Below, in pieces: positions 1 through 64,000 of a DNA stretch of 64,000 nt. The notes beneath the pieces were generated by a model. The model was given only the letters and a program-made list of their open reading frames with translations. It was not told the origin of the DNA and searched no databases. Positions within the stretch are counted from its first letter, which is position 1. Each line of letters begins with the position of its first letter. The position numbers and the translations under genes were made by a program. The stretch lies in the NCBI GenBank assembly GCA_016199835.1, contig JACQFX010000026.1, positions 1 through 64,000 of the forward strand. The letters are read 5' to 3'. The stretch is from Nitrosomonadales bacterium (GTDB taxonomy: Bacteria > Pseudomonadota > Gammaproteobacteria > Burkholderiales > Gallionellaceae).

Positions 1-1
1 A

Positions 2-142
2 AACGAAGAAACTCTCCTTACGCTTCGCACGACCACCAATATCCGCGACGACAGTTCATCGACTGCACCGCCGGCATGCTTAACCCTAAACCGCTATCGC
101 TGCGACGGCGACCTGCTTTTTAGTCTAACCGAACAGTATTGA
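2..142 (+). CDS. Possible C-terminal tail of an unidentified gene, cut by the window edge
   Basis: An open frame enters from the left edge and stops with TGA at 140-142, giving 46 residues ending LTEQY. I do not recognise it. Its composition (many Ser/Thr/Arg, balanced codons) could be real coding sequence, but it is short and has no visible start, so it may be chance. The two following features on the opposite strand look phage-derived, so this may also belong to a decayed mobile region. Confidence 0.25.
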   Translation, partial: NEETLLTLRTTTNIRDDSSSTAPPACLTLNRYRCDGDLLFSLTEQY

Positions 143-299
143 GACCAGAGCCCGATTCCTTTGATTATTTGTTATATGAAGGCCCCCAGAAACTCAACTT
201 GACGGGGAAGTCCTTATGGCGTTGGGTTAGGAGGAATGCTTGATTGCAAGACCTCACCTTGTGCCCCTCGGTTTACAAAGCGCTCGGTCAACATAGGTT

Positions 300-461
300 T
301 TATTTCACCATAGACATAGTATCGTCGCCGACCGGTTGAGACAGCATCGCGATCGATTGTAACCAGGCGTGGAAAGCCAAGCCCGACCAAACAGTCGCGC
401 CAGCTCCCGCATGCCTAATATCTTTTGCAGATGAAATACTGAAATCGTCACTGATTGTCAT
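300..461 (-). pseudogene. Short phage-like structural protein fragment (53 aa)
   Basis: ATG at 459-461 is preceded by a strong ribosome binding site (GGAGGAG) that overlaps the stop of the upstream minus-strand gene, so the two were translationally coupled. The 53-residue product contains AFHAWLQ and GDD patterns, which I associate loosely with phage virion proteins; this is recollection, not a search. It stops early at 300-302. A second frame stays open from about 417 to about 225 and could be a displaced continuation, suggesting frameshift or deletion. Most likely a decayed prophage gene. Confidence 0.4.
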
Positions 462-464
462 TTT

Positions 465-1012
465 CTACTCCTCCAAAATTTGCAGTGCTGTAACCGCCTG
501 ATTGCCTTTAGCCAGATTTGTCGAGCCATACCACGGCTTGCAAAACGGCGAGGCATCAGCCTTACGCGCCTCGATGTTGATCTGGCCCAGGTATGAGGTA
601 ACAAACTGGATCGATCCTTGATTTTCCGTTGCCTGATATAGAAGTTCGCCCGTATCGTTCCGCGTGAGCCGCACGGCAGTTCCTGCCACCAGACCATTCA
701 CCGCAAGCGACGCGGGCGTGGCAACAGTGAGCACGCTGACTACCTTGCCGCCGACCAGCTCGGCCTGCCCGGCTGGTGACATCACGCCGACCACTTGATG
801 CGCGTTATGCGCCCCAGCCTGCGAGTTACCCAGCGTGCTTACCTTTGTTGTGCCTTGCTGCGTCGTCCGCAAATTCGATGTATTTCCACTCGGCGTATCG
901 ACGTAGTAACTGGTGCCGGCAACAATGGCCGCAGGCAGAGTTCCGCCCTCAAACGTAAATTCTGCCCCCGCTGCCGGAGCCGCTGTACCCCAATCGACAA
1001 CGCAGGGATTGG
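465..1012 (-). pseudogene. Phage-like hypothetical protein, 5' end removed at the IS21 junction
   Basis: The minus-strand frame runs from about 1012 to a TAG at 465-467 and encodes about 180 residues rich in Gly, Ala and Thr, with a beta-type pattern (GTSYYVDTPSG, VSVLTVATPASLAVNGLVAG) typical of secreted or virion structural proteins. The open frame continues beyond 1012 only because it runs antisense through istA; that part is not real protein. The gene therefore lost its N-terminus where the IS21-family sequence begins. The family is not recognised. It is followed without a gap by the small fragment at 300-461. Confidence 0.5.
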
Positions 1013-2266
1013 CAAGGTTACACGGGCAGTTACTGTCAAGTGACTGCGTTCGTTCGCAACTGGCGTGCTGACACAGGCAAGAAGCCGCATGCGTTTGTGC
1101 CGTTGAAGTTCGAGATGGGCGAAGCCTTCCAGTTTGACTGGAGCGAAGAAAGTATTGTGATTGGCGGAATTTACCGGCGCATCCAGGTATCGCACCTGAA
1201 GCTGTGCGCCAGCCGGGCCTTCTGGCTGGTGGCGTATCCGAGCCAGGGGCACGAAATGCTGTTCGATGCCCACACGCGCTCCTTTGCCGCACTGGGCGGC
1301 ATTCCCCGGCGTGGCATCTACGACAACATGAAGACCGCCGTTGATCGCGTCAACAAAGGCAAGGGTCGCGTGGTCAATGCGCGCTTTGCCGTGATGTGCG
1401 CACACTACCTGTTCGATGCCGACTTCTGCAATGTAGCCTCCGGCTGGGAGAAAGGCGTGGTCGAGAAGAACGTGCAGGACAGCAGGCGGCGCATCTGGCT
1501 GGAAGCGCAGAACCAGCGATTCGGTTCATTCGCCGAACTCAATGTGTGGCTGAGTGAACGCTGTCGGGCATTATGGGGTGAACTGCACCATCCCGAGTAC
1601 AAGGAACTGAGCGTAGCCGACATGCTGGAACAGGAGCGCACCCAAATGATGCCGATGACAGCCCCATTTGATGGGTACGTAGAGCATTCGGCGCGCATAT
1701 CCAGCACCTGCCTGATCAACGTGCAGCGCAACCACTACTCCGTGCCGTGCGAACTGGCGGGCAAGATGGTCAGCGTCCGGCTCTATCCTCAACAGATCAT
1801 TGCGGTGTTTGGAGACGCGGTTGTTGCCTGCCATGAGCGCCTGACAGAACGCGGACATGTCCGCTACGACTGGCAACACTACATCACGCTGATCGAACGC
1901 AAACCGGGAGCGCTGCGCAATGGTGCCCCGTTCGCGGATATGCCTGCGCCGCTCAGACAGCTCAGGCAGGGATTGATGCGCGATCCGGGCGGAGATCGCG
2001 TCATGGCGCAGGTACTGGCTGCCGTCCCTCGGGCGGGGCTTGAGGCCGTCATTGTTGCGGTGGAACTGGTCGTCGAATCCGGCGTGCTGAGCGTGGAACA
2101 CGTACTCAACGTACTGGGGCGCCTGAATGCGCCGCCCCTCCCGCCGAATGTGGAAACGAGCTTGCAGCTCAAGGATGCGCCGCTGGCCAACACAGACCGC
2201 TACGATGAACTGCGGCATGACGATGCGGATCAACTCAATGCAGAGGAGATTGATCATGCGCTGTGA
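1013..2266 (+). pseudogene. istA: IstA transposase, N-terminally truncated (IS21 family)
   Basis: This is the DDE-type integrase-like transposase of IS21 elements. The frame is recognisable from about 1016 (residues GYTGSYCQVTAFVRNW) to the TGA at 2264-2266, about 417 residues against the usual ~500. The N-terminal helix-turn-helix DNA-binding region is absent. The catalytic core is visible: FDWSEE (first acidic residue), GIPRRGIYDNMKTA (second Asp region) and ASGWEKGVVEKNVQDSR (Glu region). A GTG at 1040 could serve as a secondary start, but without the HTH the protein should be inactive. The end overlaps istB. Confidence 0.85.
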
Positions 2267-3062
2267 TGTCACTGCCGAACTCAAGGATTTACGCCTGCAT
2301 GGGATGGCGTGTGCATGGACAGACCTGATCGCACAGGGGACTGCATCAATCGACACGTCGAAATGGCTGATCGAACACCTGCTGCAAGCAGAAGCAACTG
2401 ACCGGCACATGCGTTCAGTGCGCAACCAACTGAATGCCGCCAAATTTCCAGTCCACCGTGACCTGGCCGGTTTCAACTTCGACGCCTCCAAGGTTGACCG
2501 GCCTCTGGTGGAGCAACTGGCAACGCTATCGTTCACCGAAACGGCACAGAACGTGGTGCTTATCGGCGGACCCGGGACAGGCAAGACGCATTTGGCGACG
2601 GCCATCGCGGTATCGGGCATCACCACGCAGAGCAAGCGGGCGCGATTCTATTCGACGGTGGATTTGGTCAATGCGCTCGAACGCGAGAAACAGGATGGCC
2701 GTGCCGGACGAATCGCCACATCGTTGATGCGCATGGACTTGCTCGTTCTTGACGAGCTTGGCTATCTGCCGTTCAGCCAAGCGGGCGGAGCTTTGCTGTT
2801 TCACCTGCTCTCGAAACTGTATGAACACACCAGTGTGATCATCACGACGAACCTGAGCTTCTCGGAATGGTCGGGGGTATTTGGCGATGCCAAGATGACA
2901 ACGGCATTGCTGGATCGGCTGACACATCACTGCCACATCGTTGAAACCGGCAATGAGTCATACCGGTTTCAGCACAGCAGCATGTCTGCCAAGACCCGCA
3001 TCAAATCGAGGGAGCAAGCACGCAAAGGAGGGAAACCTGCGCCAGTAGAAGAACCGTTCTAA
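2256..3062 (+). CDS. istB: IstB-like ATPase, transposition helper
   Basis: An AAA+ ATPase (268 aa) that in IS21 elements assembles on target DNA and activates IstA. Walker A is [11 protein letters not shown], Walker B is [12 protein letters not shown], and the sensor-like segment [12 protein letters not shown] is present. I chose the ATG at 2256, which overlaps the istA stop by 11 nt as usual in this family, rather than the long upstream extension that lies inside istA in another frame. The gene appears complete, but its istA partner is truncated, so it would only act in trans with another IS21 copy. Confidence 0.9.
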
Positions 3063-3186
3063 AGCCCGCACGGACAGTTCATCACGACCGGCAGCCTTGG
3101 TGAACTTCCCGTGCAACCAAAAACTTAAAATCAACAATCTGGTAGACTTATCCACAGTTGCTGCGACACAAAACAGCAACCAGTCC

Positions 3187-3237
3187 TGGGTCAAAATTCA
3201 TTCAGCACGATGGGTCAATATTCAATCAGCGATAACA
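3187..3237. repeat. IS21 right-end terminal repeats
   Basis: Two imperfect 20-bp direct repeats at 3187-3206 and 3211-3230, spaced by 4 bp, followed by GATAACA. They form the presumed transposase-binding right terminus. The rest of 3063-3355 has no gene that I can support. Confidence 0.7.
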
Positions 3238-3355
3238 TTTCTCCCCCTAATTAAGCCGAAACCCGCATGGTTGTCTCGTTTTATCCCACTTAGTTTCGCT
3301 TTATCCCAGTTCCATATCAATCACTCCCCCACAGCCATGAGCCAACGACTGATTT

Positions 3356-3955
3356 TTAGTCGCCCCACTTTTTTACCAGCGCATGTGTTACTCCGAGGTG
3401 ATCGAGTATCCGCGCCACCACGAAATCCACCAAGTCCTGCACACTCTGCGGGTGGTGGTAAAAGCCCGGGTTGGGCGGCAGGATCACGGCGCCAGCGTGA
3501 ACCAGTCTAAGCATATTTTCCAGATGAATAGCGGAGAATGGAGTTTCGCGCGGTACTAAAATCAATGGGCGTTTTTCCTTGAGTATCACATCCGCTGCGC
3601 GGGCGATGAGGTCGTCGGAAAGCCCGGCTGCGACTGCGGCCAGCGTGCCCATGGTGCAGGGGCAGATCACCATCGCATCGCCGGGGTTGGAGCCGGAGGC
3701 CATGGGGGCGAACCAGTCGTCGCGCCCGTATACGCGCAATGTGCCGCTGAATGTGCCCATGCGCTCGCACAAGATCGTTTCCGCGTCCTGCGGGCGATTG
3801 GGCAGGACGAGATCCAGTTCCTGTTTGGCGACGATTTGTGCGGCTTGTGTATACACCAGATGCACGCGCTGGCCGCTTTGCAGCAGGCATTCGAGCAGGC
3901 GCATGGCGTAGGGCAATCCGGATGCACCGGTGAGGGCGAGAGTGATGGTCTTCAT
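3356..3955 (-). CDS. ubiX: Flavin prenyltransferase UbiX
   Basis: UbiX prenylates FMN to make prenylated FMN, the cofactor of the UbiD decarboxylase in ubiquinone synthesis. The N-terminal Rossmann motif TGASGLPYAMRLLE matches the family's flavin-binding loop. Other family hallmarks are CPCTMGTLAAVAAG, LILVPRETPFSAIHLENMLRL and the PPNPGFYHHP segment near the end. Length (199 aa) is normal. I take the ATG at 3955 (MKTITLALTG) rather than the upstream TTG at 3967, because family members begin just before the flavin loop. It stands alone after a 170-bp structured gap from the Gx-transporter gene. Confidence 0.93.
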   Translation of the reverse strand: MKTITLALTGASGLPYAMRLLECLLQSGQRVHLVYTQAAQIVAKQELDLVLPNRPQDAETILCERMGTFSGTLRVYGRDDWFAPMASGSNPGDAMVICPCTMGTLAAVAAGLSDDLIARAADVILKEKRPLILVPRETPFSAIHLENMLRLVHAGAVILPPNPGFYHHPQSVQDLVDFVVARILDHLGVTHALVKKWGD

Positions 3956-4000
3956 GCTAAGAGTCAAAGTCAGGCACCTCGGAATGGTTTTCGCAGGGAT

Positions 4001-4103
4001 ATTGCCCGGTGGGCAATAGCTCGCAAAACACGGATGATACGGAGAAAGCGTAAACCCACACGCGCTGGCCCCAAGCTTTCCGGTTTTTATTCATCCGTGT
4101 TTT
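4001..4103. repeat. Intergenic inverted-repeat element (CACGGATGA type)
   Basis: A short hairpin at 4001-4017 (7-bp perfect stem ATTGCCC/GGGCAAT, 3-nt loop) is followed by a 13-bp perfect inverted repeat, AAAACACGGATGA at 4025-4037 and its complement at 4091-4103. The element fills the gap between the Gx-transporter gene and ubiX and may end transcription of the former. It resembles the miniature palindromic repeats scattered in betaproteobacterial genomes; compare 5094-5179. Confidence 0.55.
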
Positions 4104-4125
4104 CCGTGGTTGAGGTTTTCAGGAT

Positions 4126-4716
4126 TTAAGCTTTTGCCAGCCCGGTGTCAGGCTCATGCAGATAATGCGCCGCGATCAATCCGTTCACTGTGCCGAACAG
4201 CAGCGCAGCAACGGCAAAGATGGGCACGAGATAAAGCAATCCGGTATGCGGGATGAGCCAGAAATATACCAGCAGCAATTGTCCGGCGATGTGAGCGAAG
4301 GCGGCGAAGATGCTGTGGCTGACGGGGCCGAACCAGCGTTGCGGCAGATGCCGGCTCACGGCCAGCACGAGCAGGCTGCACAGCGCGCCGCTGAGGCTCA
4401 GGAAAAATCCGGGTGCCAGAAAGTTACCGAACAGCAATCCGCCCGCCAGCACGCGCAACAGCGACACCCACGCCGCCATGCGCCAGCCGTAGCGAGCCAG
4501 CACGATGAGCGTGACGATGTTGGCCAGTCCCGGTTTCACGCCGGGCAGGGGCGAGGGGATGGCGGCTTCCAGCACCGACAGGCCGAGCGCGAGTGCCGCC
4601 ATGCGCGCGATGTGATGATCTTCGACGGTAGTGTTGAGCGAAAGCGAGGATGGTTTCAACCCTTCCCCCTTCCCCCTTTCCCCTTCCCCCAAAGATTTAG
4701 TAGTTGAGGCTGTCAT
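4126..4716 (-). CDS. Gx transporter family membrane protein (HepPP synthase component I-like)
   Basis: A 196-aa integral membrane protein with about five hydrophobic segments (from about residue 38 onward). It has the Gly-rich motifs GVKPGLANIVTLIVL and RVLAGGLLFGNFLAPGFFLSLSGAL that mark the family annotated as Gx transporter or heptaprenyl diphosphate synthase component I. Despite that name it is probably a transporter or membrane accessory. It pairs with the upstream NusG-II protein and overlaps it by 20 bp. The first ~30 residues (KSLGEGERGKGEG...) are encoded by a purine-rich GGGGAA repeat and may be untranslated if a later start is used. Confidence 0.75.
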   Translation of the reverse strand: MTASTTKSLGEGERGKGEGLKPSSLSLNTTVEDHHIARMAALALGLSVLEAAIPSPLPGVKPGLANIVTLIVLARYGWRMAAWVSLLRVLAGGLLFGNFLAPGFFLSLSGALCSLLVLAVSRHLPQRWFGPVSHSIFAAFAHIAGQLLLVYFWLIPHTGLLYLVPIFAVAALLFGTVNGLIAAHYLHEPDTGLAKA

Positions 4717-5071
4717 AGTTTTTCTTCTTGCCGCCCAGTTCTACGCTCACCTGATTAGGCAGGCAGATGGCGATCTCGCCCGCCTGTTTCAGCCAGCCCT
4801 GATGCACGCAGTATTGGCGCGGGCTGGGATCGGCGGCAATACGCGCCTGCATGTTGTGGATGGCGATGCGGCTGATGCCGAGCGGGCCGGAGACCTCGAT
4901 GTTCTGGTCGCGCGATAGCGGCACCACGCTGAATATCTTGCCGCCACTGCGTATGATGGCCTTGTCCGCCGCACCGCCTTGCCACAACGTATGGGCGAGG
5001 AGTGCGGTGAGCAGCGCGCCCAACAGCAGGGTGAGCCAATCTCCGGGTTTGATGTGGGTGAGGAAAAGCAT
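4697..5071 (-). CDS. NusG domain II-containing membrane-anchored protein
   Basis: A protein of about 124 aa with one N-terminal membrane segment (LTLLLGALLTALLAHTLW) and a small beta domain resembling the NusG_II family (DUF with GKIFSVVPLSRDQNIEVSGPLG and CVHQGWLKQAGEIAICLPN). In many proteobacteria this family lies next to a Gx transporter gene, as here; a link to RNF/ApbE-type redox modules is recalled but not shown. I use the ATG at 5071. The longer frame start (MISVYSVANIF) lies in the neighbouring repeat. Confidence 0.75.
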   Translation of the reverse strand: MLFLTHIKPGDWLTLLLGALLTALLAHTLWQGGAADKAIIRSGGKIFSVVPLSRDQNIEVSGPLGISRIAIHNMQARIAADPSPRQYCVHQGWLKQAGEIAICLPNQVSVELGGKKKNYDSLNY

Positions 5072-5093
5072 GCCGGGAAACTCAAAAATATTT

Positions 5094-5179
5094 GCCACAG
5101 AGTACACAGAGATCAACGGGAAGACAACGGAAACTCATCGTGCCTGTGCTTTCTCGGTGTGCTCCGTGAGCTCTGTGGC
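5094..5179. repeat. Intergenic inverted repeat (GCCACAGAG type)
   Basis: A perfect 9-bp inverted repeat, GCCACAGAG at 5094-5102 and CTCTGTGGC at 5171-5179, with further imperfect complementarity inside (ACACAGAGA against TCTCGGTGTGCTC). It sits between rapZ and the NusG-II gene. Sequences of this kind (CACAGAG... CTCTGTG) recur in the intergenic DNA of many environmental proteobacteria and behave like short non-autonomous elements. Confidence 0.6.
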
Positions 5180-5193
5180 TTGAATTGTGGTTA

Positions 5194-6033
5194 TCAGGCC
5201 GTTAATTCGCGATGCCGTAGCAATACCTGCTGTTGCGCCTCGAAATGCCGCGCGAGCTTTTCTGCCAGATAGACCGAACGGTGTTGCCCACCGGTGCAGC
5301 CGATGGCGACGGTGAGATAGCTGCGGTTGTCGGCGATGAACCTGGGCAGCCAGTCTGCGATGAAGCTGCGAATGTCGCTATACATCTTTTGCGCAACGGG
5401 GGTCTGTTCGAGAAAGTTGATTACTGCCGCGTCGCGTCCGGTGAGCGGGCGCAGCCCGGGATCGTAGTGCGGGTTGGGCAGGCAACGCACGTCAAACACG
5501 AAATCGGCGTCGAGCGGGATGCCGTTCTTGAAGCCGAATGACTGGAACAGCAACGTGAGGCGCGCACGATCCACGCGGATGAAATCCTTCACCCAGGCGC
5601 GCAACGCGTTGGCGCCGAGTTCGCTGGTGTCGATGTGATGGCCGATGTTGCCGATCTCGGCAAGCAGGTCGCGTTCGCGTTGCACACATTCCGGCAGAGT
5701 CAGCTTGTCGTCGCTCAATGGATGACGGCGGCGTGTTTCGGAAAAGCGTTTTACCAGCGTGTCGGTCTGCGCATCGAGGAACAGCAGGTGCACGTCCACG
5801 CCGCGCTGCCTGAGTTGCTCTATGTGTTGCGGCAGTTGCTGCACGCTGCCGCCGCTGCGCACGTCTATGCTTACTGCGACGTGCTCGTTGCCGGACTGGT
5901 GCAGCTTGTCCATGAGTGCGGGCAGCAGGTCGGCAGGCAGGTTGTCCACGCAGTAATAGCCGCTGTCCTCCAGCACATTGAGCGCTACGCTCTTGCCGGA
6001 ACCGGATAGGCCGCTGATCAAAAATAATTGCAT
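5194..6033 (-). CDS. rapZ: RNase adapter protein RapZ
   Basis: RapZ (formerly YvcJ/YhbJ) is a GTP/ATP-binding protein that in enterobacteria senses glucosamine-6-phosphate and guides RNase E to the GlmZ small RNA. Walker A is [12 protein letters not shown] at residues 7-18. The C-terminal domain holds [16 protein letters not shown], the conserved cysteine-containing loop. Length (279 aa) is standard. It lies directly downstream of hprK (3-nt gap) in the order ptsN-hprK-rapZ, the usual betaproteobacterial context, which suggests regulation connected to the nitrogen-related PTS. Confidence 0.95.
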
Positions 6034-6036
6034 GGT

Positions 6037-6975
6037 TTACTGCTCGCGCAAGAGCTCTTCCTGGCGGCTGATGAATTCCTGCATGGTGTCTATGCCGCGC
6101 TGCTTCAATACGAAATTGCGCGCGGCGGCCTCCACCAGCACGGCGAGGTTGCGCCCGGCCACTACCGGGATATCCACCGTGCTGATTTTCACGCCGAGAA
6201 TTTCCTTATGGCTGGCATTGATCGGCAGTCGCTCCAGTTGTGTTACGTCGCCGCCGGGCGGACGATGCAGGTGCACGATGAGTTTCAGGCCTTTTTTGCG
6301 GCGCACTGCGGTCTCGCCGAACATGGTGCGGATGTTGAGCACGCCCAGCCCGCGTACTTCGAGGAAGTTGCGCAACAATTCCGGGCAGCGTCCTTCAAGC
6401 GTGTCGGGCGAGACGCGGTACACGTCGGTGATGTCGTCTGCTACCAGGCCGTTGCCGCGCGAGATGAGCTCCAGTCCCAGCTCGCTCTTGCCCACGCCGC
6501 TGTCGCCGGTGATCAGTACGCCCACGCCCAGCACATCGAGGAATACGCCGTGCAGCGTGGTGGATTCGGCCAGCGCCTTGACGATGTAGTGGCGCATCAG
6601 CCACATCAGGCGCACGCTGGGTAGCGGAGAACGGAACAGCGGTGTGTGGGTGCGGTTGGCGTAAGCGATCAATTCCGGCGGAATATCGGTTGTGCCGGCG
6701 GCAACCAGGCACAGGCCGCCGCCACGTTCGAGTTGTACCAGCGCATCTTCGAATGCGGCGGGCGATAGCGAACGCAGATAGTCGAATTCAGTATCGCTTA
6801 ACACCTGCACCCAATTCGGATGAATCAGGTTGAGGTGGCCGATCAATCCCATGTTCGATGCATCGACCAGTTCGCTGTCGATTATCTTGGTCGCCCCGTC
6901 CGCTCCGGCGACCCAGTTCAGGGCCAGCCGTTCCTGCTTGTCTTCGAAGAGTTGACGGATGTTGACCTGCGCCAC
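6037..6975 (-). CDS. hprK: HPr kinase/phosphorylase
   Basis: HprK phosphorylates and dephosphorylates HPr on a serine. In betaproteobacteria without full sugar PTS systems it is thought to control regulatory phosphotransfer. Walker A is GDSGVGKS at residues 157-164, followed by the family signature LEVRGLGVLNIRTMFGE. Length (312 aa) is normal. The N-terminal domain (about residues 1-125) is complete. Its position between ptsN and rapZ supports the identification. The start ATG at 6975 lies five bases after the ptsN stop. Confidence 0.95.
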   Translation of the reverse strand: MAQVNIRQLFEDKQERLALNWVAGADGATKIIDSELVDASNMGLIGHLNLIHPNWVQVLSDTEFDYLRSLSPAAFEDALVQLERGGGLCLVAAGTTDIPPELIAYANRTHTPLFRSPLPSVRLMWLMRHYIVKALAESTTLHGVFLDVLGVGVLITGDSGVGKSELGLELISRGNGLVADDITDVYRVSPDTLEGRCPELLRNFLEVRGLGVLNIRTMFGETAVRRKKGLKLIVHLHRPPGGDVTQLERLPINASHKEILGVKISTVDIPVVAGRNLAVLVEAAARNFVLKQRGIDTMQEFISRQEELLREQ

Positions 6976-6980
6976 GGTGA

Positions 6981-7436
6981 TCAGGCCTTCCAGTTCGCAA
7001 ACATTTGATGGATGGCGGCGGGATCGTCGCTGGCTTGCAGTTGTTCGCGGAAATTCCTGTCGCTGAACATCTGCGCCAATTCGCCCAGCAGTTGCAGGTG
7101 CTGATCGGTGGCGCGCTCCGGCACCAGCAGCACGAAAATCAGGTTGACCGGTTGCCCATCCGGCGCGTCGAACGGGATGGGAGCCTGCGTCTTGACGAAG
7201 GCGGCGACGGCTTCGCGCAGACCTTTGAGGCGTCCGTGCGGGATGGCTACCCCCTGGCCCAGGCCGGTGGAGCCGAGCTTCTCGCGTGCGAACAGGCTGT
7301 CGAACACCTGGCTGCGCGCGATCTGCCGGGTGTTCTCGAACAGGATGCCTACGCGTTCAAACACGCGCTTCTTGCTGGCGGAATCGGCATCCAGTATGAC
7401 GTTTTCAACTGGCAGGATGGGGCTGATCAGGTTCAT
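6981..7436 (-). CDS. ptsN: PTS IIA-like nitrogen regulatory protein PtsN
   Basis: A 151-aa EIIA-fructose/mannitol-type domain that accepts phosphate from the NPr/HPr branch and regulates potassium transport and other processes. The phosphorylated histidine lies in GVAIPHGRLKG. The preceding GLGQ and the following region of the fold (VNLIFVLLVPE) match. I use the ATG at 7436 (MNLISPILP), which fits the family; the longer frame begins inside the hpf-ptsN gap. A strong terminator-like hairpin at 7462-7482 separates it from hpf, so it probably has its own promoter or is reached by readthrough. Confidence 0.93.
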   Translation of the reverse strand: MNLISPILPVENVILDADSASKKRVFERVGILFENTRQIARSQVFDSLFAREKLGSTGLGQGVAIPHGRLKGLREAVAAFVKTQAPIPFDAPDGQPVNLIFVLLVPERATDQHLQLLGELAQMFSDRNFREQLQASDDPAAIHQMFANWKA

Positions 7437-7447
7437 GGTCGCTATGG

Positions 7448-7482
7448 TGTCGCATAAAATAAGGGCGACCAATGGTCGCCCT
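7448..7482 (-). terminator. Rho-independent terminator between hpf and ptsN
   Basis: Perfect 9-bp stem AGGGCGACC/GGTCGCCCT with a 3-nt loop (7462-7482). Read on the minus strand, it is followed by TTATTTTA. It lies just after the hpf stop and before the ptsN start. It could end the rpoN-hpf transcript or attenuate entry into ptsN-hprK-rapZ. Confidence 0.75.
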
Positions 7483-7489
7483 GTCGTGC

Positions 7490-7813
7490 TTATTCTGCTG
7501 CGGGAACCTTGCCGGAATCATCGTGGCGGCGCGCCGCATTCTTTTCCTTGTGCTTGAGGATCTGGCGGTCGAGCTTCTCGACCAGGCTGTCGATGGCGGC
7601 ATACAGATTTTCGTCGTCGCATTCCACAAAGATCGTTTTGCCGCTCAGGTGCACGTTGGCCTCGGCCTTCTGTTTCAGCTTGTCCACCGACAGGATAACA
7701 TTCACATCGATCACGTTGTCGAAATGGCGTTTGACCTTGTCGAGCTTGCTCAGCACGTGTTCGCGGATGGCAGGAGTTATTTCGAGGTGACGTCCGGTGA
7801 GGTTGAGGTTCAT
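7490..7813 (-). CDS. hpf: Ribosome hibernation-promoting factor, short form
   Basis: A 107-aa HPF/YfiA-family protein that binds the decoding region of idle 30S subunits and promotes dimerisation or inactivation in stationary phase. The pattern MNLNLTGRHLEITPAIREHV and the beta-strand VHLSGKTIFVECDDENLYAAID are typical. The short length, without the C-terminal dimerisation domain, identifies the short form. ATG at 7813 is preceded by AAGGAGC. It lies just downstream of rpoN, the classical arrangement. Confidence 0.93.
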   Translation of the reverse strand: MNLNLTGRHLEITPAIREHVLSKLDKVKRHFDNVIDVNVILSVDKLKQKAEANVHLSGKTIFVECDDENLYAAIDSLVEKLDRQILKHKEKNAARRHDDSGKVPAAE

Positions 7814-7829
7814 GGCCTGCTCCTTATGG

Positions 7830-9257
7830 TTAGAGTGTTTTACGAAGGTTGACCGGGAGAATATGCAGCAATTCCCGGTATTTTGCCACGGTACGGCGGG
7901 CAACCAAAATGCCCTGCTGCGCCAGGATTTCTGACATGCGGCTGTCGGTGAGCGGATGTTTCGCATCTTCTTCGCTGACGAGCTGCTTGATGAGTGCGCG
8001 GATGGCGGTGGATGAGCAAGTTCCGCCCGTTTCGGTAGCGACGCCGCTGCCGAAGAAATATTTGAGCTCATAGATGCCGCGCGGCGTGAGCATGAATTTC
8101 TGTGTGGTCACGCGCGAAATGGTGGATTCGTGCAGTTCGAGTTCATCGGCGATCTCGCGCAGCACCAGCGGGCGCATGGCAACCTCGCCGTGCTCGAAGA
8201 AATGGCGCTGGCGCTCGACGATGGCCTGCGACACGCGCAGGATGGTGTCGAAGCGCTGCTGCATATTTTTGATGAACCAGCGTGCTTCCTGCAATTGTCC
8301 GGAGAGTTGCTGCGCGTTCTTCTCGCCGCGCTGTTGCAGGATGCGGGCATACATCTGATTGACGCGCAGGCGCGGCATGGCCTCGACATTGAGGCGCGCG
8401 CGCCAGCTTCCCCGGTGGCGTTCAATCACCACGTCCGGTACCACATAATCGGCGACGCGGTCTTCGAACTCGGCGCCGGGCTTGGGTTTGAGATTGACGA
8501 TCAGGGACTGTGCTTCGCGTAGCGCCGCATCGTCGCAGCGCAAGGCTTTTTTGAGTTTGGCGAAGTCGCGCGCCGCCAGCAGGTTGAGGTGTTGCGTCAC
8601 AATACCCAGCGCAAGATCGCGGCCCGGCACATCCTGCGGCATTACCTTGAGTTGCAGGGCCAGGCATTCGCCCAGGTCGCGCGCGCCCAGTCCGGGTTCG
8701 CTCAGGTTCTGCAACTGCACCAGCGCGGTTTCCAGGTCGTCCAGCGTGATGTCCAGTTCCGGTGGTAGCAGCTCGGCGATTTCTTCGAGCGGTTGCGCCA
8801 GATAGCCATTCTCGTCCAGCGCATCTATCAGCAGGCCGACAATTTTCTTGTCGCGCGCGTCGAGCGAGCTCATGTTGAGCTGCCATAACAGATGCTCGCG
8901 CAGGCTGGGGGAGTCTGCCGCCACTTCGGAGCGGGGTTCGTCCTCGTCGTCCGGAGAGGATGATGCGGCAAACGATGGCTCGTCCCAGTTGTCGTTTACT
9001 TCTTCGCGGGAGGCGGGGGATTCATCTGGTGAAGTACGTTCTTCGCTGCCGGCAGACGATGTACTGGCGATCTCGCCCGGCGCGTATAACGGCGTGGCGT
9101 CGTCATCGTCGCGTTCGAGCATGGGATTTTCTTCCAGCAGCCGGGCCACTTCCTGATTGACTTCCAGAGTCGAGAGTTGCAGCAGACGTATAGACTGCTG
9201 CAACTGGGGGGTAAGTGTCAGTTGCTGGGACTGCCTGAGTTGTAACGCCGGTTTCAT
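7830..9257 (-). CDS. rpoN: RNA polymerase sigma-54 factor RpoN
   Basis: A 475-aa sigma-54. The N-terminal Gln-rich activator-interacting region is LQLRQSQQLTLTPQLQQSIRLLQLS, followed by an acidic linker of about residues 45-110, the core-binding domain, and the C-terminal RpoN box ARRTVAKYRE. The DNA-binding HTH segment ELHESTISRVTTQKFM is present. Products using it here could include pilus, secretion or nitrogen genes, but no clear -24/-12 promoter was identified. It lies between lptB (38-nt gap) and hpf. Confidence 0.96.
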   Translation of the reverse strand: MKPALQLRQSQQLTLTPQLQQSIRLLQLSTLEVNQEVARLLEENPMLERDDDDATPLYAPGEIASTSSAGSEERTSPDESPASREEVNDNWDEPSFAASSSPDDEDEPRSEVAADSPSLREHLLWQLNMSSLDARDKKIVGLLIDALDENGYLAQPLEEIAELLPPELDITLDDLETALVQLQNLSEPGLGARDLGECLALQLKVMPQDVPGRDLALGIVTQHLNLLAARDFAKLKKALRCDDAALREAQSLIVNLKPKPGAEFEDRVADYVVPDVVIERHRGSWRARLNVEAMPRLRVNQMYARILQQRGEKNAQQLSGQLQEARWFIKNMQQRFDTILRVSQAIVERQRHFFEHGEVAMRPLVLREIADELELHESTISRVTTQKFMLTPRGIYELKYFFGSGVATETGGTCSSTAIRALIKQLVSEEDAKHPLTDSRMSEILAQQGILVARRTVAKYRELLHILPVNLRKTL

Positions 9258-9294
9258 TACGTGGTCTGCAAAAGGAGATGGCGCATGGTCTCGC

Positions 9295-10017
9295 TTATAA
9301 TTTGAAATGCTCGCCGAGATAGACTTTTCTTACGCCCTCATTATAGATGATTTCGTCAGGTTTGCCTTCCGCCATTACCGCCCCGGCATTGATGATATAG
9401 GCGCGGTCGCATATTCCCAATGTTTCCCGCACGTTATGGTCGGTGATGAGTACGCCGATGTCGCGTTCCTTGAGGAAGCGGATGATCTTCTGGATGTCCA
9501 GCACGGCTATCGGGTCCACCCCGGCGAACGGCTCGTCCAGCAGGATGAAGCGCGGATCGGTGGCCAGCGCGCGCGCGATCTCGACGCGCCGCCGCTCGCC
9601 CCCGGACAGGCTGATGGCCGGATTGTCGCGGATGTGGGTGATGTGCAGATCGGCCAGCAGCGCTTCCAGGCGCGACTGGATATCGTCTTCACTATGGCCT
9701 TGCAGCTCAAGTACCGCCTGGATATTTTGCGACACGGTGAGGCGGCGGAAGATGGAAGCTTCCTGCGGCAGATAACCCAGACCCAGCCGTGCGCGGCGAT
9801 GAATGGGCAGATGCGTGATGCTCTGTCCGTCTATGGAAATGTCGCCGCCATCCGTAGGCACCAGGCCGACGATCATATAGAAGCAGGTGGTTTTTCCCGC
9901 GCCATTGGGGCCGAGCAGTCCGACCACTTCACCACTTTTCAGCGACAGCGACGCGTCATGCACCACGGTGCGAGAACGGTAGCGCTTCTTGAGTGAAACG
10001 GCGCGCAACTCGCTCAC
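9295..10017 (-). CDS. lptB: LPS export ABC transporter ATP-binding protein LptB
   Basis: The ATPase of the LptB2FGC machine that extracts lipopolysaccharide from the inner membrane. Walker A is [10 protein letters not shown], the signature is LSGGERRR, Walker B is [12 protein letters not shown] and the H-loop is ITDHNVRET. Length 240 aa is normal. The start overlaps the lptA stop by 4 nt, so they are translationally coupled in the lptC-lptA-lptB order. Confidence 0.96.
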
Positions 10018-10610
10018 TGGCCGCCCTCGGGCAGGGTATCCGCCGGTGTGATCGGCAATGGCTCCCCACTCTGTGGCTGCGTGCTGTTCTTGGGCTGGAT
10101 GATGACGCGCACGCGCCCTCTGGACGCATCCGCAGCTTTGCTGGCAGACTCGTCACCCGGCGATCCGACCACCTGGAAGATTTCCGTCCTTGAGTTGTAG
10201 TTGATGCGGTCGCCGCGCACTTCATCCTGTCCGCGTTTCATGCGTGCCTGACCGAGCAGGAGCACGGTGTCGTTCCTGGTGTCGTATTCGATGCGCTCGC
10301 CGGAACCTTCCACGTAATCGTCGGTGTTCTCGCGCTTCTGGCGGAAACTCGCGGGTTGCCCGGTGGCCGTACCGTGCGTGTAACCTTCCTTATCCTGCAC
10401 TACCACCATCCTGTCGCCACGGATCAGCATGGTGCCCTGGCTGAGCTGAACCTTGCCTTCGAATGTGCTGACCTGCTTGGTGTCGTCTATGCTGACCTGG
10501 TCGGCCTCCAGATGCACCGGCTTGTCGCGGTCTGCGCGCTCGGCCAGTGCCGGGCTGGCGGCCAGCGCCAGCAGGAGAGGGATGATGAATTTAACGTTTT
10601 GCAGTTTCAT
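10014..10610 (-). CDS. lptA: LPS transport periplasmic protein LptA
   Basis: The periplasmic bridge protein of LPS export. A signal peptide ([16 protein letters not shown], cut near residue 23) is followed by the OstA/LptA jelly-roll repeats: [32 protein letters not shown] and the later [19 protein letters not shown]. The C-terminal ~45 residues are Ser/Pro/Gln-rich and probably flexible. It overlaps lptC by 20 nt and lptB by 4 nt. Confidence 0.93.
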
Positions 10611-11178
10611 GTTGGCTGGTGACCTGTGCGAGCAATTTTATTGTGCGCGCCTTGCTGTCGAATCTCATTCCTGTTGCATGGATGGAATTATGTGCGTCCA
10701 TCAGCGTAACGGTGCGATCGGTGTCGGCCAGGTCGCGTTCCGGAACTATATGCAGATAATCGGTGGTGAACGACATTGCGCTTTGTGTGGCGCTGGCTGC
10801 GCGTACCATTTTCACATCGCCGCGCAGGAATATCTCATCGCCCTTGCTGGATATCTCGCCTTCCCGGGCGGAAGTATAAACGGACGCCTTGTCCGGATAA
10901 AGGCTGCTTAACAGTGGCGCTTCGATATGGGTGCTGTCGTTGTCCGGATAATGCAGCATATTCTGTGCGGACATGATGAAGCGCGGCGTACCCTGTTCGT
11001 TCAAGGTGACGGCGGAAAATTTGCTGACGATGAAATCCGGGTCATGGCGTTTGCTGCCATCCGCCCTGGGTGCAAGAGGGCTTACTTGCTGGTTGAGCCA
11101 GTAGGTTCCCGCCAGCAGCAACAGTAGCGGCAGCAATGGCGTCCACTCGCGCAGCCGCTGCAAACGTCCGGTCAGCAT
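10591..11178 (-). CDS. lptC: LPS export ABC transporter periplasmic protein LptC
   Basis: A bitopic inner-membrane protein that receives LPS from LptB2FG and passes it to LptA. One N-terminal membrane segment (TPLLPLLLLLAGTYWL) is followed by the LptC beta-jelly-roll with DFIVSKFSAVTLNEQGTPRFIMSA and LHYPDNDSTHIEAPLL. Length 195 aa is standard. A 108-nt gap with a repeat separates it from kdsC. Confidence 0.93.
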   Translation of the reverse strand: MLTGRLQRLREWTPLLPLLLLLAGTYWLNQQVSPLAPRADGSKRHDPDFIVSKFSAVTLNEQGTPRFIMSAQNMLHYPDNDSTHIEAPLLSSLYPDKASVYTSAREGEISSKGDEIFLRGDVKMVRAASATQSAMSFTTDYLHIVPERDLADTDRTVTLMDAHNSIHATGMRFDSKARTIKLLAQVTSQHETAKR

Positions 11179-11194
11179 GGGATCATGAAACTCG

Positions 11195-11262
11195 CGTAGC
11201 GAGTCTTTGCCTCTCTCGCCCGCAAGCGGGAGAGAGCTGGAGAGAGGGCGGACGGGCAGGGT
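11195..11262. repeat. Intergenic palindromic repeat (CTCTC...GCGGGAGAG type)
   Basis: The kdsC-lptC gap contains CTCTCGCCCGCAAGCGGGAGAGAG followed by GGAGAGAGGGCGGACGGG. A closely related CTCTCCCC-GCGGGAGAGGGGGAGAGGG sequence is embedded in frame in hrpA near 17150-17200. This appears to be a short dispersed repeat family in this genome. Confidence 0.6.
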
Positions 11263-11286
11263 GAATTCTTCATTATTAGTGGGCGG

Positions 11287-11838
11287 TCAGTTGCCATACA
11301 TGCCTAGGTAGGGCGCCAATTGCGCATCCAGCATGCCTTGCGCCGACATGATGAGTTCGCACACTTCGCGCACCGCGCCATGGCCGCCATTGCGCTGCGT
11401 GACGTAATGGGCGCGGTCACGCACGGTCTGCGGCGCTTCCGGCACGGTGAGCGCCAGGCCAACGCGCAGCATGGCGGGCAGATCCACCACGTCGTCGCCC
11501 ATGAAGGCGGCCTGTTCCGGCGCAAGCTGCAATTTATCGAGCAGGGTCTGCATGGTATTCAGCTTGTCATGCACCCCCTGATACAGATAGGTGATGCCGA
11601 GGTTCTGCGCGCGCAGTTCCACGCAACGCGATGTGCGCCCGGTGATGATGGCCAGTTCCACGCCGGAAGCTTTGAGCATCTTCAGTCCATGTCCGTCCAG
11701 CGAATTGAAGCGCTTGAATTCCTCGCCCGAGTCGGACAGGAACAGCCCGCCATCGGTCATGATGCCGTCCACGTCAAACGCGATCAGGCGTATGGAGTTT
11801 GCTGCTTCGACTGGCTCATGAGCGGGATGGAATGGCAT
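11287..11838 (-). CDS. kdsC: 3-deoxy-D-manno-octulosonate 8-phosphate phosphatase
   Basis: A HAD-superfamily phosphatase (183 aa, C0-type without cap) that releases Kdo from Kdo-8-phosphate in LPS core synthesis. The nucleophile motif is LIAFDVDGIMTDG. Motif II is AIITGR and motif III is FMGDDVVDLPAM. The start ATG shares one base with the kdsD stop, so the two Kdo genes are coupled. Confidence 0.95.
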   Translation of the reverse strand: MPFHPAHEPVEAANSIRLIAFDVDGIMTDGGLFLSDSGEEFKRFNSLDGHGLKMLKASGVELAIITGRTSRCVELRAQNLGITYLYQGVHDKLNTMQTLLDKLQLAPEQAAFMGDDVVDLPAMLRVGLALTVPEAPQTVRDRAHYVTQRNGGHGAVREVCELIMSAQGMLDAQLAPYLGMYGN

Positions 11839-12824
11839 CAGATCACTTTCGCATGCAGCAGGTCGTGCATGTTCAATGCGCCGACCAGTTTGTTATCCGC
11901 ATCCACCACCAGCATCTGGCTGATGTTGTATTGCTCCATCAATTGCACCGCTTCCGCTGCCAGTGCATGGGCCGTGATGGTGCGCGGCTTGTGCGACATG
12001 ACCGCGCTGACCGGCGTGGCATTGAAATCCAGATTCTTCGCCAGCGTGCGGCGCAAGTCGCCGTCGGTATAGATGCCCAGCACGTGCCGCGCATCGTCCA
12101 CGATGGCGGTCATGCCCAAGCCCTTGCGCGAGATCTCCAGCACTGCATCGGAAAGCATGGCGCCCTGTGCCACGGCGGGAATGCGTTCGCCGCTGCGCAT
12201 GATGTCGCTCACGTGGGTGAGCAGGCGCCGCCCCAGGCTGCCGCCGGGATGCGAGCGCGCGAAGTCTTCTTCGCCGAAACCTTTTGCATCCAGCAAGGCT
12301 ACGGCCAGCGCATCGCCCAGTGCCAGCGCGGCCGTGGTGCTGGCTGTCGGCGCCAGACCCATCGGGCAGGCCTCCTTTTCCACGGCCGCGTTCAGATGCG
12401 CATCGGCCGCCAATGCCAGACTGGATTGTGCATTGCCGGTCAGGCTGATGAGCTTTGCGCCCTGGCGCTTGATGACGGGCACGATGGTGAGCAATTCTTC
12501 ACTCTCGCCGGAATACGACAGCGCGATGAACACGTCCTCGGCCGTGATCATGCCGAGGTCGCCGTGGCTGGCTTCGGCGGGATGCACGAAATACGCCGGT
12601 GTGCCGGTGCTGGAAAGTGTGGCTGCGATCTTGCGCGCGATGTGCCCGGATTTGCCCATGCCGCTCACGATCACGCGTCCCTCGCAGGACAGGATGATGT
12701 CGAGCGCGCGCAGGAAACGCCCATCTATGCGTTGGGTGAGTGCCTGCACGGCGGCGGCTTCGATGCTGAGCACCTCGCGCGCCAGGTCGAGTGCGCGCGG
12801 GGCGGCGGAAATGGCTTTATTCAT
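11838..12824 (-). CDS. kdsD: Arabinose-5-phosphate isomerase
   Basis: A 328-aa enzyme converting ribulose-5-phosphate to arabinose-5-phosphate, the first step towards Kdo. An N-terminal SIS domain (GRVIVSGMGKSGHIARKIAATLSSTGTPAYFVHPAEASHGDLGM, read in parts) is followed by two CBS domains (about residues 205-325), the KpsF/GutQ architecture. It is the first gene of the kdsD-kdsC-lptC-lptA-lptB-rpoN block. Confidence 0.95.
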   Translation of the reverse strand: MNKAISAAPRALDLAREVLSIEAAAVQALTQRIDGRFLRALDIILSCEGRVIVSGMGKSGHIARKIAATLSSTGTPAYFVHPAEASHGDLGMITAEDVFIALSYSGESEELLTIVPVIKRQGAKLISLTGNAQSSLALAADAHLNAAVEKEACPMGLAPTASTTAALALGDALAVALLDAKGFGEEDFARSHPGGSLGRRLLTHVSDIMRSGERIPAVAQGAMLSDAVLEISRKGLGMTAIVDDARHVLGIYTDGDLRRTLAKNLDFNATPVSAVMSHKPRTITAHALAAEAVQLMEQYNISQMLVVDADNKLVGALNMHDLLHAKVI

Positions 12825-12938
12825 GGCGCGGGATTATAGCAGTGCGGCGGGCTGTGGGTGCGCTTGCAATAGCACCACTACATGGCTTCGTTCAAGTTGC
12901 GATATTTCGGAGCGTCCGGTGGAATGCCGGGTTGGGCA

Positions 12939-13574
12939 TCAGTCTATCCGAAGCCCATTGAATAAACTCGATAACCATTGCTCTCGCTCACGCAGAAGTG
13001 TCCGGTACTCTAAGTTATTCCATTCGATCAGATCACGAACACAAGACACGACCGTCAGTACATCAGAGATACCAAAGTGATCCCGCACCGCTGTTATCCC
13101 TGCGGGGGTAGCAGCACCCCATACCAGCACTGTGCCTTTGACTTCAATCGTTTCACCAGCTTTAACGTGCACCGACTGTGAATCGCGCGATAACTGGAGG
13201 AACAACTCAAAGGCTCTCTTTGAAAGGTGATGCTCCAACTGCTTTGGATTTGTTAAGCACCAGTATCTGTAATTTTGATACTGAATCTCACACTTCATTT
13301 CCGAGACAAAAAGTTCACCATTTTTTTCAAACAAGAAATCCAGCGTGTAGCTCCGGCTTCCTTCGTATAGTGTCGGCCTACGTTCGTGGATGTTGTAGGG
13401 GCTTCTCTTATCCCGAGCCCAGATTCGGATGATCTCTTCATTGAAAATGCCGAAAACTCGGGACAGGAAGCTCCCCTTTTCGGGAGAGCCATCTTGAAAG
13501 AGGGCTGCGAGATCAATCATATGCTCTATATGATGCCCAACGAGGCTGTAGAAAAAGTCTAATGATTCGCGCAT
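12939..13574 (-). CDS. Orphan protein with PD-(D/E)XK nuclease-like pattern
   Basis: About 211 aa from the ATG at 13574; the frame stays open upstream to a TTG at 13667, but no better start is seen. I do not recognise a named family. It contains E47, then YTLDFLF with D79, then a strand ending E92-M-K94 (ELFVSEMKCE), the spacing of a PD-(D/E)XK nuclease core; helices lie before and after. The protein lacks a signal peptide or membrane segment. Base composition is visibly more A/T-rich than the flanking kdsD and antiporter genes, and it stands alone between unrelated genes, so horizontal acquisition is likely. It could be an orphan restriction or defence-type nuclease; this is inference. Confidence 0.6.
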   Translation of the reverse strand: MRESLDFFYSLVGHHIEHMIDLAALFQDGSPEKGSFLSRVFGIFNEEIIRIWARDKRSPYNIHERRPTLYEGSRSYTLDFLFEKNGELFVSEMKCEIQYQNYRYWCLTNPKQLEHHLSKRAFELFLQLSRDSQSVHVKAGETIEVKGTVLVWGAATPAGITAVRDHFGISDVLTVVSCVRDLIEWNNLEYRTLLREREQWLSSLFNGLRID

Positions 13575-13719
13575 CGTGCCGTGAACCAAAATAAATATCA
13601 AGGACGAAGTTGTGGGCGATGTTTTAGTGGAAAAAAGGCCTATGCATTTTCCGCATAAATTTTGCAAGTCGTAAAACTTGAGGCATCATCCGGCTTACGA
13701 TGTGATCACTGAATAGCGC

Positions 13720-15690
13720 ATGCCCAGCTCTCTACAACTTGTCCTGATTCTGCTAACCGTCGCCGTGGGCGTGGTGGTGGTGTGCCGTTTGCTGCGTCTT
13801 CCTGCGATGCTGGGTTATCTCATCGTCGGCATTACGATAGGCCCGCATGCGCTGGGCTGGATACCCGATGAGCCGGAGACTCGCCAACTGGCCGAATTCG
13901 GCGTGGTGTTCCTGATGTTCAGCATCGGGCTGGAATTCAGTCTGGCGCGGTTGCGCGCCATGCAGCGTCTGGTGTTCGGGCTGGGCACCGCGCAGGTGGT
14001 GGCGACCATAGTGCTGGTGATGCTGGCCTCGATTTTTTTTGGCTTGGATTGGCGTGCCGGGCTGGCGCTGGGCGGCGTGCTGGCGATGTCTTCCACCGCC
14101 ATCGTGAGCAAGATGCTGGTGGAGCGCGCGGAACTGAATACGCCGCACGGTCAGAAGATCATGGGCGTGCTGCTGTTCCAGGATCTGGCGGTGGTGCCGC
14201 TCATTATCATTATCCCGGCGCTGGATAGCAGCGGAGAAGCCATCTACGGCACGCTGGCACTGGCGCTGCTCAAGGCCGGAGTAATTCTGGCGGCCTTGCT
14301 GGTATTTGGCCAGCGGCTGTTGCGTCCGTGGTTTCATCTGGTGGCGACGCAGAAATCTTCCGAGCTGTTCATGCTCAACGTTTTGCTGTTCACGCTGGGG
14401 TTGGCCTGGCTCACCGAGCTGGCAGGGTTGTCGCTGGCGCTGGGCGCATTCGTGGCAGGCATGCTGATCTCGGAAACCGAATACCGCTATCAGGTGGAAG
14501 AAGACATCAAGCCGTTCCGCGATGTGCTGCTCGGCCTGTTCTTCGTCACCATCGGCATGTTGCTCGATGTGAGCAGTGTGGTTGATGGATTCGGCTGGGT
14601 GTTGCTGGTCTTGCTGATCCTGCTGCCGTTCAAGGCGGCGGTGGTAGCGATCCTGGCGCGCTGGTTCGCCGGTGACTGGGGTGCGGCGATCCGTAGCGGG
14701 CTGGGGCTGGGGCAGGCTGGCGAGTTTGGCTTCGTGTTGCTGACACTGGCGGGCGACGTGAGTCTGCTGCCGCCCGAGGTGATGCAGAACGTGCTGGCTG
14801 CCATGCTGATTTCCATGCTGATCGCGCCCTTTGTGATCCAGCATGCCGAGGCCATTGTGCGCCGCATTTCTCCTTCAGCCTGGATGGATCAAGCCATGCT
14901 GGTGCACCAGATCGCGGTGCGCAGCATGTCCGCCGATGCGCATATCATCATTTGCGGCTACGGGCGTAGCGGGCAGGCTCTGGCGCGCTTCATGGCGCAG
15001 GAGGGCATCCGCTTCATTGCGCTCGATCTCGATCCGCATCAGGTGCGCGAGGCTGTCGCGGCAGGGGAAAGCGTGGTGTATGGCGACGCGGCCAAGCGTG
15101 AAGTGTTGCTTGCTGCCGGGCTGATGCGTGCCAGGACGCTGGTGATTACCTATGACGACAAACATTCCGCGCTCAAGATTCTGCATCACGTTGCTGCGCT
15201 ACGCCCCGATCTGCCGGTGGTGGTGCGCACTGCGGACGACACGCATATCGAGGCGCTCAAGCAGGCCGGGGCGGCCGAAGTGGTGGCAGAAGTGCTGGAG
15301 GGGAGCGTGATGCTGGCTTCGCAGGCGCTGCTGATGTCGGGCGTACCGATCAATCGCGTCATCCGCCGCATCCAGGAGAATCGCGCGCGGCGTTACAGCA
15401 TGTTCAGCGGTTTTTTCAACCCATCAGTCAATACGGTTGGCGATGCCACGGAGAGTTTGCAGCCGCGCTTCCAGAGCGTGCTGCTGGGTGACGGCGATGC
15501 CGCCGTGGGCAAAATGCTGGATGAAATAAATCTGGGCGAACTCGAAGTGGAAGTGAATGCAGTGCGTCGCCACAATGTGCGAGGTCAGCAGCCTGCGGGC
15601 GACATGGTGTTGCAGGCCGGCGATGTGCTGGTTCTGCTCGGACAGGCGATACCGCTGATGGCGGCGGAGAAGCGTTTGCGCGAGGGATGA
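13720..15690 (+). CDS. KefB/KefC-type monovalent cation:proton antiporter (CPA2) with RCK domain
   Basis: A 656-aa transporter. The N-terminal ~380 residues form about 12 membrane segments of the Na+/H+ exchanger fold, including FGVVFLMFSIGLEFSLARL. They are followed by a cytoplasmic TrkA-N (RCK) nucleotide-binding domain starting HIIICGYGRSGQALARFM, with its acidic strand-2 end IALDLD, and a C-terminal TrkA-C domain (ELEVEVNAVRRHNVRGQQ, GDVLVLLGQ). It probably exports K+ or Na+ for protons under thiol or pH stress. The gene converges on the pilin-like gene across a strong hairpin. Confidence 0.88.
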   Translation: MPSSLQLVLILLTVAVGVVVVCRLLRLPAMLGYLIVGITIGPHALGWIPDEPETRQLAEFGVVFLMFSIGLEFSLARLRAMQRLVFGLGTAQVVATIVLVMLASIFFGLDWRAGLALGGVLAMSSTAIVSKMLVERAELNTPHGQKIMGVLLFQDLAVVPLIIIIPALDSSGEAIYGTLALALLKAGVILAALLVFGQRLLRPWFHLVATQKSSELFMLNVLLFTLGLAWLTELAGLSLALGAFVAGMLISETEYRYQVEEDIKPFRDVLLGLFFVTIGMLLDVSSVVDGFGWVLLVLLILLPFKAAVVAILARWFAGDWGAAIRSGLGLGQAGEFGFVLLTLAGDVSLLPPEVMQNVLAAMLISMLIAPFVIQHAEAIVRRISPSAWMDQAMLVHQIAVRSMSADAHIIICGYGRSGQALARFMAQEGIRFIALDLDPHQVREAVAAGESVVYGDAAKREVLLAAGLMRARTLVITYDDKHSALKILHHVAALRPDLPVVVRTADDTHIEALKQAGAAEVVAEVLEGSVMLASQALLMSGVPINRVIRRIQENRARRYSMFSGFFNPSVNTVGDATESLQPRFQSVLLGDGDAAVGKMLDEINLGELEVEVNAVRRHNVRGQQPAGDMVLQAGDVLVLLGQAIPLMAAEKRLREG

Positions 15691-15715
15691 TGACAGCATG
15701 GCATCATCCCTCGCG
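15679..15715. terminator. Bidirectional terminator-like hairpin between convergent genes
   Basis: Perfect 14-bp inverted repeat, CGCGAGGGATGATG (15679-15692) and its complement (15702-15715), with a 9-nt loop. It overlaps the last codons and stop of the antiporter gene and precedes the stop of the minus-strand pilin-like gene at 15724. There is no clear T tract on either side, so it may act in mRNA 3'-end protection as well as termination. Confidence 0.65.
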
Positions 15716-15723
15716 GCGCTTGG

Positions 15724-16413
15724 TTATACACCCATGCATACGGTATAGCTGGTCGCATCATCCACCGAGGCTGTCGCGGTGGCGACTGCGGCCATGGCAT
15801 AGCCGGTGGTCGGCGTGGCCAGCATGGCGCCGCCTGCGGTATTGCCGTCATCCATCTGCATGTCCAGTTGCTTGGCGTATTTGCCGGGGATGCCGCTGGA
15901 GCAGATCACGTAGGAACCTTTGATCGGCTGGGTCTTGGCGGCGTCGGCAAAGACTGGCACATTGGCTGCGACGGCGCTGCCGCTCTGGATGCCCAGGGTG
16001 CCACCCATGGCGTTGAGAGGCAGGTAACCGGCTGCTGCTGTATCGGTCGATCCCGCCGTCAGTTCGGCCAGGCGTATGTGTTGCCAGAACAAGTAGGACT
16101 CATCGGTGGCGGTGGTGCTGTTCCAGTTGCCTTCGATCAGTCCGTTGCCTTGCGCCTGCCCACTGCTGGTGGCCCTGGTTCCGCCGGCCAGATGAGTGGC
16201 AGCGCTTGCGTCATCGCCGGGCAGGGTCTTGAATTTATCCTGATAGCCGTAGATGAATACCGGAACGTTCTTGAAGTCGGTGGCGATATTTTTTACTTTT
16301 GCGCTGCTGATTAGTTCCTGCCCCTTCAGCACGCCGCCTAGCAGCAAGCCTATCACTACCAGCACGATGGCGATTTCGATCAGGGTAAAACCGGAATTAT
16401 GGCGTTTGTTCAT
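15724..16413 (-). CDS. Type IV pilin-like / prepilin-type protein
   Basis: A 229-aa protein with a class III prepilin leader MNKRHNSG|FTLIEIAIVLVVIGLLLGG. The cleavage Gly is at residue 8 and the conserved Glu is at mature position 5. The rest is a long Ala/Gly/Thr-rich globular part with cysteines in VICSSG and YTVCMGV near the C-terminus, consistent with a disulphide D-loop. I chose the ATG at 16413 (SD GGGAGAAG) over the upstream in-frame extension. It stands alone, away from the secretion cluster, so its machine (type IV pilus or T2SS) is unknown. Confidence 0.8.
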   Translation of the reverse strand: MNKRHNSGFTLIEIAIVLVVIGLLLGGVLKGQELISSAKVKNIATDFKNVPVFIYGYQDKFKTLPGDDASAATHLAGGTRATSSGQAQGNGLIEGNWNSTTATDESYLFWQHIRLAELTAGSTDTAAAGYLPLNAMGGTLGIQSGSAVAANVPVFADAAKTQPIKGSYVICSSGIPGKYAKQLDMQMDDGNTAGGAMLATPTTGYAMAAVATATASVDDATSYTVCMGV

Positions 16414-16560
16414 GATGTCTTCTCCCGAGGTTGGTAGGCGCATTTTTGCAAGATGGGAAATTGCTGCCTAGCTGTCGGAACGGATAGCGATGGAGAAATA
16501 TCAGCGAGCGACTGTGCCATTTTTGCGCAGGAAAAAATGTAACAGGTAGAATTGCGCGCC

Positions 16561-19500
16561 ATGACTTCTACTCCCGATTCCCTTAAGGCCGGTTCTCCTC
16601 AGGCACGCCGTGCAGCACGTATCGAGCAACTGTTCCCGATCGAATATCCTGCCGATCTGCCTGTAGTGGTGCGGCGCGAGGATCTGGCGCAGGCCATACG
16701 CGAACACCAGGTCGTCATCGTGTGCGGCGAGACCGGCTCGGGCAAGACCACGCAGTTGCCCAAGATATGTCTGGGCATAGGGCGCGGCGTGCAGGGCCTG
16801 ATCGGACACACCCAGCCGCGCCGCGTGGCCGCGCGCTCGGTGGCCGCGCGTATCGCGCACGAGTTGAAGTCCGAACTCGGCGGCGCGGTCGGCTACAAGA
16901 TACGCTTTAACGACAAGGTATCGGAGCACACCTGCATCAAGCTGATGACTGACGGCATTTTGCTGGCCGAGATACAGGGCGATCCGCTGCTGAAGAGATA
17001 CGACACCATCATTATGGACGAGGCGCACGAGCGCTCGCTCAACATCGATTTCCTGCTGGGTTATTTCAAACAACTGTTGCCGCGCCGGCCCGATCTCAAA
17101 CTCATCATCACCTCGGCGACGCTGGATGCGGAACGTTTCGCGCGGCATTTCTCTCTCCCCTCGCCAGCAGGCGGGAGAGGGGGAGAGGGGGCGGGCGCAC
17201 CGATCATCCAGGTTTCCGGTCGCAGCTACCCGGTGGAAGTGCGCTACCGCCCGCCGCAACAGACCGAAGAGGGCGAGCAGCAGGAAGTACCGCAAGCAAT
17301 CTGTGCGGCGCTCGATGAAATCTCCATCGGCGGATTGCGCGGCGACGTGCTGGTGTTCCTGCCCGGCGAACGCGAGATACGCGACACGGCGGAAGCTCTG
17401 CGCAAACATCATCCGCGCGGGGTGGAAATTTTGCCGCTGTTCTCGCGTTTATCTGCCGCCGAACAGGATCGCGTGTTCAAGCTCGCTTCCGGCATGCGTC
17501 GCGTGGTGCTGGCGACCAACGTGGCGGAGACCTCGCTTACCGTGCCCAACATCGGTTATGTGATTGATGCGGGTCTTGCGCGCATCAACCGCTACAGCAT
17601 TCGCCAGAAGGTGGAGCAGTTGCGCATTGAAAAAATTTCGCAGGCGGCGGCCAACCAGCGCGCCGGACGCTGCGGGCGCGTGATGAGCGGCGTGTGTGTG
17701 CGGCTGTATGACGAGGATGATTTCAAGGCGCGCGCCGCATACACCGACGCAGAGATATTCCGCGTATCGCTGGCAACCGTAATTCTGCGCATGAGCGCGC
17801 TCAATCTCGGCGAAGTGGATCAGTTCCCGTTCATCGAGCCGCCCGGATCGCGTTCGATCACCGACGGCTATCAGTTGTTGCAGGAACTGGGCGCGATGGA
17901 CGAGCAGCGCACGCTCACCGCCATAGGCTGCGAACTTGCACGCTTGCCGCTGGACCCGAAAATCGCGCGCCTGCTGCTGGCCGGGCGGCAATACCAGTGT
18001 CTGTCGGAAATCCTCATCATCGCCAGTGCACTGTCGTTGCAAGATCCGCGCGACCGCCCGTCCGATCGACGCGAAGCGGCGGATGCCGCGCATCAGCGTT
18101 TCAACGACGAGCGCTCGGATTTCCTGGCTTATCTCAAGATGTGGGCGTGGTTCCAGCAGGCGGTGCAGCACAAAAAATCCAATCGCCAACTGGCAGACCA
18201 GTGCCGAGCAGGGTTTCTTTCTCCGCTGCGTTTGCGCGAGTGGCATGAGCTGCATCAGCAACTGCATGCACTGATGACGGAGATGGGAATCAGGCTCAAC
18301 GAGCAGCCCGCGAGCTACGAGCAGATACACAAGGCCCTGCTCACCGGCCTGCTCGGCAACATCGGCATGAAGAGCGTGGAGGACATGCATTACCTCGGTG
18401 CGCGCGGCATCAAGTTTTTCATCGCGCCGAATTCGGTGCTGGCGAAGAAAGGCGCAAAGTGGGTGATGGCGGCGGAGCTGATCGAGACCACCAAACTCTA
18501 TGCACGCTGCATCGCACGCATCGAGCCGCAGTGGCTGGAGGAAGTCGGCGCGCATCTCATCAAGCGCCATTACTACGATCCGCACTGGGAGAAAAAGGCG
18601 GCGCAGGTGGCGGCATGGGAGCGCAGCACGCTGTATGGCCTGATCATCAATCCGAAGAAGCGCGTGCATTACGGCCCGATGAATCCCGCTGAGTCGCGCG
18701 AGGTGTTCATCCGTCAGGCGCTGGTGACCGGCGAATTCAACACGCAAGCGCCATTCTTCGCGCATAATCAGAAACTCATCCACGACATCGAAGCGCTGGA
18801 GCACAAGGCGCGCCGTCCCGATGTGCTGGTGGACGATGAGCTGATCTACGCTTTCTACGATGCGCGCATCCCGCAAGGTATCCACAACGGCGCGGCGTTC
18901 GAGCACTGGCGCAAGGAAGCCGAGCGCGAGCAGCCGAAGCTGCTGTTCCTCAAGCGCGACGACCTGATGCGCCATGAAGCAGAGGGCATCACCACCGACC
19001 AGTTCCCGCCGCAACTGGTGATGAACAACGTGAGCTACGCACTGGGTTATCACTTCGCGCCGGGCAAAGCCGACGATGGCGTGACGCTGACAGTGCCGCA
19101 GGCGCTCATCAATCAGGTGTCCGCGCCGCGCTGCGAATATCTGGTGGCGGGCCTGCTGGCGGAGAAGGTGGCGCAACTGCTGAAAACCCTGCCGCAAAAA
19201 CTGCGCCGCCATCTGGTGCCGCTGCCGGAATTCGCCGCCGCGTTCTGCCGCGACGTGCAGCCTTCGGATACGCCGCTGTTGCAGGCGCTGGCGCGTTATA
19301 TCCGCGAACAAAAACAATTCGACACACCGCTGGATGCGTTCCGCCTGGAGCAATTGCCGCAGCATCTGCTGATGAATTTTTATGTGGTGGACGAACATGG
19401 CAGGCAGTTGGGCGTGTCGCGCAATTTCGCCGCTTTGCGCAGCGAGCTTGCGCCCAGGCGCCACTCGTCCGCCGAGAAGGTCGGGGGAAAAACCAGCTCC

Positions 19501-20445
19501 CCGCATCCGCAAGCGGCTGCGGAAATGGCGCTGCGTAGCGGCGGGACACCCACTGGCGTACCCCTTGCGGGTGGAGCGGGGCCGGGGGAACGGGGCGATG
19601 CAAGGCGCCACACCGCATGGGACTTCGGCGATTTCGCCGAGACCATGCAAGTGCAACGCGCAGGCCAGCAGGTGACGGTGTTCAACGCATTGCACGACGA
19701 GAACGACGCCGTCACGCTGCAAGCCTTCGACACGCGCGAAGAAGCGCAAGACGAGCATCGCAAAGGCTTGTCGCGCCTGTTCATGCTGGCGCTGAAAGAA
19801 CAGGTGAAATTCCTCGAAAAAAACTTGCCCGGTTTGCAGGCGATGGCGATGCAATTCCTGCCGTTCGGCAGTTCACAGGATTTGCAGCGCCAGATACTGT
19901 CCGTGACCTTCGAGCGTTGCTGCCTGATGGAGCCGTGGCCGGGCAATGAAAAGGAGTTCGCCGCGCGCAGCAAGGATGCAAAAAGTAGATTGACGCTGGT
20001 GGCGCAGGAGATCGCGCGCCTGGTTAGTGCTGTGCTGACCGAATACCACGCGCTGCAAAAATCCCTGCCCGGCTTCAAGGCACACGGTCAGGTGCAACAG
20101 GATGTCAGGCAGCAACTGGAGTGGCTGTTGGGCAAGGAGTGGATCGCACGCACCCCTTATGAGCGCTTGCAACACTTGCCGCGCTATCTCAAGGCGATCA
20201 ACGTGCGCCTGGAAAAGTTGCGCGCCAACCCCGCGCGCGATGCGCAGCAGCTAGCGCAACTGTCGCCCTTGCAGCAACAGTGGCAACGTAAATTATCCGC
20301 ACAGCAAGGCGAGCGCGATGCCCGGCTGGAAGACTTCGGCTGGATGTTGCAGGAGTTGCGCGTGTCGCTGTTCGCGCAGGAATTGAAAACGCCGGTGATC
20401 GTATCGGTGAAGCGCTTGCAGAAGATCTGGGAAGGGGTGAAATAG
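16561..20445 (+). CDS. hrpA: ATP-dependent RNA helicase HrpA
   Basis: A DEAH-box helicase of 1294 aa, involved in rescue of stalled ribosomes and mRNA processing. Walker A is GETGSGKTTQ at about residues 56-65, the DEAH motif is MDEAHERS, motif III is ITSATL and motif VI is QRAGRCGR. The long C-terminal DUF3418 region is present. Two segments look inserted: SLPSPAGGRGGEGAGA (about residues 198-213), encoded by a CTCTCCCC...GGGAGAGGGGGAGAGG repeat, and about 50 Gly/Pro/Ala-rich residues at 19453-19615. Both keep the frame. ATG 16561 is preferred to a TTG three codons earlier. Confidence 0.94.
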   Translation: MTSTPDSLKAGSPQARRAARIEQLFPIEYPADLPVVVRREDLAQAIREHQVVIVCGETGSGKTTQLPKICLGIGRGVQGLIGHTQPRRVAARSVAARIAHELKSELGGAVGYKIRFNDKVSEHTCIKLMTDGILLAEIQGDPLLKRYDTIIMDEAHERSLNIDFLLGYFKQLLPRRPDLKLIITSATLDAERFARHFSLPSPAGGRGGEGAGAPIIQVSGRSYPVEVRYRPPQQTEEGEQQEVPQAICAALDEISIGGLRGDVLVFLPGEREIRDTAEALRKHHPRGVEILPLFSRLSAAEQDRVFKLASGMRRVVLATNVAETSLTVPNIGYVIDAGLARINRYSIRQKVEQLRIEKISQAAANQRAGRCGRVMSGVCVRLYDEDDFKARAAYTDAEIFRVSLATVILRMSALNLGEVDQFPFIEPPGSRSITDGYQLLQELGAMDEQRTLTAIGCELARLPLDPKIARLLLAGRQYQCLSEILIIASALSLQDPRDRPSDRREAADAAHQRFNDERSDFLAYLKMWAWFQQAVQHKKSNRQLADQCRAGFLSPLRLREWHELHQQLHALMTEMGIRLNEQPASYEQIHKALLTGLLGNIGMKSVEDMHYLGARGIKFFIAPNSVLAKKGAKWVMAAELIETTKLYARCIARIEPQWLEEVGAHLIKRHYYDPHWEKKAAQVAAWERSTLYGLIINPKKRVHYGPMNPAESREVFIRQALVTGEFNTQAPFFAHNQKLIHDIEALEHKARRPDVLVDDELIYAFYDARIPQGIHNGAAFEHWRKEAEREQPKLLFLKRDDLMRHEAEGITTDQFPPQLVMNNVSYALGYHFAPGKADDGVTLTVPQALINQVSAPRCEYLVAGLLAEKVAQLLKTLPQKLRRHLVPLPEFAAAFCRDVQPSDTPLLQALARYIREQKQFDTPLDAFRLEQLPQHLLMNFYVVDEHGRQLGVSRNFAALRSELAPRRHSSAEKVGGKTSSPHPQAAAEMALRSGGTPTGVPLAGGAGPGERGDARRHTAWDFGDFAETMQVQRAGQQVTVFNALHDENDAVTLQAFDTREEAQDEHRKGLSRLFMLALKEQVKFLEKNLPGLQAMAMQFLPFGSSQDLQRQILSVTFERCCLMEPWPGNEKEFAARSKDAKSRLTLVAQEIARLVSAVLTEYHALQKSLPGFKAHGQVQQDVRQQLEWLLGKEWIARTPYERLQHLPRYLKAINVRLEKLRANPARDAQQLAQLSPLQQQWQRKLSAQQGERDARLEDFGWMLQELRVSLFAQELKTPVIVSVKRLQKIWEGVK

Positions 20446-20544
20446 CAGCCCTTTTTGCTGTCGTGAGCGTTACTGACTCAATAACCAATATTGCCTTATA
20501 TCCCGCCCCAGGAGTCCTGCAAGCCGAAGGGCGGGGGCATGCAG

Positions 20545-21198
20545 TCAGTTCAATAGCCACAACGACAAGCCAAACGATAGCAACACGCCAGCCAGAATAA
20601 TATTGCGGCGGCTATTAAAATCCTGCTGGCTTTCTGCGATGCTTGCGACGCCCTTGCTTTTCAGGAATTTGTCAAACCGGTCACGTATGTCCGTCAATTG
20701 TTCGCTTAGAACGCGATCGATGCCCATGACCTTTGCATCCGATTCGGCGGCATTGCCCGTATGCTTGTCGATCTGCGCCAGATAGTTGTTGCTCATGACC
20801 TGATGCTCTACCGTGATCGGGGTCAGCTTCTCGATAAATACATCATACGCATGGTTGACCATCGCAAGATTTTTCAGGCTATCCATGGCGCCCGCATAGT
20901 TCTTTTCAAATACGCCAATCTGTTCGACAAACTCGCCACGATACTGCTTCAGTTTGGCCGGATCGCTGCCGCGCACCCAGACGTCCTTTGCCAATTTGGA
21001 TTCCTTCAATACAGCGATATTCATGCTGTCCAGTTTCACCATTACGTCAAATGCGGCATTGAAATCTTCCATGTTCTTTCTTACGGTCTCTTTCTCGCTG
21101 CTCATGATCGACATGCAAAAAAGCGCCATGGCGATCAGCATGATGAACAATAGCGATTCTGCGCGATTTGCTTTTGCCTTCTCAGATAATTTCTTCAT
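20545..21198 (-). CDS. Membrane protein with periplasmic four-helix-bundle sensor-like domain
   Basis: A 217-aa protein with an N-terminal membrane helix (ESLLFIMLIAMALFCMSIMSS), about 150 residues of predicted long alpha helices, and a second membrane helix ending exactly at the C-terminus (NIILAGVLLSFGLSLWLLN, stop). This is the layout of the periplasmic sensor half of a chemoreceptor or histidine kinase, but HAMP and output domains are absent. The downstream sequence shows no continuation. It may dimerise with or modulate another receptor, or be a remnant. A normal RBS (AAGGATTTTCC) precedes the start. Confidence 0.6.
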   Translation of the reverse strand: MKKLSEKAKANRAESLLFIMLIAMALFCMSIMSSEKETVRKNMEDFNAAFDVMVKLDSMNIAVLKESKLAKDVWVRGSDPAKLKQYRGEFVEQIGVFEKNYAGAMDSLKNLAMVNHAYDVFIEKLTPITVEHQVMSNNYLAQIDKHTGNAAESDAKVMGIDRVLSEQLTDIRDRFDKFLKSKGVASIAESQQDFNSRRNIILAGVLLSFGLSLWLLN

Positions 21199-21533
21199 GG
21201 AAAATCCTTGGGTAACGACGTTTGCGCAGGCTGAAAATAATAACGCCGTATCAACCGGCGTTATGTATCGGCCTGTGGGATGCCGATTTTGTCAGCAATC
21301 GAATGCTGATGGGAGTCGCAATTTAGAGAGAATCAACCCTTGCAGTCTCGATAAGTATCCCCCTTCCCCCAAACTGTGGTTCAAACAACCACGCTTTATT
21401 TATACCCCCAATCCTGGCCGAATTCAACCTGGTGAATTTACGGAACTGCCGGGATGGATTCCGAATGTTTGTCAAATATGGCGTTGTTCTGCGCAGTATA
21501 ATAAACAGGGTAGCCAGCCATAGGGTTAAGGTT

Positions 21534-23420
21534 TTGAGTGCAATTCATGCTTCACAGTTGATCTTCTTTGCTGCGCATGTGCCATTCAGCCGCATGGAGC
21601 AGGGACATTTGCTATGGATGCTGGAGCGCATGAGTCTGGCTTATTACGCAGCGGGTGAAGTCATCGTCTCGCCAGAGCAAGGCAGCGCGGATCGATTCCT
21701 GGTCATCAAGCAGGGAACCGTGCATGGCGAGCAGAGTGTGGCGCAAGCTACCGAGGATGCCTGGCTGGAGCTGGCGGAAGGCGAGTGTTTCCCGCTCGGC
21801 GCGTTGCTGGCAAAGCGCCCCGTCGCCAGTGTCTATCGTGCCGGCAGCGACACGTTCTGTTATGAACTGGCAGCGGATGATTTCAATATCCTGCTCGAAT
21901 TGAGCACGCCTTTTCGCGATTTCTGTACGCGCCGCATCGCCAACCTGCTCGAACATTCCAAACAACTTATCCAGGTGCAGTACGCACAGTCGAGTACCGA
22001 GCAACAATCGTTGAGCAGTCCGCTGTCAGCGCTCATCCGGCGCGCACCTGTCACTTGCGCGCCGGATACCAGCGTGCGCGAAGCGCTTGAACTCATGCAC
22101 TCTTCCCGAGTTGGTTCCATTGTCGCGGTGGATCGGCAGCAGCGGCCGCTCGGCATACTCACGCTGCCCGATGTGCTGGAGCGCATTGCACTGCCGCAGA
22201 TCGATCTTGGCCAGCCGGTGCTGGGCATCATGACCACGCAGTTGACCACGCTGCCGCCGCAGGCGTTGGCGCATGAGGCGGCGCTGGTCATGGCCAGACA
22301 TGGTTTTCGCCATGTACTGGTGGTCGAAGACGGACGGCTGGCCGGACTGGTGTCGGAGAAAGATCTGTTCGCCCTGCAGCGCGTGGGGTTGCGCCAGATC
22401 GGTTCGAACATACGCCATGCGGACAGCATGGCCGTATTGCAACACGCCGCCGCCGACATCCGCCGCATGGCGCACAGCATGATGGCGCAGGGTGTGGCGC
22501 CGGAGCAGTTGACGCAGTTCATTTCCACTTTCAATGACCTGCTTACCGTGCGCGTGATCGAGCTTGAATGCGCGGCAAGCGATCTGCGCGATACGCCCTT
22601 GCTGACAGGCGTGTGCTGGCTGGCGCTGGGGTCGGAAGGGCGCTACGAGCAGACCCTGAACACCGACCAGGACAATGCGCTGATTTTCGCCGTGCCACAG
22701 GGGATGTCGGCTGACCAGGTGCGATCGCAATTGCTGCCATTGGTGGCGCGCATCAATGCCTCGCTTGCTTCGTGCGGATTCCCTTTATGCGAGGGCAACG
22801 TGATGGCTTCCAATCCGCGATGGTGTTTGTCGCTGGAGGAGTGGAAACAGATATTTTCCGGATGGATCATGCACGGCACGCCTGAGGCGTTGTTGCATGC
22901 AACGATTTTCTTCGACTTCCGCGCGCTTCATGGCGCGCAACATCTGGCCGAAGATTTGCGCGCATGGTTGTCGCGGGTCGCCAGCGACAACACGCGCTTC
23001 CTGCACCAGATGGCGGAGAATGCCTTACGCAATCGGCCGCCGCTGGGCGTGGTGCGCGATTTCGTGTTGGATCATGAACACACGCTTGATCTCAAGGTGA
23101 GCGGCATCACCCCGTTCGTGGATGCGGCGCGCATTTTCAGTCTGGCCGCCGGTGTCACGCATACCAGCACCATCCAGCGGCTGCGTTCGAGCGCAGCCAG
23201 ATTGAACATCCATGCTGCCGAGATCGATGCCTGGATAGATGCGCTGTTATTCATTCAGGTGTTGCGCCTGCGGCATCATGATGAAATCAGCGGGAATGCG
23301 GAGCTGGATAATCTGGTTGATCCGGAACGTTTGAATGAACTGGATAGGCGCATCCTCAAGGAGGCGTTCCGCCAGGCGCGCAAATTACAGGCGCGCCTGG
23401 CTTTGGAGTATCACTTGTGA
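21534..23420 (+). CDS. cNMP-binding/CBS/DUF294 nucleotidyltransferase-like signalling protein
   Basis: About 628 aa. An N-terminal cyclic-nucleotide-binding fold (about residues 10-130: YYAAGEVIVSPEQGSADRFLVIKQGTV in parts) is followed by two CBS domains (about 165-285) and a DUF294 putative nucleotidyltransferase domain with GSEGRYEQTLNTDQDNAL, the GS...DxD-type active-site pattern related to GlnD, then a DUF294 C-terminal helical domain. The start is uncertain; TTG 21534 gives a family-like N-terminus, and in-frame upstream codons exist. It heads a block with an exonuclease and a DUF4212/SSS symporter, a common neighbourhood in acetate or solute uptake control. Confidence 0.82.
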   Translation: MSAIHASQLIFFAAHVPFSRMEQGHLLWMLERMSLAYYAAGEVIVSPEQGSADRFLVIKQGTVHGEQSVAQATEDAWLELAEGECFPLGALLAKRPVASVYRAGSDTFCYELAADDFNILLELSTPFRDFCTRRIANLLEHSKQLIQVQYAQSSTEQQSLSSPLSALIRRAPVTCAPDTSVREALELMHSSRVGSIVAVDRQQRPLGILTLPDVLERIALPQIDLGQPVLGIMTTQLTTLPPQALAHEAALVMARHGFRHVLVVEDGRLAGLVSEKDLFALQRVGLRQIGSNIRHADSMAVLQHAAADIRRMAHSMMAQGVAPEQLTQFISTFNDLLTVRVIELECAASDLRDTPLLTGVCWLALGSEGRYEQTLNTDQDNALIFAVPQGMSADQVRSQLLPLVARINASLASCGFPLCEGNVMASNPRWCLSLEEWKQIFSGWIMHGTPEALLHATIFFDFRALHGAQHLAEDLRAWLSRVASDNTRFLHQMAENALRNRPPLGVVRDFVLDHEHTLDLKVSGITPFVDAARIFSLAAGVTHTSTIQRLRSSAARLNIHAAEIDAWIDALLFIQVLRLRHHDEISGNAELDNLVDPERLNELDRRILKEAFRQARKLQARLALEYHL

Positions 23421-23459
23421 GCGCGAACAAGCATGGCGGATTAACCATCGGGATTGGCC

Positions 23460-24179
23460 ATGCTCGTTAGGCTGCTGGACAGTGTGGCGCGGTTTGTGGG
23501 TAAGCGCGTGGTGCTTTCTGTTGAGCAGCAACAGCGGCTGGCCGCCTGGCGCGCATTGCCAGCTTCCCGTTTTTCGCAGCCATGGGCCAACTCGCGCTGC
23601 GTGGTGATGGATGTGGAAACCAGTGGGCTGGATTTGCGGAACGACAGGTTGATCTCCATAGGCGCGGTGGCTGTGGTGCATGGCCGCATCGCATTGGGCG
23701 ACAGCTATTCCGTCGTGTTGCAGCAGGATGTCGCAAGTACGCGGGAAAACATTCTGTTGCATGGCATAAGTGGCAGCGCGCAACGCGACGGGATGCCTGC
23801 GGCAGATGCATTGCTGGGTTTCCTGGAATATCTGGGCAAAGATACGCTGGTGGCTTTTCATGTCACGTTCGACGAGACCATGCTGCGGCGCGCGATGCGC
23901 GATTATCTCGGATTGAGCTTCAAATATCCCTGGCTGGATCTGGCTTATCTGATGCCCGCGCTCAACCCGGCTCTGGCAGGCAAACATCGCACACTTGACG
24001 ATTGGGTGACCGCATTCGGCATATCTATCGATGCGCGGCATGACGCGCTCGCCGATGCGCTGGCGACCGCGCAGTTGTGGCAGGTGGCGACCACTCAAGC
24101 AGCCCGGAATAAAATCTTCACATTCGAAGAGTTGTGCGACCTGGAACAGGCGCAGCGCTGGGTATATGAGATAAGTTAA
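23460..24179 (+). CDS. DEDDh 3'-5' exonuclease (DnaQ/PolC epsilon-like)
   Basis: A 239-aa exonuclease. Exo I is VVMDVETSGLDLRNDRLISIGAV (D and E), Exo II is LVAFHVTFDETML (D) and Exo III is ARHDALADALATA (H and D), so all DEDDh residues are present. An extra ~45-residue N-terminal segment precedes the fold. It follows the DUF294 gene after 39 nt and precedes the symporter genes. This exonuclease/DUF294/symporter grouping is frequent in proteobacteria, but the functional link is unknown. Confidence 0.85.
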   Translation: MLVRLLDSVARFVGKRVVLSVEQQQRLAAWRALPASRFSQPWANSRCVVMDVETSGLDLRNDRLISIGAVAVVHGRIALGDSYSVVLQQDVASTRENILLHGISGSAQRDGMPAADALLGFLEYLGKDTLVAFHVTFDETMLRRAMRDYLGLSFKYPWLDLAYLMPALNPALAGKHRTLDDWVTAFGISIDARHDALADALATAQLWQVATTQAARNKIFTFEELCDLEQAQRWVYEIS

Positions 24180-24315
24180 CTCCCTGTTACGAGCAGGCCC
24201 AAACTCGCCAGGTGCATTGCATTACAAATACGTCAGGCGTAATCTCGCTCCCAATGTGCTCTGTTTACCTGGAGCGTGGTTCGATTATCATGTACTCATT
24301 CATTAGGAGGTGACC

Positions 24316-24636
24316 GTGTCAAATACGAACATCAACTGGGCGGCGATTGATGCCAATCCAAAATTCCAGACCTTGCACCGCAAGAAGACCGTGTTCCTGT
24401 GGAGTCTGATGATTTTCTCCATCATCTATTACTTCATGCTGCCGATAGGCGCGGCGTATTACCAGGAGCTGTTCAAAACCAAGGTGTGGGGCGTGATCAA
24501 TATTGGCATACTGTTCGCCCTGTCCGAGTTCGTGGTGGCTTGGGTGCTCGCCTTCGTCTACTCGAAAAAGGCCAATGCGGAATTCGATGCCATGGCGCAG
24601 GAGATCATCAACGAATCCGTCAACAAGGGAGCCTGA
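24316..24636 (+). CDS. DUF4212 sodium:solute symporter small subunit
   Basis: A 106-aa membrane protein with two hydrophobic helices (FLWSLMIFSIIYYFMLPIGAAYY and VINIGILFALSEFVVAWVLAFVYS). The family is encoded directly before SSS-family symporters and acts as their small subunit. GTG at 24316 lies five bases after a perfect AGGAGG (24305-24310), so it is chosen over the in-frame GTG at 24310 that overlaps the RBS. The large subunit follows after 2 nt. Confidence 0.88.
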   Translation: MSNTNINWAAIDANPKFQTLHRKKTVFLWSLMIFSIIYYFMLPIGAAYYQELFKTKVWGVINIGILFALSEFVVAWVLAFVYSKKANAEFDAMAQEIINESVNKGA

Positions 24637-24638
24637 AC

Positions 24639-26723
24639 ATGAATTTGATACTGAGCAGATGGATGCTGTCGATAGCCGGCCTGGCCGTCAGTGGGGCTGC
24701 GCTGGCGGATAACGGCGCGGTTGCCGACGAATTCAAGTGGATGACTTTCACGGTGTTTGGCGTGATCATCGCGATCACGATGGCGATTACTTACTGGGCC
24801 GCACGCACCACGCATACGACATCTGAATTCTACGCAGCAGGGCGTTCGGTCAGCGGGATTCAGAATGGCTGGGCGATCGCGGGCGATTATCTTTCCGCCG
24901 CGTCTTTCCTGGGTATCGCCGGCCTGATCTCACTGTATGGGTATGACGGTTTCATGTACTCGGTGGGCTGGCTGGTGGCTTACATCACCGTGTTGCTGGT
25001 GATCGCCGAGCCCTGCCGCAACATCGGCAAATACACCATGGGCGACATCCTGGCCTTCCGCAACGACCCGAAGAAGACCAAGGTCGTGGCTGCGCTTTCC
25101 ACCATCACCGTTTCAACTTTCTATCTGACTGCGCAGATGGTCGGCGGCGGCGTGCTGATCAAGACGCTGATCGGTATCGATTATGAAACCTCGATCATAG
25201 GCGTCGGCATCCTGATGCTGGCTTATGTGGTGTTCGGCGGCATGAAGGCGACTACCTGGGTGCAGATTACCAAGGCGGTGCTGCTGGTGCTGGCTTCGAT
25301 ATTGCTGGTGTTCCTGGTATGGGCGCCTTATGGTTTCAGCCTGCCTGCATATCTGCAAGCCGTAGTCGGCGACGAGAAAGTGATCGCCCAGGTTGCCAAA
25401 CTGCTCGGCGATTCCGCCGCCAACATGAGCAAGGAGGAATTGGGGCAGCGCTTTCTTGAGCCCGGCCTGTTCCTGAAGAATCCGATCGACCAGATTTCGC
25501 TGGGCATGGCGCTGGTGCTGGGCACGGCAGGCATGCCGCACATCCTGATGCGCTTCTTTACCGTGCCGACCGCACAGGCCGCGCGCACCTCGGTGATCTG
25601 GGCCATGGGCATCATCGGCGGCTTCTACGTGCTGACCCTGTTCCTCGGCACGGGGGCGGCGATGCTGGTCGGTTCGGCCAAGATCGCAGCGGTCGATGCC
25701 GGTGGCAATATGGCCGGTCCTTTGCTGGCGCAATATCTGGGCGGCGGCGAGAACTCCCTGATGGGCAACTTCTTCCTTGCCTTCGTGGCGGCGGTGGCCT
25801 TTGCTACCATCGTGGCCGTGGTTGCCGGCCTGGTGCTGGCGGCGGCCTCTGCGATGGCGCATGACATCTACGTCGGCGTGATCCGTGGCGACAAGGCGAC
25901 GCCCAGAGAGCAGGTGGTCGCAGCGCGTGTCGCATCGGGCATCGTCGGTGTGATCGCGATTACGGTCGGCATCCTGGCCAAGGGACAGAACGTCGCGCAT
26001 CTTGTCGCACTTGCCTTTGCGGTTGCTGCCTCCTCTAATTTGCCCGCCGTGTTCCTGACCCTGTATTGGAAGAAGTGCAACACTTACGGCATCATCGCGG
26101 GCATGCTGGTCGGTTCATTGACGGCAATCGGCTTGGTGATGGTTTCGCCCAACATGACTTATCCGAAAGCGGTTATCGCCTCCGCGAAGAAGGTGCTCGA
26201 CGGTGAACCCGCGCAACCGGCAAAGGATGCGCAGCCTGCGGTCAAGGCCAGTTTCACGTGTGAGCTCTTTGCGCTGGACGGTTGCGTCAAGACCGAGGCG
26301 GCCAAACCCGCCACGCCCGAAAAGCCGGCCAAACCCGGTGCGGCGGAAAAGCTGGCCAAGCTGAACGAGAAGCTGGCTGCGCTGAGTGCTCCTCCCGCTG
26401 CTCCGGTAACCGATGCCGTCGCTTTGCAAAAGACGCAGGATGATATGGCGAAGGTGAAAAAAGATATTGCGGCGACCGAGAAGGCCAAGGCCAAAGCCGA
26501 GGGTGATCTGAAAAAATTTGAAGGCGAGACCGCCAGCATCATGGGCCTGGAGAAGCCGTTCTTCCTGCTCAAAAACCCCGGCCTGATCTCCATTCCGCTG
26601 GGTTTCCTGATGGTGATCCTGTTCTCGCTGTTCACTCGCGACAAACGTTCGGAAGAGATGTGGGATGAACTCTACGTGCGCCAGAATACCGGCATCAATG
26701 CGGAAGCGGCAGCGGCACACTGA
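24639..26723 (+). CDS. Sodium:solute symporter (VC_2705/ActP-like) with Lys/Ala-rich loop insertion
   Basis: A 694-aa SSS-family transporter, probably for acetate or another short carboxylate. The N-terminal signal-like helix (MLSIAGLAVSGAALA) is followed by SSS hallmarks such as YLSAASFLGIAGLI and GIQNGWAIAGD. A segment of about 120 residues (about 507-630) between the penultimate and last membrane helices is unusual: it contains CELFALDGC and then Lys/Ala/Pro-rich repeats leading into a coiled-coil-like stretch (DDMAKVKKDIAATEKAKAKAEGDLKKFE, in parts). The last membrane segment (GLISIPLGFLMVILFSLFT) is intact. Confidence 0.85.
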   Translation: MNLILSRWMLSIAGLAVSGAALADNGAVADEFKWMTFTVFGVIIAITMAITYWAARTTHTTSEFYAAGRSVSGIQNGWAIAGDYLSAASFLGIAGLISLYGYDGFMYSVGWLVAYITVLLVIAEPCRNIGKYTMGDILAFRNDPKKTKVVAALSTITVSTFYLTAQMVGGGVLIKTLIGIDYETSIIGVGILMLAYVVFGGMKATTWVQITKAVLLVLASILLVFLVWAPYGFSLPAYLQAVVGDEKVIAQVAKLLGDSAANMSKEELGQRFLEPGLFLKNPIDQISLGMALVLGTAGMPHILMRFFTVPTAQAARTSVIWAMGIIGGFYVLTLFLGTGAAMLVGSAKIAAVDAGGNMAGPLLAQYLGGGENSLMGNFFLAFVAAVAFATIVAVVAGLVLAAASAMAHDIYVGVIRGDKATPREQVVAARVASGIVGVIAITVGILAKGQNVAHLVALAFAVAASSNLPAVFLTLYWKKCNTYGIIAGMLVGSLTAIGLVMVSPNMTYPKAVIASAKKVLDGEPAQPAKDAQPAVKASFTCELFALDGCVKTEAAKPATPEKPAKPGAAEKLAKLNEKLAALSAPPAAPVTDAVALQKTQDDMAKVKKDIAATEKAKAKAEGDLKKFEGETASIMGLEKPFFLLKNPGLISIPLGFLMVILFSLFTRDKRSEEMWDELYVRQNTGINAEAAAAH

Positions 26724-26754
26724 TTCCGTTTAGCCGCGATTCAATGCGGTCACC

Positions 26755-26837
26755 GGGAGGCCGGGTTTCGGGGAGGCGCTCAGGTCCCCGAAATTTATCG
26801 CCTCCCGTTTCGTGCAGTGCCCGGATGCCACTGCACG
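26755..26837 (+). terminator. Complex hairpin region after the symporter gene
   Basis: Several perfect stems lie close together: TTTCGGGG (26766-26773) with CCCCGAAA (26786-26793); GGGAGGCG (26771-26778) with CGCCTCCC (26799-26806); and CGTGCAGTG (26811-26819) with CACTGCACG (26829-26837). The first two share GGG and exclude each other. The remainder of the 457-bp gap to 27180 contains no gene or RNA that I recognise. It probably holds terminator structures, but the switch-like arrangement deserves attention. Confidence 0.5.
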
Positions 26838-27180
26838 TCAAGGTTCGCAACTTCCGCAAAACATTCTTGCGCCTCTGCTAAACTGCGCGCACGCTGTCGT
26901 GCCTGTCACTTGTCTGGCTCGCCGTAACGCCGTTCCACTTGTGGATCGGGTCTGACGGCCCGCGTGTAGCTGGCCTGTGCCAGGGCGATGGAATGTACCG
27001 TATCAACGCGCTGCCAGTGTGCAGATCAGCAGATCATGTGAAAGGTACGAAGCCCAACTCGCACATGCGGGTCGCCGGAGCTTTATCCGTCCGAGTGTCA
27101 AGAGGCGGAGCGTTTTCATTTCTGCTTTTCCGCAGCGATTCCTGGCCGCGCCCATTATTGATATTTAAAAAAGGGCAGCC

Positions 27181-28299
27181 ATGACATATCTAGCAACACT
27201 CGACACCATCATCAACGACACCATAACCCCCGCAGCCATTGCTATCGACCGTGATGCCTTGTTCCCGCGCCTGGCCATACGCGCACTGGGCCAGGCGGGA
27301 CTGCTCGGCCTGACCAGCGCCACCGAGATGGGCGGCATGGGGCTGGGATTGGCGGAGGCGGTGCAAGTGATCGAGCGCATTGCCATGGTTTGCCCGTCTA
27401 CGGCCATGGTGGTGACCATGCATTATTGCGGGACTGCCGTGATCGAAAAATTCGGCGATGAAGCGACTCGCCGCGACATCGCCGCAGGCCGCCATCTCAC
27501 CACGCTGGCCTGGTCCGAGGCCGGTTCGCGCAGCCATTTCTGGGTGCCGCTCGGCACCGCCGTGTGCGATGGCGACGGCTATCTGCTTGACGGTGCAAAG
27601 ACCATGGTGACCTCTGCGCTCGAAGCCGACTCCTATGTCTGGTCGTCGCGTCCGGCGCAGGCCCAGGGGGCGAGTACGTTGTGGCTGGTTGACAGTAAGG
27701 CCGCCGGACTTACCCAGCTCAAGCCTTTCGACGGCATGGGCTTGCGCGGCAACTGTTCCGCACCGCTGGTGTGCCAGTCCATGCGCCTGCCCGCAACTAC
27801 CATGCTGGGCGTAGACGGTGGCGGCTTTGACATCATGATCGGCGTGGTGCTGCCGTTGTTTTCCACGCTGGTCGCTAGCGGTTCCATAGGCATGATGGAA
27901 ACTGCGATCAGCCGTTCCATCGCCCATGTGAGCGGCAACAAGTTCGAACACCTGGATACTACGCTGGCCGACTTGCCGACCGTGCGCGCTTACCTGGCAC
28001 GTGCGCGCATCCGCGCCGACATGGCGCGCACCCTGCGTGACGACACGGTAACCGCGCTGGCTGCCAATCGCGCCGATGCCATGTTGCGCGTGATGCAAGT
28101 CAAGGCGGCGGCGGCCGAGGCGGCGCTGGAAATCACTGACATCGCCATGCGCGTGTGCGGCGGCGCCGCGTTCCGCAAGGATGTCGGCGTCGAGCGCTGC
28201 TTCCGCGATGCGCGCGCCGCATCCGTGATGGCACCGACTTCCGATGTGCTGTATGACTTCATCGGCAAGGCCGTATGCGGCATGCCGGTGTTCGGTTGA
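27181..28299 (+). CDS. Acyl-CoA dehydrogenase-like flavoprotein lacking the catalytic glutamate
   Basis: 372 aa with the acyl-CoA dehydrogenase fold: an N-terminal helical domain, the central beta domain (LTTLAWSEAGSRSHFWVPLGTAV, GYLLDGAKTMVTSA) and the C-terminal helical domain ending ERCFRDARAASVMAPTSD. In classical members the RDAK...YEGT segment supplies the catalytic Glu nine residues after the Arg; here that position is Ala351. The alternative Glu position of long-chain or isovaleryl enzymes (before the Arg of LPQER) is Phe in LPLFST. It is therefore probably not a dehydrogenase; a monooxygenase (DszC/SfnC-like) or non-catalytic flavin role is possible. First of three co-directional genes. 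Confidence 0.75.
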   Translation: MTYLATLDTIINDTITPAAIAIDRDALFPRLAIRALGQAGLLGLTSATEMGGMGLGLAEAVQVIERIAMVCPSTAMVVTMHYCGTAVIEKFGDEATRRDIAAGRHLTTLAWSEAGSRSHFWVPLGTAVCDGDGYLLDGAKTMVTSALEADSYVWSSRPAQAQGASTLWLVDSKAAGLTQLKPFDGMGLRGNCSAPLVCQSMRLPATTMLGVDGGGFDIMIGVVLPLFSTLVASGSIGMMETAISRSIAHVSGNKFEHLDTTLADLPTVRAYLARARIRADMARTLRDDTVTALAANRADAMLRVMQVKAAAAEAALEITDIAMRVCGGAAFRKDVGVERCFRDARAASVMAPTSDVLYDFIGKAVCGMPVFG

Positions 28300-28309
28300 G
28301 GCGGTTACG

Positions 28310-29176
28310 ATGACACGTCCTCTGATAATGGGCGCAGTCGCCTACGCGCCGAAAGTGGTGACCATCTGGGAAGGCTTCAAGGAATATTTCCGCCGCCATG
28401 ATTTCGAGTTCGACTTCATTCTCTATTCCAATTACGAGCGCCAGGTCGAAGCGCAGTTCGACGGCACTCTGGATATTGCCTGGAATTCGCCGCTGGCCTG
28501 GGTACGCGCGCAGCGCATGGCGCTTGCGCGCGGCCAGACGGTGCGTGCCGTGGCGATGCGCGACACCGATTGTGATCTGACCTCGGTGCTGGTGGTGCGC
28601 AGCGATTCTGCCGTTGTCGCGTCCGGCGGTTTGTCCGGTTTGCACGGGAAGACCATAGGTTTCGGTGCGCTGGATTCGCCGCAGGCTAATTTAATCCCGC
28701 GCGACCATCTGCGCACGCAGGGCCTGCTCGCCGGGCGTGACTACACGGCGCGGCGCTTCGATCTGCTCAGCGGTAAACACGGCGACCACATCGGCGGCGA
28801 ACGCGATGCGGCGCAGGCATTGATGGCGGGCGAGATCGACGCGGCCTGGATGATAGACGGCAACCACCTCGCGTTCTCGCGCGAAGGCGTGTTGCCCGCA
28901 GGCGCGACGCGCATCGTGGCGCGCACGGGAGCATACGATCACTGCAACTTTACCGCGAGCCCTGATGCGCCAACGGATGCGGTGGATCGTTTTGTCGGGT
29001 TGTTGTCGGATATGGCATGGGACGATCCCGACGTGCGCCCGCTGCTGGAACTCGAAGGACTCAAGGCCTGGCGTAGCGGGCGCACCAGCGGTTATGCCTT
29101 GCTGGCGCGCGCAGTGGATGATGAAAAATTTTATGATGCAAAAGGAAATATTCTTGCCGCTGATTATCGATATTGA
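28310..29176 (+). CDS. PhnD/phosphonate-binding-like protein without signal peptide
   Basis: A 288-aa type II periplasmic-binding-protein fold related to PhnD (phosphate/phosphite/phosphonate ABC substrate-binding). Motifs include MGAVAYAPKVVTIWEGFKEYF, LDIAWNSPLAWVRAQ, IGFGALDSPQANLIPRDHL and GEIDAAWMIDG. The N-terminus begins directly with the first beta strand and has no signal peptide or lipobox, and no ABC permease or ATPase is nearby. It is likely a cytoplasmic ligand-binding or regulatory protein, or a diverged enzyme. It lies 10 nt after the ACAD-like gene and overlaps the next one. Confidence 0.75.
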   Translation: MTRPLIMGAVAYAPKVVTIWEGFKEYFRRHDFEFDFILYSNYERQVEAQFDGTLDIAWNSPLAWVRAQRMALARGQTVRAVAMRDTDCDLTSVLVVRSDSAVVASGGLSGLHGKTIGFGALDSPQANLIPRDHLRTQGLLAGRDYTARRFDLLSGKHGDHIGGERDAAQALMAGEIDAAWMIDGNHLAFSREGVLPAGATRIVARTGAYDHCNFTASPDAPTDAVDRFVGLLSDMAWDDPDVRPLLELEGLKAWRSGRTSGYALLARAVDDEKFYDAKGNILAADYRY

Positions 29177-30344
29177 AGACCTCGGCCTGGATGCGGGGGC
29201 GCATCTGCTCATCAAACATGGCTTGGCCAGCGTACCTGTCGGTGGCGAGATTGTTGTAAGCGGACGGGTGCCGGGATGGGAAGCGCAGCTCTCCGCCTGG
29301 TGCCGCGCCCAAGGTCATGCGCTCGCGTTTGCTGCCGACGGCGCACATATCACCCGCAGCGACATTCATGCCGGGCGCTGGCGCGGTGCGACGCAAACCG
29401 GCCATGCCGACCCGCAGCAACATGGCGCGGTGCACGAACATTCTCTGCCCTGCTACGGCCTCGCCGCGCGCGGCGCTACGGTGGAAGCGGGTGCTCCGGA
29501 ATACGCTTTCCGCCTGGATAAGAAACATGAAGTGTGGACCGACAACGCCGCCGATCTGTATGCCCAGGCGGTCGCCGCGCAATGGGACCCGGAGCAGGCC
29601 ATAGACTGGCATGCGCCGTTCGATCTGCCTGCCGAAGTGGAAGATGCTGTGGCGCAGGTTATGACCTACATGATAGAGAACGAGAACGCTGCGCTGGTTG
29701 TCCCCGCGCGTTTCCTCGGCCAGCTGCATCCGCATTTTCGTGAAGTGCAGGCGGTACTGGCGATACAGGTCGCCGATGAGGCGCGCCACATAGAGGTGTT
29801 CACACGGCGGTTGCGTATGCGCGGGCGCGAACCGGCGCTATCCACGGCGGGCGGACAGGCCTCGCTCAAGACTTTGCTGGATGAAGCGGATTTTTCCGTT
29901 GCCGGATTCCTGTTGTCGGTGCTGGGCGAGGGCACTTTCGTGAGCTTGCTGAACTTTCTGCATGAGCACGCGCCCGATCCCGTGACGCGCCAGATCGCGC
30001 GCCTTGCTTCGCGCGACGAAGCGCGTCATGTCGCATTTGGCATGGCGCATCTGCTGCGTCGTCTGGAGCGCGAGCCGGAGTTCCGTACACGCCTTGCGAA
30101 TGCGGTGGAGGCGCGAAACGATGCCTTGTCTGGCACGTCCGGATTAAATGAAGAAGTGTTCGACGCACTGATCCTGCTGGCTGCCGGCGAGTTCACGCCA
30201 GCGGCTATCGCCATCGGTTATGCGCGTGTGCAGGCGCTGATGATAGACATGGCGGAGGGCCGGTTGGGGCGGCTTTTGCGGTTGGGCTTTGAGGAAAAAA
30301 CCGCGCGTCGGCTGGCCGCGCTGCACACGCGGAATTTCATGTGA
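29136..30344 (+). CDS. TusA-like domain fused to ferritin-like diiron protein
   Basis: About 402 aa. The first ~70 residues resemble the TusA/SirA fold (DIEDLGLDAGAHLLIKHGL, GGEIVVSGRVPGWEAQLSAWCRAQGHAL), though the usual CPxP cysteine motif is not at the expected place. The C-terminal part is a four-helix ferritin-like domain with diiron-type ligands: IENENA (E181/E183), DEARHIE (E215/H218), a mid-domain GEGTF Glu and RDEARHVAFG (E295/H298). The start is uncertain; ATG 29133/29136 or TTG 29154 (better SD, AAAGGA) all overlap the end of the PhnD-like gene. Probably an oxygen-dependent oxidase/oxygenase or metal-handling enzyme. Confidence 0.72.
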   Translation: MQKEIFLPLIIDIEDLGLDAGAHLLIKHGLASVPVGGEIVVSGRVPGWEAQLSAWCRAQGHALAFAADGAHITRSDIHAGRWRGATQTGHADPQQHGAVHEHSLPCYGLAARGATVEAGAPEYAFRLDKKHEVWTDNAADLYAQAVAAQWDPEQAIDWHAPFDLPAEVEDAVAQVMTYMIENENAALVVPARFLGQLHPHFREVQAVLAIQVADEARHIEVFTRRLRMRGREPALSTAGGQASLKTLLDEADFSVAGFLLSVLGEGTFVSLLNFLHEHAPDPVTRQIARLASRDEARHVAFGMAHLLRRLEREPEFRTRLANAVEARNDALSGTSGLNEEVFDALILLAAGEFTPAAIAIGYARVQALMIDMAEGRLGRLLRLGFEEKTARRLAALHTRNFM

Positions 30345-30365
30345 GGCCAGGCCCCGCTCGCCGGG

Positions 30366-30974
30366 TCATGCCGCCAACGTCTGGCGCATGCTGGCCCGCT
30401 CACTCATGCGTGCGAACCACGCGGCCAGATTGGGATGCGTGCCGCGCCAGTCGCGCTCCGCTTGGCGCAGGTTCAGATAGACCAATGCGCTCGCCAATGC
30501 GAGATCGGCCAGGGTGATCGCCGCACCTTCGCACCATTCGCGCTGCCCCAGTTGCCCTGCGCCATGATCCAGCGCGCGCGTAATTGCATCGTTATGGCGG
30601 CGGATGGTGTCGGCATCCTGTTTCTCGGCCGGGCGCAATACCTCGTTGCGTACCACCACGGCGGAATCCATGATGCCGTCGGCCAATGCTTCCCAGCGTT
30701 TGACGCGCATGCGCGCCAGCGCATCGTCGCGCGGGATCAGGATGGGGGCATCGTTCAACGTGTCGGCGTATTCGACGATCACCGGGGAATCGAACACGCA
30801 GGTCTCATCATCGAGTATCAGCGCGGGAATACGCCCCAGCGGATTGGCACGCGCCACCTGGCTGCCCGGTTCGCGCGGCGCGTCGACGAGATAGGTGTGG
30901 GGGAGGTTTTTCTCCAGTAGCACAAGGCGTACTTTGCGTACGTAGGGGCTGGTGTCGGTGCCTAGCAGTTTCAT
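30366..30974 (-). CDS. Glutathione S-transferase family protein
   Basis: A 202-aa GST. The N-terminal thioredoxin-fold domain begins MKLLGTDTSPYVRKVRLVLLEK, with the SPYVRKV region expected to bind glutathione and NPLGRIPALILDDE containing the cis-Pro. The C-terminal helical domain has AAITLADLALASALVYLN, the N-capping box region. The RBS AGGAGG lies 5 nt before the ATG at 30974. It converges on the diiron gene with a 21-nt gap. The substrate is unknown. Confidence 0.88.
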   Translation of the reverse strand: MKLLGTDTSPYVRKVRLVLLEKNLPHTYLVDAPREPGSQVARANPLGRIPALILDDETCVFDSPVIVEYADTLNDAPILIPRDDALARMRVKRWEALADGIMDSAVVVRNEVLRPAEKQDADTIRRHNDAITRALDHGAGQLGQREWCEGAAITLADLALASALVYLNLRQAERDWRGTHPNLAAWFARMSERASMRQTLAA

Positions 30975-31119
30975 GAGATCCTCCTGTGAGGCGTGGATTA
31001 TTGAACATGGCGCTCGCCGATACAAGTCTTGCCTGCGGTATGTATAATCTGCCGCAATGACTTTTATAAACGCGAGGCACCCAGACGGGTCGCTTGCATC
31101 ACAAACAATCGGGGGAGAG

Positions 31120-31386
31120 ATGTCGAATCAACTGAACATGCAAGAGCTTTCCATGCTGCGCGAAGAGATGGAAATGCTGATGGGCGAGCGTATGAAGCTG
31201 CTCAAGGTGACGGGCGCGGCTGCCGTGCTGGTGGCCAATACCGATGGGCGCGATTTGCCCGCTGAGGCTGCCGAAGCGGCGGAGATGCTGTCCACGCTGG
31301 TGAACAATCTGCCTGAGGAAACCTTGCAGGAAGCGCTGGAAAGCGTGCATGCACAGCCGGGACCGGACGATCTGCATGTCCAATGA
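31120..31386 (+). CDS. Small helical hypothetical protein
   Basis: 88 aa, acidic, with a Met/Glu-rich N-terminal amphipathic helix (LNMQELSMLREEMEMLMGERMKLLKVTG) and further helices. There is no signal peptide or membrane segment. The start ATG at 31120 follows GGGGGAGAG. It ends 18 nt before the patatin gene and may be co-transcribed with it. I do not recognise a family; coiled-coil interaction is likely from the heptad-like pattern. Confidence 0.65.
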   Translation: MSNQLNMQELSMLREEMEMLMGERMKLLKVTGAAAVLVANTDGRDLPAEAAEAAEMLSTLVNNLPEETLQEALESVHAQPGPDDLHVQ

Positions 31387-31404
31387 TGAGCGGCCGCTGA
31401 TTTC

Positions 31405-32565
31405 ATGGAACGCAAGATTGGCCTGATTCTGACCGGTGGCGGCGCACGCGCCGCTTATCAGGTGGGGGTGCTGAAGGCGATCTCCGAGATACTGCCGCGA
31501 CGTTCGCACAATCCCTTTCCCATCATTTGCGGCACCTCGGCGGGTGCGCTCAATGCTGTCACGCTGGCCGTAAATGCGCGGCATTTCCGCAGTGGTGTGC
31601 AGCGCTTGCTCAACATCTGGAAAAATTCCCACATCGAGGATATTTATCGCTCTGACCCGGTGGGCGTGTTCATGAACAGCACGCGCTGGATCGCCGGCCT
31701 GTTGCTGAGCAGCATGGGTATTAACAAGATGAGCCGCGTGTCGTTGCTGGATAATTCCCCGTTGGCGACTTTTCTGGAAGAAACCCTGCCGTGCGAGAAG
31801 ATTCAGGAGAACATTGATGCCGGACTGCTGTATGCGCTGAGCATCACGGCTTCGGGCTACGGTTCGGGACATTCGGTGACATTCTTTCAGGGGGCGAAAG
31901 GCATACGCCCATGGAGGCGCGCGCGCCGCATCGGGATCCCGGCCAGAATAGAGCCCAAGCATTTGCTGGCATCCGCCGCCATTCCTTTCGTGTTTCCGGC
32001 CGTGCGCATCAATCGCGAATATTTCGGCGACGGCTCCATGCGCCAGATCGCGCCCATCAGTTCCGCCTTGCATATGGGAGCGAGCAAGGTGCTGATCATC
32101 GGTGTGGCGCAAGGCTCGGTGGATCAGACCAAGCGCAAACGCATGGATGAATATCCGTCGCTGGCGCAGATTGCCGGCCACGCGCTGAACAGTATCTTTC
32201 TCGATAGTCTGGAAGTTGACCTGGAGCGTATCCAGCGCATCAATCACACCATGAGCATGATGTCGGATGAGGCGCGGCAGAAAACCAATCTGCGCCATGT
32301 GGATGTGCTGGTGATCTCGCCCAGCCAACCCATAGAGAAGATCGCCGAACATTATGCGGGGCGCCTGCCGTGGACCATACGTTTCCTGTTGCGCTGGGTC
32401 GGAGCGATGCGGCGCAGCGGGGCGAGCCTGGTGAGTTATCTGCTGTTCGAGAAAGGCTTCTGCAACGCGCTGATAGAGCTCGGCTATCACGACGCGATGA
32501 AGCGCAAGGAAGAGATAGTGGCCTTCTTCGCGCATCAGGAGAAGCAGGAAGAGCTGTCGCAATGA
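31405..32565 (+). CDS. Patatin-like phospholipase
   Basis: A 386-aa acyl hydrolase of the RssA/patatin family. The oxyanion-hole motif is GLILTGGGARAAYQVGVL, the nucleophile elbow is GTSAG (Ser near residue 47), and the dyad Asp is in EYFGDGSMRQ. The C-terminal 100 residues are helical (MRRSGASLVSYLLFEKGF) and probably associate with membranes. The stop overlaps the birA start by four bases (ATGA), so expression is coupled. Confidence 0.9.
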   Translation: MERKIGLILTGGGARAAYQVGVLKAISEILPRRSHNPFPIICGTSAGALNAVTLAVNARHFRSGVQRLLNIWKNSHIEDIYRSDPVGVFMNSTRWIAGLLLSSMGINKMSRVSLLDNSPLATFLEETLPCEKIQENIDAGLLYALSITASGYGSGHSVTFFQGAKGIRPWRRARRIGIPARIEPKHLLASAAIPFVFPAVRINREYFGDGSMRQIAPISSALHMGASKVLIIGVAQGSVDQTKRKRMDEYPSLAQIAGHALNSIFLDSLEVDLERIQRINHTMSMMSDEARQKTNLRHVDVLVISPSQPIEKIAEHYAGRLPWTIRFLLRWVGAMRRSGASLVSYLLFEKGFCNALIELGYHDAMKRKEEIVAFFAHQEKQEELSQ

Positions 32566-33551
32566 CGGACACCATCAAGCCCCTGACCTTTACTTTGCTG
32601 CGCTTGCTGGCGGACGGCGAATTCCATTCCGGCGAGGCGCTGGCGCAACAGATCGGCATGTCGCGCGCCAGTGTGAACAATGCGCTGCAAGGTGTGGAAG
32701 CGCACGGGTTGACGCTATACAGCGTGCGCGGTCGAGGCTACCGTCTGGTCGATCCACCGCAATGGCTGGATGTCGCGCGCATCACCGCGTATCTGGGAAA
32801 GTTGCGCAAGGATTTTCATATCGAGATTCTCGATGCCGCAACTTCCAGCAATACTCTTTTGCTGAAGCGGGCAGCGCAGGATGCACCTTGCGGCAGCGTG
32901 CTGGCAGTGGAGTGGCAGGGCGGTGGCCGCGGGCGGCTGGGGCGTACGTGGTATTCAGGATTAGGCAATGCGCTGACGTTTTCCGTGCTGTGGCGTTTCG
33001 CTTGCGGTTTGTCGGCATTGTCCGGATTAAGTCTGGCGGCAGGGGTGGCAGTGATGCGCGCCTTGCATGCGCTGGGTGTCGAGGGCGCATGCCTGAAATG
33101 GCCGAATGACGTGCTGGGTGCGCATGGCAAACTGGCCGGGATATTGATCGAGGCACAGGGCGATATGCTGGGGCCATCTGCCGTGGTGATCGGCATTGGC
33201 CTTAATCTATCCCTGCCAAGGACGCTGCGGCAGCAGATCGGCCAGCCTGTCACCACGCTGGCGGAGATGACGGACAAGGTGCCGGAACGTAATTATTTGC
33301 TTGCGGTATTATTGCGCGAGCTGCATGGCGTATTGCGCGAGTTCGAGGCGCATGGTTTCGCGGCTCTGCGCGAGGAGTGGACGCGCTATCACGGCGCGCA
33401 GGATCAGCCGGTGCAATTGCTGATGCCGGACGGCAGTCGCGTGGAAGGTATCGCGCGCGGCGTGGCAGAGGATGGCGCGCTGGAGCTGGAAACGAAGCAG
33501 GGGGCGCGGAGGTTCAATGCGGGCGAAGTCAGTTTGCGGAGTATCCTGTGA
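32562..33551 (+). CDS. birA: Biotin--[acetyl-CoA-carboxylase] ligase BirA
   Basis: A 329-aa bifunctional biotin ligase. An N-terminal winged HTH (FHSGEALAQQIGMSRASVNNAL) implies repression of biotin genes, as in E. coli. The catalytic domain contains GGGRGRLGRTWYS (biotinyl-AMP loop) and KWPNDVL. The C-terminal SH3-like domain is present. The start overlaps the patatin stop, and the end overlaps coaX, forming a patatin-birA-coaX-SPOR run. Confidence 0.94.
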   Translation: MTDTIKPLTFTLLRLLADGEFHSGEALAQQIGMSRASVNNALQGVEAHGLTLYSVRGRGYRLVDPPQWLDVARITAYLGKLRKDFHIEILDAATSSNTLLLKRAAQDAPCGSVLAVEWQGGGRGRLGRTWYSGLGNALTFSVLWRFACGLSALSGLSLAAGVAVMRALHALGVEGACLKWPNDVLGAHGKLAGILIEAQGDMLGPSAVVIGIGLNLSLPRTLRQQIGQPVTTLAEMTDKVPERNYLLAVLLRELHGVLREFEAHGFAALREEWTRYHGAQDQPVQLLMPDGSRVEGIARGVAEDGALELETKQGARRFNAGEVSLRSIL

Positions 33552-34270
33552 ACATGCTGCTGATAGACGCGGGCAATAGCCGCATCAAGTGGGCGTTGGT
33601 CGAGGATGGGTGCTGGGTGCGGCAGGGTGTGGCGGAGCATGCCGCGAATGTTCTTGATCAGGCATTCGCAAGTTTGCCGCCACCGCAAAGGATTATTGTT
33701 TCGAATGTTGCGGGAGATCGGGCCGCGCAATGCATATGCGCAGCCTGCGCAATATGGCCTTGCGTGATCGAGTTCATCCTGGCGCAAGAAGAGCAGTGTG
33801 GCGTGCGCAACCATTACGAGCAGCCCGCACAACTCGGCAGCGACCGTTGGGCTGCGCTGCTTGCTGCCTGGTCGCTTGAACGCGCGGCTTGCCTGGTGGT
33901 GAGCTGCGGCACGGCGACCACGGTGGATGCGCTGTCCGGCACAGGTGAATTTCTGGGTGGCCTGATCCTGCCCGGCGTAGATATGATGCGCCACAGTCTG
34001 GCAGCAGGTACGGCGCAATTGGGGTCGGCGCAAGGTGAGTGGCGCGAATTTCCGCGCACCACTGCCGATGCGATCTACAGTGGTGTGATCCAGGCTGCCG
34101 TGGGCGCGATTCGTCGGCAATATGAGATGCTAGGCACGCCCGGCGCGCATTGCATTTTGAGTGGCGGCAGAGCGGATGCCATACGGCCGCATCTCGGTTT
34201 GCCGCTGGTGTGCATGGATGATCTGGTGTTGCAGGGCTTGCTGGTTATCGGAGAGGAGGGGACGCGATGA
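33548..34270 (+). CDS. coaX: Type III pantothenate kinase CoaX
   Basis: A 240-aa kinase of the ASKHA fold for the first step of coenzyme A synthesis. Phosphate-binding motifs DAGNSRIKWA (residues ~6-15), GSDRWAALLAAW and SCGTATTVDAL match the type III family. GTG at 33548 overlaps the birA stop; ATG at 33554 two codons later is equally possible. birA-coaX adjacency is widespread in betaproteobacteria. Confidence 0.93.
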   Translation: MNMLLIDAGNSRIKWALVEDGCWVRQGVAEHAANVLDQAFASLPPPQRIIVSNVAGDRAAQCICAACAIWPCVIEFILAQEEQCGVRNHYEQPAQLGSDRWAALLAAWSLERAACLVVSCGTATTVDALSGTGEFLGGLILPGVDMMRHSLAAGTAQLGSAQGEWREFPRTTADAIYSGVIQAAVGAIRRQYEMLGTPGAHCILSGGRADAIRPHLGLPLVCMDDLVLQGLLVIGEEGTR

Positions 34271-34908
34271 AGTGGCTGCTCGGGTTGCTGCTGATAATCA
34301 ATGTGGCATTTTTTTCATTCATGCAATGGGGCGGTGTGCTGACGAACGAGGGTAAGAATGTGCAGTCCCAGCCGTTGCTGAGCGCAGAGAAAATCAAGCT
34401 GCTGACCGTTTCAGCGCCTGCTGCCGTACAGAGCACAACGGCAAGCGCATGCATGGAGTGGGGTGAATTTTCCGGTGCAGAGTTGGCGCGTGCAAATTCG
34501 GCGCTGTCAGCGCTGAAGCTGGGCAATAATCTGACGCAACGGCAGGTGGAACACACCATAGGTTATTGGGTGTATTTACCGCCGCTGAAGAATTCCGCCG
34601 AAGTGGAAAAGAAGGTCGCCCAGATCAAGGAGTTGGGCATGGAAGAATACTTCGTTGTGTCGGATGCCGGGAAATGGCATAACGCCATTTCACTGGGCGT
34701 ATTTAAAACGGAGGCTGCAGCGCATAAATTTCTGGATGATATTGTCGGCAAAGGGCTGAAAGCTGCCAAAGCCGGCGAACGTATGAGCAAGCACGCCTTC
34801 ACCGTGTTCGTGCTGAAAAATCCGGATGCGGCGCTTACCGCGAAAATGGCGCTGCTGCAGAAAGATTACGCCGACAGCGAACTGAAGGCGGTTGCGTGTA
34901 CCAATTGA
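34267..34908 (+). CDS. SPOR-domain-like membrane-anchored protein
   Basis: 213 aa with an N-terminal membrane helix (WLLGLLLIINVAFFSFMQWG) and a C-terminal domain resembling SPOR (YWVYLPPLKNSAEVEKKVAQIKELGMEEYFVV; ISLGVFKTEAAAHKFLDDI), which binds denuded peptidoglycan at division sites. The predicted topology places the SPOR part in the periplasm. It overlaps coaX by 4 nt and is the last gene before the tRNA. Confidence 0.75.
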   Translation: MKWLLGLLLIINVAFFSFMQWGGVLTNEGKNVQSQPLLSAEKIKLLTVSAPAAVQSTTASACMEWGEFSGAELARANSALSALKLGNNLTQRQVEHTIGYWVYLPPLKNSAEVEKKVAQIKELGMEEYFVVSDAGKWHNAISLGVFKTEAAAHKFLDDIVGKGLKAAKAGERMSKHAFTVFVLKNPDAALTAKMALLQKDYADSELKAVACTN

Positions 34909-34962
34909 CAAGCGGCAGCCAAATCCGGAAAATGCCGCCCTCTTCAATGCTTCACGAGTCTT

Positions 34963-35039
34963 GGTGATATAGCTCAGGTGGTTAGAGCGCAGCACTCATA
35001 ACGCTGAGGTCGGTGGTTCAAATCCACCTATCACCACCA
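34963..35039 (+). tRNA. tRNA-Met (CAT), elongator type
   Basis: A 77-nt cloverleaf: acceptor GGTGATA/TATCACC with discriminator A and encoded CCA (35037-35039), D-arm AGCTCAGGTGGTTAGAGC, anticodon loop CTCATAA (CAT), and T-arm GGTGG-TTCAAAT-CCACC. The acceptor starts with a normal G-C pair, so it is not initiator tRNA. The CAT anticodon could also belong to tRNA-Ile2 (lysidine-modified), but the overall sequence looks like elongator Met. Confidence 0.9.
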
Positions 35040-35220
35040 AAATATAAAGCAAAGCAAGTTCTGCTTTCCATTTTTCCTTGCTTTGCTTCCGCGCCTGGAA
35101 TGATCCCCCGGCATACAGTTTGTTTTTGAGGTTGCAGCGGTTTTCCGCGTGTGTACTTGCGCGCGAATATGTCACAATTCGCCACATCGCATCGTTGCGG
35201 AATCCGTGTCCATTCATTTT

Positions 35221-36876
35221 ATGTATCAGACCTATTTTGGCCTTGTCGCTGCGCCATTTTCCATAGCGCCGGATCCGCGTTACCTCTACATGAGCCAGCG
35301 CCACCAGGAAGCGCTGGCGACTTTGCTTTACGGTATGGGCAGCGATGGCGGGTTCGTATTGCTTACGGGGGAAGTGGGCGCCGGGAAAACCACGATATGC
35401 CGTTGCCTGCTTGAACAGATTCCAGATGCCTGTGATGTCGCTTATATTTTCAATCCAAAACTGACGGTACTGGAACTTCTTTCCACCATCTGTGACGAGT
35501 TCCATATTGCTTATCCGCAGGACACTTCCAGCATCAAACAATTCGTCGATCATATTAACGCTTACCTGCTGGAGTCGCATGCCAGAGGGCGGCGTGCAGT
35601 GCTGATCATTGATGAGGCGCAGAACCTGTCTGCCGATGTGCTGGAACAAATGCGGCTGCTTACCAATCTGGAAACCAATCAGCGCAAGTTGTTGCAGATA
35701 TTATTGCTGGGACAGCCCGAACTGGTGGATATGCTGGCGCGGCCGGAATTGCGTCAATTGGCGCAGCGTATCGTTGCGCGTTATCACCTGCGGTCACTGG
35801 ATAAGAATGAAGTCGCGGGATATGTGAAACACCGTCTGGAGGTGGCCGGTGTGCAGCGGCAACTCTTTCCGGATGCGCTTTGGGGCAAGCTGTACCAGCT
35901 AAGTGGCGGCGTTCCCAGGGTCATCAATGTGCTATGTGACAGAGCCTTGCTCGGAGCTTTTGTGCAGGGAAAGGAGCGGGTTGATAAATCGACTCTGGCG
36001 CAAGCAGCGCGTGAGGTGCTCAATCGGCGGCCACAGCAGCAATCATTTGGGCGCTATGCGCTTATTGCTGGCCTGGCTTTATTCCTGTGCGGCGTGCCGC
36101 TGCTCTTCATGTATCAGGAAGAACCTGTAGCTTCTGCGGCGGCAGTGCGAAAAGACATGGCAAGCCCCGGTAGTTTTGCTGCCATTCCCAATCCGCTTGC
36201 GCAAATTAAATTGCCTTCTTCAGGAGTGGCTGAAGAGGCGCAAGCCTTGCACGCTACTCTGGAGTTGCCGTCTGAGATGCCAGGCTCGCGCAGCAAGGAG
36301 GCAGCATTTACTGCTCTGTTCAAGGCATGGGGTGTGGACTACAGCGGTGATGGGGCTGCTTGCGGCCATGCGGAACTCCGGGGCTTGCAATGTCGTACAG
36401 CCCAGGGCGGGCTGGATGAATTACGCCAACTTAATATGCCGGCTGTGCTGCATATGCGGGACGAGCGGGGGCGGGAATTTTATGCGGCGCTGACCAAGCT
36501 TGATGCCCGCTCGGCAACTTTCTCCTTTGGCGCTCAAACCCAAAGGGTGGACATTGGCGCTTTGGCGCTTCAATGGTCTGGTGATTACACTTTGCTGATT
36601 CATCTGCCGCGAGATGTGCACAAGTATATCCAGAAGGGGGCGCGCGGTCCTGCTGTTGCATGGCTGGGCAAGCAGCTTGCGCAAGTGCAAGGGATAACAT
36701 TTAAAACAGACGGAGCGGTGGTCTTTGATGATGGTTTGAGGCGTCAGGTGAGGCAGTTTCAGTTGGCTCAAGGCTTGCCTCCTGATGGGGCTGTCGGCCC
36801 CAGGACTTTGGCACGCCTCAGCGCGGTAACCGATCAATTAGCCCCCAGATTATCGGGCGAGCAGGGGAGGAAGTAG
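35221..36876 (+). CDS. gspA: GspA/ExeA-like ATPase with peptidoglycan-binding domain
   Basis: A 551-aa inner-membrane AAA ATPase. In T2SS systems GspA with GspB remodels peptidoglycan for secretin insertion. The start MYQTYFGLVAAPFSIAPDPRYLY is the family N-terminus. Walker A is GEVGAGKTT at residues 50-58 and Walker B is AVLIIDEAQNL. A membrane helix lies at about 279-300 (YALIAGLALFLCGVPLLFMY). The periplasmic C-terminus ends in a PG_binding_1-type domain (FDDGLRRQVRQFQLAQGLPPDGAVGPRTL, in parts). ATG 35221 is preferred to the longer frame running into the upstream gap. Confidence 0.92.
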   Translation: MYQTYFGLVAAPFSIAPDPRYLYMSQRHQEALATLLYGMGSDGGFVLLTGEVGAGKTTICRCLLEQIPDACDVAYIFNPKLTVLELLSTICDEFHIAYPQDTSSIKQFVDHINAYLLESHARGRRAVLIIDEAQNLSADVLEQMRLLTNLETNQRKLLQILLLGQPELVDMLARPELRQLAQRIVARYHLRSLDKNEVAGYVKHRLEVAGVQRQLFPDALWGKLYQLSGGVPRVINVLCDRALLGAFVQGKERVDKSTLAQAAREVLNRRPQQQSFGRYALIAGLALFLCGVPLLFMYQEEPVASAAAVRKDMASPGSFAAIPNPLAQIKLPSSGVAEEAQALHATLELPSEMPGSRSKEAAFTALFKAWGVDYSGDGAACGHAELRGLQCRTAQGGLDELRQLNMPAVLHMRDERGREFYAALTKLDARSATFSFGAQTQRVDIGALALQWSGDYTLLIHLPRDVHKYIQKGARGPAVAWLGKQLAQVQGITFKTDGAVVFDDGLRRQVRQFQLAQGLPPDGAVGPRTLARLSAVTDQLAPRLSGEQGRK

Positions 36877-36878
36877 GG

Positions 36879-37643
36879 GTGTCATATATTCTCGATGCCA
36901 TCAAAAAATCCGAGCAGCAGCGTCAGCGAGCTGAAGTGCCGTCACTGTATATGGCGACGGTATCGGCTGGCGTGAAAAAACAGCATGCATTTTTGTTTTA
37001 TGGCGTTGCGGCGCTGATTCTGATCTGCGCCGGTATTTTTATCGGGTGGTTGCGCCCATGGCAGCAAGGTAATGTTGCCGGCGTGGCGGAAATTCGGAAT
37101 CGCAGTGTAAGTGAAGCGAACCCGCGTCATGCGGCCCCCCTTCAGCCTCCGGAGCTTGATAAGAGGTCGAACCCCGGACTCCCTCCGCCGACCTCGAAGT
37201 CGCCAGCAAATTTATTTGCTTTTCCATGGACGAGCGAGAAGAGCCTGGCGCAGGGTGGGTCATTGCCTGTTAACAATGGGGTGAAAGATATGGCGAGCAA
37301 TGCCTTGGTACAGAAGGTTCCTGAGCGAATGCTCACTGAGCCGATTCCATCGGCAGTTGAGAATGGCGCATCGCTTGAAACGGCAACCGTTGGCAAGCCT
37401 GCGCAGGAACCGGCGATAGTGGCTATAGAGGCGCTGCCGTTATCAATACAGCAAGAGCTTCCGAAATTAAATGTCTCGGGATATGCCTATTCAAATATAC
37501 CCAAGGAGCGGACGGTAGGCATTAATGATCGCTTGCTACAGGAAGGGGAATATCTGGCTCGGGGACTCAGGCTGGAGCGCATCGATCCGGATGGTCTGGT
37601 ATTCAGCTACAAGAAATATTATTTCCGCCAGAGTTTGCAATGA
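36879..37643 (+). CDS. gspB: GspB-like T2SS assembly protein
   Basis: A 254-aa bitopic protein: N-terminal cytoplasmic motif MSYILDAIKKSEQQRQR typical of GspB/ExeB, a membrane helix (FLFYGVAALILICAGIFIGWL), a Pro-rich periplasmic linker, and the C-terminal domain LNVSGYAYSNIPKERTVGINDRLLQEGEYL...VFSYKKYYFR, the PDZ/GspC-like homology region. A GTG start lies two bases after the gspA stop. It works with GspA to place the secretin. Confidence 0.9.
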   Translation: MSYILDAIKKSEQQRQRAEVPSLYMATVSAGVKKQHAFLFYGVAALILICAGIFIGWLRPWQQGNVAGVAEIRNRSVSEANPRHAAPLQPPELDKRSNPGLPPPTSKSPANLFAFPWTSEKSLAQGGSLPVNNGVKDMASNALVQKVPERMLTEPIPSAVENGASLETATVGKPAQEPAIVAIEALPLSIQQELPKLNVSGYAYSNIPKERTVGINDRLLQEGEYLARGLRLERIDPDGLVFSYKKYYFRQSLQ

Positions 37644-38068
37644 AGGAGCGTTTACGCGGTTGTCTCTGGTGGATTAATAACTCTAAAGCAATTGACAACC
37701 TCATTTATTCACTGTAGGTTGCCTAAAAATCAGAAATTACAAGTGGATAGAGTCAGGTAGAAAGAGCTTTCGCAGTAAGGGGATCCCAAACGAGAAGCGG
37801 GCCGTTTTTGAACGGGTAAGGGGCGTGCGGCCTCTGGCGGCGCTGGCGGGCAAGCTATTTTTCGCGGGCGAGGTTGAGTGGTTTGGATGCCTCAATGCCT
37901 ATACCAAAGAAAAATACCCCTGCCCTTTTGGGCAATTGACGTATTTCTTTGCTTCTATACACTGCGGCAAAAATACAATAAATATAAATATACAAAAAAT
38001 ATATTCGGTCGGTTGTTCTTGAAATAAGCATCTTAAAATACAGGTAATATCTCAGGGAGTTTGCAGAT
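37644..38068 (+). promoter_or_regulatory. 425-bp leader upstream of the mof-like oxidase genes, with a candidate promoter
   Basis: No gene is supported here. A sigma-70-like pair, TTGACG (37936-37941) and TACACT (37958-37963) with a 16-bp spacer, precedes an A/T-rich tract (37970-38035) and would give a leader of about 100 nt before the ATG at 38069. The final bases before the ATG (from 38053) are copied almost exactly before the second oxidase (from 43591). No riboswitch was recognised. Confidence 0.35.
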
Positions 38069-41000
38069 ATGAAGAAAGACCAGCGCTGTTCCTTAATGGT
38101 GGTTTCGATAGTACTCGCGGTTGCGTCGCAACTGTCTGCGAATGTGGCGCAAGCCGGTGCGGGGTGGGGCAAGACCACCAATGCGAGCAACGTGCCGATC
38201 CCGGTGCAGACCTATTACGCCAATAGCCCTGTGGGCGCGGTGCCGGCCTATGATCCGGTCACCGGCCTTCCCAAGCCCGCCCTTGATGCCAATGGCCAAC
38301 CTACTGGTCTTCCGGAGTTCGTCGATTCGGGTAAAGCGTTGCGCAAGTTCGTGGATACGCTGCCCGGGTTTGGTGCCGGCAACGCAAACGATCTGGGGCA
38401 ATATATTCCGGTAGCTGTTCCTGAGCATAACTGGGTTAACCCCGTTACCGGCGTTGCAACCGCTGACGATTATTATGAGATTGCGGCTGTTGAATATTCG
38501 GAAAAAATGCACAAGGACTTGCCCAAGGCAACGCACTTGCGTGGTTATGTGCAACTGGAAACGGCGGGCAACGCTGCTACGAGCAATCACGTTGCGCTGA
38601 CTTACCCCGATGGCAGCCCGATTCTGAATGCCGCCGGTCAGCAGGTTTTCGCGTATGACAATCCGCATCACCTTGGCCCGATCATCCAGGCACAAAGTGG
38701 TACGGTAGTGCGTGTCAAATTTACCAACTATCTGCCGGTGGGCGGCAATCTGTTCCTTCCTGTGGATCGGACGGTTACGGGCGCGGGTACGCTTGGGACG
38801 GATGGCAAAACCTACTATACCGAGAATCGTGCCGAGATACATTTGGTCGGTGGTCAATCGCCCTGGATTAGCGCGGGATCTCCTCATCAATGGGTGGCGC
38901 CCGCAGGCGAGGTTGCTGCCTATGCGGCTGGCGCAGGCAGGGGGCCTAGCGCACAGAATGTGCCTGATATGGCTGATCCTGGCGCGGGTTCGACTACGCT
39001 TTATTTCCCCAATAACCAGAGTGCGCGTTTTATGTTCTATCAGGATCGCACTTCGGGTTTGACGCGTCTCAACTCGTATGCGGGCCTCGAAGCGGGTTAT
39101 GTGATTACTGATCCGGCAGAGCAGTGGCTGGTCGATACCGGCGCAATTCCTGCTGACCAGATTCCCCTGATCATCGAAGACAAGACTTTTGTGCCCAACA
39201 ACATTGCCCAGCAGGACGCCAAGTGGATATGGGGGCAGCCGGGCGATCTCTGGTTCCCGCATGTATATGAGACCAATCAGGATCCACAGTCATTCGATGG
39301 TACCAACCCCGTAGGTCGTTGGGATTATGGCCCCTGGTTCTGGCCGATATTCGCTGCGACGTATCAACTGCCCGATACCAGTTTCGTGCCCGAAGCGTAT
39401 CACGATACACCCGTGGTTAATGGCACTGCCTATCCAACGTTGACAGTGGATCCCAAGGCCTATCGCTTGCGCATTCTGAACGCCAGCAATGATCGTTTTA
39501 TCAATCTGGGTTTTTATAAGGCAGACGGCACATTGAAGGTGCCGCAGCTTGATCAGAACGGCAATCCCGTAATCAGGGCAAATGGCGATCCGGTTATTTT
39601 TGAAAATACCGAAGTCAAGCTGGTTGCAGCAGCGCCGGCCGATGTGAGTGGTGCTCCGTTAACGCCGGTCAGCACTACCGCAAACGCGCCGTATGAGCCG
39701 AATTGCTTGTGCCAGTACCCCGATCTTCCCCAGCTCCAGCCTAATATTGCCGGCTTCCGTGCCTGGCCGGTAGATGGTCGCGTCGGTGGCGCTCCGGATC
39801 CGATGGCAGTCGGCCCCGACTTTATTGCAATCGGTAACGATGGTGGTTTCTTGCCTAATCCGGTGGACGTGCCGTCGCAGCCGGTTACCTATGAAACGAA
39901 CCGCCGCAGTATCACGGTGACCAACATATATGGTTACGGCATGCTGCTGGGACCATCCGAGCGTGCAGACACGATCGTTGATTTCTCCGCCTATGCGGGG
40001 CAGACGCTGATCCTTTACAACGATGCTCCGGCGCCTACCCCGTTCAATGATCAGCGTGTTGACTACTACACTGGCGATCCTGACCAAACCGACATCGGTG
40101 GCGCATATAGCACCCAGCCTGGCTATGGCCCGAATACGCGCACCATGATGCAGATCAAGGTGAATGTAAATCCGGTTGCGGCTACAGGTATTTTCGATGC
40201 CCGGGCATTGTTGGGTGCATTGCCAGCCGCTTACGCCGCATCGCAACCCATGCCTATCGTTCCGGAAGCGGCCTACAACACTGCATTCGGCACAAATGAT
40301 GCGGATAACTATGCGCACGTGGCCACCGGCTCGGTCGCCCAACCCAATCTGGACTTTACGGCAAGCGGCAATTTCACCATTGATCGCGTTGACGTGATTT
40401 CTTCGGGTGGGCAACTCGTGGTCGGAACAAATAACATCGTTGGGAATGCCGTGCCGGGTTCTGGTACGGGTTATGACCCGGCGAATCCGCCGACCGTAGT
40501 CTTTAATGACGGCAATTGCCTGTCGGCTGGCGCAACTCCTGCGCAGGCCTTTGCGACAGTTGATCCGAAGTCGCATCAAGTGACGGCTATTACCTTGGGC
40601 ACTCGCGGGCAGGCAACTGTGCCGACTTACCCTGGATACACATGTGCCCCGTTAATCACCTTCGAGGCTGCTTCCGGTATCGGTGCGCAAGCGACGGTGC
40701 ATACGACTGCCTCGCAATCCATCCTGGTGCAAGCCAAGGCCGAGCAGGAGTTGTTCGATGCATATGGCCGCTACAATTCGACAGGCGGCGTGGAACTGCC
40801 GCTCACCAGTGGCACAACACAGACCACGGTTCCCTTGAGCTACTATGATTCGCCAACGGACATTATCGCGGATGGCGAGACCCAGTTGTGGAAGCTGGTG
40901 GACAATGGTTTGTGGACCAACTCGATGCACTTCGATTTTGTTGACGTGCAACTGGTCAACCGCGTGGGCTGGGACGGAACCGTGAAGACGCCCGCAGCCA

Positions 41001-43423
41001 ACGAAGTGGGCTGGAAAGATACGCTGAGGCTGAATCCGCTGGAAGACGTTATCATCGCGATGAGAGCCAAGCGTTCGCCAGTGCCGTTCGGGATGCCGGC
41101 AAGCAGCCGCCTGAAAGATCCAATGGTGGCAGCAGGCAAGCCGGCTTCGGGCTTGGCCTTTATGGTTGACCCGGGGGTGGTGTCGCTTACAACAGGCAAG
41201 GCACTGTTGACGGCTACCAACGACGTAACCGATTACGATAACGAGTACGTCTGGAACAGCGCGATTCTGGGCCATTCGGAGGATGACCTCATGCGTCCTA
41301 TCGTATTCCACCCGACTGTGGCGATGCCCGATACGCCAACCAGACTGGCGTTCAACGGTCAAACCTTGTCATGGTTTGATGCTACGCTGCCAATGAATCC
41401 TAATACGCGAGGCAATCCGAAGAATGAAATCGGATTCAAGGTGGAGCGCGCAACGTATGTCATAGACAAGAAAACCAATTCCTATGTACCGGGTACGTAT
41501 ACGGTATTGGGAACCGCTGTTGCCAATGCGAACCGTTTCGTTGATCCAGGCTACAATTATTCGGATTATTCATACAGGGTTACTGCCTATAACGCCAAGG
41601 GCTCTGCCGCTGCGTCTATAGATGTATGGTCTCCGCTCGCCCCCCCGAGTGCGTTGCAAGTTTCCATCCCTGCGGCAACGGGAACCCCGGTGGTTTTGAG
41701 CTGGGTGGATAACGAAAATAGAGAGAGCGGATACACGGTAGAGGTGTCCACCGATCAGGGGGCTACTTATACTGCGCTTGCTACAGTTTCCAGCTCCAAG
41801 AGCTACCTGGCTGGTATAAGCAAAGGCGCGACGGTGACTTACACGGCTACGCCAACACTGGGCAGCGTTTACACCTATCGCGTCAGGACGATAAAAACGC
41901 AAGCCAGCAGTGCGAATCTGCTGTCTTCACCGCTGACCGTGGATGCTGATTTGTCAGCCACGACACCGGCTGCTCCGACAGGATTGGCTGTGGCTTACAC
42001 CGGCGGCACAACGGCTACCTTGAGCTGGACAGCCTCGGCTACAGCGGGCGTAACTGGCTATATCGTTCAGCAGTCGATGGACGGCGGCGCTACCTGGACT
42101 CAGGTGGGGAATATGCTCGCCGGGAATGCGACCAATGTCACTACTGCGGTGGAGAATGGCAACATTTATCAGTATCAAGTGATGGCGCAGATAGCCAAGT
42201 TTAATTCGCCTGTTACAACAGCGAATTCTGCGGCAGCCGGCCCGATTACTCTGGTAACGTTGCCCATAGCGCCGGTAGCCCCGTCCAGCATGACGGCTAC
42301 GCTGACTTCGGCCACATCGGCAGCACTGTCGTGGACGCCTTCGGCCACGAGCGGCGTGACTTACGTGGTACAGCGCAAGACTAATGCGGGTAACTTTGTG
42401 GCACTGGCTACCTTGCCTGCCGGCACCACGAGCTACACCGATGCGACCGTGGTGAATCGATCCACTTACACTTACCAGGTGGCTGCGGTTGCCACGAATG
42501 TGGCGGGAAGCACCAGTTCTACTTATACCGTGTCGAATAGCGTGAGCGTAAACCCGCCGGCCGCACCGGCTGTGCCAGCTAATCTGAGTGCGACGGCAAC
42601 TTCGGCCACCTCGGTTGCGCTAAGCTGGACGGCATCGAGCACGAGCGGTGCAAGTTACGTGATTCGACGCAGGGTCGGCGGTGGCGCTTATGCAGTGCTG
42701 GCTACCGTACCTGCGGATACGACGAGCTACGTCGACACGACCGTGGGGAATGGGCTCAGCTACACCTATCAAGTGGCTGCCGTTGCCACGAACGTGATAG
42801 GCAGCACCAGTTCTGCTTACGTTGCTTCGAACACCGTGAGTCTGGCTCCGACGAGGCCCTCGTCGGTGGCGGCAGTCGCTGCGAATACCTCTGTAGAATT
42901 GAGCTGGGTTGACAGCGGCATAACAGTGAGCGGCTATACGATCCAGCGCTCGGTGAATGGCGGTGCTTACGCTGTACTGACAACTATCGGTAGCACGACG
43001 AGCTATAGCGATACGTCGGTGGTGGCGGGCAGCACTTATAACTACCGGGTAGCCGCACAGTCGGGAACCGCCTTGTCGGCTTACGTGACTGCCACCAGGT
43101 CGGCAGCTCCGGCAGTACCGACGATAGGCACGACTACGGCAGGTGCGGCGGGTAGCAATCAGCTCACATTAAACTGGACGGATAATTCCAGCGATGAATC
43201 CGGCTTTACTGTGCAGCGCAGTGCGGGTACGGGCAGGAGTGCAGCGACTGCGACTTATGGCCCATTTACCACTATTGCCACACCGACTGTTACAGCCAAT
43301 ACGACGAGCTATGTCGATACGGGCCTTACTGCGGGCACTTTCTACCGTTACCGTGTCATGGCGAATGGCTTCCTGGGCAACTCGGCCAATAGCGGAAATA
43401 GTACGGGAGTGAAGGCGCCTTAA
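38069..43423 (+). CDS. MofA-like multicopper oxidase paralogue with lost copper ligands and seven Fn3-like modules
   Basis: A 1784-aa secreted protein. A signal peptide (SLMVVSIVLAVASQLSANVAQA) is followed by about 1,050 residues of MofA-type multicopper-oxidase cupredoxin domains, closely parallel to the next gene. Of the 11 ligand positions, 8 are replaced: HWH is H258-L-V260; HDH is Q325-D-R327; HPVHFH is N951...H954-F-D956; HCHxxxH is N1063-S-A-xxx-H1069, so the type 1 Cys is Ser. An enzyme of this kind should bind little or no copper. From about residue 1085 there are seven fibronectin-III-like modules of ~95-100 aa; modules 4 and 5 are near repeats at a 294-bp period. Probably a structural, adhesive or scaffold protein. 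Confidence 0.85.
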   Translation: MKKDQRCSLMVVSIVLAVASQLSANVAQAGAGWGKTTNASNVPIPVQTYYANSPVGAVPAYDPVTGLPKPALDANGQPTGLPEFVDSGKALRKFVDTLPGFGAGNANDLGQYIPVAVPEHNWVNPVTGVATADDYYEIAAVEYSEKMHKDLPKATHLRGYVQLETAGNAATSNHVALTYPDGSPILNAAGQQVFAYDNPHHLGPIIQAQSGTVVRVKFTNYLPVGGNLFLPVDRTVTGAGTLGTDGKTYYTENRAEIHLVGGQSPWISAGSPHQWVAPAGEVAAYAAGAGRGPSAQNVPDMADPGAGSTTLYFPNNQSARFMFYQDRTSGLTRLNSYAGLEAGYVITDPAEQWLVDTGAIPADQIPLIIEDKTFVPNNIAQQDAKWIWGQPGDLWFPHVYETNQDPQSFDGTNPVGRWDYGPWFWPIFAATYQLPDTSFVPEAYHDTPVVNGTAYPTLTVDPKAYRLRILNASNDRFINLGFYKADGTLKVPQLDQNGNPVIRANGDPVIFENTEVKLVAAAPADVSGAPLTPVSTTANAPYEPNCLCQYPDLPQLQPNIAGFRAWPVDGRVGGAPDPMAVGPDFIAIGNDGGFLPNPVDVPSQPVTYETNRRSITVTNIYGYGMLLGPSERADTIVDFSAYAGQTLILYNDAPAPTPFNDQRVDYYTGDPDQTDIGGAYSTQPGYGPNTRTMMQIKVNVNPVAATGIFDARALLGALPAAYAASQPMPIVPEAAYNTAFGTNDADNYAHVATGSVAQPNLDFTASGNFTIDRVDVISSGGQLVVGTNNIVGNAVPGSGTGYDPANPPTVVFNDGNCLSAGATPAQAFATVDPKSHQVTAITLGTRGQATVPTYPGYTCAPLITFEAASGIGAQATVHTTASQSILVQAKAEQELFDAYGRYNSTGGVELPLTSGTTQTTVPLSYYDSPTDIIADGETQLWKLVDNGLWTNSMHFDFVDVQLVNRVGWDGTVKTPAANEVGWKDTLRLNPLEDVIIAMRAKRSPVPFGMPASSRLKDPMVAAGKPASGLAFMVDPGVVSLTTGKALLTATNDVTDYDNEYVWNSAILGHSEDDLMRPIVFHPTVAMPDTPTRLAFNGQTLSWFDATLPMNPNTRGNPKNEIGFKVERATYVIDKKTNSYVPGTYTVLGTAVANANRFVDPGYNYSDYSYRVTAYNAKGSAAASIDVWSPLAPPSALQVSIPAATGTPVVLSWVDNENRESGYTVEVSTDQGATYTALATVSSSKSYLAGISKGATVTYTATPTLGSVYTYRVRTIKTQASSANLLSSPLTVDADLSATTPAAPTGLAVAYTGGTTATLSWTASATAGVTGYIVQQSMDGGATWTQVGNMLAGNATNVTTAVENGNIYQYQVMAQIAKFNSPVTTANSAAAGPITLVTLPIAPVAPSSMTATLTSATSAALSWTPSATSGVTYVVQRKTNAGNFVALATLPAGTTSYTDATVVNRSTYTYQVAAVATNVAGSTSSTYTVSNSVSVNPPAAPAVPANLSATATSATSVALSWTASSTSGASYVIRRRVGGGAYAVLATVPADTTSYVDTTVGNGLSYTYQVAAVATNVIGSTSSAYVASNTVSLAPTRPSSVAAVAANTSVELSWVDSGITVSGYTIQRSVNGGAYAVLTTIGSTTSYSDTSVVAGSTYNYRVAAQSGTALSAYVTATRSAAPAVPTIGTTTAGAAGSNQLTLNWTDNSSDESGFTVQRSAGTGRSAATATYGPFTTIATPTVTANTTSYVDTGLTAGTFYRYRVMANGFLGNSANSGNSTGVKAP
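42285..42850 (+). repeat. Tandem duplicated Fn3-coding modules
   Basis: Two adjacent fibronectin-III-like modules are similar at the nucleotide level. For example, GTTGCCACGAA recurs at 42488 and 42782, a period of 294 bp or 98 codons, and AGCACCAGTTCT follows in both. This indicates recent intragenic duplication, and such arrays may vary in number among strains. Confidence 0.7.
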
Positions 43424-43432
43424 TTCAAATCG

Positions 43433-43466
43433 CCGATGCCGGGGTAATCCTTGGCATCGGTTCTTT
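43433..43466 (+). terminator. Rho-independent terminator after the first oxidase gene
   Basis: Perfect 8-bp stem CCGATGCC (43433-43440) / GGCATCGG (43453-43460) followed by TTCTTT, 10 nt after the TAA. It should separate the transcript of the degenerate oxidase from that of the intact one. Confidence 0.75.
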
Positions 43467-43607
43467 GGATGCATTGATTGGATTCGGAATGGTTGCTAGT
43501 CGCGATTTCAAAGTAACGCTGGAAAAGATTTTTTGGGGAATTCGAAAAGGGAATTTAAGTTAGCCGGGCACGAGCGGTCAGCTTAATCAATCAGGGAGTT
43601 TGCAGAT

Positions 43608-46600
43608 ATGAAGAAAGATCAACGCCGTTCCTTCAAGCGGAATCCAATTGCTGCATCGATAGTGCTTGCGATGGCATCGCAACTGCCGATCAACGTGGCT
43701 TACGGTAATGCTGGCTATGGAACCAACACTGATATTTCGGGCAAGACAATTGCTGTGCCGACGTTCTTCGCCAACAGCCCGCAGGGTCTGCAACCCGCTC
43801 TGGATCCTTATACCCATCTGCCGTCTATAAATCCTGCCACAGGGAGTCCCTGGTCATCTGCGGCCGAGGCTCTGGCTGCGGGCGCACCGATGGTCGATAC
43901 GGGCAAGCCTATGCGCAAGTTCGTTGATGCGCTTCCCGGTGTTGACTCGGGTGGTCCGGGCGCGGGCATTCCTTTGGCGATAACTGAAAAATGGTTCAAT
44001 CCCATCACCAATACCCAAACGCAGGATGATTATTTCGAATTTGCCATCGTCCAATATACGCAACGCATGCATAGCGACTTGCCCAAGGAAACCACCTTGC
44101 GCGGCTATGTGCAGATCGAAACACCCGCTGTCGCAGCCGGTCTGGCTGATGCCGCCGGGGTGAAGAGTGAACATATCGCGCTGACTTATCCCGATGGTAC
44201 GGCGATCAAGGATATCAACGGGAACCCGGTTTACGCAGTACACAAGCCTTCATATCTGGGGCCTATCGTTGTGGCCTCCAGAGGTACGCCGGTGCGGATA
44301 AAGTATTACAACTATCTGCCTTACACCGACAAGGATGGGAAAAGTGTTGGCGCGCCTAACGGCGGCGAGATACCTCTGCCGGTCGATGAGTACATCGCAG
44401 GTGGCGGCCCGGTTCAGGATGCGCAGGGCAATCCGGTTAAAGACCAGAATGGCCAGCCAATCAAATTTCCGCAAAACCGCGTATCGATACACTGGCACGG
44501 TGGCGATGCGCCATGGATCAGCGACGGCACGCCGCATCAATGGATCGCTCCGGCGGGCGATGCAGCCTATTCGATAACGGACTCCACGCATCCCTATGGC
44601 TTGGGTAAGGGCGATGCGGTTCAGAACGTGCCTGACATGCCCGATCCCGGCCCCGGCGCAGAGACTCTGTATTGGCCGATGAATCTCAGTGCCCGTTTGA
44701 TGTTCTACCACGACCACACATCCGGCGAAACCAAGATCAATGTGTATGAAGGTGAGGCGGCAGGTTTGGTGGTGGTTGATCCTGTTGAGCAGAAACTGGT
44801 TAGCAGCGGGATCATTCCAGGCACGCTGCTGGGTGTGGGGATTCCGCTGATCATTCAAGACAAGACCTTTGTGCCGCAAAATATTGGCGCCAATCCGGTC
44901 GATGCCAGCGGCAATCCGGTGCAATCGCAGGATGCCAAATGGGCTTTGCAACATTGGGGACAGCCTGGCGATCTGTGGTTCCCGCACGTGTATGAAGTCA
45001 ACCAGGATCCTAACTCTATCGATGCGACCAATCCGGTGGGGCGCTGGGACTGGGGGCCGTGGTTCTGGCCGGTGTTTCCCGCACAGTATTCGCTGCCGTC
45101 AGGTGAGTATGGCGATGTGACGGCTACACCGGAAGCGTTTGTGGACACCTCGGTGGTTAACGGTATGGCTTACCCCACGGTGACCGTGGATCCGATAGCC
45201 TATCGTTTCCGCCTACTCAGCGTAGGCAATGACCGTACACTGAATCTGGGTCTGTATCAGGCTGTGGATGCTAACGGCGTTGTCTGCGATGCTGCAGCAA
45301 ATCCCAATCCCGCAGTCGCTGCGCCAGCTCCCGGACAGACGGATGCATTGGCTGCCTGTACCGAGCTGCGCATGGTTCCCGCAGCCCCAACCTCCAATTT
45401 GCCGGATGGCTGGCCGACCGACGGTCGTGCCGGTGGCGTGCCTGACCCTCTGACTGCGGGGCCCGATATCATCCAGATTGGTAATGAGGCGGGGCTGTTG
45501 CCTGCACCGGCGATCTGGAAGGCGCAGCCGATTTCCTTTGAACAGAATGTGCGCAAGATCACTATCTATAACATGCTGCGTCACCAGTTGTTGCTCATGC
45601 CGGCAGAGCGCGCTGACGTGATCGTCGACTTCTCCAAATACGCAGGCAAGACGCTTATTCTGTACAACGATGCGCCAGCACCTGCACCCGGTTTGGATCC
45701 GCGTGTAGACTATTACACGGGTGTGGGTGATCAGACTCCAAACGGTGGCGCATACGACACTTTGCCCGGTTATGGGCCCAACACCCGTACCGTGATGCAG
45801 ATCAAGGTTAATTCGGTGGCTTCTGGCGCGACGCCGGCCGCACCGTTCAATGTTGCTGCCCTGCAAGCTGCGCTGCCCACCGCTTATGCGGCTTCGCAAG
45901 CTGCGCCTATCATCCCCGAGTCGGCCTATAACACCGCGTTCAACACCAATGATACGGATAACTATGCGCGGATATTTACCGGCTCTGCTTCGCAGCCAGC
46001 GTTTACCTATACGCAGCCGAGCCTGGCCAATCAAGTACAGATAGGCACAGTCGATCCAAAAACAGGCTTGCTAACCCTGGCCAACTCGGTGGTGATTACC
46101 AATCCCGGCGCCGGCTATCAATCAGCTCCAACAGTGACGGTGACGGGCGGTGGCGGATCGGGGGCGACCGCTGTCGCGACGATAGGCGCGAGTGGAAGAG
46201 CCAAAGGGCAGGTAACATCGGTCACCATCACCAATGGCGGCTCCGGGTTCACCAGCGATCCCGTGCTGACCTTCTCCGGTGGCGGTGCGGATACTCAGGC
46301 GACCGCTTCTGTGGTGACTGTTCCGGCGGCGCAAAGAATCCGTGTGATCAACAAGGCCATTCAGGAGTTGTTTGATCCGGTATATGGGCGCATGAATGCA
46401 ACGCTGGCCGTAGAGCTGCCATATTCCAGTGCGACCATAGCGACTACTATCCCGTTGGCCTACATTGATGCGCCGATAGACAGCATAGATGGCATCAAGG
46501 ATGGTGAGACCCAAATCTGGAAAGTCACCCACAACGGCGTGGACGCGCATCCGGTGCACTTCCATCTGGTCAACGTGCAGGTGATCAATCGTGTGGCTTG

Positions 46601-47735
46601 GGATGGCGTGGTCATGCCGCCCGAGGCCAATGAATTGGGCTGGAAAGAAACGCTGCGCATGGATCCGCTGGAAGATGTGTATGTGGCGGTGAAAGCGGTG
46701 CACCCGATTACTCCGTTCGGTTTGCCAAAAAGTCAGCGTGTTCTGGATCCGTCGCAGTCGGTCGGCTCCCAACTGGGCTTTACCCAGATTGACCAACTTA
46801 CGGGTCAGGGGCCAACGTTCCAGACGTATCTCAAGAACGGGCTGGGCACGAGCGCTGTCAACGTTGCGACCACGGCGTACTCCAATCAGTTGACGGACTT
46901 CGACAATGAATATGTGTGGCATTGCCACATTCTGGGACACGAGGAAAATGACTTCATGCGCCCATTCATATTCCATCCGGATGTGGTTGTGCCGGATGCG
47001 CCAGGCTCGGTGGCTGCGAGTGGCAATAGCATAACCTGGACAGACCCGACTCCTTTTGGTGGGCAGGATAGTAATGGCATCCCAACTGCGGGTATCAATG
47101 CAAATTACACGACGCCTTACAGTAATCCGAAGAATGAAGTTGGATTCAGGGTGCAGCAACAAACTGCTCCGGGTGTCTTTACCACTGTCGCTACAGTGCC
47201 GGCAAACAGCACAAGCTGGACCGATGACTCCGGCCTGTTCCTGAACGCCGGGACGGCAGCACAGTTTACCGTGACGGCTTATAACGCGGCAGGCGAATCA
47301 GCACAGGGTGTGCCCTCTGCCCTGGGGGCCGCCACCGGTGCGGTTGGTTCTACGGCTGATGCGGCAGGAGCAACAGCGTCGGGTATTGTGTTCACGCCTG
47401 GAACGGTGGGTAGTGGCGGCGGCGGTGGTAACGTGCCGAATAACGCGCCGGCTCTTGATGCGCTTGCGTTCAGTGGAGCGAACCCGGGAACGACTGCCGG
47501 GGCGATTTCCTTGACCTGGGCTAACAATCCATCGAATGGAAATAACGTGACTGGATTCACACTTTCCTGGACACAAGACAATGGCACGCCAGCAAGCGCC
47601 ACGTTTGCATCGTCGGCATCGAGAGGAGCCACTGTGACCGAGCTGACTCCGAGCAACAGCTATACGTTTACGCTGGTGGCCAATGCACCAGCCGGAAATT
47701 CTCCTGGCGTAAGCATCACGATAACCGCGCCGTAA
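43608..47735 (+). CDS. mofA: MofA-like multicopper oxidase, all copper ligands present
   Basis: A 1375-aa secreted oxidase resembling Leptothrix MofA (large putative Mn(II) oxidase). A signal peptide covers about the first 31 residues. Copper motifs: H295-W-H297, H368-D-H370, H981-P-V-H984-F-H986 and H1105-C1106-H1107-xxx-H1111, the full type 1, 2 and 3 set. The axial position five residues after H1111 is Phe1116 with Met1117 next, as in high-potential laccases. A Gly-rich repeat region lies at ~820-900, and two Fn3-like modules at ~1130-1245 and 1277-1375. The leader and first codons match the preceding paralogue. The likely role is extracellular metal (Mn or Fe) or phenolic oxidation. Confidence 0.88.
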   Translation: MKKDQRRSFKRNPIAASIVLAMASQLPINVAYGNAGYGTNTDISGKTIAVPTFFANSPQGLQPALDPYTHLPSINPATGSPWSSAAEALAAGAPMVDTGKPMRKFVDALPGVDSGGPGAGIPLAITEKWFNPITNTQTQDDYFEFAIVQYTQRMHSDLPKETTLRGYVQIETPAVAAGLADAAGVKSEHIALTYPDGTAIKDINGNPVYAVHKPSYLGPIVVASRGTPVRIKYYNYLPYTDKDGKSVGAPNGGEIPLPVDEYIAGGGPVQDAQGNPVKDQNGQPIKFPQNRVSIHWHGGDAPWISDGTPHQWIAPAGDAAYSITDSTHPYGLGKGDAVQNVPDMPDPGPGAETLYWPMNLSARLMFYHDHTSGETKINVYEGEAAGLVVVDPVEQKLVSSGIIPGTLLGVGIPLIIQDKTFVPQNIGANPVDASGNPVQSQDAKWALQHWGQPGDLWFPHVYEVNQDPNSIDATNPVGRWDWGPWFWPVFPAQYSLPSGEYGDVTATPEAFVDTSVVNGMAYPTVTVDPIAYRFRLLSVGNDRTLNLGLYQAVDANGVVCDAAANPNPAVAAPAPGQTDALAACTELRMVPAAPTSNLPDGWPTDGRAGGVPDPLTAGPDIIQIGNEAGLLPAPAIWKAQPISFEQNVRKITIYNMLRHQLLLMPAERADVIVDFSKYAGKTLILYNDAPAPAPGLDPRVDYYTGVGDQTPNGGAYDTLPGYGPNTRTVMQIKVNSVASGATPAAPFNVAALQAALPTAYAASQAAPIIPESAYNTAFNTNDTDNYARIFTGSASQPAFTYTQPSLANQVQIGTVDPKTGLLTLANSVVITNPGAGYQSAPTVTVTGGGGSGATAVATIGASGRAKGQVTSVTITNGGSGFTSDPVLTFSGGGADTQATASVVTVPAAQRIRVINKAIQELFDPVYGRMNATLAVELPYSSATIATTIPLAYIDAPIDSIDGIKDGETQIWKVTHNGVDAHPVHFHLVNVQVINRVAWDGVVMPPEANELGWKETLRMDPLEDVYVAVKAVHPITPFGLPKSQRVLDPSQSVGSQLGFTQIDQLTGQGPTFQTYLKNGLGTSAVNVATTAYSNQLTDFDNEYVWHCHILGHEENDFMRPFIFHPDVVVPDAPGSVAASGNSITWTDPTPFGGQDSNGIPTAGINANYTTPYSNPKNEVGFRVQQQTAPGVFTTVATVPANSTSWTDDSGLFLNAGTAAQFTVTAYNAAGESAQGVPSALGAATGAVGSTADAAGATASGIVFTPGTVGSGGGGGNVPNNAPALDALAFSGANPGTTAGAISLTWANNPSNGNNVTGFTLSWTQDNGTPASATFASSASRGATVTELTPSNSYTFTLVANAPAGNSPGVSITITAP

Positions 47736-47754
47736 GCGCAATGTAACAACCATT

Positions 47755-47784
47755 GCCGGGGTCAGTATATTGATCCCGGCTTTT
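47755..47784 (+). terminator. Rho-independent terminator after the intact oxidase gene
   Basis: Stem GCCGGG(G)TCA / TGA(T)CCCGGC with one mismatch and a short loop, followed directly by TTTT (47781-47784), 20 nt after the stop. It suggests that the FKBP genes are reached by readthrough or an own promoter. Confidence 0.75.
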
Positions 47785-47897
47785 GACCATCTAACGAACC
47801 ATTCCATTTGGATCAAACTGGGCTGGCTGGCCTGAGTGAAGAACGCAAGTCTGGAATGGCCGGGATTCGATTGGGAAATTATCTGAGGAGAAGTCGC

Positions 47898-48587
47898 TTG
47901 TTGAAATACGCAATGATTTATCTGTGCAGTTTTGTTCTGGTAAGTGGCCAAGCGTGGTCCGAAGAAGCAAAGGAGATCAAGTCCGACAAAGACAAGCTGA
48001 GTTATAGCATTGGTGCAAGTATTGGAAAAAACCTAAAGAAGGAAACGGTCGACGTCGACCTGGGCCTGCTGATTAAGGGTTTGGAAAATGGATTGACTGG
48101 CGAGAAACTGGCTATTCCGGAAAAAGAAGTGCGTCAGGTCATGAGCGCCTATCAGAGCGAGTTGCGGAAAAAGCTCATGGTGAACAGGCAGCAGGCAGCA
48201 GAAGAAAACAAGAAAAAGAGCGAGGCATTTTTGGCTGAGAACAAGGCCAAGAAGGGGGTTACTACCTTGCCTAGCGGGGTTCAGTATACTATTATCAAAG
48301 AAGGTAAGGGCAAGAAGCCAACAGAATCGGATATGGTGGAAGTCAATTACCGAGGGGCGCTTGCCAATGGTACGGAATTTGATGCTACCGAGCCCGGCCA
48401 TCCAGCTAATTTGAAAGTATCGTCTCTCATAGCAGGGTGGAAGCAAGCGTTAAGCATGATGCCGGCAGGATCGAAGTGGCAAATCGTTATCCCGCCTCAA
48501 CTGGCCTATGGCGAACGCGGTGTGGGAAGTTATATCGGTCCCAATGAGGCTCTGGTTTTTGAGGTGGAGTTGCTAGCTATAAAATAA
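47898..48587 (+). CDS. mofB: FKBP-type peptidyl-prolyl isomerase, periplasmic (MofB-like)
   Basis: About 229 aa with a signal peptide (KYAMIYLCSFVLVSGQAWS), an FKBP_N-type helical dimerisation domain (LSYSIGASIGKNLKKETVDVDLGLLIKGLENGL, in parts) and a C-terminal FKBP domain keeping key residues: VNYRGALANGTEFDAT, LIAGWKQAL (Trp), QLAYGERG (Tyr) and LVFEVELL (Phe). This FkpA/Mip layout suits catalysing folding of secreted proteins. TTG at 47898 has GAGGAG at a 7-nt distance and gives a normal signal peptide; an upstream ATG is possible. Its position behind mofA parallels mofB in Leptothrix. Confidence 0.82.
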   Translation: MLKYAMIYLCSFVLVSGQAWSEEAKEIKSDKDKLSYSIGASIGKNLKKETVDVDLGLLIKGLENGLTGEKLAIPEKEVRQVMSAYQSELRKKLMVNRQQAAEENKKKSEAFLAENKAKKGVTTLPSGVQYTIIKEGKGKKPTESDMVEVNYRGALANGTEFDATEPGHPANLKVSSLIAGWKQALSMMPAGSKWQIVIPPQLAYGERGVGSYIGPNEALVFEVELLAIK

Positions 48588-48621
48588 TATTTGTTTCCAT
48601 ACCCTTCACTAAAGGACTTCG

Positions 48622-49251
48622 ATGATGAAACTGAAATGGATATTACCGTTAAGCCTAGGATTGTTTATTGCTCAGGCAGGTGCGGAGCAGGCGGCTGCTG
48701 TTAATGGCAATCGTCCCGGCGCGGCAAAGCCGGAAGCTGGTGCACCTGTTAAATTGGAAATGTCGCCAAATTCTTTAGCAGAAGCAAATGAAGCCAACAG
48801 GAAACGGGTTCTCAAGGGCGGCAGGTTAAGCCCAAGGGAAAAAGCCGCAGTGTCAAAAGCCCAGGTTGCGAGTGCCAACAAGCCTGAAGGTGAGGCTTTC
48901 CTTGCGGCTAATCAAGCTAAAAAAGGTGTGATCACTTTGCCTAGCGGGGTGCAGTACAGGGTGCTGAGGGCTGGCAAGGGACAGAGCCCGACGGATAAGA
49001 GCCAGGTGATGTGCCGCTATACGGGGATGCTGATTGACGGCAAGACGTTTGATAAGACCGACAAGAAGCCGACTTTGCTGAACGTGGCGGGATTTGTGCC
49101 GGGACTGAAGGAAGCAGTCAAGCTGATGCAACCCGGAGCGAAGTGGGAGATTGTTATTCCTCCGCAACTTGCTTTCGGCTCCGTGGGCAATCGGGGCGTC
49201 GGGCCGAATGCCGTCCTGATTTACCAGATGGAAATCCTGAGCGTTAAATAA
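48622..49251 (+). CDS. Diverged FKBP-type isomerase paralogue
   Basis: 209 aa: signal peptide (WILPLSLGLFIAQAGA), a low-complexity Ala/Gly/Lys linker to about residue 90, then an FKBP domain. Compared with the preceding FKBP the pocket is altered: the Trp of LIAGW is Leu (FVPGL), the Tyr of AYG is Phe (AFG) and the Phe of LVFE is Tyr (LIYQ). It lacks the FKBP_N dimerisation domain. It may be a chaperone with little isomerase activity. An ATG pair at 48622 follows AAAGGACTTCG. Confidence 0.8.
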   Translation: MMKLKWILPLSLGLFIAQAGAEQAAAVNGNRPGAAKPEAGAPVKLEMSPNSLAEANEANRKRVLKGGRLSPREKAAVSKAQVASANKPEGEAFLAANQAKKGVITLPSGVQYRVLRAGKGQSPTDKSQVMCRYTGMLIDGKTFDKTDKKPTLLNVAGFVPGLKEAVKLMQPGAKWEIVIPPQLAFGSVGNRGVGPNAVLIYQMEILSVK

Positions 49252-49264
49252 CCGGTCTGGTTAC

Positions 49265-49302
49265 GGTGAGCCTTTCTACCCATAAGAAGAATCAGGCTCA
49301 CC
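49265..49302 (+). terminator. Terminator-like hairpin after the second FKBP gene
   Basis: Perfect 8-bp stem GGTGAGCC (49265-49272) / GGCTCACC (49295-49302) with a 22-nt loop and TTTC following, 14 nt after the stop. Because it overlaps the first GTG of the following long frame, it argues for a later start of that gene. Confidence 0.5.
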
Positions 49303-49379
49303 TTTCAGCGTCAAATTTGCCGTTGTTCCGCGCACTGGGCTGCGTGATTGGTTCCAGAGGGGCATCGCCCGCTACCCTC

Positions 49380-50006
49380 ATGGCAAGCCAGGGATCTCAA
49401 ATACTGCGTGATGTACGGAAGAAGACTTCTGTGTTTGTTCTGGCTGCAGCTAGCCTGGCATTTACTTTCCCCGCTCAAGGCATAACGATTTATAGCCAGC
49501 CTGCGCTCTCTCCCGATAGTCCGAAGCCTATCGGTTCTGCTGTTACTGATCCGGATGGAAGCGATCAGGATGTAACAGCTTTCGATAATTTCACTTTGGG
49601 CAAATCTGCAATCGTCAGCAGGGTGACGTGGCGTGGGTCTTCCTCGTCTGACGCAATGTCCGGCTTTGCTGTCAAGGTTTATACATCCAATCCCGATCCG
49701 TATGGCCCGCCAGACACCACATCCCCGTTGGCGGAAATAAACGTGCCTGGCAAGGCAAATGAACAGCCGGTGGGGAGTGGCTGGTCGGATTACAGTGCAG
49801 ACTTCGCCAGGCCACTGGCGCTGACTGGCGGTGTGCAATACTGGATATCAATTGTGTCGATTCGGAATATTCCCTCAGTGTGGGGCTGGGCCAGTGGAAC
49901 TGGCGGTGATGGGAAATCCATCCAGTCTTACGCGGAATTTAAAATACTGGCAGCGCCGAATGACCGGGCATTTTCTTTGGGTAATGAAAGCGCTGAGCTG
50001 CGTTGA
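49380..50006 (+). CDS. Secreted beta-rich hypothetical protein
   Basis: About 208 aa. A signal peptide is evident (KKTSVFVLAAASLAFTFPAQG), followed by a beta-sandwich-like pattern (AFDNFTLGKSAIVSRVTWRG, FAVKVYTSNPD, YWISIVSIRN), similar to proteins with weak carbohydrate-binding or jelly-roll folds. No PEP-CTERM anchor is seen. I place the start at the ATG 49380, though no good RBS exists; the frame is open back to 49266. I do not recognise the family. Its place between FKBP and cytochrome genes suggests an extracellular role in the same system. Confidence 0.55.
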   Translation: MASQGSQILRDVRKKTSVFVLAAASLAFTFPAQGITIYSQPALSPDSPKPIGSAVTDPDGSDQDVTAFDNFTLGKSAIVSRVTWRGSSSSDAMSGFAVKVYTSNPDPYGPPDTTSPLAEINVPGKANEQPVGSGWSDYSADFARPLALTGGVQYWISIVSIRNIPSVWGWASGTGGDGKSIQSYAEFKILAAPNDRAFSLGNESAELR

Positions 50007-50158
50007 GTCGTTTGGCGTCTGCTTGTGCGATGTCCGGTTATATGGCGGACAAGAACTCGATAGTGAAGGTTATCCCGATGCATGACCCACAATTTGTTAA
50101 GCGCTATCCTGATCATTCCCGTTCGGGGATGAGATTAGGCCAGAGGCAGTGTGAATCC

Positions 50159-51979
50159 ATGATTCATAATGTTGCGGGTCTACGCCGGTTGATCGCCGGG
50201 CTTGTGTTTGTGCTTGGACTGTTCGCACCCGTGGAGGTGTTTGCACAAAATGCCGGGCATGAACCCGATGGAGTGGAAGCCGGTCGGCGCATCTACACTG
50301 AAGGGATACTCACGTCCGGGAAGGAGATGACCGGAACGCGCTTCGGGAGTACTGCGGTTTCAGGTGCCGTAGCAGCCTGTGTGAACTGTCATCGACGTAG
50401 CGGAATGGGGCAGGTTGAAGGCGATATTCAAGTGCCGCCCATTGCGGGAAAGTTTCTGTATGGGGCGCGTGAGGATAAACAAATCGCAACGATGGATCCG
50501 CGTGTCAGTAAAAGTTTTAATCAGGCCCATGATCCGTATACCGACACATCTTTTGCGGACGCAGTCATTCATGGCGTCAATATCCAGGGGCGGAAAATGA
50601 ACGTGGTTATGCCCAGGTATAACCTGAGCGAGCCCGACCTGAAAGCATTGTCAGCTTATCTGAAACAGTTATCGACCCAATGGTCGCCAGGAGTAAGCGC
50701 CGACAGGATTCGTTTCGCTACGGTGATTACCCCTGACGTGGATCCCTTGAGGCGCAAGGTGTTTGTTGACATGATGCAGACTATTGTTCACCAGAAGAAT
50801 GGAAGTACTGAGCCGGCAAGCAGCGGGCACTCGCGCCATCACATGGTATCAGCAGCCGAGTTGATTCTGGGAACCGAGCGTAAATGGGATCTGGATATCT
50901 GGGAACTGCATGGAGCGCCGGATAGCTGGGGCGCGCAGCTTGCAGAGTATTATCGCAAGCAACCTGTCTTCGCATTGGTTTCCGGAATTTCCGGTTCTAC
51001 CTGGCAACCTGTGCATGAATTTTGCGACCGTGAGCATATTCCTTGCTGGTTTCCGAGCATACCTCTTCCTGCCAGAAGCCAGTCGCATTATGCATTTTAT
51101 TTTTCCGATGGGGTGCGGCAGGAATCGGATGTATTGGCACGCCACTTATTGGGCAGCCAATCAAAACCAAAACGCCTGATCCAGATTTACCGGGATGATG
51201 CTGCAGAGCGTGCGGCTTCAGAAGAGTTGGAACATGCACTTGAAGGATCGGCAATCAAGGTTGAGAATCATCCGTTGAAGCTGCATGCGGAGGCGACAGA
51301 TTCATTGGCTGAAGCGCTCGCGGGTGTCAAGTCGGGCGATGCTGTAATGTGCTGGTTGCGCGAGAGCGATGTTGCGGAATTGAGGGCGCTGAAGCCTGTG
51401 CCGCGAGCCAATTATTATTTCTCTTCAAGGCTGGCAAACGCAGAGCGCCTGCCATTGCCCGCCAACTGGAAGGCGAACTCGCATCTGGTCTATCTGTACG
51501 AACTGCCAGAAAAGCGCGAATTGAGCCTGAACTATTTCCATGCCTGGATGAATCTGCGCAAAATTCCGATGGTCGATGAGCCATTGCAGTCGGAAGTTTT
51601 TTTCGCCCTGAGTTTCATGACCGATATCATCTCTGAAATGCTGGATAATCTGTACCGGGATTATCTGGTTGAGCGATCTGAAATCATGTTGAGCAAACGC
51701 GAGCGGGTCAAAGCAGAACAGGAAACCAGAGACAGATTGTATCTGGGTAGGGCTGGAGATCTGGTCAAGAAGCATGGGGCGATGACTGCCGATGAAAATG
51801 TGCGGCTCAAAATGCCGAATCAAGTGAGCGCTACGGACGTTACTCACGGGACAACGATTTATCCACGGCTTAGTTTGGGGGCTGAGCAGCGCTTTGCGTC
51901 CAAGGGGGGATATGTCTTGAGGTTTGCTGAAGGGCCGGATAATGAGTTGATCAATGAAAGCGGCTGGATTGTTCCTTGA
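50159..51979 (+). CDS. mofC: Periplasmic c-type cytochrome fused to binding-protein-like domain (MofC-like)
   Basis: About 606 aa. A signal peptide (LIAGLVFVLGLFAPVEVFA) is followed by a monohaem domain: C74-V-N-C77-H78 with a possible distal Met in MNVVMPRYNLSEPDLKALSAYL. From about residue 190 the protein resembles a periplasmic binding or bacterial extracellular-ligand domain (RIRFATVITPDVDPLRRKVF, FALVSGISGSTWQPV, KRLIQIYRDDAAERAASEEL). Haem-binding MofC lies behind mofAB in Leptothrix. It may carry electrons from the oxidase or bind its substrate. The start is uncertain; ATG 50129 and a far upstream TTG are alternatives. Confidence 0.75.
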   Translation: MIHNVAGLRRLIAGLVFVLGLFAPVEVFAQNAGHEPDGVEAGRRIYTEGILTSGKEMTGTRFGSTAVSGAVAACVNCHRRSGMGQVEGDIQVPPIAGKFLYGAREDKQIATMDPRVSKSFNQAHDPYTDTSFADAVIHGVNIQGRKMNVVMPRYNLSEPDLKALSAYLKQLSTQWSPGVSADRIRFATVITPDVDPLRRKVFVDMMQTIVHQKNGSTEPASSGHSRHHMVSAAELILGTERKWDLDIWELHGAPDSWGAQLAEYYRKQPVFALVSGISGSTWQPVHEFCDREHIPCWFPSIPLPARSQSHYAFYFSDGVRQESDVLARHLLGSQSKPKRLIQIYRDDAAERAASEELEHALEGSAIKVENHPLKLHAEATDSLAEALAGVKSGDAVMCWLRESDVAELRALKPVPRANYYFSSRLANAERLPLPANWKANSHLVYLYELPEKRELSLNYFHAWMNLRKIPMVDEPLQSEVFFALSFMTDIISEMLDNLYRDYLVERSEIMLSKRERVKAEQETRDRLYLGRAGDLVKKHGAMTADENVRLKMPNQVSATDVTHGTTIYPRLSLGAEQRFASKGGYVLRFAEGPDNELINESGWIVP

Positions 51980-52116
51980 GCTTGTACAAGTGGCGCGTGC
52001 GGGGCGCAGCCATCATTCAGCGTGCCCCCGGAATTTACACTCGATGAGGTGCTGACGTATGATGGCAAAGTTTTAATGCTGGATTGCCAGCATTTAATTG
52101 ACCGACCAGGCTGATA

Positions 52117-52875
52117 ATGCGAATTGAAATGATGAAGCAAGATCAAGCAGTGCCAGAAAAATCAACTTTTATTGGCTACGCCAGGAATATGCTATGCGAT
52201 ATTCTGGGTGTGGTGGCAATGAGCGCATTAATCGGTGCAAGCCTGGGTGTCCTCAATGCCCGCGCCGACGATCAATCGGGCCACACCGAACATGATAATA
52301 TGCCCGGCATGCATGACATGGCCGGTATGCATGATATGGATCATTCAGGCCATGAACATTACTTGTCGGGAAAGAGGGCTTATACCCGTTCGCTCAAGTC
52401 CTATGATGTTCCCGAATTAAAATTGGTGGATATGAATGGGAAGCAGGTGGCCTTGCGCGAGTTGCTGGATGATCGTGCGCCCATACTGTTGAATTTCATT
52501 TTCACAAGCTGCACTACGATCTGCCCGGTGATGATCGCTACTTTTCAGCAGGTACAGAACAGACTCGGGGTGGATCGGAAAGGTGCACGCCTGGTGTCTA
52601 TTTCCATTGATCCCGAAAACGATACGCCGGACAAACTGAAAGAATATGCGGCAAAATACCAAGCCGGATCGCGCTGGACATTGCTGACGGGCTCGGTAGA
52701 GGATTCGCAAAACGTGCAGCGGGCATTTGGTGTTTTTGCGGGGGATAAAATGGACCAGAAACCCGTTACCTTGATGAAGGCAAAAGGATCGGGCAAGCAG
52801 TGGGTTCGTCTGGATGGGCTGGCCGATGCGGGCCAGATTGTCAGTGAATACGACAAATTGAATATGAAGAAGTAA
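52117..52875 (+). CDS. SCO1/SenC/PrrC-family copper chaperone
   Basis: 252 aa with an N-terminal membrane/signal segment (ILGVVAMSALIGASLGVLNARA), then a Met/His-rich stretch (HDNMPGMHDMAGMHDMDHSG) that should bind copper, then the thioredoxin-fold SCO domain with the copper-binding CxxxC motif FTSCTTICPVM and SISIDPENDTPDKLKEYA. The distal His expected later in the fold is not clear to me. In this context it could load copper into the MofA-like oxidase or into cytochrome oxidase. It lies 137 nt after the cytochrome gene. Confidence 0.85.
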   Translation: MRIEMMKQDQAVPEKSTFIGYARNMLCDILGVVAMSALIGASLGVLNARADDQSGHTEHDNMPGMHDMAGMHDMDHSGHEHYLSGKRAYTRSLKSYDVPELKLVDMNGKQVALRELLDDRAPILLNFIFTSCTTICPVMIATFQQVQNRLGVDRKGARLVSISIDPENDTPDKLKEYAAKYQAGSRWTLLTGSVEDSQNVQRAFGVFAGDKMDQKPVTLMKAKGSGKQWVRLDGLADAGQIVSEYDKLNMKK

Positions 52876-52925
52876 AAACGACAGGTGTTTTTTACGAGAC
52901 TCACTTGAGGAGAAAAATTTACCTT

Positions 52926-53372
52926 ATGAAGCGTTCAATATTTTTTGCAGCCAATCCGGTTGCATTTCGGCGGACTCATGGTTTTACCCTGCTTGAATTG
53001 TTGGTGGTCATGGTGATCATCGGGCTGCTTGCAGGTTATGTGGGGCCGAAATATTTTTCCCAGATCGGCAAGTCGGAAGTTAAAGCGGCGCGAGCGCAGA
53101 TGGATGCTTTGGGGAAAGCTATCGACCAGTATCGCCTTGATGTGGGGCATTATCCGACGACGGAGGAAGGTTTGGTCGTATTGGTGACCCGCCCCCCTAA
53201 TGCGACTAAATGGGATGGCCCGTATCTGGTCAAGAGTGTTCCAGCCGATCCGTGGGGAAATGCCTATTTGTATAAATCACCAGGAGATCACGGTGAGTAC
53301 GATCTGGTTTCCTATGGAAAGGATGGGCGGCCTGGCGGCGAAGGCGAGGATGGCGATATCACCAACTGGTAA
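52926..53372 (+). CDS. gspG: T2SS major pseudopilin GspG
   Basis: A 148-aa major pseudopilin. The prepilin site is RRTHG|FTLLELLVVMVIIGLLAG, cut after Gly19. The mature protein has the T2SS-G pattern: ARAQMDALGKAIDQYRLDVGHYPTTEEGLVVLV, DPWGNAYLYKSPGDHGEYDLVSYGKDG, including the Ca-binding-type Asp-rich end GGEGEDGDITNW. ATG 52926 is chosen; the TTG at 52905 would make the leader longer than usual. It opens the right half of the secretion cluster. Confidence 0.95.
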   Translation: MKRSIFFAANPVAFRRTHGFTLLELLVVMVIIGLLAGYVGPKYFSQIGKSEVKAARAQMDALGKAIDQYRLDVGHYPTTEEGLVVLVTRPPNATKWDGPYLVKSVPADPWGNAYLYKSPGDHGEYDLVSYGKDGRPGGEGEDGDITNW

Positions 53373-53474
53373 TGGCCGCGCATGAGCCTTAGGGGAACAC
53401 AGATTTCCCGTGCAGCCCGGGGAGCTTCGAAGGGAATGTTTCGCATTACTCGACAAAAATAAATATTCTCGACT

Positions 53475-53498
53475 GACCAGTTCCTGGTCTGTGTTTTT
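53475..53498 (+). terminator. Hairpin with T-run between gspG and gspF
   Basis: Stem GACCAG (53475-53480) / CTGGTC (53484-53489), 3-nt loop, followed by TGTGTTTTT. It lies in the 167-bp gap and could partially terminate transcription so that the major pseudopilin is made in excess of the platform proteins. The stem is short, hence the modest confidence. Confidence 0.4.
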
Positions 53499-53539
53499 CA
53501 GCATACTTGATCTGATCGGGTGGCCTAAATGGGGTGGCA

Positions 53540-54730
53540 ATGCAGTTCGAGGTAAAAGCGTTACGCAATGGCGAGGGGATAACGTTACTGACGTTAGACG
53601 CCATCAACTCTGATGAGGCTGTGGCCCAGGCGAAATCGCGTGGATATTCGGTTATTTCCACGCGGTCAAAGTCGGGTTCGCTGTCGTTGAGTTTTGCCCG
53701 GAAGAATAAATTCCCTCTGGTGTTATTCAGTCAGGAATTGATAATGCTGCTTGAGGCGGGCTTATCATTGGTCGACGTTCTGGAGACGCTGGCCGAGAAG
53801 GAATCTCAGCCCGGGCTGAAGAAGACTCTGGGGCAATTGATAAACAGCCTGTATGAAGGACATAACCTGTCCTACGCCCTTGAACGATTGCCGGACGATT
53901 TCCCCGCGCTATATGTTGCGATGGTGCGCTCCAGCGAGAAAACCGGATCGCTGGCCGAGGTGCTGAAGCGATATGTTGTTTATGAATCACAAGTGGAAGG
54001 CATCAAAAAGAAAGTAGTCAGTTCTTCGGTATACCCGGTTCTTCTGGCGGTGGTTGGCACCCTGGTTGTAGTGTTCCTTATGCTGTTTGTCGTCCCCAGC
54101 TTTAGTCACATATATGAAGACATGGGCGGAGAGCTTCCCTTCATGTCGCGGCTCCTGATGGAGTGGGGGCAGTTTCTGGAGGCGCATAAGAAAACCGTAT
54201 TGAGCCTGGTGGTGGCGATTCCGACCGCATTGATTATTGCTGCCATACAACCTGCAAGCCAGGTCTGGCTGAAACGGAAGTTATGGGAACTGCCGACAAT
54301 CGGTGAGCGATTGAGGCTGTACGAAATGGCGCGTTTCTTTCGCTCTTTAGGGATGTTGTTGCAGGGGGGGATGCCGATAATCGTGGCACTCGATCTTGTC
54401 TCCGGCTTGCTTCAGGAAAGCAGAAGAGAGAGGCTCAAACTTGCCTCCCAGAGTATTCAGGAGGGAGGGGCGATTTCACAGGCAATGGAGAAATACGATC
54501 TGGCCACGCCCTTGGGGCTGAAATTGTTGCGCGTGGGAGAGCACACCGGGCAAATGGGAGAAATGATGGGGCGCATCGCCTTGTATTACGAAGAGGAAAC
54601 GGTGCGGTGGATCGAGATGTTCGTGAAGTTGTTCGAGCCGCTCTTGATGGTCTTTGTCGGTTTGCTGGTTGGCGTTATCGTTGTCCTGATGTATTTCCCG
54701 ATTTTTGAATTGGCTGGGAGTATCAAGTGA
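53540..54730 (+). CDS. gspF: T2SS/T4P inner-membrane platform protein GspF/PilC
   Basis: A 396-aa polytopic platform protein with two repeated T2SSF domains. Repeat 1 contains FSQELIMLLEAGLSLVDVLETLA and SEKTGSLAEVLKRYV; repeat 2 contains EMARFFRSLGMLLQGGMPIIVALDLV and GEHTGQMGEMMGRIALYYEEE. Three membrane segments are visible, the last at the C-terminus (PLLMVFVGLLVGVIVVLMYFPIF). ATG 53540 is preferred to the GTG at 53534. Its end overlaps gspE by 4 nt. Confidence 0.94.
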   Translation: MQFEVKALRNGEGITLLTLDAINSDEAVAQAKSRGYSVISTRSKSGSLSLSFARKNKFPLVLFSQELIMLLEAGLSLVDVLETLAEKESQPGLKKTLGQLINSLYEGHNLSYALERLPDDFPALYVAMVRSSEKTGSLAEVLKRYVVYESQVEGIKKKVVSSSVYPVLLAVVGTLVVVFLMLFVVPSFSHIYEDMGGELPFMSRLLMEWGQFLEAHKKTVLSLVVAIPTALIIAAIQPASQVWLKRKLWELPTIGERLRLYEMARFFRSLGMLLQGGMPIIVALDLVSGLLQESRRERLKLASQSIQEGGAISQAMEKYDLATPLGLKLLRVGEHTGQMGEMMGRIALYYEEETVRWIEMFVKLFEPLLMVFVGLLVGVIVVLMYFPIFELAGSIK

Positions 54731-56433
54731 GTACACTCGTAGCGGTTAAGGACAATGCCAAACACTCCGTCATTACTCCGCAATTGATACGTGATGCGCG
54801 GGCAAAGGCCGCGCAAACGCACCGCAGTGCCACCGAGATTCTGGAGAGTCTGGTCGGCCTCGAGTCCCCGGAATTTGTGGCAGCCCTGGGCGAGTTGCTG
54901 CACTACCCGACCTTCAGCGCGGACGGCTTGAACGAATTAACCCAATCCTTCGATGCCCTGTCGTTTCCCAAGTCTTCAGAATTGGCGTGCCTCGCGCTGA
55001 GAAACGAGAACGATGACCTCATAGTGATAATGAGCGATCCGTTCAACCTGGAAGTGCAGACCTGGCTGGAGCAGCACATCCAATCTGATTTCTCCTGGGG
55101 GCTGGCACATCGGTCAGACATAGAAGCCTATCTGGCGCATCACGAGAGATCGCTGAATGCCATGGATAGCATGCAGCAGGATGTGTCTGAACGATCAACC
55201 GCCGATTATGACGGAACCGTTGAGGAGTTGTCCTTCAAGACTATCAACGAGGAGACAAGTGTTGTCGTCAAGCTCGTTCAGTCAACGGTATATGACGCAT
55301 TGAAAGCGGAGGCGAGCGATATTCACCTGGAGACATCGCCCACGGGTCTTGTCATCAAGTACCGGATCGATGGTGTCCTCGTCACGACCTGCGCATTAGA
55401 GGGCCTGGAATTGGCCGAGCAAGTGATCTCGCGCATCAAGGTTATCTCCGGGCTGGATATCACCGAGCGGCGTACTCCTCAGGATGGCCGTTTCAAGGTC
55501 TCGGTGCAACGCCATGAAGTTGACCTGCGCGTTTCGATCATGCCCAGTGTGTTCGGGGAATGTGCTGTGTTGCGTGTTCTGGATAAGCGCGCATTGTCCG
55601 ATCAGATGAAGGGCTTGCGGCTCGATCATCTGGGTTTCGATGAGAAATCCATGTTATTCATACGCCGTCTATCCAGGGAGCCCTATGGCATGATCCTGGT
55701 AACGGGGCCAACGGGAAGCGGCAAGACGTCCACCCTGTATGCGGCTCTTACGGAGGTTAATCATGGAACCGATAAAATAATTACGATTGAGGATCCGGTC
55801 GAGTACCAATTGCCGGGAGTGTTGCAAATACCCGTGAATGAGAAAAAAGGACTTACCTTTGAGCGCGGATTGCGCTCCATCTTGCGGCATGATCCGGATA
55901 AGATAATGGTAGGTGAGATTCGTGACCCGGAGACTGCGCAGATCGCCGTGCAGTCTGCGCTGACAGGCCATCTGGTGTTTACCACCGTGCATGCAAACAA
56001 TGTATTCGATGTCCTTGGCCGCTTCGTGCATATGGGCGTGGATCCCTACAGTTTTGTTTCCGCCTTGAACGGAGTCGTGGCCCAGCGTCTGGTTCGGGTC
56101 ATATGCAAAGAATGCATCACGGATGACACGCCGGAAGAGTCGTTGATTCTTGAATCGGGGCTTACCCTGGAAGAAGTCAGGCATGTCCATTTCCGTCGCG
56201 GGTCTGGATGCAGGCATTGCCGGGGAACAGGCTTCAAGGGAAGAAAAGCGATTGCGGAGATACTGAATTTGAACGATGAATTGCGTGAGCTGATAGTCGG
56301 GAAACAGCCCGTCCGCCTTATTCGGGAAGCGGCAAGACGGAACGGGACGCGCTTGCTGCGAGAAGGGGCATTGGATCTGGTTTTCCAGGGAGAGTCGACA
56401 TTAGAGGAAGCCAATCGTGTCACTTTTAACTAA
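54727..56433 (+). CDS. gspE: T2SS/T4P secretion ATPase GspE/PilB
   Basis: A 568-aa hexameric ATPase that powers pseudopilus assembly. The N-terminal T2SSE_N domain is followed by the core with Walker A GPTGSGKT (residues 327-334), the Asp box DKIITIEDPVEYQL, Walker B-like DPDKIMVGEIRDPETA and the His box TGHLVFTTVHANN. A zinc-binding tetracysteine element C460-xx-C463 / C495-xx-C498 is present, as in GspE and PilB. A GTG start overlaps gspF; the end overlaps the next gene. Confidence 0.95.
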   Translation: MSTLVAVKDNAKHSVITPQLIRDARAKAAQTHRSATEILESLVGLESPEFVAALGELLHYPTFSADGLNELTQSFDALSFPKSSELACLALRNENDDLIVIMSDPFNLEVQTWLEQHIQSDFSWGLAHRSDIEAYLAHHERSLNAMDSMQQDVSERSTADYDGTVEELSFKTINEETSVVVKLVQSTVYDALKAEASDIHLETSPTGLVIKYRIDGVLVTTCALEGLELAEQVISRIKVISGLDITERRTPQDGRFKVSVQRHEVDLRVSIMPSVFGECAVLRVLDKRALSDQMKGLRLDHLGFDEKSMLFIRRLSREPYGMILVTGPTGSGKTSTLYAALTEVNHGTDKIITIEDPVEYQLPGVLQIPVNEKKGLTFERGLRSILRHDPDKIMVGEIRDPETAQIAVQSALTGHLVFTTVHANNVFDVLGRFVHMGVDPYSFVSALNGVVAQRLVRVICKECITDDTPEESLILESGLTLEEVRHVHFRRGSGCRHCRGTGFKGRKAIAEILNLNDELRELIVGKQPVRLIREAARRNGTRLLREGALDLVFQGESTLEEANRVTFN

Positions 56434-57262
56434 AAATGAGTTGCGGGTGGTGCTGTGCCATAACCAGTTGCAACTGGTTCATGTCTCAGGTCGGCTCACG
56501 CTTAAGGGGTGGGCGTATCAGGTACTGGATAAGCAGATACATTCTTTCGGGGCGGATCCTGATATGCCGTGGAGCATGGGGGTCAATAAACTGGAGACGG
56601 TATTATCCGGTCTGGATATTCAGCCCGAATCCGCCAGCATCGTTTTGTCCGATTATTTCCTGCGCTACGCAATAGTGGATGCGGATCCGACCCTGCATGG
56701 TGAGGCGGAGCAAATTGCATATGTCAAATATCGTTTCGGAGAGCTATATGGGGAAAGCGCCGACTCGTGGGAATTGAGGTTGGATCAGGAGTATCCCGGA
56801 GCCCCCTTCTTCGTCAGCAGTGTGGAGGGACAATTGATCGCTGACCTGCGCGAAACGTTTGCTCAGGCTCATGTGAGGTTGCAGTCGATCCAGCCCTGTT
56901 TGATGAGAATGTACAATCAATGCCGGGCGGAATTTAAAAACAGGGATGCGTGGTTCATACTTTTCGAACACGACAGTTTGTGCATGGTTTGGCTTAAAAA
57001 CGGACGCCCCAATAGCGTTCGGAAGATCAGGGTGGCGGATGACTGGCTGCAAAAACTGCCGGAGATTATCGAACGGGAAACCTGTCTGTCTGGACTGGAT
57101 ACAGAGGCGAAAGAGGTTTTCCTGTGGTCATTCGACCAGCTAGACTGGGATATGCGGCAGAGTGGTGGACGCTGGAAGTTTATCAGGATTCAGCCCGCGC
57201 CCCCTTCAGGCTTGCAGGCCCAGTATGATGAGCAATATGCGTTAGCAATGTGTGGTGTATGA
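56417..57262 (+). CDS. PilM/GspL-like cytoplasmic platform protein
   Basis: A 281-aa actin-like-fold protein without a membrane helix, resembling the cytoplasmic half of GspL or PilM (ASIVLSDYFLRYAIVDADPTLHGEAEQIAYVKYRF, AWFILFEHDSLCMVWLKNGR). It is followed by PilN-, PilO- and PilP-like genes, so the inner-membrane complex is of the split MNOP type rather than the GspL/GspM type. A GTG start lies 17 nt before the gspE stop. Identification is by position and weak pattern. Confidence 0.72.
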   Translation: MSLLTKNELRVVLCHNQLQLVHVSGRLTLKGWAYQVLDKQIHSFGADPDMPWSMGVNKLETVLSGLDIQPESASIVLSDYFLRYAIVDADPTLHGEAEQIAYVKYRFGELYGESADSWELRLDQEYPGAPFFVSSVEGQLIADLRETFAQAHVRLQSIQPCLMRMYNQCRAEFKNRDAWFILFEHDSLCMVWLKNGRPNSVRKIRVADDWLQKLPEIIERETCLSGLDTEAKEVFLWSFDQLDWDMRQSGGRWKFIRIQPAPPSGLQAQYDEQYALAMCGV

Positions 57263-57263
57263 G

Positions 57264-57797
57264 ATGACAGAATTGCGGCTTGATTATCAGAAGAATGCTC
57301 CCTTTCCCTGGTTGGGGGTATGTCTGGCAGGCGTTGTGGCGGTTGCGTTGGTTCTGCTCGCGATCTATTTTGTGCACCTGCGCAATCAAGTCGATGCGCT
57401 GGAATTCAGGCTTGATCGAGCTGCCTCGAAAGAAAGTGCCCGCAAGTCCGCCGGCCCGACGAGCGAAGCTGGCAGGCTGAATTTGTCGCAGGAAATAAAG
57501 AATGCGAATGATGCGTTGCATCACCTGAGCGTACCGTGGGGCACTTTATTTGATGCGGTGGAATCATCGCGCGGAAGCCGCGTCACTTTGCTGACATTGG
57601 AACCGGACTTTGAAAAAAGGCAGGTGAAAATAGGCGGCGAGGCGAAAAACTATGATGCGATAATGAAATATATTACCGAAATGCAAGGGCGCGATATATT
57701 TGGCCCGGTCTATTTGCAACATCACGAAATAAGGCACGATGACCCGGAAAAACCAGTGCGGTTCACTCTGCTTGCGAATTGGCAGGACAAGCAATGA
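57264..57797 (+). CDS. PilN-like inner-membrane protein
   Basis: 177 aa: one membrane helix near the N-terminus (WLGVCLAGVVAVALVLLAIYFVHL), a coiled coil (LRNQVDALEFRLDRAASKE) and a small periplasmic ferredoxin-like domain (WGTLFDAVESSRGSRVTLLTLEPDFEKRQVKIGGEAKNYDAIMKYI, in parts), the PilN architecture. It starts 1 nt after the PilM-like stop. It probably docks PilM-like protein at the membrane and binds the PilO-like subunit. Confidence 0.75.
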   Translation: MTELRLDYQKNAPFPWLGVCLAGVVAVALVLLAIYFVHLRNQVDALEFRLDRAASKESARKSAGPTSEAGRLNLSQEIKNANDALHHLSVPWGTLFDAVESSRGSRVTLLTLEPDFEKRQVKIGGEAKNYDAIMKYITEMQGRDIFGPVYLQHHEIRHDDPEKPVRFTLLANWQDKQ

Positions 57798-58423
57798 CGA
57801 GTAAATCGGACGCTATCTTATCCCGCCTGGCGCACTCGTTTGTGCATAATGGCCAGTCGTTTGCGGCAGTGCCTTTGCAGGAAAGGCTGCGCTGGAATGC
57901 CAATCGACTCTTGCCGCTTATGGGCTGGCCTGGCATGGTGGCAATCGGTTTGGCGGTGATGTGCGCCCTGTTTTATTTTTCAACTCTACGGCCCATGCAG
58001 TCCAGTCTGGAAAGGTTGAAGCTGAGCGTGAGTTCAATGCAGTCGTCGGCTATGCAAAGCAAGGTTGATCACAGTGCCGATACGCCGTCTGAACAGCTTG
58101 CCGAATTTTATAAATTTCTTCCCCCGGAAAAAGACTCGCCGCACTGGTTGGGTTTGATGGCGGAAATCGCCAATGAAAATGGCCTCGCCTTGAATCATGG
58201 AGAGTACGCTGTAGTGCGCGAGTCGGCTGGGCCGATGCGGCAACTCAAGATCACGTTGCCCGTGCAAGGAACCTATCCGCAGATTCGTGAATATCTTGAG
58301 GATCTGACGCTGGAAATTCCAGGCATGTCGTTGGAGAACGTGCAGTTTGAGCGGGAAGATATTGTGGATACGGTATTGCAGGCAAAAATTAAATTGATCC
58401 TTTATCTGAGGCAGGGAGCATGA
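57794..58423 (+). CDS. PilO-like inner-membrane protein
   Basis: 209 aa with a membrane helix at about residues 44-66 (GMVAIGLAVMCALFYFSTL), a coiled-coil stretch (SSLERLKLSVSSMQSSAMQSK), and a periplasmic domain with LAEFYKFLPPEKDSPHWLGLMAEIANENGLAL and LPVQGTYPQIREYLEDLTLEIPGMSLENVQFERED, the PilO pattern. The start overlaps the PilN-like gene by 4 nt (ATGA). Confidence 0.78.
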   Translation: MTSKSDAILSRLAHSFVHNGQSFAAVPLQERLRWNANRLLPLMGWPGMVAIGLAVMCALFYFSTLRPMQSSLERLKLSVSSMQSSAMQSKVDHSADTPSEQLAEFYKFLPPEKDSPHWLGLMAEIANENGLALNHGEYAVVRESAGPMRQLKITLPVQGTYPQIREYLEDLTLEIPGMSLENVQFEREDIVDTVLQAKIKLILYLRQGA

Positions 58424-58974
58424 CGCTGAAGCGCGGGCATTGGATAGCGATTATTCTTGTGACGATAGTGCTGATCGTTATGGCGCCGTCAGATGACGTA
58501 GCCGGCGCCAGGAAAAATGCGCGTCCGGACAAGTCAGGCCCCAACACATCAGCCTTGTCTGCGGACAGGCAAACTACCCGCGATGCCGGGCGGGTGGAGA
58601 TGGCACTGCTGGACAAACTTAAAGCGAAGCCGCAGGAAGACTCGGAGGTGAACGATGTTTTCAATCACACCTCGTGGTATGTGCCGCCTCCCGCCCCACC
58701 CGCCCCTCCGCCGGTGAAGTTTCTGGAGCCGATAATAGCGCTCCCGCCGCCAGAGCCAACAGCCCCTCCGTTGCCGTTCACGTATTTTGGACGTTACGAG
58801 GATGGGAATGTGCGGACAGTTGTTCTTGTAAAAGGCGGCCGGGTGTATGCCGTCAAGGTAGGTGAGATTCTTGACGGTGCGTATCGTGTTGAGGATATAT
58901 CGCAAGGGGTGGTGACTTTGACATACCTGCCGTTGAACACCACGCAGTCATTACGTACGGGCGAGACGTCATGA
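58420..58974 (+). CDS. PilP/GspC-like periplasmic connector
   Basis: 184 aa: an N-terminal membrane helix (WIAIILVTIVLIVMAP), a flexible Pro-rich linker with runs of Pro/Ala/Val (about residues 85-115), and a small beta domain (FTYFGRYEDGNVRTVVLVKGGRVYAVKVGEIL, in parts) similar to the HR domain of PilP/GspC that binds the secretin. It overlaps the previous gene by 4 nt. The GspC-like DGAYRVEDISQGVVTLTY end supports a secretin-contacting role. Confidence 0.78.
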   Translation: MTLKRGHWIAIILVTIVLIVMAPSDDVAGARKNARPDKSGPNTSALSADRQTTRDAGRVEMALLDKLKAKPQEDSEVNDVFNHTSWYVPPPAPPAPPPVKFLEPIIALPPPEPTAPPLPFTYFGRYEDGNVRTVVLVKGGRVYAVKVGEILDGAYRVEDISQGVVTLTYLPLNTTQSLRTGETS

Positions 58975-59028
58975 TCAGCGGCTGTTGCAGAAAATTAAAA
59001 TAAAATCGGAATCCGAGGGACAAATGCC

Positions 59029-61530
59029 ATGCTGATATTCAATTCTAAACTCCGGGCTGGGGCAGCGCTTGCCTGCCTCGCACTGGCGCTGGGCGGGTGC
59101 GCTATCCAGCGGATACATGACAACGGGATGGATTTGATTCAGGAAGGACGCATTGAGGAGGGGCTGCAGAAACTGGATCAGGCCAGCAAGGCGGACACCG
59201 ATAATGTTGCCTATCGTAACGATTATCTGCGCACGAGGAATCAAGCCACGAACATGCTGTTGGCCGATGCCTCAACTGCGCAGTCGCAAGGTCAGATGGG
59301 GGCCGCGCAGAATATCTATCTAAAAGTTCTCAGGATAGACCCGGAGAACCGGAATGCCCAACGCGCACTTGAGACTATCGCGCGGGATGAGCGCCACCGC
59401 GTCATTCTGGAGCAGGCGCGCGCGCTGATCGCAAAAGGCGATCTGGAAGAGGCGCGTGGAGCGCTTAATCCTGTCCTGATCGAGAACCCAACGAACGGCC
59501 CGGCAGGTATGCTGGTTCGGGAAATCGATGAACAGGAGGCAAAGACCCAGACGTCGGAGCCTATTCTGTCGGGAAAATTCAGGAAGCCGATCAGTCTGCA
59601 ATTCCGTGATGCGAACGTCAAGATGGTGTTCGAAGCATTATCGCGTACGAGCGGCATCAATGTGCTGCTGGATAAAGACGTGAGTGGCGATATCAAAACT
59701 TCGATCTTTGTCCGCGATGTTTCTGTCAAGGATGCCATCGATCTGATTCTGATGCAGACCCAACTGGAAAAGAAAATACTCAGCGACAATACGCTGTATA
59801 TCTACCCGAATACGGCGACAAAGATCAAGGACTTCAAGGATCTCAAGGTGCGGAGTTTTCATCTGACCTATGCCGATCCCAAAAACATGATGGGCTTGAT
59901 CAAGACCCTGTTCAAGACCAAGGACATCGTCGTGCATGAAAAGACGAGTTCCCTGATCATGCGCGATACGCCGGAAGCCATTCATCTCGCAGAAAAATTG
60001 ATCCAGGATCAGGATGTGGCTGACCCCGAAGTCATGCTGGAAGTCGAAGTGCTCGAGGTAACCCGCGCCCGTATGCATGATCTGGGTCTGCAATATCCCG
60101 CCCAAATGGCTTTCGGCGCGATGATTCCGCCGACGACAACGACAACAACAAATGTAACAACGGGGATATCGTCGACGACGACACAACCGGGAACGACATT
60201 GACTTTGGGTAACCTTAGGCAGATCAACAGGAATCTTATTTCAGTGTCACCCGCTCCTGCGATGACGCTTAATCTGATGTTGCAGGACAGCGATACGAAT
60301 GTATTGTCGAGTCCGCGTTTGCGCGTCAAAAATCGTGAAAAAGCAAAAATCATGATAGGCGAACGTGTGCCCATCATTACCAATTCCGTGACGCCGGTCA
60401 ATGGAAGCACGCCAGTGGTGACAGGCACGGTCTCCTACCAGGATGTGGGTTTAAAGTTCGATGTGGAGCCTGAGATTCACCAGGATAATGAAGTGACCAT
60501 CAAGCTGGGCCTGGAAGTCAGCTCGCTGGGAGCTGCGGTCACGAACTCTGCATCTGGCTCTCTGGTCTACACGGTAGGGACGCGCAATATTTTGACATCC
60601 CTGCGCCTGCACGATGGGGAGACGCAGATTCTTGCCGGCCTGATAACTGACAGCGACACAAGCACCACCGACAAGGTTCCATTGCTGGGGCAGATACCTC
60701 TGCTGGGGCATCTTTTCTCGAATGACAACGGAAAGAAATCCAAGACCGAGATCATTCTGTCAATCACGCCGCATCTGGTTGGCAGCAAGAAGATTCCTGA
60801 TGCGCGCGAAATGGAATATTGGTCTGGAACGGAATCCGCGTTGCGTAGTGATCAGGTGGTGCTGAAACCACTCGGGGTTGTTTCCCTGACGGGAACGAGC
60901 CCCGGTGCGGCGACAGCCAGCGCAAGACAATCTGCGGGCATTGCCCAGATTCCGTCCGCAGGCGCCGCGACAACTGCGAACATCGCGCCAGCAGAGGCGC
61001 TGGCTCCAGGTATGCCGTTACCGGCAGGGAGCATGTCGAGACCTCCGGTAGCAAAGCTGACTCTGGCGTCACCGCCTGCGCCCGAAGCGCGTTCGGCACC
61101 GGAAGATGCTGTGGTGAATTCGTCGATAGTGTTCGACTGGGCCGGTCCGGAACAAGCGAAAGTCGGCGACCGAATTTCGGTTCAACTGAATGCGCAGTCG
61201 CTGCATGGAGTCAAGGCGCTGGCGCTTGATGTGGGGTTTGATCCGAGTGTGTTGAAGGCACTTGATGTCAGCGGCGGAAATGCCATGAAGCAAAATAACG
61301 CTCCTTTGAATCTGACCAAAACTATAGATCAGGTCGGTGGGGGGGTCGTGGTTAACCTAACCGGGAGCGGAGCAAGTAATAGCGCCGGTCTTCTTACGCT
61401 GACTTTTGAGGTGCTTGCGCCCGCAAAAGGAACGACGGTTGTCTTGAACTCGGTTACTGCCACCATGGAGGATGGTGAAGCGCAAACGCCGGCATTGCCC
61501 GCGCCTTTTTCCATTAGCGCCGAACAATGA
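59029..61530 (+). CDS. gspD: Secretin (GspD/PilQ/MshL family) lipoprotein with TPR and C-terminal cohesin-like domain
   Basis: An 833-aa outer-membrane secretin. A lipobox LALGG|C lies at about residue 24, followed by TPR-like repeats (~30-170), N1-type domains (ISLQFRDANVKMVFEALSRTSGINVLLD; TYADPKNMMGLIKTLF) and the secretin pore (~330-590: SSPRLRVKNREKAKIMIGERVPI, VGLKFDVEPEI, KVPLLGQIPLLGHLFS). A Thr-rich insert lies near 365-390. After an Ala/Pro linker the C-terminal ~130 residues look like a cohesin domain (DRISVQLNAQSLHGVKALALDVGFDPSVLKALDV, in parts), which would be exposed at the pore. An overlap of 4 nt with the next gene shows coupling. Confidence 0.88.
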   Translation: MLIFNSKLRAGAALACLALALGGCAIQRIHDNGMDLIQEGRIEEGLQKLDQASKADTDNVAYRNDYLRTRNQATNMLLADASTAQSQGQMGAAQNIYLKVLRIDPENRNAQRALETIARDERHRVILEQARALIAKGDLEEARGALNPVLIENPTNGPAGMLVREIDEQEAKTQTSEPILSGKFRKPISLQFRDANVKMVFEALSRTSGINVLLDKDVSGDIKTSIFVRDVSVKDAIDLILMQTQLEKKILSDNTLYIYPNTATKIKDFKDLKVRSFHLTYADPKNMMGLIKTLFKTKDIVVHEKTSSLIMRDTPEAIHLAEKLIQDQDVADPEVMLEVEVLEVTRARMHDLGLQYPAQMAFGAMIPPTTTTTTNVTTGISSTTTQPGTTLTLGNLRQINRNLISVSPAPAMTLNLMLQDSDTNVLSSPRLRVKNREKAKIMIGERVPIITNSVTPVNGSTPVVTGTVSYQDVGLKFDVEPEIHQDNEVTIKLGLEVSSLGAAVTNSASGSLVYTVGTRNILTSLRLHDGETQILAGLITDSDTSTTDKVPLLGQIPLLGHLFSNDNGKKSKTEIILSITPHLVGSKKIPDAREMEYWSGTESALRSDQVVLKPLGVVSLTGTSPGAATASARQSAGIAQIPSAGAATTANIAPAEALAPGMPLPAGSMSRPPVAKLTLASPPAPEARSAPEDAVVNSSIVFDWAGPEQAKVGDRISVQLNAQSLHGVKALALDVGFDPSVLKALDVSGGNAMKQNNAPLNLTKTIDQVGGGVVVNLTGSGASNSAGLLTLTFEVLAPAKGTTVVLNSVTATMEDGEAQTPALPAPFSISAEQ

Positions 61531-62009
61531 ATTATGTAAAAGAGAAAGGATTTACCCTTATCGAGTTGATCATGACGATAGCGATAATGGGAATGCTTGC
61601 CTCGGTAGTGCTGCCTATGGCCGAGATTACTGTTCAGCATAAAAAGGAGCAGGATCTGAGAGTGGCGCTACGCGAGATCCGGGATGCGCTGGATGCTTAT
61701 AAGAAGGCGGTGGATGAAGGCAGAGTTGCTCGCATAGCCGGCTCATCAGGATACCCGGAATCGTTACAGATTCTGGTGGATGGGGTGAACGATCTGAAAA
61801 ATCCGGCAAGCAATGCCAGGATATATTTCTTGAGGCGCATCCCGCGAGATCCCATGGAGAAGGATCAAACCAGGTCGGACGCTGAGTCCTGGGGCAAGCG
61901 CAGTTATGAAAGCAGCGCCGATGAGCCGCAGGAAGGCAGCGATGTGTACGATGTATATTCCTTGTCGTCCGATTCCGGGTTGAATGGCGTTCCATATAAT
62001 AAATGGTAG
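61527..62009 (+). CDS. T2SS pseudopilin (type G-like minor)
   Basis: A 160-aa pseudopilin with a short leader MNYVKEKG|FTLIELIMTIAIMGMLASVVLP and Glu5. The body has a helix (VALREIRDALDAYKKAVDEG), RRIPRDPM and a C-terminal DVYDVYSLSSDSGLNGVPYNKW, similar to the ends of the next two genes, so the three arose from a common ancestor. It overlaps the secretin gene by 4 nt. Confidence 0.85.
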   Translation: MNYVKEKGFTLIELIMTIAIMGMLASVVLPMAEITVQHKKEQDLRVALREIRDALDAYKKAVDEGRVARIAGSSGYPESLQILVDGVNDLKNPASNARIYFLRRIPRDPMEKDQTRSDAESWGKRSYESSADEPQEGSDVYDVYSLSSDSGLNGVPYNKW

Positions 62010-62022
62010 GGAAAGTCTGCAA

Positions 62023-62403
62023 GTGACCAGAAGGATAAACAGAGGCTTTACGCTGATTGAATTGCTCGTGGTGATGGCGATCATAGGGACGCTATTGACG
62101 ATCGCCGTCCCCAAATATTTTCACAGCGTCGACCGGGCTAAAGAGGCGGTGCTCCATCAGAACCTGGTATTGACACGCCAGGCTATCGACAAATATTTTG
62201 GTGATAATGGTAAATACCCGGATACGCTGGATGATCTGGTTCAGAAAAAATATTTGCGCAGTGTGCCTTATGACCCGATTGCCGATAGCAGTACGGCATG
62301 GGTGATTATCGCGCCCTCATCCGAGGGCAAGGGTGCCGTGTACGACGTTAAGAGTAGCGCGCCCGGAGCCGGTTTGGATGGGACACAATACAAGGATTGG
62401 TGA
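62023..62403 (+). CDS. T2SS pseudopilin (type G-like)
   Basis: A 126-aa pseudopilin. GTG at 62023 gives the leader TRRINRG|FTLIELLVVMAIIGTLLTIAVP. The body is QAIDKYFGDNGKYPDTLDDLVQKKYLRSVPYDPI followed by the AVYDVKSSAPGAGLDGTQYKDW end. It is shorter than GspG and lacks the usual Ca-loop Asp cluster. It lies 13 nt after the previous pseudopilin. Confidence 0.85.
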   Translation: MTRRINRGFTLIELLVVMAIIGTLLTIAVPKYFHSVDRAKEAVLHQNLVLTRQAIDKYFGDNGKYPDTLDDLVQKKYLRSVPYDPIADSSTAWVIIAPSSEGKGAVYDVKSSAPGAGLDGTQYKDW

Positions 62404-62491
62404 TTTTGTCTGGTCGCCGAGTACGAAGCAGTTTGCCACGCGATTGGCGTTTGCCCGGAATAATTCGGGGCCTGGTCAGGCTTCACCATTT

Positions 62492-63016
62492 ATGCAATTA
62501 AGAATCAGACCCGGTTCCCGCTTGCCTCCGGTGCGCTATATGGGGGGCGCCATCTTTATGGGGATGCTGGCGGTCGTCGCGATCATGAGTATTGGATTGT
62601 TCGCCGTGGGTGATATCTGGAGCACCACAAGGCAACGCGAGAAGGAGCAGGAATTGTTGTTCATCGGGCATCAGTTCCGATCGGCAATTGAGGCATACAG
62701 TCAGAATGATCCACGGGGTAAGCAGGTTCAAACCTACCCCATGTATCTGGAAGATATGCTGGTTGACCCCCGCTATCCTAATGCCCATAGGTATCTTCGG
62801 AAAATCTACATCGATCCGATGACGGGTAAAAACGAATGGGGTTTGCTGAAAAATTCCAATGGCGGCATCTATGGGGTCTATAGCCTGTCTGAAGATGTTC
62901 CGATCAAAAGCGATAACTTTGATATGGCGGATGCCGGGTTTTCAGGCGCAAAGCAGTATTCATCCTGGACCTTTACGTACAGCCCATCCGTGCCGGATGG
63001 GACTGTTCGCCCGTGA
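62492..63016 (+). CDS. Pseudopilin-like protein with atypical N-terminus
   Basis: About 174 aa, G-type pseudopilin body (IGHQFRSAIEAYSQNDPRGKQVQTYPMYLEDML, RYLRKIYIDPMTGKNEWGLL, YGVYSLSEDVPIKSDNFDMADAG in parts) behind a hydrophobic helix GGAIFMGMLAVVAIMSIGLFAVG. The FTLIE prepilinase site is absent and no Glu5 can be placed, so it may not be processed or may be a minor tip or anchoring subunit. ATG 62492 is the most plausible start; the frame is open further upstream. It closes the secretion cluster. Confidence 0.72.
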   Translation: MQLRIRPGSRLPPVRYMGGAIFMGMLAVVAIMSIGLFAVGDIWSTTRQREKEQELLFIGHQFRSAIEAYSQNDPRGKQVQTYPMYLEDMLVDPRYPNAHRYLRKIYIDPMTGKNEWGLLKNSNGGIYGVYSLSEDVPIKSDNFDMADAGFSGAKQYSSWTFTYSPSVPDGTVRP

Positions 63017-63180
63017 GTTCAGGGGGGGATGTGTCGAGTGAGCATGGCGCGGAATTGCAGGAATGCTTGCCCATTTATGCGGGATTCACGCTACAATGCG
63101 CCACTAAATTTTAGCGGTACTTGTGAATTGAGGTCGGATTTTATGTTGAAACTGCACTGGGGATTAAAGGGGCTAATCTA

Positions 63181-63537
63181 ATGGGTGGGAATGTACAGCG
63201 AAAACATGAGCGGTACCCTTTAAAGAATCAGCCCAGCGGGAGGCTTTATCTCAGAACGGGATCGGGGCGGCATCTGGTCAAGAATGTCAGGGATATTTCG
63301 AGTTCAGGCATCAGTCTGTCTGTTGATGAGGGCTTCTCCAAAATGGCCGATGTGGAGCTGGAATACTCGGCTCCCAATGGCAGGGTCGAGGTTTTCGGGA
63401 AGGTCGTGTGGTGCGCACAAGAACTGAACAATCAGGGTAAGGGGCCATATCTGTTGGGTATAGAACTGTTGAGCCCCATGATGCTGGTTTCGGTGTTGCT
63501 CCAGAATAGCCCCCCGAAAGCAAAAGCAAGAGCCTGA
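63181..63537 (+). CDS. PilZ-domain c-di-GMP-binding protein
   Basis: 118 aa. The PilZ signature is present: RKHERYPL (RxxxR) at residues 7-14, then DISSSGISL (D/NxSxxG) at about 37-45, and the strand VFGKVVWCAQ. The protein should bind cyclic di-GMP. It follows the pseudopilin genes after 164 nt (a gap in which I see no gene), so it may regulate the secretion or pilus-like apparatus, as PilZ proteins do for type IV pili. Confidence 0.85.
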   Translation: MGGNVQRKHERYPLKNQPSGRLYLRTGSGRHLVKNVRDISSSGISLSVDEGFSKMADVELEYSAPNGRVEVFGKVVWCAQELNNQGKGPYLLGIELLSPMMLVSVLLQNSPPKAKARA

Positions 63538-63604
63538 TTCGTGCGCTGGCGCGCAATCATTAAGCAGCTATATTTTAAAATTAACGTCTCAAGAGGAGGA
63601 ATCG

Positions 63605-63952
63605 ATGCCACCCGTTACTAAGAAAATGAAACAATCCGTCATTCATGCTGAGGATCATGACATCGTTGCGATGTATGAGCCTAAACAAATTACCGAGTTT
63701 CTGGTCAAGCTCCATAATTTGCATGAGGGATTGTTTGATTTGGTTCTTGGGTTCCAGGTTGCTGTGGGTTCTGTGGGCCCCGGCCCCTCTTCGGTCATGC
63801 CAGGTGCAGTAATTGGAGTTAAGCATATCGGGTTGGTAAAAGTGGAGAAGAAAAGCGCGACTACGGTGAATGCCGCCAAAGTCAATCCTGCTCCGAAGAA
63901 ACACGTTGTGAAGAAACCCGCAGCCACAAAGAAAGCGCCAGCAAAGAAATAA
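63605..63952 (+). CDS. Small protein with Lys/Ala/Pro-rich C-terminal tail
   Basis: 115 aa. The N-terminal ~75 residues look globular (DIVAMYEPKQITEFLVKLHNLHEGLFDLVLGFQVAVG in parts); the last ~40 are Lys/Ala/Pro-rich (PKKHVVKKPAATKKAPAKK), similar to histone H1-like tails and likely to bind nucleic acid or polyanions. The RBS AGAGGAGG lies just before the ATG at 63605. I do not recognise the family. An inverted repeat at 63969-63996, after its stop, may be a terminator. Confidence 0.65.
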   Translation: MPPVTKKMKQSVIHAEDHDIVAMYEPKQITEFLVKLHNLHEGLFDLVLGFQVAVGSVGPGPSSVMPGAVIGVKHIGLVKVEKKSATTVNAAKVNPAPKKHVVKKPAATKKAPAKK

Positions 63953-64000
63953 CGCGAACCGTTCCATGACCTGCCGCTTGCAAACTGGCGGGTCGTGCGC

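Follow-up and report, generated by a model that had tools for sequence, protein, structure and literature searches.

The window, by which we mean the whole stretch of 64,000 nucleotides that was analysed, carries two adjoining genes related to the OmpB/MofA family of extracellular multicopper oxidases (MCOs), a kind of enzyme associated with the oxidation of manganese and iron. The second gene, MofA, is intact; in the first, which we call pMofA, the copper motifs are erased. The features, in order of position, are as follows.

35149..37643, + strand: GspA- and GspB-like type II secretion genes, directly upstream of the pair
38069..43423, + strand: pMofA, a predicted secreted MofA-like pseudo-oxidase of 1784 aa (open reading frame and translation)
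38840..38875, + strand: former motif 1 of pMofA, H258-L-V260-G-G ... S268-A269-G (intact: H-W-H-G-G ... S-D-G)
39041..39049, + strand: former motif 2 of pMofA, Q325-D-R327 (intact: H-D-H)
40919..40936, + strand: former motif 3 of pMofA, N951-S-M-H954-F-D956 (intact: H-P-V-H-F-H)
41255..41278, + strand: former motif 4 of pMofA, N1063-S1064-A1065-I-L-G-H1069-S1070 (intact: H-C-H-I-L-G-H-E)
43608..47735, + strand: MofA (1375 aa), an OmpB/MofA-family multicopper oxidase with all copper ligands present (11/11)
44490..44525, + strand: intact motif 1 of MofA, including D306 (equivalent of CotA Asp116)
44709..44717, + strand: intact motif 2 of MofA, H368-D-H370
46548..46565, + strand: intact motif 3 of MofA, H981-P-V-H984-F-H986
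46920..46943, + strand: intact motif 4 of MofA, H1105-C1106-H1107-I-L-G-H1111-E1112
47808..48587, + strand: FKBP-type prolyl isomerase, MofB-like, which recurs beside the pair in relatives
48622..49251, + strand: second FKBP-type prolyl isomerase
50003..51979, + strand: MofC-like cytochrome gene, whose architecture matches the MofC-like proteins of PMC5566968
52117..52875, + strand: SCO1/SenC copper chaperone
52905..63016, + strand: type II secretion genes (GspG, GspF, GspE, PilN/PilO-like, secretin, pseudopilin-like); some frames here have no Pfam match

The MCO domain of pMofA spans approximately residues 33-1085 and is followed by a 700-residue tail with Fn3 modules. In a two-sequence alignment pMofA is 50% identical to its neighbour, with zero gaps within any of the four copper motifs. 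Eight of the 11 ligands are replaced (V260, Q325, R327, N951, D956, N1063, S1064 and A1065) and three equivalents are retained (H258, H954 and H1069). In motif 1, where the MofA translation has the ligands H295 and H297, V260 stands in place of a ligand His and A269 in place of the CotA Asp116 equivalent; in motif 4 the Cys and both flanking His are gone. The preliminary description had claimed that 8 of 11 ligands are changed in the first gene while all 11 are kept in the second, and this held, with every residue number confirmed on the translations. It had also named as a possible refutation that other His or Cys residues might restore the sites once the alignment is correct; at or adjoining the lost positions, the two-sequence alignment shows none that would do so.

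The losses, which we regard as shown, extend to the second shell, where D306, E1112 and D979 of MofA correspond to A269, S1070 and W949 of pMofA. Across 72 intact genes 159 columns are at least 95% conserved; pMofA changed 8 of the 11 ligand columns vs 8 of the 148 other conserved columns (Fisher p 2e-7), thus the loss of ligands exceeds chance. The CotA Asp116 equivalent is Asp in 72/72 intact genes and Ala in 15/15 aligned dead copies, as we term the genes with erased motifs, and all dead copies are without the second-shell acids of oxygen reduction. Because most of the ligands, the Cys-His wire and both acids are lost, pMofA is almost certainly unable to act as an oxidase of any known kind, although this is inferred from sequence and conservation. 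As a member of the active OmpB/MofA enzymes it would qualify by homology over the whole MCO domain, by clustering with MofA and by its mofB/mofC-type neighbours (FKBP isomerases, MofC-like cytochrome and SCO1 downstream), but not by the four motifs (HxH, HxH, HxxHxH, HCHxxxH).

The pair lies in a recurring gene cluster that also encodes prolyl isomerases, a MofC-like cytochrome, SCO1 and components of type II secretion. The 50 bases around both start codons are 88% identical between pMofA and MofA. A special leader or gene conversion was considered and rejected: many relatives carry a CAGGGAGT-like ribosome-binding stretch and the tree keeps the two clades unmixed, hence there is nothing unusual in this likeness. 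Scans for promoters (5 promoter-like matches vs 9.1 expected by shuffling) and terminators (11 terminator-like matches vs 11.7) were uninformative. The energy metabolism of the host is not settled, since its own genome contains no member of the MtrB/PioB family.

Relatives were collected with two peptide patterns, one of them derived from the N-terminus of this very clade, and only the best 80 of 86 relatives were kept; for these reasons the scan counts given here do not estimate prevalence. The 105 hits were reduced to 98 genes (duplicates L022 (2), L023 and L025 and three weak hits were dropped) and aligned in 87 rows (fourteen truncated, very long or near-duplicate rows dropped, three added), of which 62 entered the tree. 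Of the 399 genomes in an order-wide search at E 1e-60, only 2 gave matches, namely the own genome and G065, and neither was new. The match in G127 is a fragment without readable motifs. A plasmid search returned 48 records whose MCO matches are distant, and in no record did the match reach 80% of the query; two of the 48 fall in the 60-80% identity band, and the best of those inspected has 31.7% identity over 41%.

The erased motifs of pMofA are found in 13 genes from 11 genomes, erased in 13/13 as far as readable, and there are no stop codons in the readable frames of these 13 genes from 11 assemblies. A MofA-type gene adjoins pMofA on the same strand in 12 of the 13 cases, and in the thirteenth the contig ends. 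All readable copper motifs are intact in 11 of these adjoining genes (8 at 11/11, 3 partial ones at 7/7); in the twelfth case, L027, the tail of a partner-clade MofA lies just before pMofA. Counted to the earliest possible start codon, the two genes are separated by -4 to 277 bases (measured in 10 clade pairs). Two clusters each are present in two genomes (L026+L037 and L030+L027), and every cluster pairs a dead copy with a MofA-type gene; a third genome has an additional intact gene, L122, and after it the beginning of a gene that has pMofA in all of its 9 best matches. The pairing as such is shown by these cases; that it is constant, as an enzyme-pseudoenzyme hetero-complex would require, is less certain on account of L028. 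In the genome of L028 (G546) no intact MofA was found at E 1e-30; the L028 contig stops just beyond the MCO domain and its upstream part contains nothing MofA-like, so that MofA may be missing or unassembled. The partial gene L049 is absent from every tree, conservation and dN/dS count; L124 is probably the C-terminal half of the same gene on another contig and was neither joined nor counted. In many bacteria an intact MofA lacks a dead twin in the region read (82 of the 98 genes read are intact), and the same holds, within the stretch seen, for L123, L126 and L127, extra intact copies from genomes that also carry pMofA. Pairing is therefore not needed for MofA as such.

The conservation of the losses is likewise shown. 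Among the 12 aligned pMofA, Q325, R327, N951 and A1065 are invariant and the Asp116-equivalent position is always Ala. The other positions are looser: H258 is replaced by Arg in one of the 12 (as well as in the partial gene L049) and H954 in two, and D956 is Asp in 6, Ser in 5 and Asn in 1. Invariance at 4 of the 8 replaced sites is about the protein average (41% of columns), so these sites reveal no special new function. Of the 173 family-invariant columns pMofA kept 148. Most ligands are replaced throughout the orthologues, which is what a copper-free pseudo-MCO calls for.

When the ligand columns were removed before the tree was calculated, the 12 full-length pMofA form one clade (100/100), nested within a MofA family tree that includes the Leptothrix discophora homologue L065, and 8 intact neighbours form another (100/100); the two clades are sisters with a support of only 95/63. 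The stem branch is 0.21 for pMofA vs 0.25 for the partner. Over 728 shared codons, in 28 matched comparisons that are not independent, median dN/dS is 0.156 for pMofA vs 0.139 for the partners, and the dN values of the two are correlated (r 0.68). The dN of pMofA is 10% above that of the partner over shared codons and 1.27x over all alignable codons, inserts included. Across 62 of 66 pMofA pairs (4 saturated pairs were excluded) the median dN/dS is 0.151. A decaying pseudogene would be recognized by dN/dS near 1 or by broken frames in relatives, and pMofA shows neither. The checks proposed in the preliminary description thus came out as follows: orthologues with the same losses do exist in related genomes, disrupted frames were not found in the readable parts of close relatives, and a dN/dS of about 0.15 for the first gene means purifying selection nearly as in the active partner. 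Its claim of a non-oxidase role under selection, not decay, is supported by the relatives, the open frames, the dN/dS, the adjacency and the unrestored sites.

Dead tandem copies also occur in two further MofA lineages, L050 and L097/L098. The AU test rejects both the grouping of all 15 aligned dead rows in a single clade (p 3e-70) and that of the pMofA clade with L050 (p 0.018); in both cases the groups were named after the tree had been seen. Common to all three dead lineages are the losses at positions 370, 986, 1105, 1106 and 1107, the change of D306 to Ala and the loss of E1112. It appears probable that dead tandem copies evolved at least three times in the MofA family. In Desulfarculales, a search for orthologues of the dead copy gave matches in 9 of the 39 genomes of the order at E 1e-40; G555 and G556 alone showed a dead copy, the matches in the other genomes being intact in every readable motif and several of them truncated. 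G555 and G556 also have weaker matches, whose motifs were left unread; three of these contain one internal stop each (G556:C33, G555:C57 and G556:C65).

AlphaFold models have a pTM of 0.79 for pMofA and 0.77 for MofA, and match CotA with Z 26.0 over 467 residues and Z 24.9 over 472, respectively. Together with the match to SufI (Z 22.6 over 407 residues), the pMofA model has the MCO fold expected of a copper-free pseudo-MCO; the input alignment for pMofA contained intact relatives, which may bias the model toward the canonical fold. The C-terminal tail is longer in pMofA than in the partner in 10/10 clade pairs measured, complete pMofA members have 1630 to 2510 residues, and the tail in the window is Ser/Thr-rich and His-free. 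Fn3 stretches number 6 in the pMofA of the window and 1 in its MofA. Six clade pairs only were scanned: the other pMofA have 3 Pfam fn3 stretches (L026), 1 (L030), none passing alone (L032 and L039) or no match (L040), and the other intact partners 1 (L030 and L040), none alone (L039) or no match (L026 and L032). The gain of Fn3 modules had been put forward as an argument for a new role. Although the difference is real in the window, it is not common to the clade, which makes the argument weak, and we rejected Fn3 gain as the defining change. In the Desulfarculales dead copies the tail is almost absent (14 aa), therefore anchoring by the tail cannot be the general reason for a dead copy.

We propose that pMofA arose by duplication of a MofA-type multicopper oxidase and would retain the MCO scaffold, while most type 1 and type 3 copper ligands, the Cys-His electron wire and both oxygen-reduction acids are gone. 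It would share with MofA the locus and the prolyl isomerases, and both would very probably be exported by the neighbouring type II secretion system, as inferred from gene order. Outside the cell pMofA may most plausibly serve as a copper-free structural partner of MofA in a hetero-oligomer, and its longer tail would help to keep the active enzyme attached to the cell surface, the sheath or a metal-oxide mineral. In our opinion the balance tips modestly towards such a secreted structural partner; this is an inference, without data on interaction, expression or localisation. A bolder reading is that MofA-type oxidases at least three times became a two-part machine, an active copper subunit with a copper-free tandem-duplicate subunit obligatory for assembly, anchoring or metal handover. 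On this reading the recurrent Asp-to-Ala change near the type 2 copper, together with the five ligands lost each time, would point to selection that actively stripped one subunit of its oxygen chemistry. We find this attractive but would not quite subscribe to it.

A scaffold, mineral binding and a sheath or adhesion function had all been suggested from the outset, and sequence does not settle the choice among them. It remains possible that pMofA is an independent surface protein that binds mineral or takes part in adhesion or the sheath, built on the MCO fold as a rigid support without physical need of MofA, the adjacency reflecting only shared secretion and regulation. The longer tails, the Fn3 modules in some members and the composition of the tail in the window agree with this. 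However, the adjacency in 12/13 cases, the repeated pairing in two-cluster genomes and the independent tandem pairs with a tailless dead copy speak for a link to the enzyme. Plain decay, in which the duplicate of an oxidase lost its function and drifts, is a natural thought, since loss of the active site is the first thing drift allows and dN is indeed raised (by 10% over shared codons and 27% with inserts); yet it is practically ruled out by the absence of stops in the readable parts of 13 genes, the low dN/dS, the same replacements being kept, the 148 of 173 invariant columns and a stem no longer than that of the partner.

A new metal chemistry would make H258, H954 and D956 a mononuclear Fe/Mn site for metal binding or transfer, for example as a Mn(III)/Fe(III) carrier for MofA. 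In CotA His105 binds the T2 copper and Asp116 hydrogen-bonds His105 (PMC2944330). CotA His422 binds the T2 copper as well. The retained H258 and H954 are the equivalents of these two His, and D956 could complete a two-His-one-carboxylate set. Against this, all three residues vary within the clade and the Asp116 equivalent is Ala in all 12, hence we rejected such a site as a conserved feature; a different metal chemistry cannot be excluded but seems unlikely. Least supported among the selected roles is a regulatory decoy, where pMofA would bind substrate, partner cytochrome or chaperones and tune the maturation or activity of MofA outside the final complex. The co-location with prolyl isomerases, SCO1 and the MofC-like gene fits, and nothing specific speaks against it, but a secreted protein of 1630 to 2510 residues is a costly decoy and we consider the idea very improbable.

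A copper-less MofA twin is not reported in the open-access literature searched (subscription papers and preprints were outside the scope). We infer that pMofA would be missed where metal oxidases are surveyed by copper motifs (for example in the study of Leptothrix ochracea, PMC11412304), that it could be counted as an oxidase in BLAST surveys (for example that of the Gallionellaceae pangenome, PMC10734462), and that genomes carrying it would be misread by either type. The oxidation of Mn or Fe by MofA is still an open question for these bacteria (PMC11412304). If MofA needs a copper-free partner, the lack of it might defeat attempts to express MofA by itself. In tandem copies, the same catalytic parts would have been lost three times independently, a natural experiment on the origin of a pseudoenzyme beside its active parent.

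Among known systems, MofA of Leptothrix discophora and OmpB of Geobacter are the nearest, being of the same family, with a similar gene set (MofB isomerase, MofC cytochrome, SCO1) and predicted secretion (PMC5566968); they differ in that the copper sites of pMofA are erased and that it adjoins an intact twin. A precedent for a copper-free multicopper oxidase is SufI/FtsP of Escherichia coli: just 2 of its 12 copper residues remain, the protein contained no metal and does not bind copper, and a scaffold function has been proposed for it (PMC2661564). Its copper-free-type MCO fold is matched by the pMofA model, but SufI/FtsP is a periplasmic cell-division protein without tail modules. As far as is known, it arose separately and does not lie beside an active twin. 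Coagulation factors V and VIII are ceruloplasmin-like proteins that turned into non-enzymatic cofactors. They are found in vertebrates and their partner is a protease, unlike the case of pMofA. CotA laccase of Bacillus, from which the numbering of ligands and second shell was taken, is the closest solved fold to pMofA; it is an active laccase of half the size, and its engineered D116A and E498 variants in the PDB resemble two of the changes that pMofA carries naturally.

The pair under discussion consists of a gene for a MofA-like pseudo-oxidase with erased copper ligands, pMofA, and a gene for its intact multicopper oxidase (MCO) partner, MofA, with 184 bases between them:

38069-43423, + strand, pMofA, MofA-like, with a signal-peptide-like start, 1784 aa
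43608-47735, + strand, MofA, with a signal-peptide-like start, 1375 aa

Their products are 50% identical in an alignment spanning the complete MCO domain, and all ligand residues that the preliminary description had named in both genes proved correct when checked on the translations. Against Pfam Cu-oxidase_2 (cut-off 20.4 bits) MofA scores above the cut-off with 33.3 bits and pMofA below it with 16.5; in pMofA the leading Pfam match is fn3 (84.8 bits, six stretches). No further MofA-like gene was found in this genome in a search at E 0.001. The surroundings of the two start codons (38045-38094 and 43584-43633, 50 bases each) are 88% identical, the CAGGGAGTTTGCAGAT leader included, and a CAGGGAGT-like stretch precedes many relatives' genes too.

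Far from being a wreck, pMofA is a conserved protein. Identical motif erasure turned up in a genome search in G029 (70% identity) and G035 (62%), both of the same family, and an alignment of the three proteins was then searched against 84,980 species genomes. From the 86 relatives that this gave we retained the 80 best (79 loci), and these together with the window provided 98 MofA-type genes that we read. Every readable copper motif is intact in 82 of them (72 with 11/11 ligands in the alignment, 3 with all four motifs by pattern, 7 truncated), while the copper sites are erased in 16, namely 13 genes of the pMofA clade and one each at loci L050, L097 and L098. Orthologues with the same losses in related genomes, proposed in the preliminary description as a check, do therefore exist: the 13 clade genes come from 11 genomes. 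Throughout the clade (MofA numbering) H297 is replaced by V or I, H368 by Q, H370 by R, H981 by N, H986 by D/S/N, and the H-C-H of 1105-1107 by G/N-S/T-A. In pMofA numbering, Q325, R327, N951, A1065 and H1069 are invariant in 12/12 full rows, V260 and S1064 are present in 11/12, and G occupies 1063 in 10/12.

Within the family itself, 8 of 158 genomes have matches at E 1e-50: pMofA in 3, an independent dead copy (copper sites erased) in 1, intact copies only in 3 (G020, G065, G132) and an unreadable fragment in 1. As an aside, G065 carries a single 4647-residue frame (L118, 468-14408) that opens with an intact MofA domain, and about 5 kb from it a second MofA (L117, 7808-11125), which is short (1106 aa) and intact.

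The dN/dS check proposed for the first gene was run on the pMofA clade, using the 728 codons common to all 20 genes and 28 matched comparisons among 8 clusters. The median is 0.156 (0.107-0.234), near the 0.139 (0.076-0.268) of the intact partner. Mean dN in pMofA is 10% above that of the partner in these codons, and the ratio rises to 1.27 when all alignable codons, inserts included, are used. These values are rough, because synonymous sites are well towards saturation (ps 0.40-0.70 in the matched sets; 4/66 pMofA pairs saturated). The dN of pMofA and that of its partner correlate (r 0.68), as expected for a pair inherited together, and the comparisons are not independent. Thus the claim that the erasure is not decay held, on conserved relatives with like replacements and on low dN/dS. 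AlphaFold models the two MCO domains with equal confidence (pTM 0.79 for pMofA and 0.77 for MofA; mean pLDDT 72.8 and 70.0), and both resemble CotA (Z 26.0 over 467 residues at 2.5 A, and Z 24.9 over 472 residues at 2.6 A, respectively); dead and intact members were mixed in both input alignments.

The copper ligands were lost more often than chance would give. Sixty-four intact genes outside the partner clade define 173 columns with at least 95% conservation. Among these, 148 are retained in pMofA (criterion 11/12 or better) and 161 in the partner clade; 8 of the 25 columns lost by pMofA are the replaced ligands themselves, and some further ones adjoin them. Fisher tests of ligand versus other invariant columns give p 2e-7 for the window gene, 2e-4 for L050, 0.003 for L097 and 0.002 for L098. 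Two second-shell acids are involved. MofA D306 corresponds to CotA Asp116 on two alignments: in one, D306 falls on the Asp of a related oxidase, and in the other, pMofA A269 falls on CotA position 116, which the engineered D116A variant (chain 4a66) has as Ala; this column is Asp in 72/72 intact genes and Ala in 12/12 pMofA, in 3 other dead rows and in the partial L049. E1112, directly after the last motif His, we take to be the counterpart of CotA Glu498 (number from PMC2944330); it is Glu in 72/72 intact genes and lost in 15/15 dead rows. Both types of acid matter in oxygen reduction according to PMC2944330: activity drops drastically in Fet3p and CueO with Ala or Asn in place of the Asp, and Glu498 of CotA acts as a proton channel. 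Lacking the Cys-His wire and the two acids, pMofA is not expected to work as an oxidase of the usual kind, a strong inference though from sequence alone. It could be argued that a new metal site replaced the old ones; a conserved one is unlikely, because the leftover residues vary.

Outside the pMofA clade, dead copies in tandem with an intact gene occur in two further lineages:

L050, 13318-20277, dead MofA copy, ligand row HHHQHYNTNGW
L097, 13599-17186, and L098, 10554-14138, dead MofA copies of Desulfarculales, ligand row THHQHHEGTMH

The mix of lost ligands differs between them, yet the losses at 370, 986 and 1105-1107 and the Asp-to-Ala change are common to both. By the CotA scheme, these five positions, lost in all three dead lineages, would comprise the type 1 Cys and four type 3 copper ligands, three on one copper ion and the fourth on its counterpart. 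The L097 copy also has an insert of LFVDFGAWGLWKWDG-like repeats within its MCO domain (residues ~490-760), a region with matches elsewhere in the same genomes, some containing stops.

In a tree of 62 proteins with ligand columns removed, the intact gene next to the L050 copy is its sister (100/99), and the Desulfarculales pair likewise groups as sister to its own intact neighbours (100/100); hence duplication of MofA followed by disarming of one copy took place on three or more separate occasions. Monophyly of all 15 dead rows is rejected (AU p 3e-70), as is a group of the pMofA clade with L050 (p 0.018), the groups having been picked once the tree had been seen. The pMofA rows (n=12) and their intact chromosomal neighbours (n=8) each form a single group with 100/100 support, and the pMofA stem branch is not the longer one (0.21 versus 0.25). 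It is likely that precisely these two clades arose from the duplication, but the inference is not firm, because the node joining them as sisters has only 95/63 support; the nearest alternative is offered by the next two intact genes, L024 and L029.

A MofA-type neighbour is present for 12/13 pMofA, at L027 only as a tail on the contig. L028 may be an exception: its contig stops on one side, no MofA-like gene lies on the other, and a search of the genome at E 1e-30 brought up no further MofA. The pair occurs twice in each of two genomes (L026 with L037, L030 with L027), and a third has an extra intact gene, L122, followed by the start of another pMofA. The remaining MofA copies in pMofA genomes (L123, L126 and L127 complete, L125 and L128 partial) have all readable motifs intact. 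The intact gene comes first in 9/11 pairs seen wholly or partly; pMofA leads in the window and L040. In all 10 clade pairs measured, pMofA has a C-terminal tail 92 to 578 residues longer than its partner's (one pair is cut short by a contig end); in Desulfarculales the tail of the dead copies is not longer. Separately, pMofA at L040 (2356-9672), L036 (2298-9827) and L043 (4303-11517) has ~400 added residues between motifs 1 and 4 relative to the window gene, which in L040 are GSGYTSAPTVTF-type repeats between motifs 2 and 3.

Where the contig reaches, the pair is accompanied, in varying order, by one or two FKBP isomerases, a MofC-like cytochrome, SCO1, GspG, GspF and GspE; in the window the pair is preceded by GspA/GspB and followed by more type II secretion genes. 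PMC5566968 describes, for the OmpB/MofA clusters of iron oxidisers, neighbours that include SCO1, the prolyl isomerase MofB, and MofC, a cytochrome c that carries a periplasmic binding domain. Other observations on the window concern a 246-aa protein without Pfam match whose gene (49266-50006) separates the prolyl isomerases from the MofC-like gene, with relatives only at L023 and L024 among 23 loci compared; a type II secretion-type secretin, in the cluster after the MofA genes (59029-61530), whose C-terminal part matches a cohesin domain; and long open frames overlapping on opposite strands (16552-20445, +, and 17449-19854, -), the latter an 801-aa frame without Pfam match at E 1e-5.

A conserved pseudo-oxidase is thus found next to a MofA that looks active, an arrangement that arose three times independently. 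Its role is a matter of inference. We infer that pMofA is secreted, and in our opinion the balance tips slightly towards its being a structural partner or anchor, in which capacity it would serve the MofA enzyme. This reading rests on the near-constant pairing, on its repetition where clusters double, and on the repeated evolution; it is not certain, because there are no interaction data, one genome lacks a visible partner, and many bacteria have MofA without pMofA.

A copper-free MCO is, as a kind, not new, because SufI/FtsP of E. coli offers a close precedent for pMofA: it retains 2/12 ligands, binds no metal, has an occluded pocket, and a scaffold role has been suggested for it (PMC2661564). 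We found no description of a copper-less MofA twin in the open-access literature searched. As far as that literature shows, four things about pMofA appear to be new: it occurs in the extracellular setting of the OmpB/MofA family of metal oxidases, it is paired with an active twin, the same second-shell acids are gone, and the change happened repeatedly.
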